From: Polynucleobacter sp. MWH-UH2A
Lineage (GTDB): Bacteria > Pseudomonadota > Gammaproteobacteria > Burkholderiales > Burkholderiaceae
Reading direction: 5' to 3'
Length of the DNA: 64,000 nucleotides
NCBI RefSeq assembly: GCF_018687195.1
Contig: NZ_CP061321.1
Coordinates: 1,488,001-1,552,000 of the forward strand
The notes under the pieces were generated by a model that was given only the letters and a program-made list of their open reading frames with translations, did no database searches and had not been told where the DNA came from. Positions 1 to 64,000 of this stretch are shown one piece after another (position 1 is the stretch's first letter; the number at the start of each line of letters is the position of its first letter). Both the position numbers and the translations under genes were made by a program.

Positions 1-442
1 CCTAACTATTCGCAAGACTGATTTTGATCGCTTTGATGCGTGTTTCCAAGAGGTCGCCGATAGCTTGTTAAGTGATGAACTATTAGAGCGCCAGCATATT
101 CATGACGGCGTCCTTCAGACCCCGGAATTTACCCCTGAAATTGGGGATCTGCTTGCAGATGAAATCTGGGGGCAGGGATTTCCACAGCCCATTTTCTATG
201 GCGACTTTGAAATCACTCAGCAAAGCCTCATGAAAGAAAAGCATCTACGTTTGCAGGTGAAACCACTCACTGGAGATCTCAGTTCGGTAGCGGCTAAACC
301 GCTCACAGCCGTTTGGTTTAATCGCACCCAAAGCTTACCCAGCAAAGCCAAGCTTGCTTACCGCCTTGTGACGGATCGCTACCAAGGGCAGGCTCGCGTC
401 CAGCTCATGATCGAAGCCCACGATGAAAGCTCAGCACCCTAA
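1..442 (+). CDS. recJ: Single-stranded-DNA-specific exonuclease RecJ, C-terminal part (5' end outside window)
   Basis: The reading frame is open from base 2, so this is the 3' end of a longer gene; a TTG at 65 is internal and not a start. The visible 146 or so residues match the C-terminal OB-like domain of RecJ, with the family pattern DEIWGQGFPQPIFYGDF followed by KEKHLRLQV. RecJ is a cytoplasmic 5'-3' ssDNA exonuclease used in RecF-pathway recombination and repair. The catalytic DHH region lies upstream, outside the window, so activity cannot be judged here. The gene ends 34 bases before prfB; recJ-prfB-lysS is a common order in betaproteobacteria. Confidence 0.88.
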   Translation, partial: LTIRKTDFDRFDACFQEVADSLLSDELLERQHIHDGVLQTPEFTPEIGDLLADEIWGQGFPQPIFYGDFEITQQSLMKEKHLRLQVKPLTGDLSSVAAKPLTAVWFNRTQSLPSKAKLAYRLVTDRYQGQARVQLMIEAHDESSAP

Positions 443-476
443 GGGTCAGTTGGAATAACCCCCTTATAATTAGGGG

Positions 477-1581
477 ATGGAAGCTGAACAACTAAACACC
501 ATCTCAAACACCTTGTCCGATCTGCTCACCCGCGAGCAAGCTCTTCGGGGGTATCTTTGACTACGACGTAAAGTCGCGTCGCCTCACGGAAGTTAATTCC
601 ATCCTAGAAGATCCCAGTATTTGGGATGATCAAAAGAAAGCGCAAGCCTTAGGCAAAGAAAAGAAATTGCTAGACGGCGTTGTTTCAACACTGACCGATC
701 TCAATACCAATATTACTGGAGCCATTGAGCTCTTTGATATGGCCAAGGAAGAAAGTGATTTCGAAACCATCGCCGCTATTGAGAAAGATGTAGAAGGTTA
801 TAGCAAGATCATCAATGATCTGGAGTTCCGTCGCATGTTTCACAATGAGATGGATTCATGCAACTGCTTTATTGATATTCAAGCGGGGGCTGGCGGTACT
901 GAAGCTTGTGACTGGGCTAGCATGCTATATCGCCAATACTTAAAGTATTGTGAACGCAAGGGATACAAAACTGAAATTTTGGAAGAGTCTGATGGCGATG
1001 TCGCTGGCATCAAGAGTGCTACTATCAAAGTCGATGGTGAATATGCATATGGTCACCTTCGCTCTGAAACAGGCGTACATCGCTTAGTGCGCAAATCTCC
1101 TTTTGACTCGTCTAATGGACGCCATACTTCCTTTGCCTCGATCTATGTCTATCCTGAGATTGATGACTCTATTGAAATTGAAGTGAATCCCGCAGATATT
1201 CGTACTGACACCTATCGCGCCTCTGGTGCAGGCGGTCAGCACATTAACAAAACTGATTCTGCTGTGCGCTTAACCCACGTTCCCACTGGAATTGTTGTGC
1301 AGTGTCAAAACGATCGTAGCCAACATCGCAACCGTGCTGAAGCAATGAGCATGCTGAAATCTCGCCTCTATGAACATGAAATGCAAAAGCGTCGCGCTGA
1401 GCAAGACAAGCTAGAGGCTAGCAAAACCGATGTGGGTTGGGGACATCAGATTCGCTCTTATGTTCTTGATCAAAGCCGTATTAAAGATTTGCGTACGAAC
1501 GTTGAGATTTCAAATACTCAAAAAGTATTGGATGGAGATCTCGATGCATTTATTGAAGCCAGCCTAAAACAAGGCGTTTAA
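477..1581 (+). CDS. prfB: Peptide chain release factor 2 (programmed +1 frameshift)
   Basis: RF2 recognises UAA and UGA stop codons and triggers peptide release. The gene is in two frames: ATG 477 opens 27 codons that run into an in-frame TGA at 558-560, and the remaining 340 residues continue from GAC at 559 in the +1 frame, giving 367 aa, the usual RF2 length. The catalytic GGQ loop ([15 protein letters not shown]) and the stop-codon-reading SPF tripeptide ([12 protein letters not shown]) are both present. The gene lies 12 bases upstream of lysS, so the two are probably co-transcribed. A gene caller that ignores the frameshift would start it falsely at TTG 667. Confidence 0.95.
543..561 (+). 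promoter_or_regulatory. prfB programmed +1 frameshift site
   Basis: The string CGGGGGTATCTTTGAC contains the classical elements: a Shine-Dalgarno-like G run three bases before the slippery CTT codon, then TGA followed by C. When RF2 is scarce, slow termination at TGA lets the ribosome slip from CTT to TTT and resume at GAC (559). This is the known autoregulatory circuit of RF2. Confidence 0.95.
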
Positions 1582-1593
1582 TTAATCACGAAT

Positions 1594-3150
1594 ATGAACG
1601 ATAAAACGAATTCAGCAAACACCCAGACCTCGGCAACTGAAGTTGTCGATGAAAATCACATCATTGCCGAACGCCGTGAGAAGTTAGCAAAACTTCGCTC
1701 GAATGGGGTCGCCTTTCCAAATGATTTTGTACCGACCCATTTGGCAGCTGACCTGCATGCTCATTACGATAGCTTGACTAAAGAAGAGCTAGCTGAGAAA
1801 AAGATTCATGTGAAAGTAGCTGGTCGCATGGTACTCAAACGTGTGATGGGTAAGGCCAGCTTCGCCACCATTCAAGATCGCAGTGGGCAAATTCAGTTCT
1901 ACATCAATGATGAATTGACTGGTGCAGATACCCACGGTGCTTTCAAGCACTGGGATATGGGTGACTTTATCTCCGCTGAAGGCAATCTCTTTAAAACCAA
2001 TAAAGGTGAGCTCTCTGTTGAGAGCAGCAGTCTACGCTTACTGAGCAAGTCATTGCGTCCATTGCCTGATAAGTTTCATGGCCTCTCCGATCTAGAAACA
2101 AAATATCGTCAGCGTTATGTTGATCTAATCGTCAACCCAGAAAGCCGCAATACCTTTAAAGCGCGTAGCAAGGCCATTGCCTCCCTGCGTCGCCATATGC
2201 TTGATGCCGACTTTATGGAAGTTGAAACGCCGATGCTCCACCCCATTCCTGGTGGTGCAGCAGCCAAACCATTCATCACCCATCACAATGCCCTGGACAT
2301 GCAAATGTTCTTGCGTATCGCTCCTGAGCTTTATTTAAAGCGTTTGGTAGTGGGTGGCTTTGAGCGCGTCTTTGAAATTAATCGCAACTTCCGTAACGAA
2401 GGTGTGAGTCCTCGCCATAATCCAGAATTTACGATGATGGAGTTCTATGCGGCATATACAGATTACCGCTGGTTGATGGATTTTACAGAGGGTCTTATTC
2501 GCGCGGCAGCTATTGATGCACAAGGCACTGCCGTCTTGACTCACCAAGGTCGCGAACTGGATTTAAGCAAACCGTTTCAACGCTTAACGATTAGTGAGGC
2601 GATCTTGAAATATTGCGGTCAGTCTGGCAAAAGCTATGATCCCGCTCAGCTTGAAGATGCCGCATTCATTCGCGCCGAACTCAAAAAAGGTGGTGAGAAT
2701 CCAGATTCCCCAACCCTCAAAAACGCAGGTCTAGGCGCATTGCAATTAGCGCTGTTTGAATTGGTTGCCGAGGAACACCTTTGGGAGCCAACTTACATCA
2801 TTGATTACCCAATTGAAGTAAGCCCACTAGCAAGAGAATCAGATACTCGCCCAGGCATCACCGAGCGCTTTGAGCTGTTCATCACCGGTCGCGAGATTGC
2901 TAACGGCTTCTCAGAACTTAATGATGCTGAAGATCAAGCCAATCGCTTCCGTAAACAAGTGGAGCAAAAAGAAGCGGGTGATGAAGAGGCAATGTACTTT
3001 GATCACGACTTCATTCGCGCACTCGAATATGGCATGCCTCCTACAGGCGGTTGTGGTATTGGCATTGACCGTTTAGTCATGCTACTGACCGACGCGCCGA
3101 ATATTCGGGATGTGATTCTCTTCCCGCACTTGCGTCGTGAAGAAGAATAA
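1594..3150 (+). CDS. lysS: Lysine--tRNA ligase, class II
   Basis: This 518-residue protein charges tRNA-Lys with lysine. It has an N-terminal OB-fold anticodon-binding domain (about residues 75-185; [18 protein letters not shown]) and a class II catalytic core: motif 2 [14 protein letters not shown] and motif 3 [15 protein letters not shown] near the C-terminus. About 25 residues precede the usual N-terminus and are polar and Thr/Asn-rich, which is common in this family. ATG 1594 follows prfB by 12 bases. A strong hairpin terminator follows the stop. Confidence 0.96.
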
Positions 3151-3187
3151 GCAAGCTGAATATTAGAAGTTAATTCTGATAAAAGAT

Positions 3188-3213
3188 AAAAGGCGCCAAT
3201 AGGCGCCTTTTTA
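3188..3213 (+). terminator. Rho-independent terminator after lysS
   Basis: Arms AAAAGGCGCC (3188-3197) and GGCGCCTTTT (3202-3211) pair perfectly around AATA and run into a T-rich tail. It ends the recJ-prfB-lysS direction, and because of its A/T flanks may also stop transcription from the other side. Confidence 0.9.
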
Positions 3214-3232
3214 TTTAATCTAAATTCAGAAT

Positions 3233-3556
3233 TTAGTACGAAGATATTTCATCAAGTCCATTTACATCATGGTGCAAGACTTGCTGCGCAATGAGCAAAA
3301 TACCAGCGAAGAAGCTTGTGCAGACCAAAAGCGCAAACACATGATATTGATTTAAACCACTCTGGTCTAAAGCATTTAGATAAATTTCACTCTCTACAGC
3401 AAGATGTGTAGACAAGGCCAACAGCACGACACCAACTATTACCTGAGCAACAGAAAAAATTGAATTTATTAGCTGTTTTCGAGCGTTAATAACTTGAGCA
3501 GCATCCACAAGTGCTGAATTAGCAATAACTGATGAATTGTCTTGAAAGTACGTCAT
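3233..3556 (-). CDS. Small two-helix membrane protein, unknown function
   Basis: I do not recognise this protein. From ATG 3556 it has 107 residues with two clear transmembrane segments (around LINSIFSVAQVIVGVVLLAL and YHVFALLVCTSFFAGILLIA) joined by a short polar loop; the N-terminus is hydrophilic. A TTG at 3583 would add nine residues, but ATG 3556 is preceded by AGAGG at good spacing, so I prefer it. It stands alone, between lysS and dsbB, and ends about 20 bases from the lysS terminator. Confidence 0.6.
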   Translation of the reverse strand: MTYFQDNSSVIANSALVDAAQVINARKQLINSIFSVAQVIVGVVLLALSTHLAVESEIYLNALDQSGLNQYHVFALLVCTSFFAGILLIAQQVLHHDVNGLDEISSY

Positions 3557-3656
3557 ATAAGCCTCTGATCTTGTATGAGTCAAATCTTATGGGGCGGCTT
3601 TATATTTGTAAACGAAGTACTTTTTATATCTTAACTACTTTTAGATATAAAGATCC

Positions 3657-4142
3657 TCAAATCTTGTCTTTTTTACCCACCAAAGTACCTAATAAGACAG
3701 CAAAAAGTACTAAAAACCAGAATGCAGACCATTCCGGCACTTGGAGACCAAGAATTGGCGGGAGTTTCGCGGTACATAGGCCGTCTGCTTTAAAAAGCCA
3801 AGGAATATTTTGGGAAAGCTGAAATTGATTGATCCAAACCTCCAATGGATCAATGCCACAAGATGCGCCAGGATGAGATAAAAGCCACACCTGATGACCG
3901 GCAACTGTAAGACCATAGGCTGCTGCTATGGTGGCCAACCCATGGAAAAATTTACGCAGCCGGATAGATCCCGCAGCCAAGAAACAAAAAATGGCGACCC
4001 CCAAAAACCCCACTCTTTGCAAAATACACAAAGGGCATGGCAAAAAGCTCACGCCCTGGTATCCCGTCTGTTGCAAGATTACGGCGAACATAACAAGCCC
4101 GAGGGAGAACAGGGAAATAGACAAATATCGAGCTGAGGTCAT
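3657..4142 (-). CDS. dsbB: Disulfide bond formation protein B
   Basis: DsbB is an inner-membrane quinone reductase that reoxidises DsbA in the periplasm. The 161-residue protein has four predicted membrane helices. Its first periplasmic loop carries the redox pair CPLC (residues 36-39), and the second periplasmic loop holds a second cysteine pair (in GASCG and DGLCTAK), as the family requires. ATG 4142 gives a normal N-terminus. It stands alone, divergent from fpr. Confidence 0.92.
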   Translation of the reverse strand: MTSARYLSISLFSLGLVMFAVILQQTGYQGVSFLPCPLCILQRVGFLGVAIFCFLAAGSIRLRKFFHGLATIAAAYGLTVAGHQVWLLSHPGASCGIDPLEVWINQFQLSQNIPWLFKADGLCTAKLPPILGLQVPEWSAFWFLVLFAVLLGTLVGKKDKI

Positions 4143-4317
4143 TCAAGAATCATACTCCGCGTAAAACTCTACCTACCCCATCAAAAAAACATTCTTATGA
4201 CTAAAAGTTTGATGCATATCACGACTTAGTACCATTTAGCGGCTGAATAGCGGCAAACTAGACCGCTGAGAATGGGATAATTAGAGGATCTTTTAATACC
4301 CTTTAAATTTAGCATTC

Positions 4318-5094
4318 ATGGCTGCATACAACACCGAAACCGTTTTATCCGTTCACCATTGGAACGACACCCTTTTTAGCTTTACTACCACACGCAATAA
4401 GGCACTTCGTTTTCGCAGTGGCCACTTTTTGATGATAGGACTTGAGGTAGAGGGAAAGCCGTTGGTAAGAGCCTATAGCGTTGCCAGCCCTAACTACGAA
4501 GAGCATCTTGAATTTCTAAGTATCAAAGTTCAAGATGGTCCACTCACCTCGCGTCTACAAAAAATTCAGGTTGGCGACCCAATACTAGTTAGTGAAAAAT
4601 CTGTTGGCACATTAGTACTTGATGATTTAAATCCAGGAAAACATCTGTACTTATTTAGTACGGGCACGGGTCTAGCGCCATTCATGAGCATCATCCGCGA
4701 TCCTGAGACTTACGAAAAATTTGAAAAGGTTGTCTTGATCCATGGTGTCCGCCTAGTTAGCGAACTTGCCTATGGTGACTATATAAAAAATGAGTTAACT
4801 CAGCATGAATACCTTGGTGAGCTTATTCGTGAAAAGCTCATCTACTATCCAACGGTCACTCGAGAAGCATTCAAACACACGGGTCGCCTCACTACAGCTA
4901 TTGAGTCAGGCCAGCTCTTTAAAGATATTGGTTTGCCACCATTAGATCCCGCTGTTGACAGGGCAATGATTTGCGGTAGCCCTTCAATGCTTAAGGAAAC
5001 CTCTGAAATGCTAGATGCAAAAGGCTTTAAAGTATCCCCAAGCCTTGGACAAATGGGCGACTATGTGTACGAGCGCGCATTTGTGGAGAAGTGA
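4318..5094 (+). CDS. fpr: Ferredoxin--NADP(+) reductase
   Basis: This 258-residue flavoenzyme moves electrons between NADPH and ferredoxin or flavodoxin and is often linked to oxidative stress defence and Fe-S cluster supply. It has an FAD domain with RAYS (51-54), an NADP domain with GTGLAPF (116-122) and CGSPSML, and the bacterial FPR C-terminus ending YVYERAFVEK. It is a single-gene unit. The ferredoxin encoded in the isc operon at 38 kb is a possible partner (inference). Confidence 0.92.
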   Translation: MAAYNTETVLSVHHWNDTLFSFTTTRNKALRFRSGHFLMIGLEVEGKPLVRAYSVASPNYEEHLEFLSIKVQDGPLTSRLQKIQVGDPILVSEKSVGTLVLDDLNPGKHLYLFSTGTGLAPFMSIIRDPETYEKFEKVVLIHGVRLVSELAYGDYIKNELTQHEYLGELIREKLIYYPTVTREAFKHTGRLTTAIESGQLFKDIGLPPLDPAVDRAMICGSPSMLKETSEMLDAKGFKVSPSLGQMGDYVYERAFVEK

Positions 5095-5206
5095 TACAAG
5101 ACAATCTTTATTCCAAATAGTTATTTAGATATCGCTATATATTTCTTGTGGATATATAGAGTGCTTGATACATTCTATTTAACAAGCTATTTATCAAGGA
5201 ATAAAG

Positions 5207-5371
5207 ATGTCACCCGTCCGCGAACATTACAACCCAATCATTACTAAATTATTGCGAGAGCATGACCGTTTGCCGCATGACAAAATCAATGAACGTAAAA
5301 GCATTCAGAGACGCATTCTTTTTCTCATGACAACCATCAAGATGGAAGAGTTTTCCAACTCCTTTGCCTGA
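5207..5371 (+). CDS. Small basic hypothetical protein (54 aa)
   Basis: A short reading frame begins at ATG 5207, with AAGGA at 5196-5200 as a good ribosome-binding site, and ends at TGA 5369-5371. The product is rich in Arg/Lys/His and mostly helical-looking (begins MSPVREHYNP, contains RKSIQRRILFLMTT). It has no membrane segment. I do not recognise it. It fills an otherwise gene-free gap between fpr and the convergent cytochrome gene. The clean RBS supports it; nothing else does. Confidence 0.5.
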   Translation: MSPVREHYNPIITKLLREHDRLPHDKINERKSIQRRILFLMTTIKMEEFSNSFA

Positions 5372-5383
5372 AATAGCTAATTC

Positions 5384-5920
5384 CTATTTCTCAACAGGAA
5401 TAAATCCATCCCGATTGGGCATCTTTACCAAAGGCAGGGTCTTGGCATCAATCACTTGATCAGCTGAAATGATTTTATTTAGATACAAAATATAAGCAGT
5501 CGCTGCATACACTTGATCATTCGTTAGAGATTGTGGCGCCTGGTGGGGCATCGCTCTTCTGATGTAATCAAAAATTGTGGTTGGGTACGGCCAAAAACTT
5601 CCTACGGTTTTAACTTGCTTATCCGTATTCAATGCTCCACCACCAACCAACCGATTTGCAGGACCGCCTTGACCTTTGTCACCATGACATGAGGCGCACT
5701 GTTGCTGGTATAACTTTTCTCCGGCAGCCACAGTTCCAGAACCAGTGGGTAGCCCAGCACCAGTTGGACCAATATCAATATTCCAAGCGCGCACCTGATC
5801 TTCAGAAATGGGCTTGCCAAGACCCACAGGGCCATGGGCTTGATAGCCACTCACACAGCCCACGAGCACCCCAATTACCGCTACACAGTTAACGAAGATG
5901 AAATATCTTTTAGCGACCAT
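5384..5920 (-). CDS. Lipoprotein class I cytochrome c, partner of the SoxC-type dehydrogenase
   Basis: The 178-residue protein has a signal sequence ending in a lipobox (LVGC, Cys22), so it is probably anchored on the periplasmic side. A single haem-binding motif CASCH is at residues 75-79, with a likely Met ligand in RRAMPHQAP. Its start overlaps the end of the upstream molybdoenzyme gene by 11 bases, which indicates translational coupling. The role inferred from context is electron acceptor for sulfite oxidation, as SorB or SoxD. Unlike the two-haem SoxD of Paracoccus it has one haem and is much shorter. It is the last gene of the sulfolactate operon. Confidence 0.85.
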   Translation of the reverse strand: MVAKRYFIFVNCVAVIGVLVGCVSGYQAHGPVGLGKPISEDQVRAWNIDIGPTGAGLPTGSGTVAAGEKLYQQQCASCHGDKGQGGPANRLVGGGALNTDKQVKTVGSFWPYPTTIFDYIRRAMPHQAPQSLTNDQVYAATAYILYLNKIISADQVIDAKTLPLVKMPNRDGFIPVEK

Positions 5921-7169
5921 TAGTCACCTCCCCATTTGCTGCAACTCGCCAAGGTTGAATTGCATTATTGTGATAGAAGGTGTTTGCACTTTTTGCTTTT
6001 ATTACAGCATCCATAGTGGGTTGAACTTCACCACTAGAGTCAACCGCCCTACTCATTAATGTGGCTGGCGCCCCATCCCAAACCCATGGAAAACGAAATC
6101 GAACCAAGGACTTATCCATTACTGGCTCTTGCAGTACAGCATCATTCCATGATTTGCCGCCATTGGTTGAGACCTCTACTCGCCGAATCTTCCCATTACC
6201 AGACCATGCAAAGCCAGAGATTTCATAAAAACCTTTAGATTTCAGCTTCATCATGCCTGATGGTTGGGTGATAACAGACTTCACCTCCATTGAAAAAGTA
6301 AATTGTGATGCCTTACCATCAGCCCGAAGATCGGTATACGCAGACGTCTCTTCGCGAGTTTGCCAGGGTTCAGCTCCCAACTTTATTCTGCGCAACCATT
6401 TAATACTCATATTGCCTTCATACCCAGGCAAAAATAAGCGCAGAGGATAGCCTTGCTCAGCGCGCAACATCTCACCATTTTGAGCATAGACTAATAACGC
6501 ATCATCCATTAACTTACTCATGGGAATGCTACGAGTCATCGCAGCGCCATCAGCACCCTCCGCTAATGCCCATTTAGCATTTGACTGCACTCCACACTCT
6601 TGCAAAATGGTAGATAGGCGAACGCCAGTCCACTCGCAACAAGAGACCAATCCATGAATTTGCTGAACCGTTTGGTTGCTTGCCTTCTTGAGTTCAGCAG
6701 CACTATTGCCGGAGCACTCTAAAAAGTAAATTCTAGATTCTGATGGAAACCGAACAATGTCATCCATTGTGAAAACCATTGGTCGATCAACTAAACCATG
6801 AATTACCAATTTATGTAAGTCGGGGTTGATATCGGGAACGCCCGCATGGTGACGCTCGAACACTAGACCATTGGGGGTAATAATTCCGTGCAAACTTTGC
6901 AAAGGAGTTCGCGACCCCGTTAAAAAAGTAGGCGCCGGAGAAGGAAGAAGGCGCACAACATTTTTTTCGTACTTAGATGGCAGCCCGTAAGGAGGATTTA
7001 CGAAACCAGAGCCCTGCGTTTTGGTCCATGGATCAACTTCCAAAAATCCATTGTCCTGGTTTTTGAGAGGAGAAGAGTGCGCGCTAACAGCGCCCCCGAC
7101 ACTAACCCCAACTGCAACTGAAGACTTTAGAAAATCTCGGCGTTTAGAAAATACATCCTTCTTAGACAT
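5910..7169 (-). CDS. soxC: SoxC-type sulfite dehydrogenase, molybdopterin subunit
   Basis: This 419-residue periplasmic molybdoenzyme belongs to the sulfite oxidase family and would oxidise sulfite to sulfate. A twin-arginine signal (KRRDFLKSS, residues 9-17) predicts Tat export with the cofactor bound. The Mo-coordinating cysteine is Cys152 in ECSGN, and the C-terminal dimerisation domain carries STNGGKSW and YHNNAIQPW, which match SoxC proteins closely. No soxYZ, soxA or soxB gene is nearby, so a thiosulfate-oxidising Sox system is not suggested; the neighbours point to disposal of sulfite from sulfolactate. The symbol names the family; the role may be that of SorA. Confidence 0.85.
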   Translation of the reverse strand: MSKKDVFSKRRDFLKSSVAVGVSVGGAVSAHSSPLKNQDNGFLEVDPWTKTQGSGFVNPPYGLPSKYEKNVVRLLPSPAPTFLTGSRTPLQSLHGIITPNGLVFERHHAGVPDINPDLHKLVIHGLVDRPMVFTMDDIVRFPSESRIYFLECSGNSAAELKKASNQTVQQIHGLVSCCEWTGVRLSTILQECGVQSNAKWALAEGADGAAMTRSIPMSKLMDDALLVYAQNGEMLRAEQGYPLRLFLPGYEGNMSIKWLRRIKLGAEPWQTREETSAYTDLRADGKASQFTFSMEVKSVITQPSGMMKLKSKGFYEISGFAWSGNGKIRRVEVSTNGGKSWNDAVLQEPVMDKSLVRFRFPWVWDGAPATLMSRAVDSSGEVQPTMDAVIKAKSANTFYHNNAIQPWRVAANGEVTNGR

Positions 7170-7247
7170 AAATGCTTTGCCTCCAGTGTAAAGACAGATC
7201 CGTAATGCATTTAAAGCATACGAGACAATCTACAACAGATTGCCACT

Positions 7248-8240
7248 CTATGCTACGTAGAAAATAAATATTAACCCTAAAAAAGCAATAAAGAGGGTTT
7301 CTACTACCAACATGAGTACTGGTTGCCAACCAAGCTTTGCCAACTCCTGAAAGTTAGTTTTCAAGCCAGCGGCGGCAATTGCAATTACCAACATCCAGCG
7401 AGATAAACCACCGATCTGCTGGGTAACTACGAGTGGAAGTATTTTCATGGAAGCAACAATGGAGAGCGCCACAAAGCCTAGTAAAAAAGTGGGGATCAGT
7501 TTTAAACTGCCCCACCCTAATTTATTTGAAGCTTTTTGGGTACCAAAGAAAATAGAGATGAAGAGCACCACTGGCAGCAATAAAGCCACTCGAAATAACT
7601 TCACTACAGTTGCAACGTCGCCCGCTTCTGGACCAAAAAGCATTCCGGCAGCGACCACTTGAGCGACATCATGAATTGTGGCGCCAATAAAAATTCCGGC
7701 AGAAAGCGCGCCCACATCCAGCATTCGAAGCGCAAATGGATATGTGACCATCGCAATAGTGGAAAGTACCGTTACGCCCACAACTACTAATAAAGTGAAT
7801 TGCTCGTTTGCCTTTGTTTTCGGCAAAACAGAGGCGACGGCAAGCGCTGCGGAGGCCCCACAAATGCCCACAGAACCACCTGCAATCAAACCAAAATCGG
7901 GCGACAACTTTAAAATTCTGGCCAATAAAAAACCTAGGGCAACAGTAGCCACAACAGCGCAAATCACCATCAATCCCGTATTAATACCGATCGCGCTGAT
8001 ATCGGAAAATGTAATTCGAATGCCTAAAAAAGCAACGCCTAAACGCAAAATTGTTTTTGCGCAAAAATCTATGCCCAGCCTAACAGTATCTTGAAGATAT
8101 AAAAAGTGTAGTGATAAGCCAATCAACAAGGCATAAAGCAACTGTGGGCCGCCATAGTTATCTGACAAGAAGCTAGTCGACATAGCAATTACTAAGCACA
8201 CCAATATGCCTGGTAATTTTGACTTAAGCATACTAACCAT
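7248..8240 (-). CDS. suyZ: YeiH/COG2855 family exporter, probable SuyZ
   Basis: The 330-residue protein is an integral membrane protein with roughly ten hydrophobic segments and the hallmarks of the YeiH/UPF0324 family (GGSVGICGASAALAVASVLP, then GATIHDVAQVVAAG). In Paracoccus pantotrophus the COG2855 protein SuyZ is co-transcribed with suyB and is the candidate exporter of sulfate released during desulfonation (established from the literature on that strain). Here it lies in the same operon as suyAB, five bases after the GntR gene. The transported anion, sulfite or sulfate, cannot be read from sequence. Confidence 0.85.
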   Translation of the reverse strand: MVSMLKSKLPGILVCLVIAMSTSFLSDNYGGPQLLYALLIGLSLHFLYLQDTVRLGIDFCAKTILRLGVAFLGIRITFSDISAIGINTGLMVICAVVATVALGFLLARILKLSPDFGLIAGGSVGICGASAALAVASVLPKTKANEQFTLLVVVGVTVLSTIAMVTYPFALRMLDVGALSAGIFIGATIHDVAQVVAAGMLFGPEAGDVATVVKLFRVALLLPVVLFISIFFGTQKASNKLGWGSLKLIPTFLLGFVALSIVASMKILPLVVTQQIGGLSRWMLVIAIAAAGLKTNFQELAKLGWQPVLMLVVETLFIAFLGLIFIFYVA

Positions 8241-8245
8241 GAGCT

Positions 8246-8965
8246 CTAGACAACTAACTCACTGAAATATTCATATTGATGCGTATTCAGTGTTGAGACA
8301 CGCCACTCTAATGGCTCATCCTGCATACCAAGTGCGACCCTACGGATGATGAGGACTGGAGAATTTGGCTTTAGACCCAACCACTCTGAATACTGCTTTC
8401 CTGCTAGGCCCGCTCTTAAACGCTCACTACTTCGCACAACTGTTTGACCGTACTTCATTTGATACAACTGGTAAATACTGCCTTCACGCTGAATAAAGTC
8501 GGTGCGAGTGAGATTTTTGAAACGTCTTTTATCTAGAGTGATATGGTCAATCATGACGCATTTTTCATCTAGATATAGGCAATTTATTAAACGCCAAACG
8601 GGTGAGCCTTCTTTGATCTGGAGTTTAATTGCCTCTTCTTTGCTCGCAATAGCAGAATTCAAAGAAACTAAATCTACTCGTGGATTAATTTTCTTGTCAG
8701 CATCATGCTTAACAACATGAAAAAAGTAATACAGCAGGCGCTTAACATCATGCTCGGCAACAAAAGTGCCTTTACCTTGTCGGCGAACCACAATGCCCTC
8801 TGCTACTAATTCATCAACCGCTTTGCGTAGCGTGCCAATCGAAACATCTAATTCTTTAGATAAATCCTTTTCGGCAGGCAAAGCCTGCCCCATAGGAAAA
8901 CGACCCCTGACCAGATCTTCGGTGATCTTTTGCTTTACCTCTTGATAAGCAGTCAGGGATCTCAT
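8246..8965 (-). CDS. GntR-family (HutC/UTRA) transcriptional regulator
   Basis: Residues about 10-75 form a winged helix-turn-helix (DLSKELDVSIGTLRKAVDEL, then GKGTFVAE), and the rest is a UTRA ligand-binding domain typical of the HutC subfamily (239 aa in all). It sits inside the operon, 7 bases after suyB and 5 before suyZ, so it is probably expressed with its targets. It is the likely local regulator of the sulfolactate genes and could bind the perfect inverted repeat at 12434-12463. An OrfR regulator next to suyAB is known in Paracoccus; whether it is orthologous is not clear. Confidence 0.88.
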   Translation of the reverse strand: MRSLTAYQEVKQKITEDLVRGRFPMGQALPAEKDLSKELDVSIGTLRKAVDELVAEGIVVRRQGKGTFVAEHDVKRLLYYFFHVVKHDADKKINPRVDLVSLNSAIASKEEAIKLQIKEGSPVWRLINCLYLDEKCVMIDHITLDKRRFKNLTRTDFIQREGSIYQLYQMKYGQTVVRSSERLRAGLAGKQYSEWLGLKPNSPVLIIRRVALGMQDEPLEWRVSTLNTHQYEYFSELVV

Positions 8966-8972
8966 GCTCTAC

Positions 8973-10145
8973 TTAAGCAGATTCATACAAGCGAGTTAAT
9001 ACAAACTCACGGTGACCGAGAATCTCAGAAGCAGTTAACTCACCATCTGCTGTACGCAAAAGGCATTCCAACAACTTATCGCCAGCCTGATCCATATTTT
9101 CTTCACGACGCAAAATACCTGACACGTCAACGTCAATATGCTCACTCATAGTACGAACAGTTTTTGGATTCGCGCAAATCTTAATTACTGGAAGAATTGC
9201 ATTGCCAATCACGTTACCTTGGCCCGTTGGGAAGAAATGCGCTGCAAAACCAGCCGCTGCACATAAGGTCACCATCTCTGCTGCCGCTGATGAGGAGTCC
9301 ATAAAATGCAAGCCAGGAATGCTAGGCGTTTCGGCCTTATCCAATACGCTATCCACGATACATTTCTTACCAATTTTCTGGATGTTACCCAAGGCTTTTT
9401 CTTCGATAGTCGTGAGACCACCGGCAATATTTCCCTTGGTTGGTTGGGAATCAGAAAGATCGCTCGTTTTATGACGCTCAATCACGTCCTGGTAACGATC
9501 AAACATTTCGCGGAACTTTTTCTTTACCTCGTCATTGCGGCAACGCGCTTCAACCAAATGCTCGCCACCAGTTAATTCGGTTGTTTCACCAAAAACCAGG
9601 GTTGAACCAATTCCGTATAACTTATCAAAAGCATCGCCTACGGTTGGATTTGCACCGCAACCAGAAGTAGTATCTGACTCACCGCATTTTGTGGATACCC
9701 ACAATTCGGATAGAGGAGCCTTAACACGCTGCTGCTTTGAAGCATGCTTCATCATTTTGTATGCCGCTTTGCTTGCAGAAGCAATCGTAGCGGTATCGCC
9801 ATTGCCTTCAATCCAGAAACCTTCAACTGGTTTGCCTGATGCTTTAATTCCATCTACTACGATCTTGGTCCACTGCGGTTCGATACCAATGACCACGACA
9901 CCAGCAACGTTTGGATTCGATCCAGTTCCAATCAATGTACGGAAATGCAACTCTAAGTCCGCGCCAAACTGTAAACGGCCATAAGAGTGTGGAATTGCCA
10001 TCGTGCCCTTGATGTTATTGGCAACAGCTTCGCAAGCCGCATTAGACAAGTCATCTAAAGGCAAAATTAATACATGATTACGGATACCCATACGACCGTT
10101 CTCGCGACGGTAGCCCATAAAGGTTGCATCTTTTAAATTAATCAT
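8973..10145 (-). CDS. suyB: (2R)-sulfolactate sulfo-lyase, large (beta) subunit
   Basis: The enzyme cleaves (R)-3-sulfolactate to pyruvate and sulfite in the cytoplasm. At 390 aa (about 42 kDa) it matches the reported beta subunit. It belongs to the altronate/galactarate dehydratase family; residues 153-167 ([15 protein letters not shown]) and the later [12 protein letters not shown] carry the conserved metal and substrate residues. The alternative, an UxaA-type sugar acid dehydratase, is less likely because UxaA is normally fused to its SAF domain, while here the SAF domain is a separate gene and all the neighbours fit sulfolactate metabolism. Confidence 0.87.
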
Positions 10146-10181
10146 CTTTTTTCTTTCTCAATGAATAAATAGTGGGTTGGC

Positions 10182-10463
10182 TTACCAACGCTTTGTTTTA
10201 ACGTTCTGAACATGGAGGTGCTCGCCTTTTTTAATAGGGGCAACTACCTTGCCAATATCAATGCCATATTTCATGACCGTATCGCCTGGCTGAAAATCCT
10301 TTAAAGAAATTTTGTGGCCAATTGGAATATCACTCATTGATTTAAAGTTCAATGTCAGATCACCATCCATCACCCAACCTATTAAATCGTCACCAGCTTT
10401 AACGCCCTCAACGACAACCACGCCTACGCCATCACCTGGCTCATGCACGACAAAATGGATCAT
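10182..10463 (-). CDS. suyA: (2R)-sulfolactate sulfo-lyase, small (alpha) subunit
   Basis: This 93-residue protein is a stand-alone SAF domain, the N-terminal domain of altronate dehydratases. It ends with GEHLHVQNVKTKRW, a signature of SuyA and related SAF subunits. It forms the complex with SuyB. ATG 10463 has a very strong ribosome-binding site (GAGGAGAAAG). The gene lies 36 bases upstream of suyB and 27 after comC in the same operon. Confidence 0.87.
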   Translation of the reverse strand: MIHFVVHEPGDGVGVVVVEGVKAGDDLIGWVMDGDLTLNFKSMSDIPIGHKISLKDFQPGDTVMKYGIDIGKVVAPIKKGEHLHVQNVKTKRW

Positions 10464-10490
10464 TACTTTCTCCTCGTTAACCCCATTAAA

Positions 10491-11504
10491 TTACGAATTA
10501 CTCCATGACTGACGAATGCCAGCCTGAATTTCTTCTACCACTACTTCAGAAACATTCACACCACTTTTAAAACCGCTAGCACGTTGCTTAAAGCGACGCC
10601 CACCAGGAACGCGTGTGCCGACATCGGCAGATAATTCCTTCAAAAAATCCCGCATTCTTCCGGCAAAAACATTTCCACCTGAAAGGCCTGGGTCAATGGT
10701 TAGCAAAAGTTGGCCAATACGTGGTCGATTTCCTTTTGCATCAAAAAAAGAATCCGCCTCATATGAAAAGCGACTGCCTGATAAGCCAACAACCAAAAGC
10801 TCCACAATCAATGCGAGCAAGGCGCCCTTGTCTCCACCCAACGGAACCATCAAACCCTTTAATCCTTCTTGAGGATCGGTAGTTGGCTTGCCATCAGCAG
10901 TTAAAGCCCAACCCTCAGGAATGGACTCGCCCTTTTTCGCAGCAACCAGCAACTTACCGCGCGCGACTGCTGAAAGAGACATGTCTATTACTAATGGATC
11001 GCGCCCTTGAATTGGAAATGCAGCAGCCAAAGGATTGGTTCCAAACATTGCCTTACTTCCACCAACCATCGGCATGGCAGCTGGAGTGTTACCAAATAGC
11101 AATGAAATATAACCAGCACGAGCAGCAGCTTCAGCGTAATGCCCAGCTACACCAAAGTGATGGCTATTCGTTACAGCAACCAAACCAACACCCGTTTTTG
11201 AAGCTAAATTGACAGATAAATCAGTAGCAAAACGTAGCGCAGGGAATGCAAGACCATCACAGGCATCAACTAAAGCTGCAGAAGTTTTAAATGGGCGAAC
11301 TTTAATTTTAGGGGCTGGCTCTATACGGCTATTTTTTGCATGACCAGCATATTGAGATACTCGCGCCAAACCATGAGAAGCCAAGCCATCTAATTCTGCA
11401 AGCGCTAAGAATTGCGCAGTCTCAAAAGCAGCTTTTTCTCCAATGCCGGCAGCCATCAAACCAGAAGATGCCAACTCGACCATCTGCTCGTAAGACATGT
11501 TCAT
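10491..11504 (-). CDS. comC: Malate/L-lactate dehydrogenase family protein, probable (R)-sulfolactate dehydrogenase ComC
   Basis: The 337-residue protein is of the Ldh_2 (malate/L-sulfolactate dehydrogenase) family; visible hallmarks are LAELDGLASHGLARVSQY near residue 50, NSHHFGVAGHYAE near 113 and MFGTNPLAAAFP. ComC reduces sulfopyruvate to (R)-sulfolactate with NAD(P)H. Together with SlcC it gives the two-dehydrogenase racemisation of sulfolactate described in Chromohalobacter salexigens. Start ATG 11504 is one base after the slcC stop, so translation is coupled. The substrate is inferred from context; other 2-hydroxy acids are possible by family alone. Confidence 0.82.
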   Translation of the reverse strand: MNMSYEQMVELASSGLMAAGIGEKAAFETAQFLALAELDGLASHGLARVSQYAGHAKNSRIEPAPKIKVRPFKTSAALVDACDGLAFPALRFATDLSVNLASKTGVGLVAVTNSHHFGVAGHYAEAAARAGYISLLFGNTPAAMPMVGGSKAMFGTNPLAAAFPIQGRDPLVIDMSLSAVARGKLLVAAKKGESIPEGWALTADGKPTTDPQEGLKGLMVPLGGDKGALLALIVELLVVGLSGSRFSYEADSFFDAKGNRPRIGQLLLTIDPGLSGGNVFAGRMRDFLKELSADVGTRVPGGRRFKQRASGFKSGVNVSEVVVEEIQAGIRQSWSNS

Positions 11505-11505
11505 A

Positions 11506-12435
11506 TCATGCTCCTAAAAACAAGTTAACTTCATCGGCAATCATTTGACTAACTCGGTCGTTACTTTCATGCGTAACGCCAGCAATGTGGGGCGTCAGAA
11601 TCAAATTCTCTATTCCCGAAAAATGACTTAAATCCTTAGCGGGCTCACCAGAAAACACATCCAATGCGGCTCCACCCAAACGACCCGAACGCAAGCACTC
11701 CGCCAAAGCCAGCTCATCCACAATTCCGCCACGGGCGGTATTGATTAAGCAAGCACCCTCTCTCATTTGACCCAAAACATCAGCACTAAATAAGCCTTTT
11801 GTTTCTGGCAACAAAGGTAGGTGAAGCGTTACGGCATCACTTTGAGATAGCAACGAACTTAAGGAAATCAAGGGAACCTCAAACCCTTCCAATGCCACAG
11901 CATTTCCACTTAGCACGGGGTCATAGGCAAGACATTTCAAGCCGAATGCATTAGCTTTTTTGGCAACCACTCGACCAATACTTCCAAAACCTACTATTCC
12001 AATAGTTTTTCCTGAAAACTCGTGATAACCAGAAAAACGGGGGCGAGGCCATTCGCCTTTTAACGTACTAATTGTTGCGGGAATAAACCCTCGCGTTAAT
12101 GCAACGGCTGCGCCAACAACATATTCAGCGACAGATTCAGCATTCGCTCCAGTTGCAGGTATTACCTTAATATTGCGCTTCGCACATGCTGGTAGCTCGA
12201 TATTTTCAAGGCCAACACCAAGGCGACCAACCACCCTCAGTTTCAATGCACCAACAAGCACCTCTTCATTCACTTGGGTTAAGTTACGAACAATTAGGGC
12301 GTCTATATTTTGCACTGCAGCAATTAATGCGGACCGATCCTTATACAACTCGGGTTCGTACGCAACAGAATGCTTAGAACGCAGGGTTTCTAAGGCTTGA
12401 CTTGTAATGAACTCAGAGATCAAAATAGATGACAT
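11506..12435 (-). CDS. slcC: D-2-hydroxyacid dehydrogenase, probable (S)-sulfolactate dehydrogenase SlcC
   Basis: From ATG 12435 the protein has 309 residues with the D-3-phosphoglycerate dehydrogenase fold: Rossmann motif GFGSIG (149-154), NTARGGIVDE and the catalytic His in HIAGVTHE. SlcC oxidises (S)-sulfolactate to sulfopyruvate with NAD+. It is the first gene of the eight-gene operon slcC-comC-suyA-suyB-gntR-suyZ-soxC-cytochrome. An upstream in-frame TTG at 12504 would add 23 residues, but the family N-terminus fits ATG 12435. That ATG has no clear ribosome-binding site and is overlapped by a perfect inverted repeat, so leaderless or hairpin-modulated initiation is possible. Confidence 0.83.
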   Translation of the reverse strand: MSSILISEFITSQALETLRSKHSVAYEPELYKDRSALIAAVQNIDALIVRNLTQVNEEVLVGALKLRVVGRLGVGLENIELPACAKRNIKVIPATGANAESVAEYVVGAAVALTRGFIPATISTLKGEWPRPRFSGYHEFSGKTIGIVGFGSIGRVVAKKANAFGLKCLAYDPVLSGNAVALEGFEVPLISLSSLLSQSDAVTLHLPLLPETKGLFSADVLGQMREGACLINTARGGIVDELALAECLRSGRLGGAALDVFSGEPAKDLSHFSGIENLILTPHIAGVTHESNDRVSQMIADEVNLFLGA

Positions 12436-12463
12436 ATCTAAATCATATAGATGATTTAGATAT
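12434..12463. promoter_or_regulatory. Perfect 13-bp inverted repeat at the slcC start, candidate operator
   Basis: The arms ATATCTAAATCAT (12434-12446) and ATGATTTAGATAT (12451-12463) are perfectly complementary, separated by four bases. The repeat touches the slcC start codon. The size and symmetry suit a dimeric regulator such as the GntR protein of the same operon (inference). It could also form an RNA hairpin that hides the start. Confidence 0.6.
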
Positions 12464-12638
12464 CTTGCAACACCCAATTCATTGTGCAATGCAAATTGAA
12501 TCAATTTCCTTGCACACTGGCTGGAGGAGACGGCAGTTTTACATAAGCTTATTACTATTAAATAGAGGTCAATCTTATTTTTAGATCAAATCAAAGATAA
12601 GATATGAGAATCAAATTAACACCTGGGAGAGCGTAGGC

Positions 12639-13625
12639 ATGTTTAAGCAAGTTTTTCAAAACATAAGCAAATATTTTGTCTATTTTGTTGGGGTCGTTAC
12701 CCTAGTTGCAACACCAATTTCATTTGCGCAAAACTGGCCAACCAAGCCAATTAAACTCGTTATTCCTTTTGCTGCAGGTGGCACCACGGATATTCTTGGT
12801 CGCTTGCTAGCACAGCAACTTTCCAAAGACTTGGGACAAAACGTGATTGTTGAAAATAAGCCAGGCGCTGGTGGCAATATTGCTGCAGAGTATGTGGCTC
12901 AATCACCTGCAGACGGCTACACTATCATGCTGGCATCTGGAAGTATGCTCACCGTAAATCCCAGTCTTTATAAGAAATTGCCGGTGAACTATGCAAAGGA
13001 TTTTGTGTACATCACTAACGTAGCCAGCGGCCCAATGCTTTTATCCGTAAGCACTAAATTGCCAGTAAAAAATCTTGGTGAATTCATTGCATATGCCAAG
13101 ACCAAGGATCTCAACTTTGGCTCTGCCGGCATTGGAAGCCAGGTTCATATGGCGGCAGAGAATCTAACCTACTCCGCCAATATTCCTGCAACTCACGTTC
13201 CCTATAAGGGAGAGTCTGCTGCGCTTAATGATCTTGTCGCAGGACAAATTGATTTCATGGTGGGCAATCTAACTGCAGCTACTGGCTTCGCTAAGGCAGG
13301 TCAAATCAAGCCACTGGCGGTTACTAGCTTAAAGCGCTCCAAACAATTGCCTGATGTCCCGACTGCTGCTGAATCTGGAATCCCTGGATTTGAATCTACT
13401 GGCTGGTTTGGTCTTATAGCCCCTGCTAATACGCCGAAAGCCATTACTGACAAAATCTATGCTGCTACTGTGAAAGCTGTTGGTTCAGAAGCCATGAGAA
13501 ATAGTCTTGATCTCAATGGACTAACTGCGGTCGTAAACACACAGAAAGATTTTGAATCCCAAGTGAAAAATGAATCGCTCGTCTGGGAGAAGGTGATTAA
13601 AGGTCGCAATATTAGCGCGCAGTGA
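12639..13625 (+). CDS. TctC/Bug-family periplasmic solute-binding protein
   Basis: The 328-residue protein has a Sec signal peptide ending around SFAQN and the Bug family pattern WPTKPIKLVIPFAAGGTTD, then ENKPGAGGNIAAEYVA. Bug proteins bind carboxylates, amino acids or sulfonates for tripartite tricarboxylate transporters (TTT). It is divergent from slcC, across a 200-base shared control region, and TTT systems do take up sulfolactate in other bacteria, so sulfolactate is a reasonable guess. No TctA/TctB membrane genes are in the window, so the membrane part must be elsewhere. A terminator follows it. Confidence 0.9.
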   Translation: MFKQVFQNISKYFVYFVGVVTLVATPISFAQNWPTKPIKLVIPFAAGGTTDILGRLLAQQLSKDLGQNVIVENKPGAGGNIAAEYVAQSPADGYTIMLASGSMLTVNPSLYKKLPVNYAKDFVYITNVASGPMLLSVSTKLPVKNLGEFIAYAKTKDLNFGSAGIGSQVHMAAENLTYSANIPATHVPYKGESAALNDLVAGQIDFMVGNLTAATGFAKAGQIKPLAVTSLKRSKQLPDVPTAAESGIPGFESTGWFGLIAPANTPKAITDKIYAATVKAVGSEAMRNSLDLNGLTAVVNTQKDFESQVKNESLVWEKVIKGRNISAQ

Positions 13626-13629
13626 TCGC

Positions 13630-13657
13630 AAAGTCGCACTCAAGGGTGCGACTTTTT
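13630..13657 (+). terminator. Rho-independent terminator between the two tctC genes
   Basis: Arms AAAGTCGCAC (13630-13639) and GTGCGACTTT (13646-13655) pair perfectly around a six-base loop and run into five Ts. It separates the first TctC gene from the second. Confidence 0.92.
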
Positions 13658-13691
13658 ATTTGCACAATTGTGAAAAACGAAGAGGGTTTTT

Positions 13692-14684
13692 ATGAAAATA
13701 TTTCAAATTCTCACACCAAGTTATTTCCTTAAAAGCATCACCATCTGTTTTTTTATTTATTTCAGCAACGCATTTGCCCAAAACTACCCCAATAAACCAA
13801 TTACTATTGTTGTACCATTTAATGCCGGTGGTGATGCAGATCAGTCAGCGCGGAATCTAGCAACGGTTGCTCAAAATGTACTAAAGCAGCCGATCATTGT
13901 TGCTAATAAAAGCGGGGCTAGCGGGGCAATAGGATCGCAATTCGTCAAAGATGCAGCTCAAGATGGCTACACACTCTTAATGGCAAGGGTTGGCTCCCAA
14001 TCTGTTCTGCCTGCAATGAAATCCGATCTGAATTACAAGTGGAACGATTTCACCTTCATTGGACTACTTGAACTAAATCCCGTTGTTTGCGTAGTTCATC
14101 CAGACTCACCCTACAAAACGTTTGATGATTTAACAAAGGCCATTGCTTCGCAACCTGGCAAACTCAATTACAGCTCATCTGGCCCAGGAACAATTCTTAA
14201 TTTTGGGCCACAACTCATCCTTCAAACTCTTAAACTCAAACCTGATGCAGCGGTTAATATTAGCTATAAGGGTGGCTCGGAAGCTGTTGTTGCTGTACTA
14301 GCAAAAGAAGTTGACTTTAGTTGCGGCAATCTCACATCAGCATTAACTCAAATCAATAGCGGTAAATTGCGAGCTCTAGTGGTTACCACACCAGATCGCG
14401 TAAGGGATATACCATCCGTACCGACAGCCAAAGAAGTTGGCATGCCACAACTTGAAGCCATTGTTGGTTGGAGCGCCCTTTACGGGCCGCCTAAGTTGAG
14501 TCCGGATATAGTGGCTAAATGGGTAGAGGTGCTAGCTATCGCAGATAAAGATGTAAATTGGCAAGCAGGTAATGCTCGTTATGGCGGCATACCCCGAATC
14601 CTTTCGCCAACAGACACCGAAAAGTTTGCGGCTTCTCAATATGTTTCATATTCCAAACTCAGCACTCAGCTTGGAATCAAATAA
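13692..14684 (+). CDS. Second TctC/Bug-family periplasmic solute-binding protein
   Basis: This 330-residue binding protein has a signal peptide (FLKSITICFFIYFSNAFAQN) and the Bug pattern YPNKPITIVVPFNAGGDAD, ANKSGASGAIGSQF. It is clearly related to but different from the protein encoded just upstream, so its ligand may differ. The gene is 15 bases before the ThDP enzyme gene, suggesting one transcription unit with the two enzymes that follow and a shared substrate. No TctAB partners are nearby. Confidence 0.88.
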   Translation: MKIFQILTPSYFLKSITICFFIYFSNAFAQNYPNKPITIVVPFNAGGDADQSARNLATVAQNVLKQPIIVANKSGASGAIGSQFVKDAAQDGYTLLMARVGSQSVLPAMKSDLNYKWNDFTFIGLLELNPVVCVVHPDSPYKTFDDLTKAIASQPGKLNYSSSGPGTILNFGPQLILQTLKLKPDAAVNISYKGGSEAVVAVLAKEVDFSCGNLTSALTQINSGKLRALVVTTPDRVRDIPSVPTAKEVGMPQLEAIVGWSALYGPPKLSPDIVAKWVEVLAIADKDVNWQAGNARYGGIPRILSPTDTEKFAASQYVSYSKLSTQLGIK

Positions 14685-14699
14685 CTCAATAAAAAAATT

Positions 14700-16331
14700 A
14701 TGGGCTTAAAAAATAAAAGTGGCGCTAACATATTTGTTGAAACCCTGGGATTGGCAGGCATCAACAAAATATTCACCCTTTCTGGCAACCACATCATGCC
14801 TATTTATGATGCTGTTTTTGGATCAACTATTGATTTGATTCATACACGACATGAAGCAGCCGCCGTACACATGGCAGATGCGTGGGCACGTCTTACTGGA
14901 AAAGTTGGGATAGCTCTTGTTACCGGTGGGCCAGGTCATGCAAATGCCATATCCGCTCTATATACAGCTGGCATGGCTGAATCACCAGTGATCCTTTTTT
15001 CTGGCCATGCCCCTATAGGGCAACTAGGCAAAGGTGCTTTTCAAGAAATGCATCAGGCTGATATTGCGGCACCACTTACTAAGGCTTCTTGGGTATGCGA
15101 AAAACTTGAAAATATTGCAACGGACATTGCAAAAGCAATTCGCATTGCTACATCGGGTAGGCCTGGACCAGTTCATATCAGTCTTCCTACGGATGTTCTG
15201 GAAGCGCTAGCCTCCAACGCTAACAACCTCACAATAAATTCTTTTGCTCCAGAAGCCTCCGCTATTAATTCGACTGAATTAATAGCCTTATTGAATCAGC
15301 TAAAGCAAGCAAAGAAGCCGCTAATACTTGCGGGTCCAATGATGCAATCCAAGAATGGAAGGATTGCACTTCATTCGCTAGAAGATTTTCTTGGAATTCC
15401 ATGTATTGGCATGGAGAGTCCACGTGGTATTGGCGATCCAAGCCTTGGCGCATTCTCTGAAGTACTGAATCAAGCCGATTGCATATTGCTGCTCGGCAAG
15501 AAAGTAGACTTTACTTTGAAATTTGCGCAAAGCCCAGGCATCAAACCAAATTGTATTTTCCTGCAAATTGATCCCGATCAGGATGAGATTGATCGCGCTA
15601 AGAACGCTGTTGGTAGCCGACTATCTAATGTCATAAAGGCCGATATACCAACAGCTATTCAAGCCATCATGAAGCTTGATAGGAACAATCTAGCAAATCT
15701 TGAATGGAAGAACGAAGTTCAAAGCGCAATTCAATTCCGACCTAGCGCTTGGAATGCATTGCCTAAAGCCTCAAATAACATTCACCCCGTTCAAGCATTA
15801 AAACCGCTTCAGCAAATTTTAGACAGTCATCCGGATTCAGTGCTTATTAGCGATGGCGGTGAAATTGGCCAATGGGCACAAGCTTGTCTTAGCGCCCCCA
15901 ATCGCGTAATTAATGGGGTTGCGGGCTCAATTGGATCTGCCTTACCTTTTGCAGTTGCTGCAAGAGTTGCAAAACCCGATGCTCCAATTATCTCAGTCAT
16001 GGGTGACGGCACATTTGGATTTCATAGCGCAGAAATTGACACTGCGGTCCGCTATAAACTTCCCTTTATTTTGGTTGTTGGCAACGATGCCCGCTGGAAT
16101 GCCGAGTATCAAATACAAGTTCGCGAATATGGCAAGGATAGAACGATTGGCTGTGAATTGCTTCCATCGCATTATGAAAAAGTTTGCGAGGCATTCGGTG
16201 GGCACGGTGAGCTAGTGCAACACTCCGATGGAGTACTGCCTGCAGCAAAACGAGCCCTAGAAGCCAACCTTCCCTCCTGCCTTAATATCATGATCGAAGG
16301 GCTTGCCGCACCAAACATAAAGCGTGGCTGA
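14700..16331 (+). CDS. Thiamine diphosphate-dependent enzyme of the acetolactate synthase-like superfamily
   Basis: The 543-residue protein has the three ThDP-enzyme domains: N-terminal Pyr domain with the catalytic glutamate in HTRHEAAAVHMADAWAR (Glu52), central domain, and C-terminal PP domain with GDGTFGF near residue 435 for Mg-ThDP binding. By family it decarboxylates or ligates a 2-oxo acid or splits a 2-hydroxyacyl-CoA. Length and motifs do not identify sulfoacetaldehyde acetyltransferase or sulfopyruvate decarboxylase (which is two short subunits). It overlaps the next gene, a 2-hydroxyacid-type FAD dehydrogenase, by eight bases, so the 2-oxo product of that enzyme is a plausible substrate (inference). 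Confidence 0.82.
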   Translation: MGLKNKSGANIFVETLGLAGINKIFTLSGNHIMPIYDAVFGSTIDLIHTRHEAAAVHMADAWARLTGKVGIALVTGGPGHANAISALYTAGMAESPVILFSGHAPIGQLGKGAFQEMHQADIAAPLTKASWVCEKLENIATDIAKAIRIATSGRPGPVHISLPTDVLEALASNANNLTINSFAPEASAINSTELIALLNQLKQAKKPLILAGPMMQSKNGRIALHSLEDFLGIPCIGMESPRGIGDPSLGAFSEVLNQADCILLLGKKVDFTLKFAQSPGIKPNCIFLQIDPDQDEIDRAKNAVGSRLSNVIKADIPTAIQAIMKLDRNNLANLEWKNEVQSAIQFRPSAWNALPKASNNIHPVQALKPLQQILDSHPDSVLISDGGEIGQWAQACLSAPNRVINGVAGSIGSALPFAVAARVAKPDAPIISVMGDGTFGFHSAEIDTAVRYKLPFILVVGNDARWNAEYQIQVREYGKDRTIGCELLPSHYEKVCEAFGGHGELVQHSDGVLPAAKRALEANLPSCLNIMIEGLAAPNIKRG

Positions 16332-17751
16332 AGTGAATCCGCACGACAAATTCATTGAAGAATGCCAACATATTATTGGCGCCCCAAATGTATTGATCTC
16401 TGATTTTGATAAAAAGCCATTCTTAATTGATTGGAGTAAGCGCTATAGCGGAAAAGCAATAGCAGTCTTAAAGCCAAAAACCACTGAAGAAATTTCAGCT
16501 TTAGTACGACTATGTAATCAAGAAAATATTGCCATTACCCCACAAGGTGGCAACACCGGTCTATGTGGGGGCGCAACCCCAAGACCACATGCAAACTCTG
16601 TTGTTCTTAGCACTATTCGCCTAAATACCATTCGAGAGATCGATTTAGATAACGCCACCATTACTGTTGACGCCGGCACAATTCTTTCTCAGGTTCAAGA
16701 AGCAGCATTGAACGCCGGTATGCTATTCCCATTAAGTTTAGCTGCGGAGGGAAGCTGCACAATTGGAGGAAATTTAGGCACCAATGCCGGTGGTGTTCAG
16801 GTGCTGCGATATGGAAACATGCGAGATCTCACTCTAGGACTTGAGGTGGTAACTGCGAGTGGGGATATCTTGCATGGTCTGCGTGGCCTACGCAAAGACA
16901 ATACTGGGTACTCTTTAAAAGATCTTTACATAGGATCAGAGGGTACGCTTGGAATAATTACAGCAGCGACACTGAAGCTCTTTCCGCTACCCCAATCAAA
17001 AGCAACGTCATTAGTTGCCATTAAAAATATTGAGTCAGCTATTAAGTTAATCGAATTGGCTCGCAAAAGATGTAACGCCGATCTCACAGCATTTGAACTC
17101 ATTTCTACCCGCGCCATTGCTTTAATTGAAAGCAAGGCCAAAAATTGGGGATCCACCTTTAGCGCTAAATCCGGTTGGACGATTTTGCTAGAGTTCTCGA
17201 GCATGGAGGATTCAGAACAGAGCCGTTCTCAGCTTGAGATATTACTTACAGAGGCTTTTGAACTAGAGTTAATTGATGATGCCATTATTGCTAACTCAAT
17301 CCAACAGAGCAAAGATTTATGGAGCATTAGAGAAAGCATTCCCGAAGCTCAGTTAAAACTTGGAACCATCATTAAGCACGATATATCCGTACCGATTTCA
17401 AAAATTGCTGACTTTGTTAAAGATACTGAAGTCAAAATTAATGATCGCTGGCCGGATACACAAACCATCATCTTTGGTCATGTTGGCGATGGAAATTTGC
17501 ATTACAACTTAGCCCCTCTGACCGCCGATACACCCTCAACCAGCCTGGAATCAAAGCGACAGGCAATTAATGAGCTTGTTCACAATCAAGTCTACTTACA
17601 CTCTGGATCTTTTTCTGCTGAACATGGCATTGGGCAAGCAAAGAGGGAAGAGCTCCCCTTAAGAAAAGATGCTATTGAGATTGATCTGATGCGTGCAATT
17701 AAAAAAGCTCTTGATCCAAAAAACCTAATGAACCCTGAAAAAATTCTTTAA
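16324..17751 (+). CDS. FAD-linked oxidase of the GlcD/D-2-hydroxyglutarate dehydrogenase type
   Basis: The 475-residue protein has a PCMH FAD-binding domain (PQGGNTGLCGGATP, GGNLGTNAGGVQ) and an FAD-oxidase C-terminal domain (FGHVGDGNLHYN, SAEHGIGQAKREELP). Such enzymes oxidise D-2-hydroxy acids to 2-oxo acids and pass electrons to a quinone or flavoprotein. The GTG start at 16324 lies inside the ThDP gene, so translation is coupled. The stop overlaps the end of the convergent TSUP gene by four bases. The substrate is unknown; the fumarase encoded opposite would make a 2-hydroxy acid, but most fumarase products are L-configured. Confidence 0.85.
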   Translation: MAEVNPHDKFIEECQHIIGAPNVLISDFDKKPFLIDWSKRYSGKAIAVLKPKTTEEISALVRLCNQENIAITPQGGNTGLCGGATPRPHANSVVLSTIRLNTIREIDLDNATITVDAGTILSQVQEAALNAGMLFPLSLAAEGSCTIGGNLGTNAGGVQVLRYGNMRDLTLGLEVVTASGDILHGLRGLRKDNTGYSLKDLYIGSEGTLGIITAATLKLFPLPQSKATSLVAIKNIESAIKLIELARKRCNADLTAFELISTRAIALIESKAKNWGSTFSAKSGWTILLEFSSMEDSEQSRSQLEILLTEAFELELIDDAIIANSIQQSKDLWSIRESIPEAQLKLGTIIKHDISVPISKIADFVKDTEVKINDRWPDTQTIIFGHVGDGNLHYNLAPLTADTPSTSLESKRQAINELVHNQVYLHSGSFSAEHGIGQAKREELPLRKDAIEIDLMRAIKKALDPKNLMNPEKIL

Positions 17752-18500
17752 GGAATTTGTCGCGCAAGTAAAGTGACGCCAGCAAAAATCAAAATTGATC
17801 CATAAGCTATCCGCATTCCCGCATTACTTAACTTGGTATGCACATGAGTTCCAAGCCAGATCCCAAGAAAAGTTGCCGGCATTAAGCAAATAGCTAACCC
17901 CATTACAGGCCAACTTAGAATCAGGCCTGTCACCAGCATCAAAGTTAGCCGTAGAAATGTCAGCATAAAAATGGCAAATGCCATGGTAGCCCGTAATGCC
18001 TTAGGATCGTTGATGCGCAAGCCTAGGTAGGAAACATAAATTGGGCCACCCGTTGCAAATAGCGCCGTAAATGTTCCGCCCAGAAATCCAAATGGAGCAG
18101 CCCACCACTTGCTAATGGGATCAACTATTTCTCGATTTCTTTGCCACAGTACTCGCGCTCCATTTAGTGCAGCAAAACATCCGAGAATAATCAAAAGGGG
18201 TTCGCTTGGGGCCTGAATCAATAAGACGATACCCAAAACCATACCAACTAAACTAAAAGGGAATAACCACTTTAGCTCTTTGAGATTGGCATCCTTTGAG
18301 GATTTTTTTCCAACATATAAGGAAGCACAAATATCGACAATCACCATCATTGGTACTACAGACTTCAATGGATACATCTGCACCAGTAATGGGACTGCAA
18401 CAATGGATGAGCCAAACCCTGAAATGCCAAAAATAAAGTAAGCGCCAAAAATTATTAGCGTCGCTAATACAAAGTGGACGGGATCAATTAATTCAAAAAT
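17748..18500 (-). CDS. TSUP (TauE/SafE) family anion exporter
   Basis: TSUP proteins are membrane carriers linked to export of sulfite, sulfoacetate and related anions. The frame shows GFGSSIVAVPLLV near its N-terminus and about seven to eight hydrophobic segments. From the first conventional start (GTG 18383) the protein would lack its first helix. The frame is open up to 18509 and encodes the missing part (FVLATLIIFGAYFIFGISGFG), but with no ATG, GTG or TTG; an ATT at 18498-18500, one base after the stop of the previous gene, is the best candidate start. It is the last gene of the SDH-like/fumarase operon. Confidence 0.8.
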   Translation of the reverse strand: MFELIDPVHFVLATLIIFGAYFIFGISGFGSSIVAVPLLVQMYPLKSVVPMMVIVDICASLYVGKKSSKDANLKELKWLFPFSLVGMVLGIVLLIQAPSEPLLIILGCFAALNGARVLWQRNREIVDPISKWWAAPFGFLGGTFTALFATGGPIYVSYLGLRINDPKALRATMAFAIFMLTFLRLTLMLVTGLILSWPVMGLAICLMPATFLGIWLGTHVHTKLSNAGMRIAYGSILIFAGVTLLARQIP

Positions 18501-18501
18501 A

Positions 18502-20223
18502 TTATGTCTCTACTAATATTGTTTGGCCTGGCTTAATCATCGTAAATTGAACCGGCTGATTTTGAATGCTCAATCTGTCTTGACTCAGGTTTACGGCAGT
18601 GTAATACGAATCCTCTAGCGAGCCTGGCTCGGGGAAATCATCGCGATAGTGAGCCCCACGAGAATTCTCTCTGGATAAAGCGGCTTCAGTTACGGCCTGA
18701 CTAACCAAAATCAAATTCTGCAAATTCATCCAGTCCTGCCAGGTATTACTGTACTCGCGCTGAATATTACCAACACCCATTTGTTTCAACTGAGATGCCA
18801 GCTCTTGAAGGCGCTGACGTGCGCGCAATAAGCTGTCTTTTGTTCTTGAAATACCGACCTCATCCCACATACACTCTGCTAATGCATCGCGAATCAGCTC
18901 GATATCTCCAGCCTCCTTCTTTAGGGGCTCTTCATGCAGACGAATACTAGCGGCCACTTCATCCAAATCGCATTCGCGTAATTCTTGCGAACTAACCCAC
19001 TGTGCCATTGACTCGCCAGCTATGCCTCCAAATACAGTTGAGTTTGCAACCCCATTTCCACCCAGACGATTAGCGCCATGCACTCCACCGGTATCTTCAC
19101 CAGCTGCAAACAGCCCAGGAAGATCTGTGCTGCAATCCTTTTTGAAAACTAAACCGCCCATCATGTAATGGGCTGTGGGCACCACTTCCACCAAGTTATT
19201 AGCTAGGTCGAAGCCGCTATCTGCGCATCGTTCTACCATTCCCTTAAATTGCTTACGAACATTCTCTGGGCCTAAATGACTCATTTGGATATAAACACCG
19301 CCATTCGGAGTGGCACGCCCAGCGCGAATCTCTGAATTAATCGATCTTGAAACAATATCTCTTGTGGCGCGTTCATTACGTGGATCGTAGTTACCCATGA
19401 AGCGCTCTTTATTTCCATTCAAGAGATACCCACCTGCACCACGCAAACCTTCTTCCAGCACTGTGCCTGTCATGCGAGTGCCGGGACCAGCCAATAAGCC
19501 GGTTGGATGAAACTGAACCATTTCCATATCGCGCAAAGTTAAACCTGCACGCAATGCCATCGCCAAGCCATCGCAACTCTTATCCCCAGATGGCGTGTGA
19601 TACCTGTACATCGTTGGTCCGCCACCAGTTGCCAGTAATACTGCTTTGGCACGGACTAATACAAATTGCCCAGTTTGCATATCGAGCATCAAAACGCCCG
19701 CAAGCGCTTTGCCATCTTTGCTATGTATCAACTCAATAGCACGATGCTCTTCGAGACGATGAATCCCTCTTGACCAAACCTGCTCAGCAAGGCGATTAAT
19801 AATTTCAATTCCAGTTAAATCACCTTTATGCACAGTGCGATCAAAGGTCTGCCCTGCAAATGCCTTTTGATGAACAGTACCATCAGGATTGCGGTCAAAA
19901 AAGCATCCCAATTCATTCTCTAGCTCATGAATACGTTCAACCGCCTTGCTGACCAATGTCCAGGCGAGCTCCTGATTGGACAACCACTTGCCACCTTCAA
20001 TCGTATCCATAAAATGGCGCTCAACAGAATCGCCTTCAGCAAGTGCGACGTTATATCCACCCTGAACCATGCGGGTACAACCACACTTACCCAACAATCC
20101 CTTTACCGCAATGGTGATATCTAATTGTGGGTTTGCCTGATGAGCGTGTAACGCCGCAAATAATCCTGCGCCACCCGATCCTAGAATCAAAATATCGGTA
20201 TCAATGGTTGGAATGCTGCTCAT
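18502..20223 (-). CDS. Fumarate reductase/succinate dehydrogenase-like flavoprotein subunit
   Basis: The 573-residue protein has the FAD-binding GSGGAGLFAALHA (residues 15-27), the active-site region HPTGLLAGPG...TGTVLEEGLRGAGG, NERATRDIVSRSI, and HYMMGG, as in SdhA/FrdA. At the position of the histidine that binds FAD covalently in SdhA/FrdA it has Cys49 (GCTRMVQGG), so FAD is probably non-covalent, as in L-aspartate oxidase. In E. coli FrdA that histidine is needed for succinate oxidation, so the substrate or direction may differ. It overlaps the fumarase beta gene by four bases. The SdhB- and SdhC/D-like partners are in the same operon. Confidence 0.85.
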   Translation of the reverse strand: MSSIPTIDTDILILGSGGAGLFAALHAHQANPQLDITIAVKGLLGKCGCTRMVQGGYNVALAEGDSVERHFMDTIEGGKWLSNQELAWTLVSKAVERIHELENELGCFFDRNPDGTVHQKAFAGQTFDRTVHKGDLTGIEIINRLAEQVWSRGIHRLEEHRAIELIHSKDGKALAGVLMLDMQTGQFVLVRAKAVLLATGGGPTMYRYHTPSGDKSCDGLAMALRAGLTLRDMEMVQFHPTGLLAGPGTRMTGTVLEEGLRGAGGYLLNGNKERFMGNYDPRNERATRDIVSRSINSEIRAGRATPNGGVYIQMSHLGPENVRKQFKGMVERCADSGFDLANNLVEVVPTAHYMMGGLVFKKDCSTDLPGLFAAGEDTGGVHGANRLGGNGVANSTVFGGIAGESMAQWVSSQELRECDLDEVAASIRLHEEPLKKEAGDIELIRDALAECMWDEVGISRTKDSLLRARQRLQELASQLKQMGVGNIQREYSNTWQDWMNLQNLILVSQAVTEAALSRENSRGAHYRDDFPEPGSLEDSYYTAVNLSQDRLSIQNQPVQFTMIKPGQTILVET

Positions 20224-20831
20224 GAATGAATTCCCAAGCTCTTCAGAACAGCATCCTTGTTGCGCGCTACATCCCCTTTGACTTCTTGATAAATACTGCC
20301 ACCATGACTATCCATTGCCACTAACAGCGGCCCAAAGTCTTTGATCTTGAAACGCCACAGGGACTCAGGATTGAGATCATCCATGTCCACATCCTCAATT
20401 TGCTCGATCCAGGTAGTTTCCAAAGCCGCAGTGCCGCCAATAATGGCGAGATAGACGCCGCCTAACTCTTGAAAAGCTTGAGAAGAACCCTCACGCATAC
20501 CACCCTTGCCAACAATCATGCGTACGCCATTTTGCGTCATCAGGGGTTTAGTAAAGCGTTCCATGCGATCTGATGTAGTCGTACCAATACAGATAGGTTG
20601 ATAGCCTGCAGGAAACTCTGAATTCACAGGAACCTTACGCACATTCGGTGCAGTATGAATTACGGCATGACCATTCAAATCAAAGCGGGTCTTACGACCG
20701 TGATCAAACATATGAATTTGAGTTGCATCACGAATGCCAAAGAGCGTATTTTGCAGAGTAACCGTATCGTTAATACGAAGTTTACGAATATCTTCTTCAC
20801 TCACAGGAGTTGGGAGGTTGTAATGAGCCAT
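20220..20831 (-). CDS. Class I fumarase/tartrate dehydratase, beta subunit
   Basis: The 203-residue protein is the C-terminal (beta) half of iron-sulfur class I fumarases; GTTTSDRMERF and MIVGKGGMREG are the family signatures. With the alpha subunit it hydrates fumarate or a substituted analogue (mesaconate, or tartrate in the dehydration direction). It lies 9 bases after the alpha gene and overlaps the flavoprotein gene by four bases. Sequence alone does not separate TtdB, mesaconase and fumarase. Confidence 0.87.
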   Translation of the reverse strand: MAHYNLPTPVSEEDIRKLRINDTVTLQNTLFGIRDATQIHMFDHGRKTRFDLNGHAVIHTAPNVRKVPVNSEFPAGYQPICIGTTTSDRMERFTKPLMTQNGVRMIVGKGGMREGSSQAFQELGGVYLAIIGGTAALETTWIEQIEDVDMDDLNPESLWRFKIKDFGPLLVAMDSHGGSIYQEVKGDVARNKDAVLKSLGIHS

Positions 20832-20840
20832 AGCCTCTTT

Positions 20841-21716
20841 CTAAAAACCGAAATTGACACCAGAAGGTGTAATCGTCGCACGTGCTCTACGAGCAGAATG
20901 GCATTGCATATTGACTGCCACTGGATTTAAGGTGATGTGGGTATGAGCCAACTCGACATGGACAGCAAAGGCAGTACCATCGCCGCCCAATCCCTGAGGA
21001 CCAATCCCTAATTTATTTACAGCGGCACTTAACTCTCTCTCAAGCTTGGCACCTTCCTCGTCAGAACATGTACTACCCAAAGCACGAGTCGCAGCACGCT
21101 TTGCCATTGCGACACATTGATCAGATGTTCCACCAATACCAACTCCCACGATGGTTGGTGGGCAAGTCTTACCGCCAGCAGATACAACACTTTCAATAAC
21201 AAATGCCTTGACCCCACTAATACCATCAGCAGGAATTGCCATTTTTAAAAAGGAATTGTTCTCTGAGCCACTTCCTTTTGGCACCATCTCAATTTCTACC
21301 GATTCCACATCATCACAAAAATCAATATGAATTGCAGGCATATCAATACCGCATGAGGTGTGATTATTTTTACGTGTAATAGGATGAACTACGGAAGATC
21401 TCAATGGGTACTCTTTAGTAGCACGCTCACAACCCTTACGAATAGCCGCTTTTAAAGCCATTCCATCAAATTGAACATTGCTACCAATTTTTACGTTATA
21501 GATCGGCAGGCCAGTATCTTGGCAGAGAAGATTATCTTCACGCTCTGCAACTGAGATATTCGTAATCATGGTTTTCAAAACAACCTGCGCTCGCTTATCC
21601 GTTTCAGACTTGTCGAGCTGATCAATGCCGGCTTTGATGTCATCAGGAAGTATTTTTAAGGCTCGAATGTAAAGCTCTTTACAAGCCTCTTCAACCAAAT
21701 TCATTTGTAACTGCAT
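20841..21716 (-). CDS. Class I fumarase/tartrate dehydratase, alpha subunit
   Basis: The 291-residue alpha subunit carries the 4Fe-4S cluster of class I hydro-lyases; cluster cysteines are visible in LLCQDTGLPI, in NHTSCGIDMP and in KTCPPTIVGVGIGG. It is encoded 10 bases after the SDH-like membrane subunits. The gene pair inside an SDH-like operon suggests that the alkene made by the flavoprotein complex is passed straight to a hydratase. Fumarase, mesaconase and tartrate dehydratase all remain possible. Confidence 0.87.
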   Translation of the reverse strand: MQLQMNLVEEACKELYIRALKILPDDIKAGIDQLDKSETDKRAQVVLKTMITNISVAEREDNLLCQDTGLPIYNVKIGSNVQFDGMALKAAIRKGCERATKEYPLRSSVVHPITRKNNHTSCGIDMPAIHIDFCDDVESVEIEMVPKGSGSENNSFLKMAIPADGISGVKAFVIESVVSAGGKTCPPTIVGVGIGGTSDQCVAMAKRAATRALGSTCSDEEGAKLERELSAAVNKLGIGPQGLGGDGTAFAVHVELAHTHITLNPVAVNMQCHSARRARATITPSGVNFGF

Positions 21717-21726
21717 ATCAACCTAA

Positions 21727-22089
21727 TTAGTTAGCTAAAGATAAAAATAGAAGTCCGCATGCGATAGCAAACAAGATAGAAACCTGAATCCACCCTTTAC
21801 GCAAACCATGCCATGGTCCAAATTCAATCATGAGCAGACGAACACCGCCAGCCAAATGAATCGCAAGCAGAATGACAAGCGTCCACTCCCCAAACTTAAA
21901 CACCCAAAAATCAGTCAAACCAAGAGATTTCTGAAATCCCTCCGCACCCCTCAATGATTGTGACAACATCAAAAAATGCAAGGGAATAAAGCAGGCTAAA
22001 ACTAAGCCTGAGAATCGGTGACAAGCATAGGCAAAATAAGACAAGTGGCGCTTTGCCCGAATATCCAGCTTTGGTCTAGATCTCATCAA
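21727..22089 (-). CDS. SDH/FRD-like cytochrome b membrane subunit (second)
   Basis: A 120-residue protein with three membrane segments and candidate haem ligands in YACHRFSGLVLACFIPLHFL and IHLAGGVRLL, as in SdhC-type subunits. The N-terminus is positively charged (MRSRPKLDIRAKRH) as expected for the cytoplasmic side. It overlaps the preceding membrane-subunit gene by four bases. It would anchor the flavoprotein/iron-sulfur pair and exchange electrons with quinone. Confidence 0.82.
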   Translation of the reverse strand: MMRSRPKLDIRAKRHLSYFAYACHRFSGLVLACFIPLHFLMLSQSLRGAEGFQKSLGLTDFWVFKFGEWTLVILLAIHLAGGVRLLMIEFGPWHGLRKGWIQVSILFAIACGLLFLSLAN

Positions 22090-22430
22090 ACGCCCCCTGT
22101 GAATACACCACAGACCGCTACTGTGCCCAAGACCAATATTAAGATCGCCAACAAAGTTGAGATCGGCTTTGCCAATCCGCTATTGGGAAAGGTTTCCTGA
22201 AGAATATTTGCAACACCTATAGGCGCATGCACAAAACAGGCGAGCACAAAAGTCTCATAAAAAATTGCAAGCCCGATGTTTCCCTGGGTGCGCCCCAAAA
22301 TCTCTTGTGCGCTCAACCCGCCTCGTATCGCATAAAAAATGATTAGCAAATGAATAGCGACGCAGATACCAAGAACCATAGCGCTAATTCGTTGCGCATA
22401 CCAAAGCTTTGCCTGCAGTACGCCACTCAT
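22086..22430 (-). CDS. SDH/FRD-like membrane subunit (first)
   Basis: This 114-residue protein has three hydrophobic segments; the first contains RISAMVLGICVAIHLL with a histidine placed like a haem ligand of succinate:quinone oxidoreductases. It overlaps both neighbours by four bases, so the iron-sulfur subunit and both anchors are translationally coupled. Two separate anchor genes indicate a C/D-type complex. Confidence 0.82.
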   Translation of the reverse strand: MSGVLQAKLWYAQRISAMVLGICVAIHLLIIFYAIRGGLSAQEILGRTQGNIGLAIFYETFVLACFVHAPIGVANILQETFPNSGLAKPISTLLAILILVLGTVAVCGVFTGGV

Positions 22431-23158
22431 AACTTACCCCACTTACTACCACGTACAGCCGATTTTGCAATTAATTTTTTCAACCCAGCAATGCTTGCTG
22501 TTGGCTCAATCGCCTTAGGACAACGGTCAGTACAGGATCCTTGGGTATGGCATGCGTGACAACCTGCATCACCCGCAACAGCACGCATCCGCTCAATCTG
22601 CTGCGTATCCCGAATATCATTCGCCAGAGTCCATGCGCGGTTAAGGGCAGCGGGACCAAGATAGTTTGGTCTAGCTTCAACTACTTCACAGGAAGCATAA
22701 CAAACACCGCAACCAATGCACTCTATTCCAGCATTTGCCAATTGACGCTCTTTAGAATCTGGCTCAACTTTTGCAAAATCATCATGCCGTGTTTGATTGC
22801 CCTTAAAAAACCCAACTGCGCCCTTCCATTTATTGAAGAACTCACGCATATCCGTTGCAAGGTCTTTAATAACTGGCAGGTTATTCAACGGCGCTATTTC
22901 TAGAGCGTCTCCTTCCACAATTTGAGATACGTGGGTTCTGCAAGTCCATCGCGCAACACCATTAACCGTCATTGCGCATGAACCACACATGCCGACGCGA
23001 CAGGCAAAGCGATAGCTCAGCGTTGAATCTAGTTTGCGCTGGATATAGGTGACCACATCCAAAACCGTTTGATTTGGGTTACGCGGCACCAAATACTCGA
23101 CGAATTCGCCCTCTTGCCCGCCGCGCCAGACTTTTACTTTGAGATCTGCATTTGACAT
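22427..23158 (-). CDS. SDH/FRD-like iron-sulfur subunit
   Basis: The 243-residue protein carries the three-cluster layout of SdhB/FrdB: an N-terminal 2Fe-2S ferredoxin domain (CRVGMCGSCAMTVNG), and C-terminal 4Fe-4S and 3Fe-4S motifs (CIGCGVCYASCE and CHACHTQGSCTDRCPKAIEP). It passes electrons between flavin and quinone. It is the first gene of the seven-gene operon and is divergent from the LysR gene. The order B-C-D-fumarase-A is unlike the housekeeping sdhCDAB operon, so this is a specialised second complex (inference). Confidence 0.88.
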   Translation of the reverse strand: MSNADLKVKVWRGGQEGEFVEYLVPRNPNQTVLDVVTYIQRKLDSTLSYRFACRVGMCGSCAMTVNGVARWTCRTHVSQIVEGDALEIAPLNNLPVIKDLATDMREFFNKWKGAVGFFKGNQTRHDDFAKVEPDSKERQLANAGIECIGCGVCYASCEVVEARPNYLGPAALNRAWTLANDIRDTQQIERMRAVAGDAGCHACHTQGSCTDRCPKAIEPTASIAGLKKLIAKSAVRGSKWGKL

Positions 23159-23213
23159 AGCCCCATTATATTGGTGGAATGTAAAAAATAAATCGAATAT
23201 ATTTTTCTTTGAG

Positions 23214-23226
23214 ATAAATTATTTAT
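23214..23226. promoter_or_regulatory. AT-rich palindrome between the lysR and SDH-like operons
   Basis: ATAAAT-T-ATTTAT is a perfect 13-base palindrome lying 14 bases upstream of the LysR start codon, in the 81-base divergent control region. LysR regulators commonly bind T-N11-A palindromes there. The base composition is very AT-rich, so chance symmetry is possible. Confidence 0.35.
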
Positions 23227-23239
23227 TTATAATCGCTAT

Positions 23240-24121
23240 ATGTCTAGCATCCGAATCCTCAAAAACTTCCTAGTGATTGCACGCCACAAGAGCGTTGCCG
23301 CAGCCTCACGTGAAATTGGGCTCACGCCGGCAGCTGCTGGCCAACAAATTCAGCAGCTTGAGGAAGAAATCGGACTGGAGCTTTTTGATCGCACTAAACG
23401 CTCACTTAACTTAAATACGAGTGGTAGGTCCCTGATTGAACCTATCCAAGAAATCATTGCACGATATGAAGCACTTGGCTCAAACTTAAAATCCGACTTA
23501 AGCGGCACCATTGTGATTGGAGCGCTTGTCTCATCACTTATGGGTGCGTTCGGCAAAACATTGAATGAGCTAAAGCTACGCTACCCTGATCTAGAGATCA
23601 AATTATTAGCAGGTCTTTCAAGTAACTTTTTAGACCAAGTCTTAGAAGGCAGCATAGATGGAGCGATTGTTACGGAATCACCATTCACCCTACCCCAAAA
23701 TATCCAGTGGACAGAGCTCTATAGGGAACCGATGATATTGATTACCCCTGCTCTAGAAACAAAGAAAGCTACAAAACCTTCCCCCTCAAAGCTCAAGCTA
23801 CCATTCATTCGATTCGAACGAAACACCTGGACTGGTCATTTGGTCGATCAAACTATTAAAGCAAACAAATTACCCATAGAAGAAAGTATGGAGCTCAATT
23901 CAGTTGAGGCAATTATTGAACTAGTTAGACAGGGGATTGGCTATTCAATCGTTCCTAAGCTAGCCAACATCTCATGGGAAACTGACCGGCAACTTGCCAT
24001 TCAGAAACTACCTGGCAAAACAATTTATAGAAAAGTTGGTTTGTTGGAGCGCAAAAAACATGGTCGACAAAAAATTACCGACGCAATAAAACAGCACTTT
24101 CTATCCCAAATACCCAAATAA
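23240..24121 (+). CDS. LysR-family transcriptional regulator
   Basis: The 293-residue protein has an N-terminal winged helix-turn-helix (AAASREIGLTPAAAGQQIQQLEEEIG, about 18-43, shown here in outline) and a C-terminal periplasmic-binding-like effector domain (NSVEAIIELVRQGIGYSIVP). It is divergent from the SDH-like/fumarase/TSUP operon, the usual position for its activator. The effector is unknown. It ends two bases from the convergent iron-type alcohol dehydrogenase gene. Confidence 0.88.
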   Translation: MSSIRILKNFLVIARHKSVAAASREIGLTPAAAGQQIQQLEEEIGLELFDRTKRSLNLNTSGRSLIEPIQEIIARYEALGSNLKSDLSGTIVIGALVSSLMGAFGKTLNELKLRYPDLEIKLLAGLSSNFLDQVLEGSIDGAIVTESPFTLPQNIQWTELYREPMILITPALETKKATKPSPSKLKLPFIRFERNTWTGHLVDQTIKANKLPIEESMELNSVEAIIELVRQGIGYSIVPKLANISWETDRQLAIQKLPGKTIYRKVGLLERKKHGRQKITDAIKQHFLSQIPK

Positions 24122-24123
24122 AC

Positions 24124-25275
24124 TCACAACACCTCAGAGTAGATTTCGAATGCATTCTGACGAGTGATCTCTCTTGGACTATTCATTAATAAACGGGTTT
24201 GCAACATTGCGTCATCAGCCAATTGATTTAGATTGGATTCCGCAATACCAACCTCACTTAAACGCTGAGGCAAACCCAATACTCCAGGCAAATCAGCCAA
24301 ATAATCTACCAATTGAGATGCTCGCTCAATAGCACTTCCAGAGGCATTGGGGACTACTATCTCTCCAAGCTCTGAATACATCGAGTGCGCAATCTCCAGA
24401 TTGAATCGCATTACAGGGGCTAGCACCAAGGAGTTTGACAAACCATGTGGTACATGAAATCTTGCGCCAATCGGATAGGCTAAAGCATGAACTCCAGCAA
24501 CTGGAGCGTTTGTAAACGCCATACCCGCAAGGCAAGCTCCGAGCAACATATTTTCTCTAGCAACGATATTGTCACCAGAAAAAACTGCCTCATGAAGGTT
24601 GCTCGATAGCAAACGAAGCGCCTCTTTTGCAAGACAATCAGAGACTGGATTTTTTAAGTGCTTTGTTGTGAACGCTTCAATAGCATGCACCATGGCATCA
24701 ACACCAGTTGCCGCCGTAACATGAGGAGGAAGTCCAAGAGTTAACTCGGCGTCTAGCAGCGCAATATCAGGTAGCAAAACAGGCGAAAGAACACCTTTTT
24801 TCTCACTTTCGCTCACTGTCACAACCGAGCTTTTCGTCACTTCTGACCCAGTGCCAGCGGTAGTTGGAACCAAGATTAAAGGTAATCGAGGACCAGAAAC
24901 TTGATCAATTCCATAAATATCCTCAAGCTTCTCTTTGCCCAAAGCAAGTAATGCAACCAGCTTTGCAACATCCATAGAGCTTCCGCCACCAAAGCCAACA
25001 ATATAGTCAGACTTATATTTCTGCGCCGTCTCGATAGCTTTTTCAATCACAGGAACTGGTGGATCCGCTTGCACATCAGAAAATATTTCTAGCCTGATAT
25101 TTAGCGATTTAAATTGAGGCGTAACGGCGTCCAATAAACCCGCCGCTATAACCCCAGGATCTGTAACGATGAGTACTGAACTACCTCCTCTTTCGCCAAT
25201 TATTTTCGCAAGCTGCGATGAACCGCCGCGTTCAACCAAAATTGAGTTTGTTGAATAAAAATTAAATTTCATCAT
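24124..25275 (-). CDS. Iron-containing alcohol dehydrogenase
   Basis: The 383-residue protein belongs to the group III metal-dependent alcohol dehydrogenases: NAD-binding GGGSSMDVAK, PTTAGTGSEVTKSS and metal ligands in VDAMVHAIEAF and VHALAYPIGARFHVPHG. It is the last gene of the hpsN operon and overlaps the Zn-dehydrogenase gene by four bases. Family members act on primary alcohols, glycerol-like diols and maleylacetate. In this operon a role in DHPS, sulfolactaldehyde or hydroxyacetone-sulfonate interconversion is plausible but unproven. It is not part of the classical hpsNOP set as I know it. Confidence 0.85.
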   Translation of the reverse strand: MMKFNFYSTNSILVERGGSSQLAKIIGERGGSSVLIVTDPGVIAAGLLDAVTPQFKSLNIRLEIFSDVQADPPVPVIEKAIETAQKYKSDYIVGFGGGSSMDVAKLVALLALGKEKLEDIYGIDQVSGPRLPLILVPTTAGTGSEVTKSSVVTVSESEKKGVLSPVLLPDIALLDAELTLGLPPHVTAATGVDAMVHAIEAFTTKHLKNPVSDCLAKEALRLLSSNLHEAVFSGDNIVARENMLLGACLAGMAFTNAPVAGVHALAYPIGARFHVPHGLSNSLVLAPVMRFNLEIAHSMYSELGEIVVPNASGSAIERASQLVDYLADLPGVLGLPQRLSEVGIAESNLNQLADDAMLQTRLLMNSPREITRQNAFEIYSEVL

Positions 25276-26279
25276 TCAAATGGTTTAAGTAAAACTTTGG
25301 CAGAAGCTGTTTTTCCAGCATGTAGATCACTAAACGCCTTTGGGCCTTCATCAAGCGAGCGCTTTTCAACCCATGATAAATCTCCAAACGCCTTGCGACC
25401 CAATAGATTTACCGTAGCTTGCAGGTCAACTGTTGAATACGTGTAAGTACCCAACAAGGTAATTTCTGCGAGCGTTAACTTTCTCATATCAATTTCACTA
25501 GCCCAATCTTGCAACCCCACGTGCATAATCACACCACCAGGCTTAATAGAGGCCAAGGCCGCATTACGAGTTGGAACTGCGCCCACGCAATCCATTACGA
25601 AATCATAGGCATTTTCATCGGATTTCTCCTCTAATGGATTGAAGGTCTTGCAGCCAACATGTCGCTCAATTGCTGACCTTCTCAAAGCATTTACTTCAGC
25701 CAAATGAATGTCATCGACTCCATAATGCTTCAGCAATAATGCAGCCAACATTCCAATTGCACCCCCACCGAGTATGAGTACTCGACACTCTTGAATTGGT
25801 CGCTGTAATGCCCGCATAGATAAATTAATTGCGTGTACTGCAGTTGCAGCAGGCTCTGTTATCGCCGCATCATCAAGACTTAAAGTGTCTGGGATGGGTA
25901 TTAAAGAATTAGCAGGAATACTCATGTACTCTGCAAATGCGCCTGGTCGCGTCATGCCAACCATAGTACGATTCGCGCACAAATTATTTCTGCCTTGCAA
26001 ACAGTATTCACAGTGACCACACGTAATAAGGGGATTACCCGTTACTCTTTGCCCTTTGTGAAATAAAGGCGAATTTACATCAGCTACAGTCCCAGAGAAT
26101 TCATGCCCCAATACCAATCCAGGCTTTCTTCTGGGGTCGTGTCCATGATATGCATGCATATCACTCCCACAAATACCAACAGATTCAATTTTCAAGATCA
26201 CTTCACCTTGCTCCAAAGATGGATAAGGTCTATCTTGGATTTGCATCTCATTTGGCCGTGTATAAATCAACGCTTTCAT
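25272..26279 (-). CDS. Zinc-type alcohol dehydrogenase, candidate DHPS dehydrogenase (HpsP/HpsO role)
   Basis: This 335-residue medium-chain dehydrogenase has the catalytic zinc site (GICGSDMHAYHGHD, LGHEFSGTV), the structural zinc cysteines (CGHCEYCLQGRNNLC) and a Rossmann motif (LILGGGAIGMLAA). It resembles sorbitol/threonine dehydrogenases. In Cupriavidus pinatubonensis, dehydrogenases HpsO and HpsP racemise dihydroxypropanesulfonate through the 2-keto form; a Zn-type enzyme beside hpsN and an SDR fits that pair. Which of the two names applies I cannot decide from sequence. Confidence 0.82.
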   Translation of the reverse strand: MKALIYTRPNEMQIQDRPYPSLEQGEVILKIESVGICGSDMHAYHGHDPRRKPGLVLGHEFSGTVADVNSPLFHKGQRVTGNPLITCGHCEYCLQGRNNLCANRTMVGMTRPGAFAEYMSIPANSLIPIPDTLSLDDAAITEPAATAVHAINLSMRALQRPIQECRVLILGGGAIGMLAALLLKHYGVDDIHLAEVNALRRSAIERHVGCKTFNPLEEKSDENAYDFVMDCVGAVPTRNAALASIKPGGVIMHVGLQDWASEIDMRKLTLAEITLLGTYTYSTVDLQATVNLLGRKAFGDLSWVEKRSLDEGPKAFSDLHAGKTASAKVLLKPFE

Positions 26280-26287
26280 AAAATTCC

Positions 26288-28401
<2,114 letters not shown>

Positions 28402-28410
28402 TTACTTCTA

Positions 28411-28436
28411 AAAAAGTGGGGTATCCCCACCTTTTT
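28411..28436. terminator. Bidirectional terminator between the ABC-transporter and hpsN genes
   Basis: GTGGGG (28416-28421) pairs with CCCCAC (28425-28430) around a three-base loop, flanked by five As on one side and five Ts on the other. It lies downstream of the binding-protein gene and would end the ABC operon, leaving the hpsN operon to its own operator-controlled promoter. Confidence 0.8.
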
Positions 28437-28454
28437 AGACTTTCGCAGTTAAAT

Positions 28455-29519
28455 TTATTTTGTGCTGTTTGCAAATTCCCGCAATTTCTTATCGGCATTT
28501 ACCATCTTCACAAACTCATCGGTAATGTATTCATTAGCAGGTGGAATTGCCTGGATTGCGCCAGTTGACTGCATAAATGCAGCTATGGCATTAAACCATC
28601 CATCAACCTGTGATGGGCCTTTAGAGTTGTCCATAATTTTTAACTCTGATGCCAGATCAAATGTTGGGCGAGTATCAAACTCTTTTTTCATAGAGGCTTC
28701 TGAAATCGTGACACCACCTTGCTCGTAAAACTTCTTCATCATGGCAATTGCTTGAGGTTTATTTGCATTCATCCACTTCCATGTACGCAAATAAATGGCA
28801 AGGAATTTAGCCACATTTTGTGGATTTTCTTTCGCATAGTCACCACGCACAATTAAGGCTCCAGGAACATACGCACCACCATCCTTACCAGAGCAAATGA
28901 CTTTTGCCCCCGCCTTCTCTTCTAAGGTGTAAATGTTTGGGGCCCAAAGACCGCCAAAATCTGCATTACCAGAGGACATGGCAGAAATAATTTCGCCCTG
29001 CCCCATATTCTTGATCACTACATCAGACTTAGACAATCCATACTTTTTAAGGCATGACTGAACTGCATAATCACCAGTTGAGTTGCCGGTAAGAACAATT
29101 GTCTGCCCCTTAATAGACTGAGGGTTTGCAGCAAAAGCTTCTGCCGCCTTTGGAGTGGCTAGTAAGGCATTTCCAGCAGACTCATCATTACTCAAACCAA
29201 TCGTTTTAATTCCGAAGCGAACATAACCCAGTACTGCAGGAACTGAACCTGTGCCACCCACATCCCAAGACTTTGATGCAGATGCTGCGATCTGCGGAAC
29301 GCCTGCCGGGAATGTACTGAACTCTGGCTTCAAGCCTAACTCACCCCACCAACCCTTTTCAGTTGCCACAAAAAACGGAAGAGCCCAATACAAAGCAGGC
29401 TGATAACTCACCTTGATCTCCGTCAGCGCAGGCTTTGCTTGCGCCTGAACTTGCCCAATGCTGACTGCCGATAAAACTGTTGCTCCTAAGATGCTTGCTA
29501 ATGTTTTTTTGAATTTCAT
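28455..29519 (-). CDS. ABC transporter substrate-binding protein, sulfonate/nitrate/taurine type
   Basis: The 354-residue protein has a signal peptide ending near GQVQAQA and a type II periplasmic-binding fold of the SsuA/TauA/NMT1 class (SYQPALYWALPFFVATEKGW, then GQTIVLTGNSTGDY). It delivers the ligand to the two permeases and the ATPase encoded upstream. Between hpsN and the LacI gene, DHPS is the natural candidate ligand (inference). The described Cupriavidus system uses a TRAP transporter (HpsKLM), so an ABC importer would be an alternative solution. Confidence 0.87.
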   Translation of the reverse strand: MKFKKTLASILGATVLSAVSIGQVQAQAKPALTEIKVSYQPALYWALPFFVATEKGWWGELGLKPEFSTFPAGVPQIAASASKSWDVGGTGSVPAVLGYVRFGIKTIGLSNDESAGNALLATPKAAEAFAANPQSIKGQTIVLTGNSTGDYAVQSCLKKYGLSKSDVVIKNMGQGEIISAMSSGNADFGGLWAPNIYTLEEKAGAKVICSGKDGGAYVPGALIVRGDYAKENPQNVAKFLAIYLRTWKWMNANKPQAIAMMKKFYEQGGVTISEASMKKEFDTRPTFDLASELKIMDNSKGPSQVDGWFNAIAAFMQSTGAIQAIPPANEYITDEFVKMVNADKKLREFANSTK

Positions 29520-29550
29520 TTTTATCTCCCCAATACATTACAAAAGTAAA

Positions 29551-30348
29551 TCAATGATCAACGCCAAGGTTTTGCTCTCTAAGCAATTTCCATATATGAC
29601 TACGCAACTGCACAAATGAATTTAAATCCATCACATCCTCAATGCGAGAATGCTGATCCCAGCCCTCTTTCTCTCGAATAGGCTTAATTTCTATGACATC
29701 CCTTATTAAACCCGGTCTTCTTGACATTACTACCACTCGATCAGCCAAATAAACGGCCTCTTCAACTGCATGGGTAATAAAGAGCACAGTTTTTGGATTT
29801 TTGCGAGCCAGCCTAACAAGCTCTTCCTGCATCACCACTCGAGTTTGAGCATCAAGCGCTCCAAAGGGCTCATCCATTAATAACACTTCTGGATCTAATA
29901 CATATGCTCGAGCAATTGCTACCCGTTGCTGCATTCCACCTGAAAGTTGATGGGGATAAGCATGCTCATATCCCTGCAAACCCATTAAATCAATTAAGCG
30001 AGCGGTCTTTTCAGCTTTTTTCGACGCATCGATATTCATCGACTTCAATCCAAACTCAATATTTTGCTGAACCGTTTTCCAAGGAAATAGTGCAAATTGT
30101 TGAAACACAACTGCTCGATCTGGGCCAGGGCCCTTAACCTCTTTTCCACCTACCAATACATGTCCTTTAGTGGGCATTTCTAGACCAGCCACCATCCGCA
30201 TGCAAGTTGTCTTGCCGCAACCAGATGGGCCAACAATAGCCACAAACTCCTTATCCCGCACAGTCAAATTGATACCACCTACAGCAAGAAATTCTTTTCC
30301 TCCTTGCTTAAAACTTCGCTGCACCGAATCAAAAACAATATCTGCCAT
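29551..30348 (-). CDS. ABC transporter ATP-binding protein, SsuB/TauB type
   Basis: The 265-residue ATPase shows Walker A GPSGCGKTT, signature LSGGMQQRVAIARA, Walker B VLLMDEPFGALD and the switch His in FITHAVEEA. It energises the sulfonate-type importer with the two permeases. It lies 31 bases upstream of the binding-protein gene and 3 bases after the permease gene. Confidence 0.92.
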   Translation of the reverse strand: MADIVFDSVQRSFKQGGKEFLAVGGINLTVRDKEFVAIVGPSGCGKTTCMRMVAGLEMPTKGHVLVGGKEVKGPGPDRAVVFQQFALFPWKTVQQNIEFGLKSMNIDASKKAEKTARLIDLMGLQGYEHAYPHQLSGGMQQRVAIARAYVLDPEVLLMDEPFGALDAQTRVVMQEELVRLARKNPKTVLFITHAVEEAVYLADRVVVMSRRPGLIRDVIEIKPIREKEGWDQHSRIEDVMDLNSFVQLRSHIWKLLREQNLGVDH

Positions 30349-30351
30349 AAC

Positions 30352-31134
30352 TTATATTTCTTTATAGTGAACAGCAACTTTTTCAAATTGCCTTAACAGA
30401 ACATCTATCAACAAACCAATTAATCCAATCGCAATCATTCCACTCATCACAATATCGGTTTGAATGCTGGCTTGTCCTTTCACCATCATGTAACCAACAC
30501 CACTCGAAGCAACAATTAATTCAGCACCAACCAAAGATTGCCAACCCAATCCAGCAGAAATACGAAGCCCCGCAACAATTGATGGTATTGCCGCTGGGAA
30601 TAAGACCTCAGCCATCAATCGCAGCTTGCCAGCACCCAACATTCTTGCAGCCTCAAGATACTTCTTATCAACGTGAATTGCTCCACGATAGGTATTAATA
30701 AGAACTGGTGGGAAAGCGCCCATAAAAATGACTAAAACTGGACCCCCAATACCGGTTCCAAACCATAAAGCAGCAAATGGGACCCAAGCAATTGGAGCAA
30801 CAAATCGAATGCTCTCAAAAAATGGGGTGAACAATTGGTTTGCGAATCGAGAAAGCGCCATCAACAAACCCAAAGGAACGCCAATCAATACAGCCAAAAC
30901 AAAGCCAAACAGAAAACGTTGAAAACTGGATGCGATATGAGTTAACAAGGTATAGCCAGAAAATGGTTCACTCATTAGCCGAATGAATTTCATAAATACC
31001 TCATGCGGCTCTGGAAGAAATTGCTTGGGCACAAAACCCAAAATGACTGCCATGTACCAGAATCCAATAAATGCAAAAATTCCAAAACTGGTCCAAACCA
31101 AATATTCGTCTTTTTTTAGAGCATCATGGGGCAT
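30352..31134 (-). CDS. ABC transporter permease, SsuC/TauC type (second)
   Basis: This integral membrane subunit (260 residues from ATG 31134) has about six membrane helices and the EAA loop (KYLEAARMLGAGKLRLMAEVLFP in outline, near residue 155). A longer start at 31197 would overlap the upstream permease by 61 bases; ATG 31134 lies two bases after that gene's stop and is preceded by GGAGAT, so I prefer it. It forms a heterodimeric pore with the other permease. Confidence 0.87.
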   Translation of the reverse strand: MPHDALKKDEYLVWTSFGIFAFIGFWYMAVILGFVPKQFLPEPHEVFMKFIRLMSEPFSGYTLLTHIASSFQRFLFGFVLAVLIGVPLGLLMALSRFANQLFTPFFESIRFVAPIAWVPFAALWFGTGIGGPVLVIFMGAFPPVLINTYRGAIHVDKKYLEAARMLGAGKLRLMAEVLFPAAIPSIVAGLRISAGLGWQSLVGAELIVASSGVGYMMVKGQASIQTDIVMSGMIAIGLIGLLIDVLLRQFEKVAVHYKEI

Positions 31135-31136
31135 AG

Positions 31137-31898
31137 TCACGATCTCCAGGGCATTGCGTAACGCTCTGCCTTTGCCAATATCTGCGTCATGAGCCACCCA
31201 GATATGGCCACACTAATCATGCCAACCAAAATCATCGCAGGATTAATATCTTGCGCCGCCTGATTCAAAATAGAACCGAGACCTAAAGTTGCCCCCACCA
31301 ATTCTGCAGCAACTAGCGTAGTCCAAGACGCCTGCAAGGATAGCCTGAGACCGGTAAATATCAAGGGCATAGCCCCTGGTATCAAGACTTCACTGTAATA
31401 CGTCAAGCGATCAATTCCCAACATTGCCGCCGCCTCTCTTTGAGGCGCTTCAATCGATTTAATACCGGTAAAAGTATTGATCACTGCTGGCACGAAGGCT
31501 GCAACATAAATTACCATTACCTTGGCAGAATTTCCCAATCCTAACCAGACGATAGCCAATGGAATCCATGCTAATGGTGGAATGGGTCGCAATGTTAAAA
31601 ATATGGGGTTTACAAAAGCCTCTATCTTTTTATTGGCACCCATCAAAATGCCAGTCAAAATACCAAGCGAAGAGGAAACAAGAAAGCCCATTGTTACCAA
31701 AACAATACTTTGAAAAATATGCTGGTGTAGCTTGCCATTGCCATATCCTTGTATGGCAATAATTTTTAAAGAATTCCATGTTTCTACAGGCGTAGGAAAC
31801 TTAGCGCTTGATATCGCCCCACTCCACTCGGTTAAACCGAACCAGGTGAGCAATAAAACTGCGCAGAACAAAAAGAAAGATAAAATCTTGCTAAAAAT
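31137..31898 (-). CDS. ABC transporter permease, SsuC/TauC type (first)
   Basis: The protein has about six membrane helices and an EAA loop (EAAAMLGIDRLTYYSEVLIPG). The first conventional start is TTG 31871, which has no ribosome-binding site and would remove part of the first helix (KILSFFLFCAVLLLTWFG). An ATT at 31896-31898 has AAGGA seven bases upstream and restores that helix, so a rare ATT start is suggested. It is the first gene of the four-gene ABC operon and lies below the LacI-type operator at 31927. Confidence 0.85.
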   Translation of the reverse strand: MFSKILSFFLFCAVLLLTWFGLTEWSGAISSAKFPTPVETWNSLKIIAIQGYGNGKLHQHIFQSIVLVTMGFLVSSSLGILTGILMGANKKIEAFVNPIFLTLRPIPPLAWIPLAIVWLGLGNSAKVMVIYVAAFVPAVINTFTGIKSIEAPQREAAAMLGIDRLTYYSEVLIPGAMPLIFTGLRLSLQASWTTLVAAELVGATLGLGSILNQAAQDINPAMILVGMISVAISGWLMTQILAKAERYAMPWRS

Positions 31899-31926
31899 TT
31901 CTAATTCCTTATAGAATGACAGAAAA

Positions 31927-31940
31927 TGTAAGCGCTTTCA
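31927..31940. promoter_or_regulatory. LacI-family operator between the ABC operon and the lacI gene
   Basis: TGTAAGCGCTTTCA differs by one base from the perfect palindrome upstream of hpsN. It sits in the divergent control region, about 28 bases upstream of the ABC permease start and 72 upstream of the regulator gene. It would allow the LacI protein to control both uptake and its own expression. Confidence 0.78.
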
Positions 31941-32011
31941 TTCTAACCATAATTCCTTAAATAATTCATTACGAAACTTGTAAATTGACTAGGGCTTTCC
32001 CTTAGGCTTAG

Positions 32012-33058
32012 ATGAAAAAAAATATTGGAACTATCACCATTGACCATGTTGCAACCGCAGCAAAAGTGTCAACTGCAACTGTTTCGCGGGCCTTAAATAA
32101 ACCCGAAAGCGTTAGTACAGAGCTCAAAGAAAAAATTTATGGGGTTATTAAGAAATTAGGGTACATCCCAAATGCAGGAGCTCGTTCGCTGGTGCTCAAG
32201 CGCTCAGGAACAATAGGAGCGATTGTTCCAACTTTAGACAACGCCATCTTTTCTCAAGGTTTAGCTGAATTTCAAAAACAACTTAATCAGTCCGGCCATC
32301 AATTACTCGTCGCCAGTAGTAATTACGATCCAGAAATTGAAGCCAATCAAATCAATAATCTATTGGCAAGAGGTGTCGAGGGTATCGCCCTCTTTGGTAC
32401 AAGCCAGCAGCGAGACGCTCTTAAGCTTTTAAAAAATCGAGGTATCCCCTATATTCATATAGGATCCTTAAATACCCCATTTAATGGGTATGCCTCAGGC
32501 TTTGACAATCACGAGGCAATAAAACTTGGGGTTAGACATCTACTCTCGCTAGGTCATCAGCATTTTGGAATACTAGCGGGAATTACTAGTCATAACGATC
32601 GAGCAAAAGATCGGGTTGAAGGAATTATTGATGCGTTAATGGAGAAAAAAATACATATCAAAGATGATGTCATTGTTGAATGCCCATATACCCTTCACGA
32701 TGCTCGCCTTGGATTAAAAAAACTGCTCCTCAATAACCCTAAAATTACGGCCATTATTTGCGGGCAAGACGTACTAGCAATAGGAGCCTTGCTGGAAGCA
32801 CAAAAACAAGGATTAAAAATTCCAGCAGATCTCTCCATTATCGGCTTTGACGACCTCGAGATTTCACGTCACATGATGCCAAGTCTAACTACCATCCACA
32901 TTGATGCAGTCGGAATGTGGGCTCAAGCAGCGAATCATCTCGTTTCTCAAATTAAAGGTGTATCGAGCCTTCCCAAAAAAATTAAAGCCAACGTCAATTT
33001 AGTCATTCGAGAATCAAGCTCGGCGGTGTCATTGCCTAAAGCAAAAAAACGTTCATAA
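32012..33058 (+). CDS. LacI-family transcriptional regulator of the DHPS genes
   Basis: The 348-residue protein has an N-terminal helix-turn-helix with hinge (ITIDHVATAAKVSTATVSRA, residues 8-27) and a periplasmic-binding-like effector domain (GTIGAIVPTLDNAIF, later DLSIIGFDDLEISRHMMPSLT). It is divergent from the sulfonate ABC operon. Two LacI-type palindromes, near its own promoter and at hpsN, mark its probable regulon. The inducer is unknown; DHPS or a pathway intermediate is likely. Confidence 0.9.
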   Translation: MKKNIGTITIDHVATAAKVSTATVSRALNKPESVSTELKEKIYGVIKKLGYIPNAGARSLVLKRSGTIGAIVPTLDNAIFSQGLAEFQKQLNQSGHQLLVASSNYDPEIEANQINNLLARGVEGIALFGTSQQRDALKLLKNRGIPYIHIGSLNTPFNGYASGFDNHEAIKLGVRHLLSLGHQHFGILAGITSHNDRAKDRVEGIIDALMEKKIHIKDDVIVECPYTLHDARLGLKKLLLNNPKITAIICGQDVLAIGALLEAQKQGLKIPADLSIIGFDDLEISRHMMPSLTTIHIDAVGMWAQAANHLVSQIKGVSSLPKKIKANVNLVIRESSSAVSLPKAKKRS

Positions 33059-33139
33059 AAGTGATTGTCTGCGAATTGTTAGTGCCCTAAGGGATGACCC
33101 CTTCTTCACAGGGTGCCCCCAAAGAAATAGAATAGAGCA

Positions 33140-34969
33140 ATGCCTAATGCCTTTAATTTCTCAGCCTCTCCATTTGATTGCCTAAATAGCCAAGAGCAAG
33201 AACTCGTCAGAAATAGTGTTGATATAGCCTATTTCAAGGAAGGTGAGATTATTCTCGATGTTGGCTCGACACCAACTCACCTATTTATTCCTATTAAAGG
33301 TTATGTACGCCAACTAGAGAGTGGTGAAGAAGTAGCCGTATACGGTCCTGATGATTGTTTTGATGGACGTGGACTTATTGCGGGTAAAGTTTCAAGCCAA
33401 TTCATCGCTTCTGAAGAGGTGGTCAGCTATCAACTGGCGAAGTCTGCTGTTACTGAACTCATTTCTACCAATGCAACGTTTGGTGCACTGCTATTTGCCG
33501 ATCTTTCTAAAAAGCTAAACGCTCTAGCCGAAAGAAGTAGTCAATATGAAATCAACTCCCTAAGCCTTGCACAAGTTAGTCAAGCATTTCTGAGGGAAAT
33601 ACATACAGTAGATTTTGATACCAGTCTATTGAATGTTGTGAAAATTTTCAGCGAGAAGCGCACCAACAATGTTTTGGTTCGAGATTCCTCTCAAGGTGGT
33701 CAGGGGCTAGGAATATTTACTACAACAAACCTACAGCGTGCAATTCTGGCTAATTTACCTCTTGAGTCAACGCCGGTTGGCCCACATAGCAATTACAAGC
33801 TGATTACTGTTCAAGCCAACAATCATTTGTACGAAGCTCTAGCCATCATGATTCGCTACTCAGTTCATCGTGTCATCGTGATGGATGAGGGTCATCCCAT
33901 TGGCACACTTGAACAGGTGGATCTATTAAGCTTTATTGCCAACAGCTCCTCCCTGGTAGTTCAGCGAATCCTTAACGCTAATTCATTAGATGACTTAAAA
34001 GAGGCTGCCAATCAGATTACAAGCCTTATTACCCTACTGCATCGAAATGGCACTAAGGTAGCCATGATTGGTCGCTTAGTGCAAGAGCTAAACGCTAAGC
34101 TTTTTGAAAAAACTTGGTCTTTAATAGCTAGTCCCGCCTTACAGAAAAATAGCTGCCTATTTGTCATGGGCAGCGAAGGTCGAGGCGAGCAGATTCTGAA
34201 AACGGATCAAGATAATGGCTTGATCATTGCCAATGATTACAAAATCAATGCAGAAGTTGTTAGCGCCTGCGATCAATTTTCTGCAGCATTAATTCAGTTT
34301 GGATATCCAGAGTGTCCAGGAAAGATTATGGTTAATAACCCTGCCTGGAGAATGTCAGAAAAAGACTTTACCGAAATGGCGAAGCACTGGCTACTAGAGC
34401 CAACACCTGACAGCCTCATGAATTTGGCTATCTTCTTGGACTCCCATGCCATTAGCGGCAATTCATCACTTCTAGAGAGTGTGAAGCAGAATCTCTTTAA
34501 TTTAGCTACCGATAATCAATTCTTAATGGCGCGCTTTGCTGCCGCCATCGAGAGTTTTACATCTGAAGTAGGCTGGTGGAATCGCTTGCTGACACTCGGT
34601 ACTGACACCTCTGATAACCGTATCAATCTCAAGAAAGCAGGAATCTTTGCCATCACACACGGGATTCGTTCTCTAGCCCTAGAAAATCATATTCGCGCAA
34701 ACTCCACAGCAGAGCGAGTACGGGAACTGATCCAGATGCACAAAATTCCTCAAGATCTTGGCAACGAAGTAGTGGAATCCTTGCATCTATTAATGGAGCT
34801 CAGATTGAAGAGTGGTATTGCTGAACTAGAAACAGGCAAATCAGTTTCTGGTGAGATTGATATTAGTCGCCTGTCAACTCTTGAGCGCGACCTCCTGAAA
34901 GACAGCTTAAGCGTAGTAAAGCGCTTCAAACAATATTTACGCCAACACTTTCATCTTGAATTTGCATGA
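33140..34969 (+). CDS. Cyclic nucleotide-binding/CBS domain protein with DUF294 nucleotidyltransferase domain
   Basis: The 609-residue cytoplasmic protein has an N-terminal cNMP-binding-like domain (about 15-140), a CBS pair (about 150-275; RYSVHRVIVMDEGHPIGTL), a DUF294 nucleotidyltransferase-like domain (SEGRGEQILKTDQDNGLI near residue 345) and a DUF294 C-terminal helical domain. This architecture is typically found beside acetate/solute symporter genes and a DnaQ-type exonuclease, as here. A regulatory role for the symporter is assumed in the literature but the reaction is not known to me. It overlaps the exonuclease gene by four bases. Confidence 0.88.
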   Translation: MPNAFNFSASPFDCLNSQEQELVRNSVDIAYFKEGEIILDVGSTPTHLFIPIKGYVRQLESGEEVAVYGPDDCFDGRGLIAGKVSSQFIASEEVVSYQLAKSAVTELISTNATFGALLFADLSKKLNALAERSSQYEINSLSLAQVSQAFLREIHTVDFDTSLLNVVKIFSEKRTNNVLVRDSSQGGQGLGIFTTTNLQRAILANLPLESTPVGPHSNYKLITVQANNHLYEALAIMIRYSVHRVIVMDEGHPIGTLEQVDLLSFIANSSSLVVQRILNANSLDDLKEAANQITSLITLLHRNGTKVAMIGRLVQELNAKLFEKTWSLIASPALQKNSCLFVMGSEGRGEQILKTDQDNGLIIANDYKINAEVVSACDQFSAALIQFGYPECPGKIMVNNPAWRMSEKDFTEMAKHWLLEPTPDSLMNLAIFLDSHAISGNSSLLESVKQNLFNLATDNQFLMARFAAAIESFTSEVGWWNRLLTLGTDTSDNRINLKKAGIFAITHGIRSLALENHIRANSTAERVRELIQMHKIPQDLGNEVVESLHLLMELRLKSGIAELETGKSVSGEIDISRLSTLERDLLKDSLSVVKRFKQYLRQHFHLEFA

Positions 34970-35622
34970 GCCTGCTCCTTCCTGGGTTCATACAAAAGCT
35001 GTATCGCTCTATCTGGCGTGAGTGGCTCATCTATCACCTGGGAGATGAGCGCTATAAATTCATGTTTGATAAACCCCCTACTAATGAGTGGGTAGTGATT
35101 GACTGCGAGACCACGGGGTTAAATATTGCCAAGGATCAGGTCATATCGATTGGCGCCGTCAAAATCGTAGGCAATAAGATCATGACCAGTGAACGTCTTG
35201 AAATCTTAGTGAAGCCTGATAAAGAAGTATCTGCAGAAAGCGTCAAAATTCATCGACTTCGAGAACTCGATGTCGCAAATGGCTTGGATCCTGAAATCGC
35301 AGCAGCCAAGCTCATGCAATTTATCGGTAATCGACCCATTGTGGGGTATTACCTTGAATTTGACTTGGGCATGCTGCACAAAGTCATCTGGCCTATGCTA
35401 GGACAAGGTCTTCCTCAAGAAAAGATTGAAGTTTCGGAAATGTACTATGAGTACAAAAATGCCAAGCTACCGCCAAATCAACGTGGCCAAATGATTGATT
35501 TACGTTTTGATACCTTAATGAAAGATCTTGGCCTGCCAACACGCGAGGCGCATGATGCAATGAATGATGCTGTCATGACGGGAATGGCATTTATCAAACT
35601 ACGAGAATTGCTCTGCAAATAA
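34966..35622 (+). CDS. DnaQ-like 3'-5' exonuclease (DEDD family)
   Basis: The 218-residue protein has Exo I (VIDCETTGLN), Exo II (YYLEFDLGMLH, in place of the common HNAxFD) and Exo III (HDAMNDAVMTG) with the acidic metal ligands in place. It resembles the epsilon subunit domain of DNA polymerase III but is not the housekeeping dnaQ. The start ATGA overlaps the upstream stop, so it is coupled to the CNB/CBS/DUF294 gene. The function of this conserved pair is not established. Confidence 0.87.
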   Translation: MSLLLPGFIQKLYRSIWREWLIYHLGDERYKFMFDKPPTNEWVVIDCETTGLNIAKDQVISIGAVKIVGNKIMTSERLEILVKPDKEVSAESVKIHRLRELDVANGLDPEIAAAKLMQFIGNRPIVGYYLEFDLGMLHKVIWPMLGQGLPQEKIEVSEMYYEYKNAKLPPNQRGQMIDLRFDTLMKDLGLPTREAHDAMNDAVMTGMAFIKLRELLCK

Positions 35623-35648
35623 AAAACCAGGATTGCTCCTGGTTTTTT
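35621..35648. terminator. Bidirectional terminator between convergent exonuclease and actP genes
   Basis: Arms AAAAAACCAGGA (35621-35632) and TCCTGGTTTTTT (35637-35648) pair perfectly around TTGC, with T tracts on both strands. Confidence 0.93.
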
Positions 35649-35670
35649 ATTTCTATCTACTGCGTTTAGA

Positions 35671-37398
35671 TCAGTGACCAGAAGCTCCTGAAGCACCAAG
35701 ACCAGTTTCAGAACGAATTTGCTGAGCCGCAAATGAAGCGCGTTCTTTCTTCGCATTTTCGCTATTATCCAATACGGAGAACAACCAAACACCCACGAAA
35801 CCAATGGTGATTGAGAACAAAGCTGGTGATGAGTATGGGAACAAGGCAGAACCTTTAGGATTGCCTAAAACCGCTTCCCAAACAGAAGGTGATACCACTG
35901 TTAAAGCAACAGAAGATACCAAGCCCAAGAATCCACCGATAACCGCACCTTTGGTTGTGCAATTCTTCCAAAGTACTGACATAAACAATACTGGGAAGTT
36001 TGCGGAAGCAGCAATCGCAAATGCTAAGGACACCATGAAAGCAATGTTTTGCTTTTCAAAAGCAATTCCAAGCACCACAGCGATCACACCCAAAGTCAAG
36101 GTTGTCAAACGAGACACTTTCAACTCAGCAGCGCTATCAGCATTCCCTTTTTTGATTACGGTTGCATAAAGGTCATGTGAAACAGCGGATGCACCTGACA
36201 AGGTCAAGCCAGCTACCACAGCCAAGATGGTTGCAAAGGCTACGGCAGAGATAAAGCCATAGAACACGTTGCCGCCCACAGTCTTAGCAACTAACACGGC
36301 TGCCATATTCGCAGTACCAGCACCACCTTTGATAACACCTTTAGCAACATCAGCCATATCAGGGTTGGTCAACACTAGAGTGATAGCACCAAAACCAATG
36401 ATAAAGATGAGGATGTAGAAGTAGCCAATCCATGTAGTTGCCCACAAAACAGATTTACGAGCTTCTTTTGCATCAGGTACGGTAAAGAAACGCATCAAGA
36501 TATGTGGCAAACCAGCTGTACCAAACATCAAAGCCATACCAAATGAAATCGCAGAAATCGGATCTTTAATGAAGCCGCCAGGACCCATAATGCTCAAGCC
36601 CGCTTTTGCTGCTTCTTCTGGAGTTTTCCCTGCGTTACCTGCAATCGCTGTTTTTACTTCAACAGCTTTAGCAAATAATGCTTCTGGGCTAAAGCCATAT
36701 TGAGCCAACACCATGAAAGCCATGAATGTTACGCCAGCCAACAATAAGCAAGCCTTAATGATTTGAACCCAGGTAGTTGCAGTCATACCGCCAAACAACA
36801 CATAGATCATCATCAAGCAACCAACAATCACAACTGCCATCCAGTACTCAAGACCGAAGAGCAACTTAATTAATTGACCAGCACCAACCATCTGAGCGAT
36901 CAAATAAAAAGCCACAACAACCAAGGTACCAGAAGCAGCAAATGCCCTAATTGGGGTTTGTTGGAAGCGATAGCCTGCTACGTCAGCAAAGGTGAACTTA
37001 CCGAGATTACGCAGACGCTCTGCCATCAAGAAGGTAATCACTGGCCAACCTACCAAGAATCCAATGGAGTAGATCAAGCCGTCATAGCCATTCGCCATAA
37101 CTGCCGCTGAAATACCCAAGAAGGAAGCTGCAGACATGTAGTCACCTGCAATTGCCAAACCATTTTGGAAGCCGGTGATACCGCCACCGCCGGTATAGAA
37201 ATCTGCTGCAGATTTAGTTTTTGTAGCAGCCCACTTTGTAATGTACAAAGTGCCCGCCACGAACGCAGCAAACATACCAATCGCAACCCAGTTGGTATCT
37301 TGCTTTTCAACCTGACCCATATCGGCACCAGCAGCAATTGCCAAAATCGGGAGAGCGAATAGCGCTAAAGCGCTAAGAATTTTTTGAATACGGGTCAT
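35671..37398 (-). CDS. actP: Cation/acetate symporter ActP (SSS family)
   Basis: The 575-residue membrane protein of the sodium:solute symporter family has about 13 helices after an N-terminal hydrophobic signal-like segment. It shows [21 protein letters not shown] and [14 protein letters not shown], typical of ActP. It takes up acetate and similar short monocarboxylates. It overlaps the DUF485 gene by four bases. With isocitrate lyase at 55 kb it supports growth on acetate (inference). Confidence 0.9.
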
Positions 37399-37703
37399 TT
37401 GTTGGCATCCTTCAAAATCTCTGCAGTTAATGTGTCGTATTCATTGTTGGCTCTACGAACATAAATGCCAGTAATCAAAATGGTGAAAACGATTACGCCC
37501 ATACCAATAGGAATGCCTAGTGTAATTACGCCATCACCGATAGGTTGTGCTAAAAAAGGCTTATCAAAAGCAATTAAAGCGATGTATCCGTAATAGACGA
37601 TGAACATCAAAATACAGAGGGCCCAACCAAAAGTGCTGCGCTTGCGCTTTAGCTCTTGGTATTTTGGATTAGCCTCTATGCGTGCTACGACAGCATCAGA
37701 CAT
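37395..37703 (-). CDS. DUF485 membrane protein (YjcH-like)
   Basis: A 102-residue protein with two transmembrane helices ([20 protein letters not shown] and a second near residue 65) and the conserved N-terminal [17 protein letters not shown]. YjcH is the usual partner of ActP in acetate transport and precedes it in the same operon. Its biochemical role is not known. Confidence 0.9.
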
Positions 37704-37837
37704 GCGTCTCTCCTTGAAAAGAACTACTCAGGTAACAACTAAAAGAAACCATGATTCTAATGAGGGATTGGTGAGCAAAGCCCATATATAAGGGTCTATC
37801 TCCATACGACTAGGGTTGATCCTATAAAGGTAATCCC

Positions 37838-37869
37838 TAAAAAAGAAAAGCCACCGTTTCCGATGGCTC
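37838..37869 (-). terminator. Rho-independent terminator downstream of the isc operon
   Basis: On the minus strand AGCCATCG (37868-37861) pairs, with one mismatch, with CGGTGGCT (37856-37849) and is followed by a T-rich run. It lies about 120 bases after fdx. Confidence 0.7.
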
Positions 37870-37950
37870 AAAGAGATTTATGGAAGTACAGAACAACAAC
37901 TCCATACTAGCTATACGTTTATCAAGGACCTAAACCATATGCTTGGTTAT

Positions 37951-37978
37951 GAAGCACTACGCACTAATGTAGTGCTTC
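37951..37978 (-). other. Hairpin just downstream of fdx
   Basis: GAAGCACTAC (37951-37960) and GTAGTGCTTC (37969-37978) form a perfect ten-base stem with an eight-base loop, ten bases after the fdx stop. It has no T tract, so it is more likely an mRNA 3'-end stabiliser than a terminator. Confidence 0.5.
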
Positions 37979-37988
37979 AAGTAGTGCC

Positions 37989-38327
37989 TCAATGATTCTC
38001 TTTAGCGTGATTGATTGAATATTTGGGGATCTCAATCACCAAATCCTCTTTGGCCACAATGGCCTGACAAGATAGACGCGACTGAGAGTTGAGCCCCCAA
38101 GCGCGATCGAGCATATCTTCTTCATTCTCATCTGGGGGATTGAGACTCTGATAACCCTCTTTCACGATCACATGGCAAGTTGTACAAGCACAAACCATGT
38201 CGCATGCGTGCTCAATCGGAATGTCGTTCTCAAGCAAAGCCTCGCAAATGGATGTGCCCGGCGAGGCCTCGACGACTGCACCCTCTGGGCAATATTCACT
38301 ATGAGGTAAAACAACGATTTGAGTCAT
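37989..38327 (-). CDS. fdx: ISC-type 2Fe-2S ferredoxin
   Basis: The 112-residue adrenodoxin-type ferredoxin supplies electrons for Fe-S cluster assembly. Cluster cysteines are in HACDMVCACTTCH and in SRLSCQAIV. It is the last gene of the isc operon, 25 bases after hscA. Fpr encoded at 4.3 kb may reduce it (inference). Confidence 0.94.
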   Translation of the reverse strand: MTQIVVLPHSEYCPEGAVVEASPGTSICEALLENDIPIEHACDMVCACTTCHVIVKEGYQSLNPPDENEEDMLDRAWGLNSQSRLSCQAIVAKEDLVIEIPKYSINHAKENH

Positions 38328-38352
38328 GGTAGCTTCTTAATTTGTAATGATC

Positions 38353-40218
38353 TTAGATCTCGGTAACATTTTTGCCTGCTAAGGCTTTCTGAATGCTGGC
38401 ATTCATGCGCTTCTGTGCAAAGTCATCAGTTGCTTTAGCAGCATGATCGACTGCCTTACGCACCACAGCACTGTCAGTCTCTTCATTCAAAATGGTTTGC
38501 AGTAATCTGATTTCGCGATCAATTGCCTCTTGCTCTTCTTGATTTAAAAGATTGCGATCGCTGGCTAATGCGGCCTGAACAGCATCAATTAAACGCTGCG
38601 CGCTAACTTGCTCTTCCCTCAGGGATCGCGCAAGCAAATCTTCTTTGGCAGAGGCAAAGCCATCTTGCAACATGCGTGTAATTTCAGCGTCGGTTAATCC
38701 ATATGATGGCTTAATATCAATTGAGGCTTTCGCACCAGAACCTTGCTCTGTGGCACTCACCGACAATAAGCCATCCGCATCCACCTGGAATGTCACGCGT
38801 ATACGTGCCGCACCAGCAGCCATCGGCGGAATTCCTCTGAGCTCAAAGCGGCCAAGCGAACGACAGTCTTGAGCCAACTCTCGCTCCCCTTGAACCACTT
38901 GTATCGCTAAAGCGGTTTGACCATCTTTAAAAGTCGTAAAGTCTTGCGCTCTGGCAACTGGAATTGGTGTATTGCGCGGAATAATTTTTTCCACCAAACC
39001 ACCCATAGTCTCCAAGCCGAGGGACAGCGGAATCACATCCAACAACAACCATTCGTCATCTTTACTTTGATTGCCGGCCAACAAATCAGCTTGCATTGCC
39101 GCTCCCAGAGCAACAACTTGATCAGGGTTCAGGTTATTCAATGGCTGAGTACCAAACAACTCACCAACGGCACGCTGCACATTCGGCATACGGGTGGATC
39201 CGCCAACCATAACCACCCCTTTGATCTCTTCAGCTTTTAACCCAGCATCACGCAGCGCTTTCTTGCACGCCATCAAAGTTTTACTTACTAAGTTTTGAGT
39301 AATCTCAAAAAACTGGGCTTGACTGACGCCAACGTTCACTACAGTTCCATCAGCAAGCGTTTCATGAACGCGCGCTAATGGGTTGTGGCTTAGTAATTCT
39401 TTTGCATGCTTACACGCTTGTAGCAAAGTGCGATGATCATGCACAGATAGAGGTGGTAGTTTGGCCTGCTCTAGCACCCAACAATACAAACGGTGATCAA
39501 AGTCATCGCCACCTAATGCTGAATCGCCACCCGTTGAAAGCACTTCAAAAACACCTCTGCTCATTCGTAGAATAGAGATATCAAAAGTTCCGCCGCCAAG
39601 ATCATAGACTGCATAAACACCTTCGGAAGCATTATCTAATCCGTAGGCAATTGCTGCGGCAGTCGGCTCATTTAATAAACGCAGCACTTCAATACCCGCC
39701 AACTTAGCAGCATCTTTGGTTGCTTGACGCTGTGCATCATCAAAATACGCTGGTACCGTAATCACAGCGCCAACAATATCCTCTGATACAGAATCTTCTG
39801 CCAATTGACGCAAGCGAGCCAAGATTTCTCCTGATACCTCAATAGGACTCTTATCACCAGCAACTGTTCTTAACTTGAGCATGCCGGGCTGATCCAGGAA
39901 GTCGTATGGCGCACTTTCAATGTGTTCAACATCATTGATGCCTCGACCCATAAAGCGCTTTACCGAAATAATCGTGTTTTTAGGATCGGTTACTGCGCTT
40001 TCAAGCGCTTCAAACCCAGCCTGAGTTCGGCCATTGGGTAAATACCGCACCACCGATGGCAACAACTCGCGACCTTGCTCATCTGCCAACACTTTTGGCA
40101 ATGCATCTCGAACGATCGCCACCAATGAGTTTGTCGTCCCCAAATCAATGCCTACGGCAATGCGGCGCTGATGCGGCGCAAGCGATTTACCTGGTTCGGA
40201 GATTTGTAATAAGGCCAT
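38353..40218 (-). CDS. hscA: Fe-S cluster assembly chaperone HscA
   Basis: The 621-residue Hsp70-type chaperone has an ATPase domain ([41 protein letters not shown]) and a C-terminal substrate-binding domain that recognises IscU. With HscB it drives cluster transfer from IscU. It lies in the order hscB-hscA-fdx, 17 bases after hscB. Confidence 0.95.
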
Positions 40219-40235
40219 AAGATTTCAGTGTATCG

Positions 40236-40775
40236 CTAGATGAGCGCCGCGATTGCATCATCTAACTCGATTGCGAATTTATCAACGAACAATAAACCTC
40301 GAAGCAGCTCGGCGGCACGTTGATAGTTTTTTGCGCTATCAATCGCTTGTGCAATTTCCACCAAGATATCGGACTTAGTTTGCTCAACCTCGACCATCAA
40401 TGCCTCAAGCTCAGGCAAATCTTCTGCTTGCTCATCGAGAGTCTCGCGCCATTCCATTTGCTTCATCAGAAAAGCGGCTGGCATGGCAGTATTAGTTTCT
40501 AACTTGGCATCTACACCATGCAACTGACATAAATAGAGTCCTCGCTGAATTGGATTCTTGAGGGTTTGATACGCCGTATTGGCAAAAGTTGCCATTTGCA
40601 TAGCTAGGCGTTGCTCAGACTCAGTGCCACGGGCATGGCGGTCAGGATGAACTTCTTTCTGAATCGCCAAGTACGCCTGATCAAGGGCAGGCAAGTCGAT
40701 GTTGAATTGCTGATTTAGACCAAAGAATCGAAAGTAATCGTCAGACGCGGAAAGATTCGCCACAACCACACTCAT
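40236..40775 (-). CDS. hscB: Fe-S cluster co-chaperone HscB
   Basis: The 179-residue J-protein has an N-terminal J domain ([22 protein letters not shown] with the HPD tripeptide) and a C-terminal helical domain that binds IscU. ATG 40775 overlaps the iscA 3' end by 35 bases; a GTG four codons in (40763) would shorten the overlap. Either fits. Confidence 0.94.
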
Positions 40776-41064
40776 CTTTTACGTTCGGATTTTGAAACTT
40801 AAATCCCTCGTTCAATCCCTCACGCACAAAATCCAATTCAGTCCCGTCTAAATAAGCCAAACTTTTTGGATCTACGAATACCTTCACACCATTCGATTCA
40901 AATACTTGATCTTCCGCAGCTGGCTCATCTACATATTCCAACTGATAAGCCAGACCGGAGCAACCCGTAGTGCGAACACCCAAGCGTAAGCCACATCCTT
41001 TGCCGCGCTTTTCAAGGTTTCGGTTTACGTGCTTTGCTGCTTTTTCAGTTAAGGTAATTGCCAT
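40741..41064 (-). CDS. iscA: Iron-sulfur cluster assembly protein IscA
   Basis: The 107-residue A-type carrier has the three conserved cysteines: Cys in TTGCSG and the C-terminal CGCGESF. It carries clusters from IscU to target proteins. It sits between iscU and hscB in the standard order. Confidence 0.95.
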
Positions 41065-41088
41065 AATGAATCTCTAGTATTTCTGAGT

Positions 41089-41475
41089 TTATTTAGCAGG
41101 ATGCTTTTCTTTGTAATCAGCCACTGCCGCTTTAATAGCATCTTCCGCCAAGATAGAGCAGTGAATCTTCACGGGCGGTAACGCCAATTCCTCTGCAATT
41201 AAAGAGTTTTTAATTTCCAGCGCTTGATCTAGGGTCTTTCCTTTAACCCACTCTGTAACCAAAGAAGAAGAGGCGATTGCAGAGCCACATCCGTAGGTCT
41301 TGAACTTTGCATCCTCAATAACACCTTGATCATTTACACGGATTTGTAATTTCATCACGTCGCCACATGCTGGGGCGCCGACCATACCAGTGCCCACACT
41401 GTTATCGCCCTTCTCAAAAGAACCAACATTGCGGGGGTTTTCATAGTGGTCAATGACTTTATCGCTGTATGCCAT
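41089..41475 (-). CDS. iscU: Fe-S cluster scaffold protein IscU
   Basis: At 128 residues it has the usual length and the three cluster cysteines in APACGD, TYGCGSAIASSS and KIHCSILAED. The LPPVK motif recognised by HscA is present (ALPPVKIHC). It lies 32 bases after iscS. Confidence 0.96.
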   Translation of the reverse strand: MAYSDKVIDHYENPRNVGSFEKGDNSVGTGMVGAPACGDVMKLQIRVNDQGVIEDAKFKTYGCGSAIASSSLVTEWVKGKTLDQALEIKNSLIAEELALPPVKIHCSILAEDAIKAAVADYKEKHPAK

Positions 41476-41507
41476 GGTATTTCCTCTTCAATTTCTCTAT
41501 TTTTTCG

Positions 41508-42767
41508 TTAATGCGCAGCCCACTGAATAGTGCTGAGATCAATTCCATCTTTGTACATTTCCCACAATGGGGAAAGCTCACGCAACTTCGCAATCTTTTC
41601 TTTAACTAACTTAATTGTGAAATCCACTTCTTCCTGGGTGGTAAAGCGGCCCAAGGTAAAACGAATTGAGCTATGTGCCAACTCATCATTGCGCCCTAGT
41701 GCGCGCAATACATAAGATGGCTCTAGTGAAGCGGAAGTACAAGCAGAACCAGATGAAATCGCCAAATCTTTGAGAGCCATCATCATGGACTCACCTTCAA
41801 CATAGTTAAAGCTGATATTGAGGTTGTGGGGCACACGGCTTTCCATATCGCCATTCACATATACCTCTTCAATATCTTTTAAACCAGCTAACAAGCGATC
41901 GCGCAAGGCACGAATACGCTTATTCTCTTCAGCCATTTCAATACGAGCGATACGAAATGCCTCGCCCATTCCAACGATCTGGTGAACAGCCAAAGTGCCA
42001 GAACGCATACCGCGCTCGTGCCCACCACCATGAATTTGCGCTTCAATACGGATACGTGGCTTGCGACGGACAAATAAAGCCCCAATGCCTTTCGGACCAT
42101 AAGTCTTGTGGGCAGAAAAACTCATCAGATCTACTTTGATCTTCTCGAGGTCAATTTCTACCTTTCCTGTAGCCTGTGCTGCATCAACATGAAAAATCAC
42201 ACCACGAGAGCGGCATAAATCTCCAATGCGCGGAATGTCTTGCACTACGCCAATTTCATTATTAACATACATCACAGATGTCAGAATGGTGCCTGGCTTC
42301 ATTGCAGTCTCAAGCTGAGCAAAGTCAATCAAACCATTTGGCAATACATCTAAATAAGTCACCTCAAAACCTTCGCGCTCTAATTCGCGACAAGTATCTA
42401 GAGTTGCTTTGTGTTCTGTTTTTACGGTAATGATGTGGTTACCGCGATCCTTGTAAAAATGGGCGGCACCCTTCAAGGCCAAATTAATACTTTCGGTAGC
42501 ACCACTAGTAAACACAATCTCTCGTGGATCCGCATGCACCAATTGGGCAATCTCAGAACGCGCCCACTCAACAGCCTCCTCTGCAGCCCAACCATAAGCA
42601 TGGCTTCGAGAGGCGGCATTGCCAAATTGCTCACGTAAGTAAGGCAGCATTTTGTCTACTACGCGTGGGTCTATTGGGGTTGTCGCCGAATAGTCCATAT
42701 ACACCGGGAAGTGTTTAGGACTAAACATTGGGACTGGTTGCTGAGGAAGGTCTTGTGGTGCGTTCAT
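41508..42767 (-). CDS. iscS: Cysteine desulfurase IscS
   Basis: The 419-residue PLP enzyme releases sulfur from cysteine for cluster and thionucleoside synthesis. The PLP lysine is in [12 protein letters not shown] and the active-site cysteine in [13 protein letters not shown]. The start at 42767 gives about 15 residues more than E. coli IscS; an internal ATG (in [14 protein letters not shown]) is possible. Confidence 0.95.
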
Positions 42768-42795
42768 GTTGTGTTTCTAAATGAAGAATTGCTAA

Positions 42796-43365
42796 TTAAC
42801 TTTGCCGCGCCAAATTAAATACGGAATTCACTAGTGGCGCTTTTGGGGCAACTTCTTTTTTTGCTACAAGCACTGGAGCTGACTTTTCAGACTTCGTACT
42901 TTCAATTTTGACTTTCTTGGGGCGCATGTCCTGAATCACAATACCGCGCCCTTCTTGCTGTTGCACCAAATCACGCAAAGTCACAGAGCTCAGGTACTCA
43001 ACCATCTTTAAGTTGAGATTGCTCCATAGATCATGCGTCATGCAACGGCCGTGATTTTCTTCATCGGTATGACAATTACCTTTACCACCACACTGAGTAG
43101 CATCTAAGGGTTCATCAACCGCAACAATGATGTCGGCAACACTGACCTCATTCGAGGGGCGAGCCAATGTATACCCACCTCCAGGTCCACGTGTACTTTC
43201 AACAATATTGAAGCGACGTAGCTTGCCGAACAATTGCTCGAGGTAGGAAAGCGAAATTTTTTGTCTCTGACTAATTCCCGCTAATGTCACAGGACCATGC
43301 GTCTCACGCAGGGCTAGATCAATCATGGCGGTTACTGCAAAACGACCTTTGGTTGTAAGTCTCAT
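42796..43365 (-). CDS. iscR: Iron-sulfur cluster regulator IscR
   Basis: The 189-residue Rrf2-family repressor has an N-terminal winged helix (SYLEQLFGKLRRFNIVESTRG) and cluster ligands in ATQCGGKGNCHTDEENHGRC. It senses 2Fe-2S status and represses the isc operon. An IscR type 1 site is visible in its own promoter. The C-terminal tail after about residue 150 is basic and longer than in E. coli. Confidence 0.95.
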   Translation of the reverse strand: MRLTTKGRFAVTAMIDLALRETHGPVTLAGISQRQKISLSYLEQLFGKLRRFNIVESTRGPGGGYTLARPSNEVSVADIIVAVDEPLDATQCGGKGNCHTDEENHGRCMTHDLWSNLNLKMVEYLSSVTLRDLVQQQEGRGIVIQDMRPKKVKIESTKSEKSAPVLVAKKEVAPKAPLVNSVFNLARQS

Positions 43366-43415
43366 ATGTCACCTTGGTAATGGATTGTTATGGACAGCTA
43401 ATAGCCAAGTGGGTA

Positions 43416-43437
43416 ATACCTGACTATTCCGCTCAAC
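43416..43437 (-). promoter_or_regulatory. IscR type 1 binding site in the isc promoter
   Basis: Reading the minus strand, the right half TAGTCAGGTAT matches the E. coli type 1 consensus YAGTCRRSTAT exactly, and the left half GTTGAGCGGAA matches eight of eleven positions. It lies about 50-70 bases upstream of the iscR start. Confidence 0.7.
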
Positions 43438-43510
43438 TTTACCATAATCCCTAGCAAACTGCTCGGGAATTATCTCAAAAAACCCCATCACCGCTAAGGC
43501 AAAAGTGGGG

Positions 43511-45667
43511 CTACCCCAAGGAATCCCTTGATCGCGCCCCGAAGGCCATTTCCTTGATTTTCGAGAGTCGATCCCGGGTATTGGCCGCCTTTTCAAACTC
43601 CAGGTTTTTGGCTTCGGCAATCATCTGCTTCTCTAAGCGCTTGATTTCATTAGATAAGTCTTTTTCGCTCATATCTTCATAATGAGCCCGCTCTTGCTCA
43701 ACAGCCATTTCTTGGCGCTTCTCTTTAACGTCATAAACGCCATCAATGATGTCTTTAATGCGCTTTTGAACTCCTTTAGGCTCAATGCCATGGGTCTTAT
43801 TGAAGGCGATTTGCTTGCTACGGCGACGTTCTGTCTCGCCCATCGCCCTACGCATGGAATCAGTCACCTTATCGGCATACAAGATTGCCTTGCCCCGAAC
43901 ATTACGAGCAGCACGACCAATCGTTTGAATAAGTGAGCGCTCAGAGCGCAAGAAGCCCTCCTTATCGGCATCCAAAATGGCCACCAAAGATACTTCGGGA
44001 ATATCCAAGCCCTCTCTCAATAAATTGATGCCCACCAGTACGTCAAAAACGCCTAAACGCAGATCACGCAAAATTTCCACGCGCTCAACGGTATCAATGT
44101 CCGAATGCACATAACGCACCTTCACACCATTGTCAGAGAGAAAATCGGTTAATTGTTCTGCCATGCGCTTCGTTAACACGGTTACCAATACACGCTCACC
44201 CACCTTTACGCGTTCATGAATTTGGCTGAGTAAATCATCAACCTGCGTACTTGCTGGTAACACCTCAATCTCTGGATCAACCAAACCTGTCGGTCTAGCT
44301 ACTTGCTCAACAACTTGACCCTGATGTTGGCTTTCATAGTCTGCGGGGGTTGCTGATACGAATATGGTTTGACGCATCTTCGTTTCAAATTCAGTAAATT
44401 TGAGTGGGCGATTATCCATTGCAGATGGCAAACGAAAACCAAACTCAACCAAGGTATGTTTGCGTGACTTGTCGCCGTTATACATAGCATTTAACTGCCC
44501 AATAAGGACGTGGCTTTCATCCAAAAACATCAAAGCATCATTGTGCAAGTAGTCCACCAAGGTCGGTGGGGCCTCGCCTGGAGCAGCCCCAGACAGGTGG
44601 CGAGAGTAGTTTTCAATGCCCTTACAAAAACCCAACTCATTCAACATTTCTAAATCAAAGCGCGTGCGTTGCTCTAAACGCTGGGCTTCAACCAATTTTC
44701 CATCCTTCACAAATTCATCCAAGCGAATTCGCAATTCCTCTTTAATTGTCTCGATGGCTTTCAATACGGTTTCGCGTGGAGTGACGTAATGCGAGCTTGG
44801 ATAAACCGTAAAGCGTGGAATTTTTTGTCGAATTTTCCCAGTCAGTGGATCAAAAAACTGCAAGCTTTCCACTTCATCATCAAACAGTTCTACGCGCAAT
44901 GCTAATTCGTTATGTTCCGCCGGGAAGATATCAATCGTATCGCCACGCACTCGAAATACACCTCGCTTGAAGTCCATCTCATTGCGTTCATATTGCATGG
45001 CAATGAGTCTGGTCAAAATATCGCGCTGACTCATTTTGTCACCAGGTCGCAAGGTCATCACCATGCTGTGATAGTCACCTGGATTACCAATACCGTATAT
45101 CGCGGAAACGGTGGCCACAATCACCACATCTCGACGCTCCAACAAACTCTTTGTTGCTGACAAGCGCATTTGTTCAATGTGCTCATTAATAGAGGAGTCT
45201 TTCTCGATAAAGAGATCGCGCTGAGGCACATAGGCCTCAGGCTGGTAATAGTCGTAATAGCTCACGAAGTACTCAACCGCATTTTTAGGGAAAAACTCCC
45301 TAAATTCGCTGTAAAGCTGGGCTGCCAGGGTTTTATTTGGGGCAAAAACAATGGCTGGACGGCCGGTTCTGGCGATGACATTGGCCATCGTGAAGGTTTT
45401 GCCAGAGCCAGTCACCCCTAATAGGGTCTGATAGGTCAGACCATCCTCTACGCCCTCTACAAGTGCATCAATTGCCGCAGGCTGGTCACCAGCTGGCGGG
45501 AATGGCTGGTAAAGCTGATATGGGGAGTCGGGGAAACTAACGAATTTGGCTGGATCAAGCTCATGTCCAGCATTTTCCGGGGTATCCGTAGCCGCACTTT
45601 TCTGAGCCACTTTCGACTCTATTTTTACGTCAGTTTTGCTTAACTTAGGGGGCATCTCGGCTATCAT
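43511..45667 (-). CDS. uvrB: Excinuclease ABC subunit B
   Basis: The 718-residue nucleotide-excision repair helicase has Walker [11 protein letters not shown], the beta-hairpin region [19 protein letters not shown], helicase motif [11 protein letters not shown] and a C-terminal UVR domain ([18 protein letters not shown]). It verifies damage after UvrA loading. The N-terminus has about 40 extra polar residues before [17 protein letters not shown] 45667 has AGGTGA before it; ATG 45655 is an alternative. It is divergent from tyrB. Confidence 0.95.
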
Positions 45668-45826
45668 TTCACCTGTGAGTTTTCTTCACAGCGAATTTTG
45701 TACAAACAATGATTTTGCCGTTTTTATTAAGAAATAGTTAGCTCTGATCACAAAAACAGACAATTTAGCCTAATTTAACGTCAATTAATAACAAAACCAC
45801 CCTTAAACCACCATTTTCGAAACCAA

Positions 45827-47026
45827 ATGACCCTGTTTGCCTCAGTTCAATTAGCCCCAAAAGACCCTATTTTTGGCCTCACAGAAGCGTATGTCGCCGA
45901 TCAACGTGCTGACAAAGTAAACCTTGGTGTTGGCGTGTACTACACCGATGAAGGCAAAGTACCTCTTTTGAAAGCAGTCATTAAGGCTGAAGAAGCAATT
46001 GTGGCGAAACATTCTCCTCGCAGCTACATTCCGATCGAGGGTCCAAACCCATACAACAGCGCAGTACAAAACTTATTGTTTGGTGCCGATTCAGCCTTGA
46101 TTAAAGATGGTCGTGTTGTAACAGCGGAATGTTTAGGTGGAACTGGCGCATTACGGGTTGGTGCAGACTTTATTAAACGACTCAACTTAAACGCGCCTTG
46201 TGCAATCAGCAATCCTACCTGGGAAAACCATCGCGGCATTTTTGAATCTGCCGGTTTTGAAGTACTTGAGTACACCTATTTTGATGGCAAGACTCGTGGT
46301 GTTGATTTTGACGGCATGGTGAAGTCTCTTGAGTCTTTCCCAAAAAATACAACTGTCTTGTTACATGCTTGCTGCCACAATCCAACAGGTGCGGATATTA
46401 CTGAAGCGCAATGGCGTCAAGTAATCGACATTTGCAAAAACAAAGGTTTGATTCCATTCTTGGATATGGCTTACCAGGGCTTTGCTGCCGGCATCGATCA
46501 AGATGGCATCGCAGTACGTCTCTTCGCTGAATCTGGCATGTCTTTCTTTGTATCGAGCTCTTTCTCTAAATCATTCTCGCTATACGGTGAGCGTGTCGGA
46601 GCCTTGTCCATCGTGACGCAAAGCAAAGATGAGTCCACACGCGTGCTCTCACAATTGAAGCGCGTCATTCGTACAAACTACTCAAACCCACCAACACATG
46701 GTGCAGCAATTGCTGCGGCAGTTTTGAATTCACCTGAGCTTCGCCAACTATGGGAAGACGAATTGGCAGAAATGCGTGATCGTATTAAAGCAATGCGTCA
46801 GGGTCTGGTTCAGAAATTAGCTGCTGCTGGCGTCAAACAAGATTTCGCGTTTATTGAAAAACAACGCGGCATGTTCTCTTATTCCGGCTTAACTGCCGAA
46901 CAAGTAGAGCGTTTGCAAAAAGAAGATGGCATTTATGCCCTTTCAACTGGACGTATTTGTGTCGCTGCCCTCAATACTAAAAATATTGACAAGGTAGCTA
47001 AAGCAATTGCCCGCGTATTGGCGTAA
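45827..47026 (+). CDS. tyrB: Aromatic amino acid/aspartate aminotransferase
   Basis: The 399-residue class I PLP aminotransferase has the PLP lysine in SSSFSKSFSLYGERVG, the substrate Arg near the C-terminus (STGRICVAALN), and HNPTGADIT. It belongs to the AspC/TyrB group; TyrB is the common assignment in Burkholderiaceae but substrate range cannot be fixed by eye. It is a single gene, divergent from uvrB. Confidence 0.88.
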   Translation: MTLFASVQLAPKDPIFGLTEAYVADQRADKVNLGVGVYYTDEGKVPLLKAVIKAEEAIVAKHSPRSYIPIEGPNPYNSAVQNLLFGADSALIKDGRVVTAECLGGTGALRVGADFIKRLNLNAPCAISNPTWENHRGIFESAGFEVLEYTYFDGKTRGVDFDGMVKSLESFPKNTTVLLHACCHNPTGADITEAQWRQVIDICKNKGLIPFLDMAYQGFAAGIDQDGIAVRLFAESGMSFFVSSSFSKSFSLYGERVGALSIVTQSKDESTRVLSQLKRVIRTNYSNPPTHGAAIAAAVLNSPELRQLWEDELAEMRDRIKAMRQGLVQKLAAAGVKQDFAFIEKQRGMFSYSGLTAEQVERLQKEDGIYALSTGRICVAALNTKNIDKVAKAIARVLA

Positions 47027-47065
47027 TACAGCCTAAAGCGGTAATCGAGATTTAGAGGAGGTAGC

Positions 47066-48334
47066 ATGCTTTACCAGTTACACGAGTTCCAAAAAGCCTT
47101 ACTTCAGCCAATGAGTTCATGGGCACGCGCTGCCTCTGAGGCATTGATTAACGCATCGAATCCCGCTTCAAAAGTTCCCGGCTCTGAGCGCTTAGCCGCC
47201 AGCTATGAACTCCTCTATCGCTTAGGCAAGAACTACAAAAAGCCAGAATTTGGCATTCGTTCTGTAATTGCGCATGGTCATGAGGTTGCTATTCATGAAA
47301 TGGTCAAGGTTGCGAAACCATTCTGTAACTTGATTCGTTTCAAGCGCTTTTCCGATGATGTGGAAACAATCAAAAAACTGAAAGAAGATCCTTCCGTTTT
47401 AATCGTCGCGCCACTCTCAGGTCACCACGCCACTTTGCTACGCGACACCGTTCGCACACTTCTACAAGATCACAAGGTATACATTACCGACTGGGTTGAT
47501 GCTCGTAATGTTCCTGTGAGCGAGGGTGAGTTTGGATTAGATGACTATGTTCACTACGTCCAAGAATTTATTCGCTACATTGACTCAGAAAATTTACATG
47601 TGATTTCTGTTTGTCAGCCTACTGTGCCTACTTTAGGCGCCATTTCATTAATGGCTTCCGCTGGTGAAAAAACTCCTGCCTCAATGATCATGATGGGCGG
47701 TCCAATTGATGCGCGCAAGTCGCCAACTGCTGTGAACAACTTAGCTGAACAAAAATCACACGATTGGTTTGAGAGTCACGTCATTTATAAAGTTCCACCA
47801 ACATATCCAGGCGCTGGTCGTCGCGTATACCCAGGCTTCTTGCAACATACTGGCTTTATTGCCATGAATCCCCAAAACCATTTGCAATCACATTGGGATT
47901 ACTTTACCAACCTCGTGCGAGGCGATGAAGAGGATGCTGAGGCGCATATTCGTTTCTATGATGAATACAACGCTGTTTTGGATTTAGATGCGAAGTTCTA
48001 CCTCGACACCATTAAAACCGTATTCCAAGACTACGCATTACCAAATGGCACTTGGGAAGTTGCCGGCAAACTGGTGAAGCCACAAGATATTCAAAAGACT
48101 GCTCTACTAACCGTAGAGGGTGAACTTGACGATATCTCTGGAAGTGGTCAAACACGATCTGCACACGGTCTGTGCGCTGGCATTCCTAAGGAATCAAAAG
48201 CCCATTACGAAGTAGCAGGCGCTGGTCACTATGGCATCTTCGCAGGTCGTCGTTGGCGTGAAAAGGTATATCCAAAAATTAAATCCTTTATTCGAGAGCA
48301 TCAGCCTCAAAAACGTAAATCAGGCGCTAATTAA
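47066..48334 (+). CDS. phaZ: Intracellular polyhydroxyalkanoate depolymerase
   Basis: The 422-residue enzyme closely resembles PhaZ of Ralstonia/Cupriavidus: MLYQLHEFQ start, PLSGHHATLLRDTVRTLLQD, the lipase-box-like SVCQPTVPTL with the nucleophilic Cys, and the C-terminal GAGHYGIFAGRRWREKVYP. It mobilises stored PHB to 3-hydroxybutyrate oligomers. A good ribosome-binding site (GAGGAGG) precedes ATG 47066. The organism therefore probably stores PHB. Confidence 0.93.
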   Translation: MLYQLHEFQKALLQPMSSWARAASEALINASNPASKVPGSERLAASYELLYRLGKNYKKPEFGIRSVIAHGHEVAIHEMVKVAKPFCNLIRFKRFSDDVETIKKLKEDPSVLIVAPLSGHHATLLRDTVRTLLQDHKVYITDWVDARNVPVSEGEFGLDDYVHYVQEFIRYIDSENLHVISVCQPTVPTLGAISLMASAGEKTPASMIMMGGPIDARKSPTAVNNLAEQKSHDWFESHVIYKVPPTYPGAGRRVYPGFLQHTGFIAMNPQNHLQSHWDYFTNLVRGDEEDAEAHIRFYDEYNAVLDLDAKFYLDTIKTVFQDYALPNGTWEVAGKLVKPQDIQKTALLTVEGELDDISGSGQTRSAHGLCAGIPKESKAHYEVAGAGHYGIFAGRRWREKVYPKIKSFIREHQPQKRKSGAN

Positions 48335-48337
48335 TAC

Positions 48338-48365
48338 AAATGAGAGACCTTAGCGTCTCTCATTT
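48338..48365 (+). terminator. Hairpin terminator after phaZ
   Basis: Arms AAATGAGAGAC (48338-48348) and GTCTCTCATTT (48355-48365) pair perfectly around six bases; the T tract is short. Confidence 0.7.
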
Positions 48366-48385
48366 AAATTGGGAACTCGCAATTC

Positions 48386-49078
48386 ATGAAGACCAACCAG
48401 GTGAAAGAGCTTGCTGATCGCCTAGAGGATCTTCTTCCTCAAACCCAATGCACTAAATGTGGTTACCCCGATTGCAGGGGGTACGCCGAGGCCCTAGCCA
48501 AGGGTGAAGCACTTCCCAACCAATGCCCACCAGGCGGGGTTGAGGGCATCAAAAGACTGAGCCAAGTATTGGCGCCAATTTACCCACAAGATGCATTTGA
48601 TTTGCACCCAAGCATCAATTCCGAATGCGGTATTGAGCGCCCACGAGCAGTCGCTTTTATAGATCCGCAGAAATGTATTGGTTGCACTCTATGTATTCAG
48701 GCATGTCCCGTAGATGCAATCGTGGGCGCTTCGAAACAAATGCATGTGGTGCTCTCAGATTGGTGCACTGGTTGTGATCTTTGTATTCCACCATGCCCTG
48801 TGGACTGCATCTCGATGATCAATGTCACAGGCGAGAGAACCGGTTGGGACGCATGGAGTGCTGACTTAGCTGCGCTTGCACGCCAGCGTTATCAGGAACG
48901 TGAACAACGATTAGATCGCGAGCAAAAAGACAATGATGAGCGTTTAGCCAAGAAGGCTGCTGTAAAACTAGCCGCCGTGAATGCTGAGCAAGCCACTTCA
49001 GCGGAAGAAGAAAAAGAGAAAGAGCGTAAGCGTGCAATTATTGCCGCAGCAATTGCGAGAGCTCAGAAAAAATCATGA
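48386..49078 (+). CDS. rnfB: RnfB-like electron transport ferredoxin protein
   Basis: The 230-residue protein has an N-terminal Fe-S domain (CTKCGYPDCRGYAEA) and two 4Fe-4S motifs (CIGCTLCIQACPVDAI, CTGCDLCIPPCPVDCI), then a highly charged coiled-coil tail rich in Lys/Glu. It lacks the N-terminal membrane helix of true RnfB, and no other rnf genes are near. It is usually found beside nth in betaproteobacteria. A role in supplying electrons or clusters to Nth is inference only. It overlaps nth by four bases. Confidence 0.87.
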   Translation: MKTNQVKELADRLEDLLPQTQCTKCGYPDCRGYAEALAKGEALPNQCPPGGVEGIKRLSQVLAPIYPQDAFDLHPSINSECGIERPRAVAFIDPQKCIGCTLCIQACPVDAIVGASKQMHVVLSDWCTGCDLCIPPCPVDCISMINVTGERTGWDAWSADLAALARQRYQEREQRLDREQKDNDERLAKKAAVKLAAVNAEQATSAEEEKEKERKRAIIAAAIARAQKKS

Positions 49079-49734
49079 TGAACCCAGAAAAGCGCCGCGC
49101 TTTTTTTGAACAACTCAAAGCAAACAATCCAAAACCCACTACTGAGTTGGAATATAGTTCGCCTTTTGAGTTACTCATTGCTGTACTCCTATCCGCTCAA
49201 GCTACCGACGTTTCAGTAAACAAGGGCACGCGCAAACTTTTTAAGATTGCCAACACCCCTCAAGCACTGATAGACCTGGGTGAAGAAGGTGTGCGACCCT
49301 ATATTCAACATATTGGGCTATTTAATTCCAAAGGTAGGCATATTCAGGAAACCTGTCGCCTGCTAATTGAAAAGCACGGCGGCGAAGTGCCACAAAATAG
49401 AGAAGATCTCGAAGCTTTGCCTGGTGTTGGCAGAAAAACGGCCAACGTTATTCTCAATACTGCTTTTGGTCAACCGACTATCGCAGTTGATACCCACATC
49501 TTTAGGGTATCGAATCGCACTGGTCTAGCACCCGGCAAAGATGTTCTAGAGGTTGAGAAACAATTACTCAAACGGGTTCCGAAAGAATACCTATTAGATG
49601 CGCATCATTGGCTCATCTTGCATGGTAGATATACTTGCAAAGCGCGTAACCCTGAGTGCGCACAATGTATTGTTGAGCCCCTCTGCGGATTCAAGCAAAA
49701 AACAGGAAAAGGAAAAGTTCGTGGCACTATTTAA
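49075..49734 (+). CDS. nth: Endonuclease III
   Basis: The 219-residue DNA glycosylase/AP lyase removes oxidised pyrimidines. The helix-hairpin-helix LPGVGRKTANVIL with catalytic Lys, the catalytic Asp in VDTHIFRVSNR and the 4Fe-4S pattern Cx6Cx2Cx5C (from CKARNPECAQC) are intact. It overlaps rnfB by four bases and the DUF1841 gene by 14. Confidence 0.95.
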   Translation: MMNPEKRRAFFEQLKANNPKPTTELEYSSPFELLIAVLLSAQATDVSVNKGTRKLFKIANTPQALIDLGEEGVRPYIQHIGLFNSKGRHIQETCRLLIEKHGGEVPQNREDLEALPGVGRKTANVILNTAFGQPTIAVDTHIFRVSNRTGLAPGKDVLEVEKQLLKRVPKEYLLDAHHWLILHGRYTCKARNPECAQCIVEPLCGFKQKTGKGKVRGTI

Positions 49735-50152
49735 TCCCACTCGCGAAGAGGTTCGTCGCTTTTTCTGTGACGCCTGGAAGAAAAAAAATGCTGGGCAGAT
49801 TTTGGATTCAATGGAGACGCTTGCTAGCGACTGGATAGCGCAACATCCTGAATACCATTCCCTATTAGCCGACCCAGAGGGTGCATTAGCCCAAGACTAC
49901 ACACCAGAGCGTGGGGAAACTAATCCCTTCCTGCATTTATCTATGCATCTATCGATTAGCGAGCAGATCTCCATTAATCAGCCACCAGGTATCAAAGAAA
50001 TCGCCGAGAAATTAAGCAAGAAATTGGGCTCGGAACATGAGGCCCAGCATCTGATGATGGAATGCTTAGGGCAAGTGATGTGGGAATCACAGAGGGAAGG
50101 CAAACCCCTTAACCCCGAGAGTTATCTCGAGGCTCTACGGAAACTTTGTTAA
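49721..50152 (+). CDS. DUF1841 family protein
   Basis: From GTG 49721 the protein has 143 residues and begins like the family (LFNPTREEVRRFFCDAWKK). The longer upstream frame reads through nth in another phase and is not real. A ribosome-binding site (AGGAAAAGG) lies just upstream. The family is conserved in betaproteobacteria next to nth and has no known function; the HEAQHLMMECLGQVMWE segment is the best-conserved part. Confidence 0.85.
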   Translation: MALFNPTREEVRRFFCDAWKKKNAGQILDSMETLASDWIAQHPEYHSLLADPEGALAQDYTPERGETNPFLHLSMHLSISEQISINQPPGIKEIAEKLSKKLGSEHEAQHLMMECLGQVMWESQREGKPLNPESYLEALRKLC

Positions 50153-50166
50153 AGCCTAATTAAGAA

Positions 50167-50577
50167 TTAAATAGGCTCAAAAAGATGGGTCTTTTGACCA
50201 TCTTGCGTTTCTTGGAACACTACCCTGACCTTTTGCCCAACCCGAATGGAATCGAAATCGCAATTGGTCAGATGGGTCAACATTGAAATCCCCTCTTGCA
50301 ATTTGACATAAGCCATTGCAAAAGGCACTTCAACGCCCCGTCTCATAACGGTATAAGAATAAATTTCACCTAATCCTGCTGACTTGATCCAGGTGGTGTC
50401 ATCGCTACCACAATGCGGGCAAATGGTGCGAGGATAGTAATGAGACTCCTTGCAAGAATTGCAATACTTAATGAGTAATTCATCTTTCTGTGCTGCCTCG
50501 AGAAATGCTTTGTTCTCAGGATTTGCAACGGGGCTCGGTAAACGATGTTCTGAATGTTTTTGATTTGTTTGACTCAT
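50167..50577 (-). CDS. Zn-ribbon/OB-fold DUF35 protein (acyl-CoA-associated)
   Basis: The 136-residue protein has a rubredoxin-like zinc ribbon (YCNSCKESHYYPRTICPHCG) followed by an OB fold. DUF35 proteins partner SCP2-type thiolases and help bind acyl-CoA. It overlaps the thiolase gene by four bases, matching that arrangement. Confidence 0.87.
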   Translation of the reverse strand: MSQTNQKHSEHRLPSPVANPENKAFLEAAQKDELLIKYCNSCKESHYYPRTICPHCGSDDTTWIKSAGLGEIYSYTVMRRGVEVPFAMAYVKLQEGISMLTHLTNCDFDSIRVGQKVRVVFQETQDGQKTHLFEPI

Positions 50578-51755
50578 TGCAATCTCCCCATAATTAATAC
50601 TGAAGCACCATGACGAGTACCCAACGCGCCTCCAATTCCAGAAGCAAGCGCAAATTCGAGATTAGGCACCTGTACTGCTGGATGCGCCTCACCACGTAAC
50701 TGCCTAACCGCCTCAATCACCTTAGTCATACCACCGCGGTTTGCTGGATGGTTGTTACATAGACCACCACCATCGGTATTAAATGCTAATTTTCCTTTTC
50801 CAGAAATGAGTTGACCGCCCTCGACAAACTTACCGCCTTCGCCCTTTTTACAAAACCCAAGGTCCTCTAGCTGAATCAATACGGTAATAGTGAAGCTGTC
50901 ATAGATTGAGGCATAACGAATTTGCTCTGGCGTCAGTTTTGCCTCTTTAAATGCCAAAGGCGCAGCCCATGCCAACCCCGAATAAGTCAGATCTACCTTG
51001 CCACCCATCTGTCCCTTTGTTGTTTCTCCAGCACCCATCATAGTGACAACCGGCTTTTTTAAAGTCTTAGCGATATCTGGATGCACTACCACCAATGCAC
51101 CGCCACTATCAGTAACCACGCAACAATCTGCGCGATGTAGTGGATCCGCAATCATTGGCGAATTCAACACATCATCCACCGTTAAGACGTCTTTTAAAGC
51201 GGCATTAGGATTATGTTGCGCATGATGTGATGCTGCCACCTTAATCCAAGCCAGCTGCTCACTAGTAGTGCCAAACTCATACATGTGACGCATTGCGCAC
51301 ATGGCATAAGTATTCAATGGTGCCGGTGAGTATGGTTTCTCAAAAGCAAAGTCTGGAGCGCTTGCCCATTGACTACGAACTTGTGTGCCACTGGACCCTT
51401 CTGATTTTGGGCGGCCCGCCAAAGTAATGAGCGCCACTTTGCATTGACCGGCGGCGATAGCGCGAGCAGCATGATTAACGTGAGTTAAATAGGAAGATCC
51501 GCCAGTATCAGTGGAATCGAGATAGCGTAATTTCTTTAAACCTAGATAGTCAGCCATGGACACTGGACCCATTCCAGGAGCATCCCCAGCACAAAAATAC
51601 CCATCAACATCATCTAAGGTTAAGCCGGCATCTAGCAGAGCACCTCGAGCAACCTCAGCATGCAGTTGCGCGACTGTATGATCTGGCGCAACTCTCAGGG
51701 GGTGCTCGTAAATGCCCGCTATACAAGCATCGTATTTATTAGCAGCAGATGACAT
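50574..51755 (-). CDS. Thiolase-family (SCP2-type) acyl-CoA acetyltransferase-like protein
   Basis: From ATG 51755 it has 393 residues of the thiolase fold, with the nucleophile region (DGYFCAGDAPG) and the C-terminal GGGLCNNHPANRGGMTKVIEA in outline. Such lipid-transfer-type thiolases cleave or form 3-oxoacyl-CoA thioesters and work with a DUF35 partner. A longer start at 51818 overlaps the tctC gene and is less likely. The CoA-transferase and TctC upstream suggest one acid-degradation operon. Confidence 0.82.
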   Translation of the reverse strand: MSSAANKYDACIAGIYEHPLRVAPDHTVAQLHAEVARGALLDAGLTLDDVDGYFCAGDAPGMGPVSMADYLGLKKLRYLDSTDTGGSSYLTHVNHAARAIAAGQCKVALITLAGRPKSEGSSGTQVRSQWASAPDFAFEKPYSPAPLNTYAMCAMRHMYEFGTTSEQLAWIKVAASHHAQHNPNAALKDVLTVDDVLNSPMIADPLHRADCCVVTDSGGALVVVHPDIAKTLKKPVVTMMGAGETTKGQMGGKVDLTYSGLAWAAPLAFKEAKLTPEQIRYASIYDSFTITVLIQLEDLGFCKKGEGGKFVEGGQLISGKGKLAFNTDGGGLCNNHPANRGGMTKVIEAVRQLRGEAHPAVQVPNLEFALASGIGGALGTRHGASVLIMGRLQ

Positions 51756-51789
51756 GAATGTTGAATGCCTTTCTATATCTTTTGTCTCA

Positions 51790-52764
51790 TTAATCAATCG
51801 TAATTTGGGACTGCGCAATTAACTTACGCCACTTCTCAATTTCACTTTTAATAAAGGTTGCAAATTGCTCAGGGGTTCCCGGCATTGGATCAGCACCCTG
51901 CGCAATTAATTTATCCTTAAATTTAGGATCTGCCAGAATCCCTTGCAACTCTTTATTGATTCGATTGCGAATTTCAATCGGTAAATTTGCTGGTGCTACT
52001 AAACCATACCAAGTAGCCATGTCATAACCAGGAAGCCCAGATTCAGCAATCGTTGGAATAGTTGGTGCGGCTGCTGATCGCTTTGCAGTAGTAACGCCAA
52101 GCGCTCTTAGACTACCTGACTTCACATGCGGCAAGCCGCTTGGCAAGTTCGGGAAACTCATGTCCACCTGTCCAGAAATCACATCCGGCATAGCGCTACC
52201 TGTACCTTTATACGGCACGTGAATCATATCGATCTTGGCCATCTTTTCAAACAACACAGCAGATAAGTGAACAGAAGTTCCACTACCACTAGAAGCAAAA
52301 GTGAGCTTGCCAGGATTGGCTTTCCCTGCTGCAATTAACTCGCCAACGGATTTATAAGGAGAGTTTGCAGGGACAATCAAAATATTGGGCGCTGAAAACA
52401 CCCCACCAATCGCCGTGAAATCTTTTACGGGATCATATGGAAGATTTTTATAGAGCGAAGCATTTACAGCATGGCCAATCGAAGGGAAATATAGTACATA
52501 ACCATCTGGTGCTGAGCGCGCTACATACTCGGCAGCAATATTGCCATTTGCGCCCGCTTTGTTCTCAACAATAACCGGTTGACCCAGTCTTACGGTAAGG
52601 CCTTCCGCTAAGGCGCGCCCTACTGTATCAGAAGAGCCGCCAGGAGAAAATCCCACGATTAAGTGAATGGGCTTACTTGGATAATCAGTCTTGCTTTGAG
52701 CACACGCGATTCCAGCAACCAGCCAAGCAGTCAGAATAGTTATTGTTTTGAGACACACCTTCAT
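51790..52764 (-). CDS. Third TctC/Bug-family periplasmic solute-binding protein
   Basis: The 324-residue protein has a signal peptide ending near GIACAQS and the Bug pattern YPSKPIHLIVGFSPGGSSD, ENKAGANGNIAAEYVA. It sits between the CoA-transferase and thiolase genes, one base after scoB-like, so its ligand is probably the acid these enzymes degrade. Again no TctAB partners are in the window. Confidence 0.9.
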   Translation of the reverse strand: MKVCLKTITILTAWLVAGIACAQSKTDYPSKPIHLIVGFSPGGSSDTVGRALAEGLTVRLGQPVIVENKAGANGNIAAEYVARSAPDGYVLYFPSIGHAVNASLYKNLPYDPVKDFTAIGGVFSAPNILIVPANSPYKSVGELIAAGKANPGKLTFASSGSGTSVHLSAVLFEKMAKIDMIHVPYKGTGSAMPDVISGQVDMSFPNLPSGLPHVKSGSLRALGVTTAKRSAAAPTIPTIAESGLPGYDMATWYGLVAPANLPIEIRNRINKELQGILADPKFKDKLIAQGADPMPGTPEQFATFIKSEIEKWRKLIAQSQITID

Positions 52765-53430
52765 TTATTGTGCCGAACCCCGAATCATTGGTACGCCACT
52801 TAAAGATTGCAATTCTTCAAAACTAAGGCAGTCTACCCAATCTACCGCAACCAGCCCCTGAGGTGTAACGGCGATTGTTGCCAAATCGGTATAAATGCAG
52901 TCAACTGCAGCCAAAGCCGTTAAGGGATAAGTACATTCTTGAACGAATTTCGATTCACCAGATTTGGTGAGATGTTCCATCATGACGAATAATTTCTTGG
53001 CACCCAAGGCCAAATCCATCGCACCACCCACTGCAGGGATGGCTTTTGGATCGCCGGTACGCCAATTCGCGATATCGCCCTTTACTGAAACCTGAAAGGC
53101 GCCTAAGACACAAATATCAATATGACCTCCACGAATCATCACAAAAGAATCCGCATGATGACAAAGCGATGCGCCCGGCAACATCGTGACTGGCTGCTTA
53201 CCAGCATTCACCAGCTCTTCATCAATTTCATGATCCTTCGCAAGTGGCCCCATACCAAGCAAGCCATTCTCGGAGTGCAACAGAATCTCTTTATCAGAAG
53301 GCAGATAGTTTGAAATAGTCATTGGTTGGCCAATACCCAAGTTGACATGCGCACCGTCAGGAATATCTTGAACAATCCGCTTGGCAATATCCGCTGTTGT
53401 GCGTTTTTTGACTTTAGAGAGATCAATCAT
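52765..53430 (-). CDS. 3-oxoacid CoA-transferase, subunit B
   Basis: The 221-residue protein has the catalytic glutamate motif SENGLLGMGP (near residue 51) of the ScoB/PcaJ/AtoA family. With subunit A it transfers CoA from succinyl-CoA or acetyl-CoA to a 3-oxo acid. Acetoacetate and 3-oxoadipate are both possible. It overlaps subunit A by four bases. Confidence 0.88.
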   Translation of the reverse strand: MIDLSKVKKRTTADIAKRIVQDIPDGAHVNLGIGQPMTISNYLPSDKEILLHSENGLLGMGPLAKDHEIDEELVNAGKQPVTMLPGASLCHHADSFVMIRGGHIDICVLGAFQVSVKGDIANWRTGDPKAIPAVGGAMDLALGAKKLFVMMEHLTKSGESKFVQECTYPLTALAAVDCIYTDLATIAVTPQGLVAVDWVDCLSFEELQSLSGVPMIRGSAQ

Positions 53431-54098
53431 GATTTGCCTCCCACTAGCACAATACGTTTCACAAAAATTCCCGGAGTTACGATTACTTCAGGATCGAGCT
53501 GACCTAGCTCCACAACTTCATTCACTTGTGCAATGGTGCAACGCGCAGCTGTTGCCATAATGGGACCGAAGTTACGACCTGTGCGGTGATAAGTTAAATT
53601 ACCCCAACGATCCCCTTTGTCGGCCTTGATAAGCGCATAGTCCGCTTTGATTGCCGCTTCAAAAATGTGGTCAACGCCATCAATAACGCGCGTATCTTTC
53701 CCCTTGGCCAATTCCGTACCAAAACCAGTAGGCGTATAGAAACCACCAATTCCAGCGCCACCAGCACGTATCCGCTCAGCCAGAGTGCCTTGTGGAACTA
53801 GCTCAAGCTCAATTTTTCCTTCACGATATAAATCATCGAAAGCACCAGACTCTGGCTGACGAGGAAATGAACAGACTACTTTTTTAACCTGGCCTTTACC
53901 AATTAATTTAGCAATACCAATTCCTGAATTTCCGGCATTGTTACTGATGATGGTGAGATTCTTTGCGCCCTGTTCCGCAAGAGCATCCAATAAATATATT
54001 GGCAAGCCTGCGCCACCAAAACCCGAAACCAAAATGGTTGAGCCATCGGCTATATCCTGGACGGCTTGCGCCACACCAGGAATAATTTTGTTTATCAC
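53427..54098 (-). CDS. 3-oxoacid CoA-transferase, subunit A
   Basis: The 223-residue protein shows the CoA-binding GFGGAGLPIYLLDAL and the family segment GTLAERIRAGGAGIGGFYTPTG. It forms the heteromeric transferase with subunit B. First gene of the operon CoA-transferase A-B, tctC, thiolase, DUF35. The family covers ScoA, PcaI and AtoD, so no symbol is given. Confidence 0.88.
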   Translation of the reverse strand: MINKIIPGVAQAVQDIADGSTILVSGFGGAGLPIYLLDALAEQGAKNLTIISNNAGNSGIGIAKLIGKGQVKKVVCSFPRQPESGAFDDLYREGKIELELVPQGTLAERIRAGGAGIGGFYTPTGFGTELAKGKDTRVIDGVDHIFEAAIKADYALIKADKGDRWGNLTYHRTGRNFGPIMATAARCTIAQVNEVVELGQLDPEVIVTPGIFVKRIVLVGGKS

Positions 54099-54163
54099 TA
54101 CTTGTCTCCATCTATTTTTATTATCGTTACCGCTTTTCAGCTTTGCGCTGATTTTCTATTAAT

Positions 54164-54604
54164 TTAATACATTTGTGAGATCGCATCGCGAATAATGGCG
54201 GGCAGCATCTTGGCAAGCGCCCTTCTGGCCTCAAGCACCGATTTTGAGGTCTCTCTTGCCTTTGCTGACCACGGTGAACCTGGAAAATAGGCATCATCTT
54301 GATATCGAGGAATCACATGCCAATGAATATGCGGAACCATATTCCCCAAAGTAGCCAGATTGACCTTGTCTGGCTCCATTAGCTCACGAATAACTTCCTC
54401 AACAGCAAACACTAAAGACATGATGTGCTCACGTTCGCCATAGGTGAGATCAGACATTTCAGGAACATGGCGATTCCAAATCACCCGACAAAATCCTGGT
54501 AAGTCGGGATCATTCACCATGATGACTCGGCAATCATCGCCGCGCCAAATTAACTCACCCTCTTCGGGCTTGAGCTCATCTTTACAAAGTATGCAATTTG
54601 TCAT
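54164..54604 (-). CDS. HIT family nucleotide-binding protein
   Basis: The 146-residue protein has the histidine triad HIHWHVIPRY and the start CILCKDE common in bacterial HIT hydrolases. It probably hydrolyses dinucleoside polyphosphates or adenylates. It stands between aceA and the CoA-transferase operon. Confidence 0.9.
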   Translation of the reverse strand: MTNCILCKDELKPEEGELIWRGDDCRVIMVNDPDLPGFCRVIWNRHVPEMSDLTYGEREHIMSLVFAVEEVIRELMEPDKVNLATLGNMVPHIHWHVIPRYQDDAYFPGSPWSAKARETSKSVLEARRALAKMLPAIIRDAISQMY

Positions 54605-54624
54605 GCAATGAATGTATACGAAAA

Positions 54625-54663
54625 CGGCATCTAAGTCACCTTTGTGAGGTAATTTAGATGCCG
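54625..54663 (-). terminator. Hairpin downstream of aceA
   Basis: CGGCATCTAA (54625-54634) and TTAGATGCCG (54654-54663) form a perfect ten-base stem. On the minus strand it is followed by TTTTCGT, a weak T tract. It would end aceA transcription before the HIT gene. Confidence 0.7.
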
Positions 54664-54707
54664 TGGCAGTAAGGGTGTTACTGCTACTACAGACTACTTA
54701 GGGATTC

Positions 54708-56006
54708 TTAGTGGAACTGCTCTTCTTCAGTAGAACCAGTCAAGGCTGTAACAGATGACTTGCCACCTTGAATAACAGTTGTTACATCATCAAAGTAACC
54801 TGTGCCAACTTCTTGCTGATGTGATACGAAGGTGTATCCACGATCACGAGCAGCAAATTCTGGCTCTTGTACTTTCTCAACATAAGCAGTCATGCCACGC
54901 TTAGAGTAGTCTTGCGCCAAGTCGTACATGTTGTACCACATAGAGTGAATACCAGCGAGAGTAATGAACTGATATTTGTAACCCATTGCGCCCAACTCAC
55001 GTTGGAATTTCGCAATCGTTGCATCGTCCAGGTTCTTCTTCCAGTTAAATGATGGTGAGCAGTTGTATGCCAACATCTTGCCTGGGAACTTCGCACGAAT
55101 TGCTTCAGCAAACTGACGTGCAAAATCCAAATCAGGAGTACCGGTTTCACACCAAACCATATCAGCGTATTCAGCATAAGCAAGGCCACGTGAAATTGCT
55201 TGATCCAAACCCTTACGAGTCTTGTAGAAGCCTTCTGCAGTGCGCTCACCAGTCAAGAATGGCTTATCGTTTTCATCGTAATCAGATGTCAACAAATCAG
55301 CAGCTTCAGCATCGGTACGAGCCAAAATAATTGTTGGCACGCCCATTACGTCTGCAGCCAAACGGGCTGCGATCAATTTCTGCACTGACTCGCCAGTTGG
55401 CAACAATACCTTACCGCCCAAGTGACCGCACTTCTTCACAGAAGAAAGTTGGTCTTCAAAGTGAACGCCAGCTGCGCCTTGCTTAATTAATGCCTTAGCT
55501 AATTCAAAAGCATTCAATACACCACCGAAGCCTGCTTCTGCATCAGCAACGATTGGAGCATAGTAGTCGATATAACCTGCATCACCAGGGCCGATACCTT
55601 TAGCAGTTTGAATTTCATCAGCGCGCTGGAATGAGTTATTAATACGCTCAACCATCTTTGGAACAGAATCCACAGGATACAAAGATTGATCTGGATACAT
55701 TGCTGCGTAAGAATTGCCATCAGCAGCTACTTGCCAACCAGACAAGTAGATCGCTTGAATACCAGCTTTAACTTGTTGCATCGCTTGACCACCGGTCAAT
55801 GCGCCTAAGCAATTTACATATGCTTCGTTATTCACGAGATCCCACAATTTTTCAGCGCCATGCTTTGCCAATGTGTGCTCAATCATCAACGAACCGCGCA
55901 GACGTACAACATCCTCTGCTGTATAGCCACGTTTGATGCCTTTCCAACGTGGATTGGTATCCCAATCCTTCTGAATTGCTGCGATTTCAGCTTTGCGATC
56001 TGCCAT
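54708..56006 (-). CDS. aceA: Isocitrate lyase
   Basis: The 432-residue glyoxylate-shunt enzyme splits isocitrate to succinate and glyoxylate. The catalytic [11 protein letters not shown] and the Mg-binding ARTDAEAAD are present. It fits with ActP-mediated acetate use and PHB turnover. It is monocistronic between two hairpins; malate synthase is not in the window. ATG 56006 has GGGAG upstream. Confidence 0.96.
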
Positions 56007-56241
56007 GTTTTTCTCCCTAAGTTAAACAAGTAATTCAAAAATTCGAAGATTTTTAAGACCCATCAAATACCACTTGAAGTCTTATGTCTTATATAAGAGT
56101 TTAGAGGGTTATCAAAACCAAGCAATACTTATTGAGTTCTTTTTTGAAAATATTTAACCGTTTAATTTCAGTTACTTAGGAATGTCTTTTTGCAATACGA
56201 AACAACTATCCGTCCTGCGAAACGATAACGCCACCCTCATG

Positions 56242-56266
56242 TTGCACTGCATTTTACGCAGTGTAA
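56242..56266. other. Inverted repeat between aceA and the amidohydrolase gene
   Basis: TTGCACTGC (56242-56250) and GCAGTGTAA (56258-56266) pair at eight of nine positions around a seven-base loop. It lies 13 bases after the amidohydrolase stop and 236 bases upstream of aceA, so it may end the former's transcript or bind a regulator. The rest of the 270-base gap shows nothing I can identify. Confidence 0.4.
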
Positions 56267-56278
56267 TGAGATTTCATA

Positions 56279-57145
56279 TTATGAAAAATATAGACGTTGC
56301 GGATTACCGCAGAGAATCCTATTGCGCTGCTCCTCATCGGGAGCATATAAAGCCAAGCTTTCCAACATTTGCGCGACTCGCGGCATGATCCCCCAATTGG
56401 CGACATGCGGCCAATCTGAGCCCCACACACATCTATCTGGTGCCGCAGCAATGAGCGCCTTGGCATATGGCACCACATCTAAATAGGGAGGCGGGTTATC
56501 GGTTAAGCGGTATGCGCCAGACACCTTTACCCAAGCCCTTTCTTTTACTAACTCTAGCAACGCACGAAAGCCTGGTGACTGCAATCCAATAGAGGTGCGT
56601 AAATAACCCATGTGGTCAATCACTAAAGTTGATTGCATCTTTTGCATGCGTGGCATCAGACCAGGCAAATCATTCGCGTCCAATAAAAATTGGATATGCC
56701 AACCCCAATCTTTAGCAAGTGCATCGCACTCTTCCAGCTTTGAGATATCTAAACCACCGCCAGAGAACATCAAATTCATACGGATGCCGACAACCCCAGC
56801 ATCTTTCATTCTTTGGTAATAAGCGTCTGGCTGATTCAGTAAGGGCACAGCTATACCACGTAAGCGTTTGGGATGGTTCTCAAGCGCTTTCAACATGGGC
56901 TCGTTGTCTTGACCATTCACACTTACCTGAATCAGAACCCCGTAGGTCATACCAACTTCATCCAGCATGCGAATGTACTGTTCTTCAGTTGCTTCTGGAG
57001 AGGTATAGGAGCGATCAGGTACAAAGCTGGCAGCACTAATTACATGAGCATGCGTATCCACTGCGCCATAAGGCAACTTAAAAGGAAAAGGACCGCTCTG
57101 ATGATCAGGCGGTCCTGGGCAAAACGGAATATCTACTGCGGACAC
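56279..57145 (-). CDS. Amidohydrolase-family (TIM-barrel) hydrolase, LigI/PDC-hydrolase-like
   Basis: The 288-residue protein has the amidohydrolase 2 pattern: VDTHAHV near residue 29, HIQFLLDAND, VIDHMGY and WGSDWPH (metal/general base residues). It resembles 2-pyrone-4,6-dicarboxylate hydrolases and related lactonases. It lies 8 bases after an MFS carrier gene, so the two probably take up and hydrolyse the same organic acid or lactone. The substrate is not known. Confidence 0.82.
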   Translation of the reverse strand: MSAVDIPFCPGPPDHQSGPFPFKLPYGAVDTHAHVISAASFVPDRSYTSPEATEEQYIRMLDEVGMTYGVLIQVSVNGQDNEPMLKALENHPKRLRGIAVPLLNQPDAYYQRMKDAGVVGIRMNLMFSGGGLDISKLEECDALAKDWGWHIQFLLDANDLPGLMPRMQKMQSTLVIDHMGYLRTSIGLQSPGFRALLELVKERAWVKVSGAYRLTDNPPPYLDVVPYAKALIAAAPDRCVWGSDWPHVANWGIMPRVAQMLESLALYAPDEEQRNRILCGNPQRLYFS

Positions 57146-57153
57146 AAATTTCC

Positions 57154-58416
57154 TTAATTGGCCTGCAACTCTCGCCCTTTAGTCTCAGGAAGAATCACTG
57201 CTGCAATAAAGAATACGCCATAAGCAATCACTGCAAAAATCGCAATCGCCATCGCCAATCCATATTGAGCCGAGAAGTAACCAACTAATGCCGGGAACAA
57301 AGCGCCGATGCCACGACCAAAGTTATAGCAAAAGCCCTGTCCAGATCCACGCAAACGGGTTGGGAACAATTCTGTCAAGAATGCCCCCATGCCAGAGAAA
57401 TAACCACTAGCGAAGAATCCCAATGGGAAGCCAAGCCACATCATCATCTCATTGGTAATTTCTAACTGAGTGTATGCAATCACCAAGACAATCGCACCAA
57501 GTGAGAATGTCATGAATAATTTCCGGCGACCATAACGATCCGCCATCCATGCACCCACGAGATAACCAATAAAGCTTCCCACAATTAAGAAGGCTAGATA
57601 ACCAGTGGACCCAACCACAGTTAACTTACGTTCCGCCTTCAAGAATGTTGGCACCCAAGTAGTGATAGCATAGTAGCCACCTTGCGCACCCATCGTCAGC
57701 AATGAAGCCAAGATGGTTGTTTTCAAAATGCCAGGCTTGAAAATTTCCAAGATGGAAGGTGCTTGACCTGCTGCAACCACTTTTTCGCGAGCGATCTTTG
57801 CGATCTCTGGCTCATCCACATGGCGACGAATATACAAGAGCAGCAATGCAGGGAAGAAGCCAACTACGAACATTGCGCGCCATGCCATGTCAGCCGGCAA
57901 CAGACTAAACATAATGGCTTGCAAGAGAACTGCGGCGCCCCAGCCGATCGCCCATGCAGACTGCACGGTACCGACTGCACGACCACGATATTCTGCGCGA
58001 ATGGTTTCACCCATTAACACTGCGCCAGCAGCCCACTCACCACCAAAACCAAATCCCAAGAGTGCGCGAGCAATCATGAGCTGATTGAAGTCTTGTGTGA
58101 ATGCACAAATCAAACTAAAACTAGAAAACCATAAGATGGTGAATTGCAAAGTGCGAACACGACCAATTCGATCAGCAAGATATCCAGCAAACCATCCGCC
58201 GAATGCGGAAGCAAGCAAGGTTCCTGTCACCGCTAGACCAGCCATTCCACGATCTACTTGCCACACGGCAATAATGGTGCCGATCACCAATGGATAGATC
58301 ATGAAATCCATACCATCAAGCGCCCAACCTAAAAAGCAACCCCAGAATGTTTTCTTTTCTTTGGGGTTCATGACCTTATAGAAACCGGTCAGACTGGTAT
58401 CCGTTTGTTGACTCAT
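57154..58416 (-). CDS. MFS transporter (organic acid type)
   Basis: The 420-residue carrier has twelve predicted helices and the MFS loop motif GYLADRIGRVRTL, repeated as AWMADRYGRRKLF. The overall pattern (GWALDGMDFMIYPLV; RALLGFGFGGEWAAGAVLMGE) is like aromatic acid:H+ or sialate/lactate symporters. It is first in a two-gene unit with the amidohydrolase and divergent from pxpB. Confidence 0.85.
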   Translation of the reverse strand: MSQQTDTSLTGFYKVMNPKEKKTFWGCFLGWALDGMDFMIYPLVIGTIIAVWQVDRGMAGLAVTGTLLASAFGGWFAGYLADRIGRVRTLQFTILWFSSFSLICAFTQDFNQLMIARALLGFGFGGEWAAGAVLMGETIRAEYRGRAVGTVQSAWAIGWGAAVLLQAIMFSLLPADMAWRAMFVVGFFPALLLLYIRRHVDEPEIAKIAREKVVAAGQAPSILEIFKPGILKTTILASLLTMGAQGGYYAITTWVPTFLKAERKLTVVGSTGYLAFLIVGSFIGYLVGAWMADRYGRRKLFMTFSLGAIVLVIAYTQLEITNEMMMWLGFPLGFFASGYFSGMGAFLTELFPTRLRGSGQGFCYNFGRGIGALFPALVGYFSAQYGLAMAIAIFAVIAYGVFFIAAVILPETKGRELQAN

Positions 58417-58526
58417 TTTGTCTCCTTTTTGTTTTAGGCTTTAAATTAGCGAATGAGTAACGCATTTATAACCCAAATATTCTGCTTATAGGGCAAACTA
58501 GAGTAAACCCTTAATTTCATTTCATC

Positions 58527-60254
58527 ATGCATTGCACACTCATTGGCGACCACAGCGTATTAATTGATTTCTCAAAATCAAGCGAGCCGCTCAAAAGCAT
58601 TCATGCACTCAGCAAGACTCTCTTTGCCAATCAGCCTGCTTGGGCAGCTGAAATCGTGCCAGGACTAGATTCACTCGTCATTCAACTGCAATGCACTACT
58701 GAGAACCCCAAAGCTACGCGTGAGCAAGCGCTAGCAGATCTTAAAAAGATTGGGGAGCAATTTGAAAAACAGAAAAACCGCAAAACAAGTCCGAACAAGA
58801 TTCATCGGATTCAAGTTTGCTATCACCCTGATGTTGGATTAGATTTGCCCGCAATTGCCAAAGCCTGCAAGCTGTCTATTGAAGAAGTTATTCGTTTGCA
58901 TAAAAAGAGTTTGTATACCGCAGACATTCTGGGCTTTATGCCTGGATTCGCCTATTTCAGCGGCCTCAACCCTGAGCTGCGTTTACCAAGATTGGCATCG
59001 CCTAGACCAGCGGTACCTAAGGGAAGCGTAGCCATTGCGGAATTACAAACCGCCATTTACCCTCGCGTCACACCAGGGGGCTGGAATATTATTGGCCGAT
59101 CACCCAACAAGCTATTTGATATCGACAATAACCCTCCCGGCTTATTTATGGCCGGAGATCAAATGCAGATTGAAGAAATCTCACTTGATCAATTTCATCG
59201 GCTTGATCAAGTAAACGCACCTAAGGATGTAATTCGATCACTCGAGCAAAATAAATCCACGGCATCAATTGAGATTTTGCAAGCAGGCACCTTTAGCACC
59301 ATACAAGATGATCCACGTTCAGGTCTATCTCATTGGGCAGTGGGCCCCGGAGGCGCATGCGACACTGCCTCTCTTCATTTAGCAAATGCATTGGTTGGCA
59401 ACCCACCAAATACTGCAGCTATTGAAATGACCTCTACTGGACCGACTCTACTTTTTTCTGAAGCAACTTGCGTAGCCTGGGTTGGTGCTAGCTGCGATGG
59501 GATTGTGAACGGTCAACGCATTCCCGGCAATCGACCTGCGTGGATTCCAAAAGGTGGCACCATTAAATTTTCACCTTTGAGTCCAGGATTTAGAGCCATA
59601 CTCGCCATTGGTGGTGGGCTAGATCTTCCTGAAACCTTAGGTCGCTTTGGCTCCCACATTAGCGCAGACATCGGACCTAAGCGTTTGGAAAAAGGAAATC
59701 TGCTCCCGCTCGCAAATCCTAAGGCGCCACTAAAGTCTGCCTTCCTAAAAGCACTTCACAAGGAAGATGATCTACCCTCTTATCCAAAGTGGCAGATTCG
59801 ATCGCCGTTTTTACCAACCAGCCCCATCACTCAAATCCGCTGTTTAGCTGGGCCACACCTATCGCTTCTCGGCGCAAAAGAACGAGAAATGTTCTGGTCT
59901 ACCATCTGGACGGTAAGCAATCAAAGTAATCGCATGGGTGTGCGCTTACAGGGTGATTTCAAAGTGAAAAAAGATTTGCCTAACATCCCATCTCAGGCCA
60001 TTACCTTTGGAACAGTGCAATTCCCCCCATCCCATGAACCGATTGTGATGTTGGCTGAACACCAAACCACTGGTGGCTACCCACGACTTGCAGAGGTCAT
60101 TCGCTCAGACCTCATCAAACTAGCCCAAGCAAAACCTGGCAGTAAATTACAACTTCAGTTGATTGACTTGGAAGAGGCAGATAAATGCAATTCAGAAGCT
60201 GTAAAGTTACAAGAATCAACCATGAATGCAATTCAGACCATCATTGATAACTAA
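58527..60254 (+). CDS. pxpBC: 5-oxoprolinase subunits B and C, fused
   Basis: The 575-residue protein joins a PxpB (KipI) domain, about residues 1-235 (GFMPGFAYFSGL, TPGGWNIIGRSP), to a PxpC (KipA) domain, about 250-560 (SGLSHWAVGPGGACD, HQTTGGYPRL). With PxpA it hydrolyses 5-oxoproline (pyroglutamate) to glutamate using ATP. Most bacteria encode B and C separately, with overlapping genes. Its stop overlaps the pxpA start by one base (TAATG). Confidence 0.9.
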   Translation: MHCTLIGDHSVLIDFSKSSEPLKSIHALSKTLFANQPAWAAEIVPGLDSLVIQLQCTTENPKATREQALADLKKIGEQFEKQKNRKTSPNKIHRIQVCYHPDVGLDLPAIAKACKLSIEEVIRLHKKSLYTADILGFMPGFAYFSGLNPELRLPRLASPRPAVPKGSVAIAELQTAIYPRVTPGGWNIIGRSPNKLFDIDNNPPGLFMAGDQMQIEEISLDQFHRLDQVNAPKDVIRSLEQNKSTASIEILQAGTFSTIQDDPRSGLSHWAVGPGGACDTASLHLANALVGNPPNTAAIEMTSTGPTLLFSEATCVAWVGASCDGIVNGQRIPGNRPAWIPKGGTIKFSPLSPGFRAILAIGGGLDLPETLGRFGSHISADIGPKRLEKGNLLPLANPKAPLKSAFLKALHKEDDLPSYPKWQIRSPFLPTSPITQIRCLAGPHLSLLGAKEREMFWSTIWTVSNQSNRMGVRLQGDFKVKKDLPNIPSQAITFGTVQFPPSHEPIVMLAEHQTTGGYPRLAEVIRSDLIKLAQAKPGSKLQLQLIDLEEADKCNSEAVKLQESTMNAIQTIIDN

Positions 60255-60985
60255 TGGAAATTCGTATGGATATTAATAGTGATATGGGCGAAGGTTTTGG
60301 GGCCTGGGAAATGGGCAATGACGCCCTTTTACTTGACTACATTACCTCCACAAACATCGCCTGTGGCTGGCATGCTGGTGACCCCGCTCGCATGCAAAAA
60401 TTGGTTGAACTAGCAATCCAAAAAAATGTTCATATTGGCGCGCACCCAGGACTACCTGATCTAGCTGGTTTTGGCAGACGCGAAATGGCTATCTCAGAAC
60501 AAGATGCCTATCGCTACACACTCTATCAAGCTGGTGCTCTACAAGCATTTGTGAAAGCAGCAGGCGGGACACTGCATCACGTTAAGCCTCATGGCGCTTT
60601 GTATAACCAAGCCGCTCGAGACATCAAGCTGGCCCGCGGAATTGCACAAGCAGTAAAAGATCTTAGTAATGATGTGATTTTGTATGGCTTAGCGGGTAGC
60701 TGCCTCATTACAGCGGCAAAAGAAATCAATGTGCCTGTATGGCAAGAGGTGTTTGCTGATCGTCGCTATACTCCAGAAGGATTTTTGGTACCACGCACTC
60801 AAGCGGGCGCAGTAATTGAAGATGATGAACAAGCACTTCAGCAGGCATTGAGTATGGCAAATAACGGCATCGTCAAGTCAATCGATGGAAAAGAGATTGC
60901 CATTCAGGCTGATACCTTGTGTATTCATGGCGACAATCCACATGCTGTCGAGTTTGCAAAGAAAATCAAAGCGGCTTTACATTAA
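60254..60985 (+). CDS. pxpA: 5-oxoprolinase subunit A (LamB/YcsF family)
   Basis: The 243-residue protein has the family N-terminus (MDINSDMGEGFGAWEMG, DYITSTNIACGWHAGDP) and KPHGALYNQA. It binds and opens the oxoproline ring with the B/C partner. ATG 60254 overlaps the upstream stop; ATG 60266 begins exactly at the family N-terminus and is a possible alternative. Confidence 0.93.
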   Translation: MEIRMDINSDMGEGFGAWEMGNDALLLDYITSTNIACGWHAGDPARMQKLVELAIQKNVHIGAHPGLPDLAGFGRREMAISEQDAYRYTLYQAGALQAFVKAAGGTLHHVKPHGALYNQAARDIKLARGIAQAVKDLSNDVILYGLAGSCLITAAKEINVPVWQEVFADRRYTPEGFLVPRTQAGAVIEDDEQALQQALSMANNGIVKSIDGKEIAIQADTLCIHGDNPHAVEFAKKIKAALH

Positions 60986-60998
60986 TGCCGCGAATAAT

Positions 60999-62231
60999 TT
61001 AAGCTGGCTTTTGGGTTGTCGATGAGACTTTAAATACTGTTGGAATAATCATCAACTGAAATAGCGCAATACCAATAAAGAGCGCCTTAGGAAGTCCGGC
61101 ATCCATAAAGAAGCCAAACACAAATGGGCCTACAGCCGCGCCCAAATCAATTCCCGAATACACAATTCCATATACCCGTCCAGCCACACCCTTTGGCGTT
61201 GCCATTTTCACCAACAAGTCTCTTGAGGGAGCAACAACACCATAGCCAAATCCCAATGTACAGAAAATTATTGGGATGAATTGCAGAGGTATAAATCCCG
61301 TCGCAAGAAGCAAACAAATAATGATGGTAATCGACAGAAAACTCGACACAATTCGCTCTGGGGTATAAAGCTTTGCTGCTAAATACCCACCAACCAAAAC
61401 ACCTGCCGCGCTTCCTAGTGCCAAAAGCGTTAAGTAGTAATTACCGACATTAACCGGTAAGTCATAGATCTTAAAGAGCGCGCTGGGTGAAAAGGATTGC
61501 AGGCTTGAGGTAGAAGCCATGCTAAAGAAAAAGAAGACCCAACATAACCAAACGGCTTTTAATCTCAAGAACGCAAACGCTCCTTCTGTGCTTGCACCCG
61601 ATTTGCTTGATGAATTACTCTCTTGGCCATGCTCATGGCGCTCTTTGACGTTATCAATTAGTTGATTTCTGTTAAACCAAAGAATCAACAAAATCATCGC
61701 CTCTAATAGGGCCGCGGATAAGAAAGCGATACGCCAATCTGATATCTGCGCAATCCCCACCATAAATGCTGGTGCGGCAGCCCAACCCAAATAACCTGTT
61801 ACGCCATGCATCGAGTAGGCATAAGGTAAATTTGGTGGGGAGATTTTGTGATTAATTAGCGTGTAATCAACTGGATGAAAAATGCCATTGCCACAACCGG
61901 CGATGATCGCCCCCATCACCAACATCCAATACCCATTGCTTTGAGAGTAAGTAAGGGCAGCTAAAGCCAACAAACCAACACCCGCAAATAGGATAGGTCT
62001 TGCGCCAATGCAGTCGACCAAAAACCCCGAAGATGCTTGCACCACACAAGAAACCACGAAGAAGATGGACATCAATAGCCCAAGCTCTGCGTAATTGAGG
62101 GCGAATTCATTCTTCAACCACGGAAACATCGGTGGAAGAATGAGATGAAAAAAATGGGAGCTGCCGTGCGCTAGGCTAATAAGACTAATAACCCGGACAT
62201 CACTGGCACGCCTACTAAGCGCAACAGTCAT
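60999..62231 (-). CDS. MFS transporter
   Basis: The 410-residue carrier has twelve predicted helices with a charged central loop (VKERHEHGQESNSSSKSG near residue 195). The N-terminal half has GFLVDCIGARPILF. It resembles the nitrate/arabinose-permease-like (YnfM/OFA) group; the substrate cannot be told. It is convergent with pxpA (13-base gap) and separate from clpB. The transcript start is unclear. Confidence 0.8.
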   Translation of the reverse strand: MTVALSRRASDVRVISLISLAHGSSHFFHLILPPMFPWLKNEFALNYAELGLLMSIFFVVSCVVQASSGFLVDCIGARPILFAGVGLLALAALTYSQSNGYWMLVMGAIIAGCGNGIFHPVDYTLINHKISPPNLPYAYSMHGVTGYLGWAAAPAFMVGIAQISDWRIAFLSAALLEAMILLILWFNRNQLIDNVKERHEHGQESNSSSKSGASTEGAFAFLRLKAVWLCWVFFFFSMASTSSLQSFSPSALFKIYDLPVNVGNYYLTLLALGSAAGVLVGGYLAAKLYTPERIVSSFLSITIIICLLLATGFIPLQFIPIIFCTLGFGYGVVAPSRDLLVKMATPKGVAGRVYGIVYSGIDLGAAVGPFVFGFFMDAGLPKALFIGIALFQLMIIPTVFKVSSTTQKPA

Positions 62232-62279
62232 GTACCGAGTGTACTAGCGCAGGATGATTCCTGCAAAAACTACGCGATA

Positions 62280-64000
62280 TTAATGAACTTGGCGGGTAAA
62301 GCTAAACTCGCCATTCTTGTCTACATCTACCGGAACGACATCCTTAGGGCCAAACTTGCCCTCCAAAATCATCTTGGAAACAGGGTTCTCGATGTGTTGT
62401 TGGATGGCTCGTTTTAATGGACGTGCACCAAAGATCGGATCAAAACCAACCTCCGCAAGCTTGCTTAAAGCAGCATCACTGACTTCGAGCTGCATATCTA
62501 CTCTCGCCAAGCGCTCCGACAAATTCTTCAACAAAATCTTGGCAATATTAGAAATATTGTCTTTATCCAAACCATGGAACACCACGATCTCATCAATACG
62601 ATTTAAGAATTCAGGACGGAAATGATTTTTCAACTCTTCAAAAACAGCTTCTTTGATCTCGGCTTGCTTCTTATCTGCCATAGATTGAATTAACTGTGAT
62701 CCAATATTACTGGTCATCACGATGACAGTGTTTTTAAAGTCTACTGTACGACCCTGACCATCAGTCAAACGTCCATCATCAAGTACTTGCAAAAGTACAT
62801 TGAAAACATCGGGGTGTGCTTTTTCAATTTCATCAAACAAGATCACGCTGTATGGATGACGACGTACTTGCTCCGTGAGATAACCACCCTCTTCGTAGCC
62901 AACATAACCAGGAGGCGCGCCAATTAATCGTGCAACACTATGCTTCTCCATAAACTCACTCATATCGATACGAATTAAGTGATCTTCGCTATCAAATAGG
63001 AAACCAGCTAATGCTTTGCATAGCTCGGTCTTACCAACCCCAGTTGGCCCCAAGAATAAGAAAGAGCCATAAGGGCGATTCTCTTCAGCTAAACCAGCAC
63101 GAGAACGACGAATCGCATCCGACACTGCGCGAATAGCCTCATCTTGACCAACTACACGCTTATGCAGCAACTCTTCCATTTTCAGAAGCTTGTCACGCTC
63201 GCCCTGCATCATCTTAGATACAGGAATGCCTGTCGCACGAGAAACTACCTCAGCGATTTCTTCTGCACCAACTTGTGTACGAAGTAGCTTGTTCTTCACA
63301 ACACCATCTTTATCGCCTTTAGCTTCTGCAGCGGCAGCGGATTTGAGCTTTGCTTCCAGTTCGGGTAATTTGCCATATTGCAATTCAGCTACTTTTTCGA
63401 GTTTGCCTTCACGTTGCAACTTAGCAATTTCTGCACGAACCTTCTCAATCTCTTCTTTGAGATGAGCGGCACCTAATACAGCACCCTTCTCTGCCTTCCA
63501 AATCTCCTCTAAGTCTGCATACTCAGCACCAAGACGCTTGATCTCATCCTCAATCAAAGCCAAACGCTTCTGCGAAGCCTCGTCTTTCTCCTTCTTGACC
63601 GCTTCACGTTCAATCTTGAGCTGAATTAAGCGGCGATCCAACTTATCCATCACCTCAGGCTTGGAATCAATCTCCATCCGAATACGTGAGCCCGCTTCAT
63701 CGATCAAATCGATTGCCTTATCAGGTAAGAAGCGGTCAGTGATGTAGCGGTGAGATAACTCAGCAGCAGCCACGATTGCTGGATCAGTAATTTCAATTCC
63801 ATGGTGAAGTTCATAGCGCTCTTGCAAACCACGCAAGATGGCAATAGTTGCCTCTACGCTTGGCTCTTCCACCATCACTTTTTGGAAGCGGCGCTCTAAA
63901 GCAGGATCTTTCTCGATGTACTTACGATATTCATCTAAAGTAGTTGCGCCAATGCAATGCAGTTCGCCACGCGCCAAAGCAGGCTTGAGCATGTTGCCGG
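62280..64000 (-). CDS. clpB: ATP-dependent chaperone ClpB, C-terminal two thirds (5' end outside window)
   Basis: The frame is open to the window edge (…GN before [18 protein letters not shown]), so the N-terminal domain and Walker A of the first ATPase are missing only because of the window. Visible parts are the end of NBD1, the coiled-coil middle domain (about 63050-63700; [16 protein letters not shown]) and NBD2 with Walker [16 protein letters not shown] and sensor [16 protein letters not shown]. ClpB resolubilises aggregates with DnaK. The coiled coil separates it from ClpA/ClpC. Confidence 0.95.

Follow-up and report, generated by a model that had tools for sequence, protein, structure and literature searches.

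The 64,000-nucleotide stretch of the Polynucleobacter sp. MWH-UH2A chromosome analysed here (the window) carries an operon whose products resemble succinate dehydrogenase and fumarase. A separate SdhA, NadB, and one-chain FumA are encoded elsewhere in the genome, so the operon genes are extra copies.

Complex II and fumarase paralogues in a sulfonate island

The operon lies on the minus strand and encodes, in order, an iron-sulfur subunit, two heme-type membrane anchors, the alpha and beta subunits of a fumarase, a flavoprotein, and a TSUP exporter (Table 1). An earlier note on this DNA had proposed the same seven genes in the same order, and each has a family match. Because the block is kept in dozens of genomes, it is not a chance arrangement, and both its gene content and its conservation are established. 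Four-base overlaps join the iron-sulfur and first anchor genes (22427-22430) and the beta and flavoprotein genes (20220-20223); the anchor genes share one base (TGATG) if the second starts at ATG, or four if it starts at TTG; and the remaining junctions are gaps of 10, 9, and 1 bases. The exporter had been placed at 17748-18383, which is too short: its frame opens with an ATT at 18500, one base past the flavoprotein stop, and this codon is conserved in three relatives. The divergently encoded LysR protein is the probable regulator, while the promoter-like site upstream is a weak prediction, since such sites are fewer in the region than in shuffled sequence.

The surrounding sulfonate island comprises slcC, comC, suyA, and suyB (8973-12504, tightly linked genes that the earlier note left outside its span), a soxC-type sulfite dehydrogenase gene, a YeiH gene, and a DHPS block (hpsN and others). 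SuyA and SuyB are adjacent small and large UxaA-type subunits encoded together with SlcC and ComC, and H127, E319, H320, D353, and K354 of HpsN correspond to the signature residues His126, Glu318, His319, Asp352, and Lys353; NCBIfam scores for the ComC, YeiH, and SuyB-type models lie under their curated cut-offs, which counts against the reading proposed below. The genes of the SlcC-ComC-SuyAB sulfolactate bifurcation and of the DHPS pathway HpsNOP are adjacent on this chromosome, but neither pathway needs a desaturation or a hydration, and the operon would add a new entry point.

Table 1. Positions of the operon and of neighbouring features in the window.
Feature	Position	Strand	Basis or remark
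Cytochrome c partner	5384..5920	(-)	
SoxC-family sulfite dehydrogenase	5910..7169	(-)	TIGR04555 above cut-off
YeiH-family exporter	7248..8240	(-)	below cut-off
GntR regulator of suy block	8246..8965	(-)	
SuyB, large subunit of (R)-sulfolactate sulfo-lyase	8973..10145	(-)	
SuyA, small subunit of (R)-sulfolactate sulfo-lyase	10182..10463	(-)	
ComC-like sulfolactate dehydrogenase	10491..11504	(-)	best NCBIfam match NF040650, below cut-off
SlcC-like (S)-sulfolactate dehydrogenase	11506..12504	(-)	PGDH family
TctC-type solute-binding protein, candidate uptake component	12639..13625	(+)	
Thiamine-diphosphate enzyme	14700..16331	(+)	recurrent near operon
TSUP (TauE/SafE) exporter, 250 aa	17748..18500	(-)	PF01925; probable ATT start
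SDH/FRD-type flavoprotein, proposed 3-sulfopropanoate dehydrogenase	18502..20223	(-)	PF00890 + PF02910
Class I fumarase-type beta, proposed sulfoacrylate hydratase beta	20220..20831	(-)	PF05683
Class I fumarase-type alpha, proposed sulfoacrylate hydratase alpha	20841..21716	(-)	PF05681
Membrane anchor 2, 119 aa from ATG at 22086	21727..22086	(-)	PF01127; succ_dehyd_cytB above cut-off
Membrane anchor 1, 114 aa, Sdh_cyt	22086..22430	(-)	PF01127
SDH/FRD-type iron-sulfur subunit, 243 aa	22427..23158	(-)	TIGR00384 above cut-off
Promoter-like site upstream of operon	23218..23246	(-)	weak
Divergent LysR regulator	23240..24121	(+)	probable regulator of operon
Fe-type alcohol dehydrogenase, candidate 3-hydroxypropanesulfonate dehydrogenase	24124..25275	(-)	same Pfam family as HpfD
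HpsN, DHPS-3-dehydrogenase	27058..28371	(-)	published signature His present

Active sites of the flavoprotein and the fumarase

A flavoprotein, an iron-sulfur subunit, and two cytochrome-b-type anchors are common to the operon, complex II (succinate dehydrogenase/fumarate reductase), and thiol:fumarate reductase TfrA. The flavoprotein combines FAD_binding_2 and Succ_DH_flav_C domains with the catalytic His/Arg set (H239, R288, H352, and R386, equivalent to SdhA H242, R286, H354, and R399), and the iron-sulfur subunit holds ligands for three Fe-S clusters plus an extra cysteine (C203). Unlike complex II, the operon also includes a fumarase and lies with SuyAB. The flavoprotein shares 33% identity with the SdhA encoded elsewhere in this genome and bears the motifs KxGCTRMVQGG and TRMTGTVLEEG: the covalent-FAD histidine of the SHT motif is absent, GCT standing in its place with a cysteine (C49) in 99 of 99 flavoproteins; the second-carboxylate threonine (SdhA T254) is replaced by Glu257, again in 99/99; and the insertion TRMTGT at the second carboxylate site is equally invariant (99/99). 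The remodelling of this active-site motif is established. A glutamate at the second carboxylate site is not obviously suited to a sulfonate pocket, which counts against the substrate proposed below, although R250, an invariant residue within the insertion, may offset E257. The missing covalent-FAD histidine is a further point against it.

Two familiar assignments were rejected. The flavoprotein scores 366 bits against TIGR00551, under the NadB cut-off of 452.75; an L-aspartate or cysteate oxidase needs no fumarase, and NadB is a single soluble flavoprotein, whereas this one is encoded with an iron-sulfur subunit and anchors. An ordinary TCA-cycle operon was set aside because the genome encodes another SdhA and a one-chain FumA, and because the motif changes are invariant.

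The fumarase pair (PF05681 and PF05683) has the cluster cysteines of the class I two-subunit fumarases, L(+)-tartrate dehydratases, and mesaconases, as well as the substrate Arg/Lys/His residues known from the Leishmania fumarase. The RDxAH motif is lacking in its beta subunit, which reads RDATQ where class I fumarase has RDAAH, and its clade (type I) carries RDATQ/L/Y. The pair also differs in lying in a sulfonate context, not a TCA or tartrate one.

Linkage to SuyAB across bacteria and haloarchaea

In a 200-genome sample of the family, SuyB was found in all 20 genomes with the flavoprotein versus 15 of the 180 without it (p = 2e-18). Within the genus, 61 genomes have both, 74 have neither, and the discordant classes number 5 and 11 (p=1.5e-24). 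In each of the 25 genomes of the genus that consist of a single contig and carry the flavoprotein, SuyB is present, about 4-10 kb away. Genes in high-GC relatives were predicted with a codon-usage caller. The link to SuyAB is thus established, and the search for the gene set in other genomes that the earlier note proposed also tied it strongly to SlcC, ComC, HpsN, and SsuA-type transporters. Relatives that have no DHPS genes in the roughly 20 kb examined still keep the operon with comC-suyAB, and in one genome (L041) the whole island has decayed together. In a SuyB tree, sequences from genomes with and without the operon interleave, so the substrate of SuyB is probably still sulfolactate. SsuA-type sulfonate ABC transporters adjoin or lie inside the operon in some lineages, and DctA C4-dicarboxylate symporters in others, a mixture in keeping with a sulfonate that resembles succinate. 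TSUP, whose absence from most relatives would by the earlier note's own test refute its reading, is present at 24 of the 54 named loci that span 14 kb or more; it was rejected as a defining member, and SuyAB is the better marker.

Across a phylum-wide sample, SuyB accompanies the flavoprotein in only 4 of 13 genomes, and this low rate revealed a second bacterial version: eight of the nine genomes without SuyB have a fumarase of another clade (type II), the ninth (L214) being type I. Type II clusters mostly have no SuyAB nearby, and some records carry an MmsA-type dehydrogenase, a sulfite dehydrogenase, and exporters. In haloarchaea, the cluster consists of the flavoprotein, the iron-sulfur subunit, an 'argH', a UxaA/UxaA pair, and TSUP; the full length of this 'argH' matches XcbC (NF052535), and an XcbC relative takes the place of the fumarase there. 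XcbC, a biosynthetic lyase of the aspartase/fumarase superfamily that is not homologous to the window's fumarase, handles sulfoacrylate in bacterial coenzyme M synthesis, and XcbC1 forms sulfoacrylic acid (PMC8727900).

The proposed 3-sulfopropanoate route and its alternatives

Judging from sequence and gene context, we think it reasonably likely that the operon encodes paralogues of complex II and class I fumarase that are specialised for a sulfonate and act on 3-sulfopropanoate. The sulfonate role is well supported; the identity of the substrate, together with the regiochemistry, direction, and exporter cargo of the route, is what we infer. The proposal draws on the SuyB linkage, the decay of the island, the transporters, the haloarchaeal XcbC-like protein, the remodelled flavoprotein, and a route in Roseovarius nubinhibens. 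The membrane complex would oxidise 3-sulfopropanoate, a succinate mimic, to 3-sulfoacrylate, a fumarate mimic, passing electrons to quinone, and the fumarase pair would add water onto the carboxylate-bearing carbon to give (R)-sulfolactate, the mimic of L-malate. Because CIP priorities swap, the geometry of L-malate is that of (R)-sulfolactate, and the product could therefore pass directly to SuyAB, which would yield pyruvate and sulfite. ComC and SlcC would interconvert the sulfolactate enantiomers where needed, and either the SoxC-type dehydrogenase would oxidise the sulfite or YeiH/TSUP would export it.

According to a thesis cited in PMC11489063, R. nubinhibens converts homotaurine through the same successive intermediates, 3-sulfopropanoate, sulfoacrylate, and sulfolactate; the literature searched, as far as its accessible portions go, assigns no genes to that route. 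In Paracoccus, growth on sulfofucose switches on, together with SlcC/ComC/SuyAB, a cluster described as 'fumarate and tartrate' that includes a TauE homologue (P. wurundjeri cluster 3, MDP0926751-0926761; PMC12421959), and these are possibly the same genes as the operon. Counting against the proposal, the window contains no genes for producing 3-sulfopropanoate apart from the possible Fe-type alcohol dehydrogenase, a hydratase that already delivered the (R) product would leave SlcC and ComC without a task, and two type I records (L091 and L096) show no SuyB in their genomes, which is also lacking from the type I genome L214 of the phylum sample. The thiamine-diphosphate enzyme and an FAD oxidase beside the operon are not accounted for by the route, which also counts against it.

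The earlier note had suggested that sulfosuccinate is desaturated and then hydrated to an alpha-hydroxysulfonate that collapses to oxaloacetate and sulfite. The sulfonate substrate, the order of desaturation and hydration, the release of sulfite, and TSUP as an anion exporter all agree with our proposal; sulfosuccinate and the collapse to oxaloacetate are probably wrong, as the adjoining SuyAB already desulfonates (R)-sulfolactate, which makes it more economical for sulfoacrylate to take up water at its carboxylate-bearing carbon. Sulfosuccinate would proceed through sulfofumarate to 3-sulfomalate, and then by SlcC/ComC oxidation and decarboxylation to sulfopyruvate and sulfolactate, or by SuyAB to oxaloacetate. 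Its two carboxylates suit the SDH/fumarase lineage and the DctA/TctC transporters, and SlcC/ComC would have an obvious job; we nevertheless consider it unlikely, because L026, L050, L053, and L119 have the operon and SuyAB with no slcC nearby, SuyB of operon-bearing genomes forms no separate clade, and the haloarchaeal XcbC-like hydratase and the MmsA beside type II clusters point to C3 rather than C4 skeletons. The literature searched yielded no gene study of sulfosuccinate, and nothing on sulfosuccinate or sulfoacrylate hydratase genes.

If water were instead added to the sulfonated carbon, an alpha-hydroxysulfonate would form and fall apart to an oxo-acid and sulfite for export by TSUP. This version would dispense with SuyAB, and the type II gene content is what a conversion of sulfoacrylate to malonate semialdehyde and sulfite would predict; the collapse idea may suit type II. 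For the window it appears more doubtful still, since its type I cluster co-occurs almost perfectly with SuyAB and mmsA lies near none of 71 type I clusters. It is similarly improbable, and slightly more so, that the operon supplies sulfite-tolerant isoenzymes, ordinary copies that sustain the TCA cycle when the main enzymes suffer sulfite damage: this would account for linkage to any pathway that releases sulfite, and the class I fumarase catalytic residues are all kept, but the substrate site is invariantly remodelled, the covalent-FAD histidine is lost, an XcbC-like protein replaces the fumarase in haloarchaea, and of the 35 genomes of the family sample that have SuyB, 15 have no operon flavoprotein. 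Methylsuccinate, mesaconate, and tartrate, which the earlier note had listed as alternatives, were rejected, as no neighbouring genes support them.

More tentatively, bacteria and haloarchaea may share a mimic of the TCA cycle that handles sulfonates, in which one conserved flavoprotein family of 3-sulfopropanoate dehydrogenases is paired with three different hydratases that deliver either sulfolactate for SuyAB (type I, and the XcbC-like protein of haloarchaea) or malonate semialdehyde and sulfite (type II). Gut and environmental bacteria form 3-sulfopropanoate from the sugar of plant sulfolipid, DHPS, and homotaurine. According to PMC11489063, a thesis gives the only earlier account of its degradation by bacteria, and genes for its breakdown were not reported in the literature searched. 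The succinate dehydrogenase and fumarase look-alikes of this freshwater bacterium probably break down this sulfur-containing mimic of succinate. If so, the operon would be a marker for the step, supplying missing genes in the organic sulfur cycle; it would account for a class of 'extra' SDH/fumarase genes currently annotated as TCA cycle; and complex II and fumarase would have evolved to accept a sulfonate where their usual substrates carry a carboxylate.

Operon structure and the surrounding sulfonate island

The seven genes (iron-sulfur subunit, two anchors, fumarase alpha and beta, flavoprotein, and TSUP exporter) lie on the minus strand in the order proposed by the earlier note, and family matches uphold all of its assignments. 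The four-base overlaps that it described occur at two junctions, whereas the remaining genes are 1–10 bases apart or overlap by one base. The TSUP frame opens at an ATT (18498–18500) one base past the flavoprotein stop, as it also does in the relatives L023, L025, and L026. ATT at 18500 is probably the start codon, and because the frame opens there, the protein comes to ~250 aa rather than the 211 first called; automatic gene callers make it too short. The housekeeping enzymes are separate from the operon's SDH-like and fumarase-like proteins: within its 2.02 Mb, the genome also encodes another SdhA (33% identical to the operon flavoprotein, SHT motif present), NadB, and, elsewhere, a one-chain class I fumarase (longest ORF 507 aa).

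The span first considered ended with the operon, whose surroundings constitute a sulfonate island (see table). SoxC exceeds its NCBIfam cut-off and HpsN carries published residues that distinguish DHPS dehydrogenases from histidinol dehydrogenases, while ComC, YeiH, and others are best matches under the cut-off, their names leaning on context too. Among 54 named loci, 24 likewise have the TPP gene, and it is conceivable that the TPP enzyme beside the operon serves to carry sulfolactate through sulfopyruvate to sulfoacetaldehyde. The Fe-type alcohol dehydrogenase could link 3-hydroxypropanesulfonate to the operon pathway.

Features of the window and of homologous loci
Feature	Position	Remark
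Seven-gene operon	window 23158 to 17748	minus strand
SoxC-type sulfite dehydrogenase + cytochrome c, YeiH exporter, GntR, SuyB, SuyA, ComC, SlcC	window 5384-12504	
TPP enzyme + GlcD-type FAD oxidase	window 14700-17751	adjoin operon
Fe-ADH, ADH, SDR, HpsN, SsuA-type ABC transporter	window 24124-31871	operon's other side
Fe-type alcohol dehydrogenase	window 24124-25275	DHPS block; Pfam family shared with HpfD
Sulfatase	L098:5806-7182	between anchors and fumarase; also in about ten other betaproteobacterial loci
Homocysteine S-methyltransferase-like gene (by eye)	L212:7130-8044; also L213	between type II alpha and beta
Haloarchaeal 'argH'	L156:12200-13702; L162:12290-13792	beside flavoprotein; XcbC-like

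Linkage to SuyAB and the proposed route

In one sample of 200 family genomes, the flavoprotein was found in 20 and SuyB in 35, and all 20 flavoprotein genomes were SuyB-positive (Fisher p = 2e-18, a value that, like all linkage p-values here, overstates independence since the sampled genomes are kin). Across 151 genomes of the genus, 61 carry both, 5 only the flavoprotein, 11 only SuyB, and 74 neither; all discordant genomes are fragmented assemblies, and SuyB occurs in 25/25 single-contig flavoprotein-bearing genomes, ~4–10 kb off by the listed coordinates. Of 80 named loci, 54 span at least 14 kb, and suyAB lies inside the flank in 32 of these; where the flank lacks it, SuyB is encoded elsewhere in 20 of 25 genomes (at least 63% identity). 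Loci L026, L027, and L028 keep the operon, comC, and suyAB, the DHPS block being absent from the fetched ~20 kb, and in L041 (genome G084) the whole island, including soxC, the SDH-like genes, and suyB, has decayed into fragments. Fifteen genomes of the family sample have SuyB without the operon, which is therefore an add-on feeding SuyAB. Genomes with and without it intermingle in the SuyB tree, which argues that the SuyB substrate would still be sulfolactate.

Since the SDH/fumarase-shaped pair has to finish in sulfolactate, the starting substrate would be 3-sulfopropanoate, that is, succinate with one carboxylate swapped for sulfonate; 3-sulfopropanoate, sulfoacrylate, and sulfolactate would parallel succinate, fumarate, and malate, with the last feeding SuyAB. 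Because CIP priorities are swapped, L-malate geometry corresponds to (R)-sulfolactate. SuyAB cleaves this (R) form (PMC12890257). Homotaurine breakdown via the same three sulfonates in Roseovarius nubinhibens is described in a thesis, as cited in PMC11489063, a paper that itself states that bacterial 3-sulfopropanoate degradation had not been reported before. Uptake genes vary by lineage, SsuA-type sulfonate ABC transporters in some and DctA dicarboxylate symporters in others, and both fit this route.

Active sites

Judged by residue roles in the SdhA and Leishmania fumarase structures, the flavoprotein retains the residues binding one carboxylate and the catalytic Arg. In 99/99 flavoproteins, Glu replaces the second-carboxylate Thr and is preceded by an insertion whose Arg is invariant, and Cys occupies the place of the covalent-FAD His; haloarchaeal homologs are alike at this site with small changes (insertion Arg to Lys). 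These residues show a predicted substrate site that is altered and do not indicate which ligand it takes. The fumarase of the window's clade (type I) keeps all catalytic residues, with RDATQ in place of RDAAH in beta.

Type II and haloarchaeal variants

Another class I fumarase clade (type II; order flavoprotein, alpha, beta) occurs in 18 loci, where SuyB is nearby in 1/18 versus 40/71 for type I, and mmsA in 5/18 versus 0/71; an amidohydrolase gene is distributed likewise. In Pseudomonas MPC6 and locus L207, mmsA immediately follows the beta gene, and the NT-25 cluster includes SSADH-type and sulfolactaldehyde-reductase-like genes. SuyB is missing from 9 of 13 flavoprotein genomes in a phylum-wide sample, eight with type II fumarase and one (L214) with type I. 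Type II would be consistent with hydration at the sulfonated carbon, the product then collapsing to malonate semialdehyde, although some members may use a different substrate, given the possible methyltransferase gene in two loci. In Paracoccus wurundjeri, a 'fumarate and tartrate metabolism' cluster with a TauE homologue rises on sulfofucose together with SlcC, ComC, and SuyAB (PMC12421959). P. versutus has the type II cluster in a comparable setting. The proteomic rise is a hint, and the two clusters may be the same.

Haloarchaeal plasmids encode the same flavoprotein (49–50% identical) and Fe-S protein, beside TSUP, two UxaA-type subunits weakly like SuyB (35–37%), and an 'argininosuccinate lyase'. 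The latter exceeds the TIGR00838 ArgH cut-off, and its XcbC match is full-length but under cut-off. XcbC1 forms sulfoacrylic acid during coenzyme M synthesis (PMC8727900), and these 'argH' genes may be misannotated sulfoacrylate hydratases. Sulfoacrylate as an intermediate is supported because a fumarase-superfamily enzyme non-homologous to the window's fumarase fills the hydratase slot.

Taken together, a sulfonate role for the operon is very likely, and 3-sulfopropanoate is a reasonably probable substrate. The component families were already known; within the searchable literature, their combination and proposed function are new.
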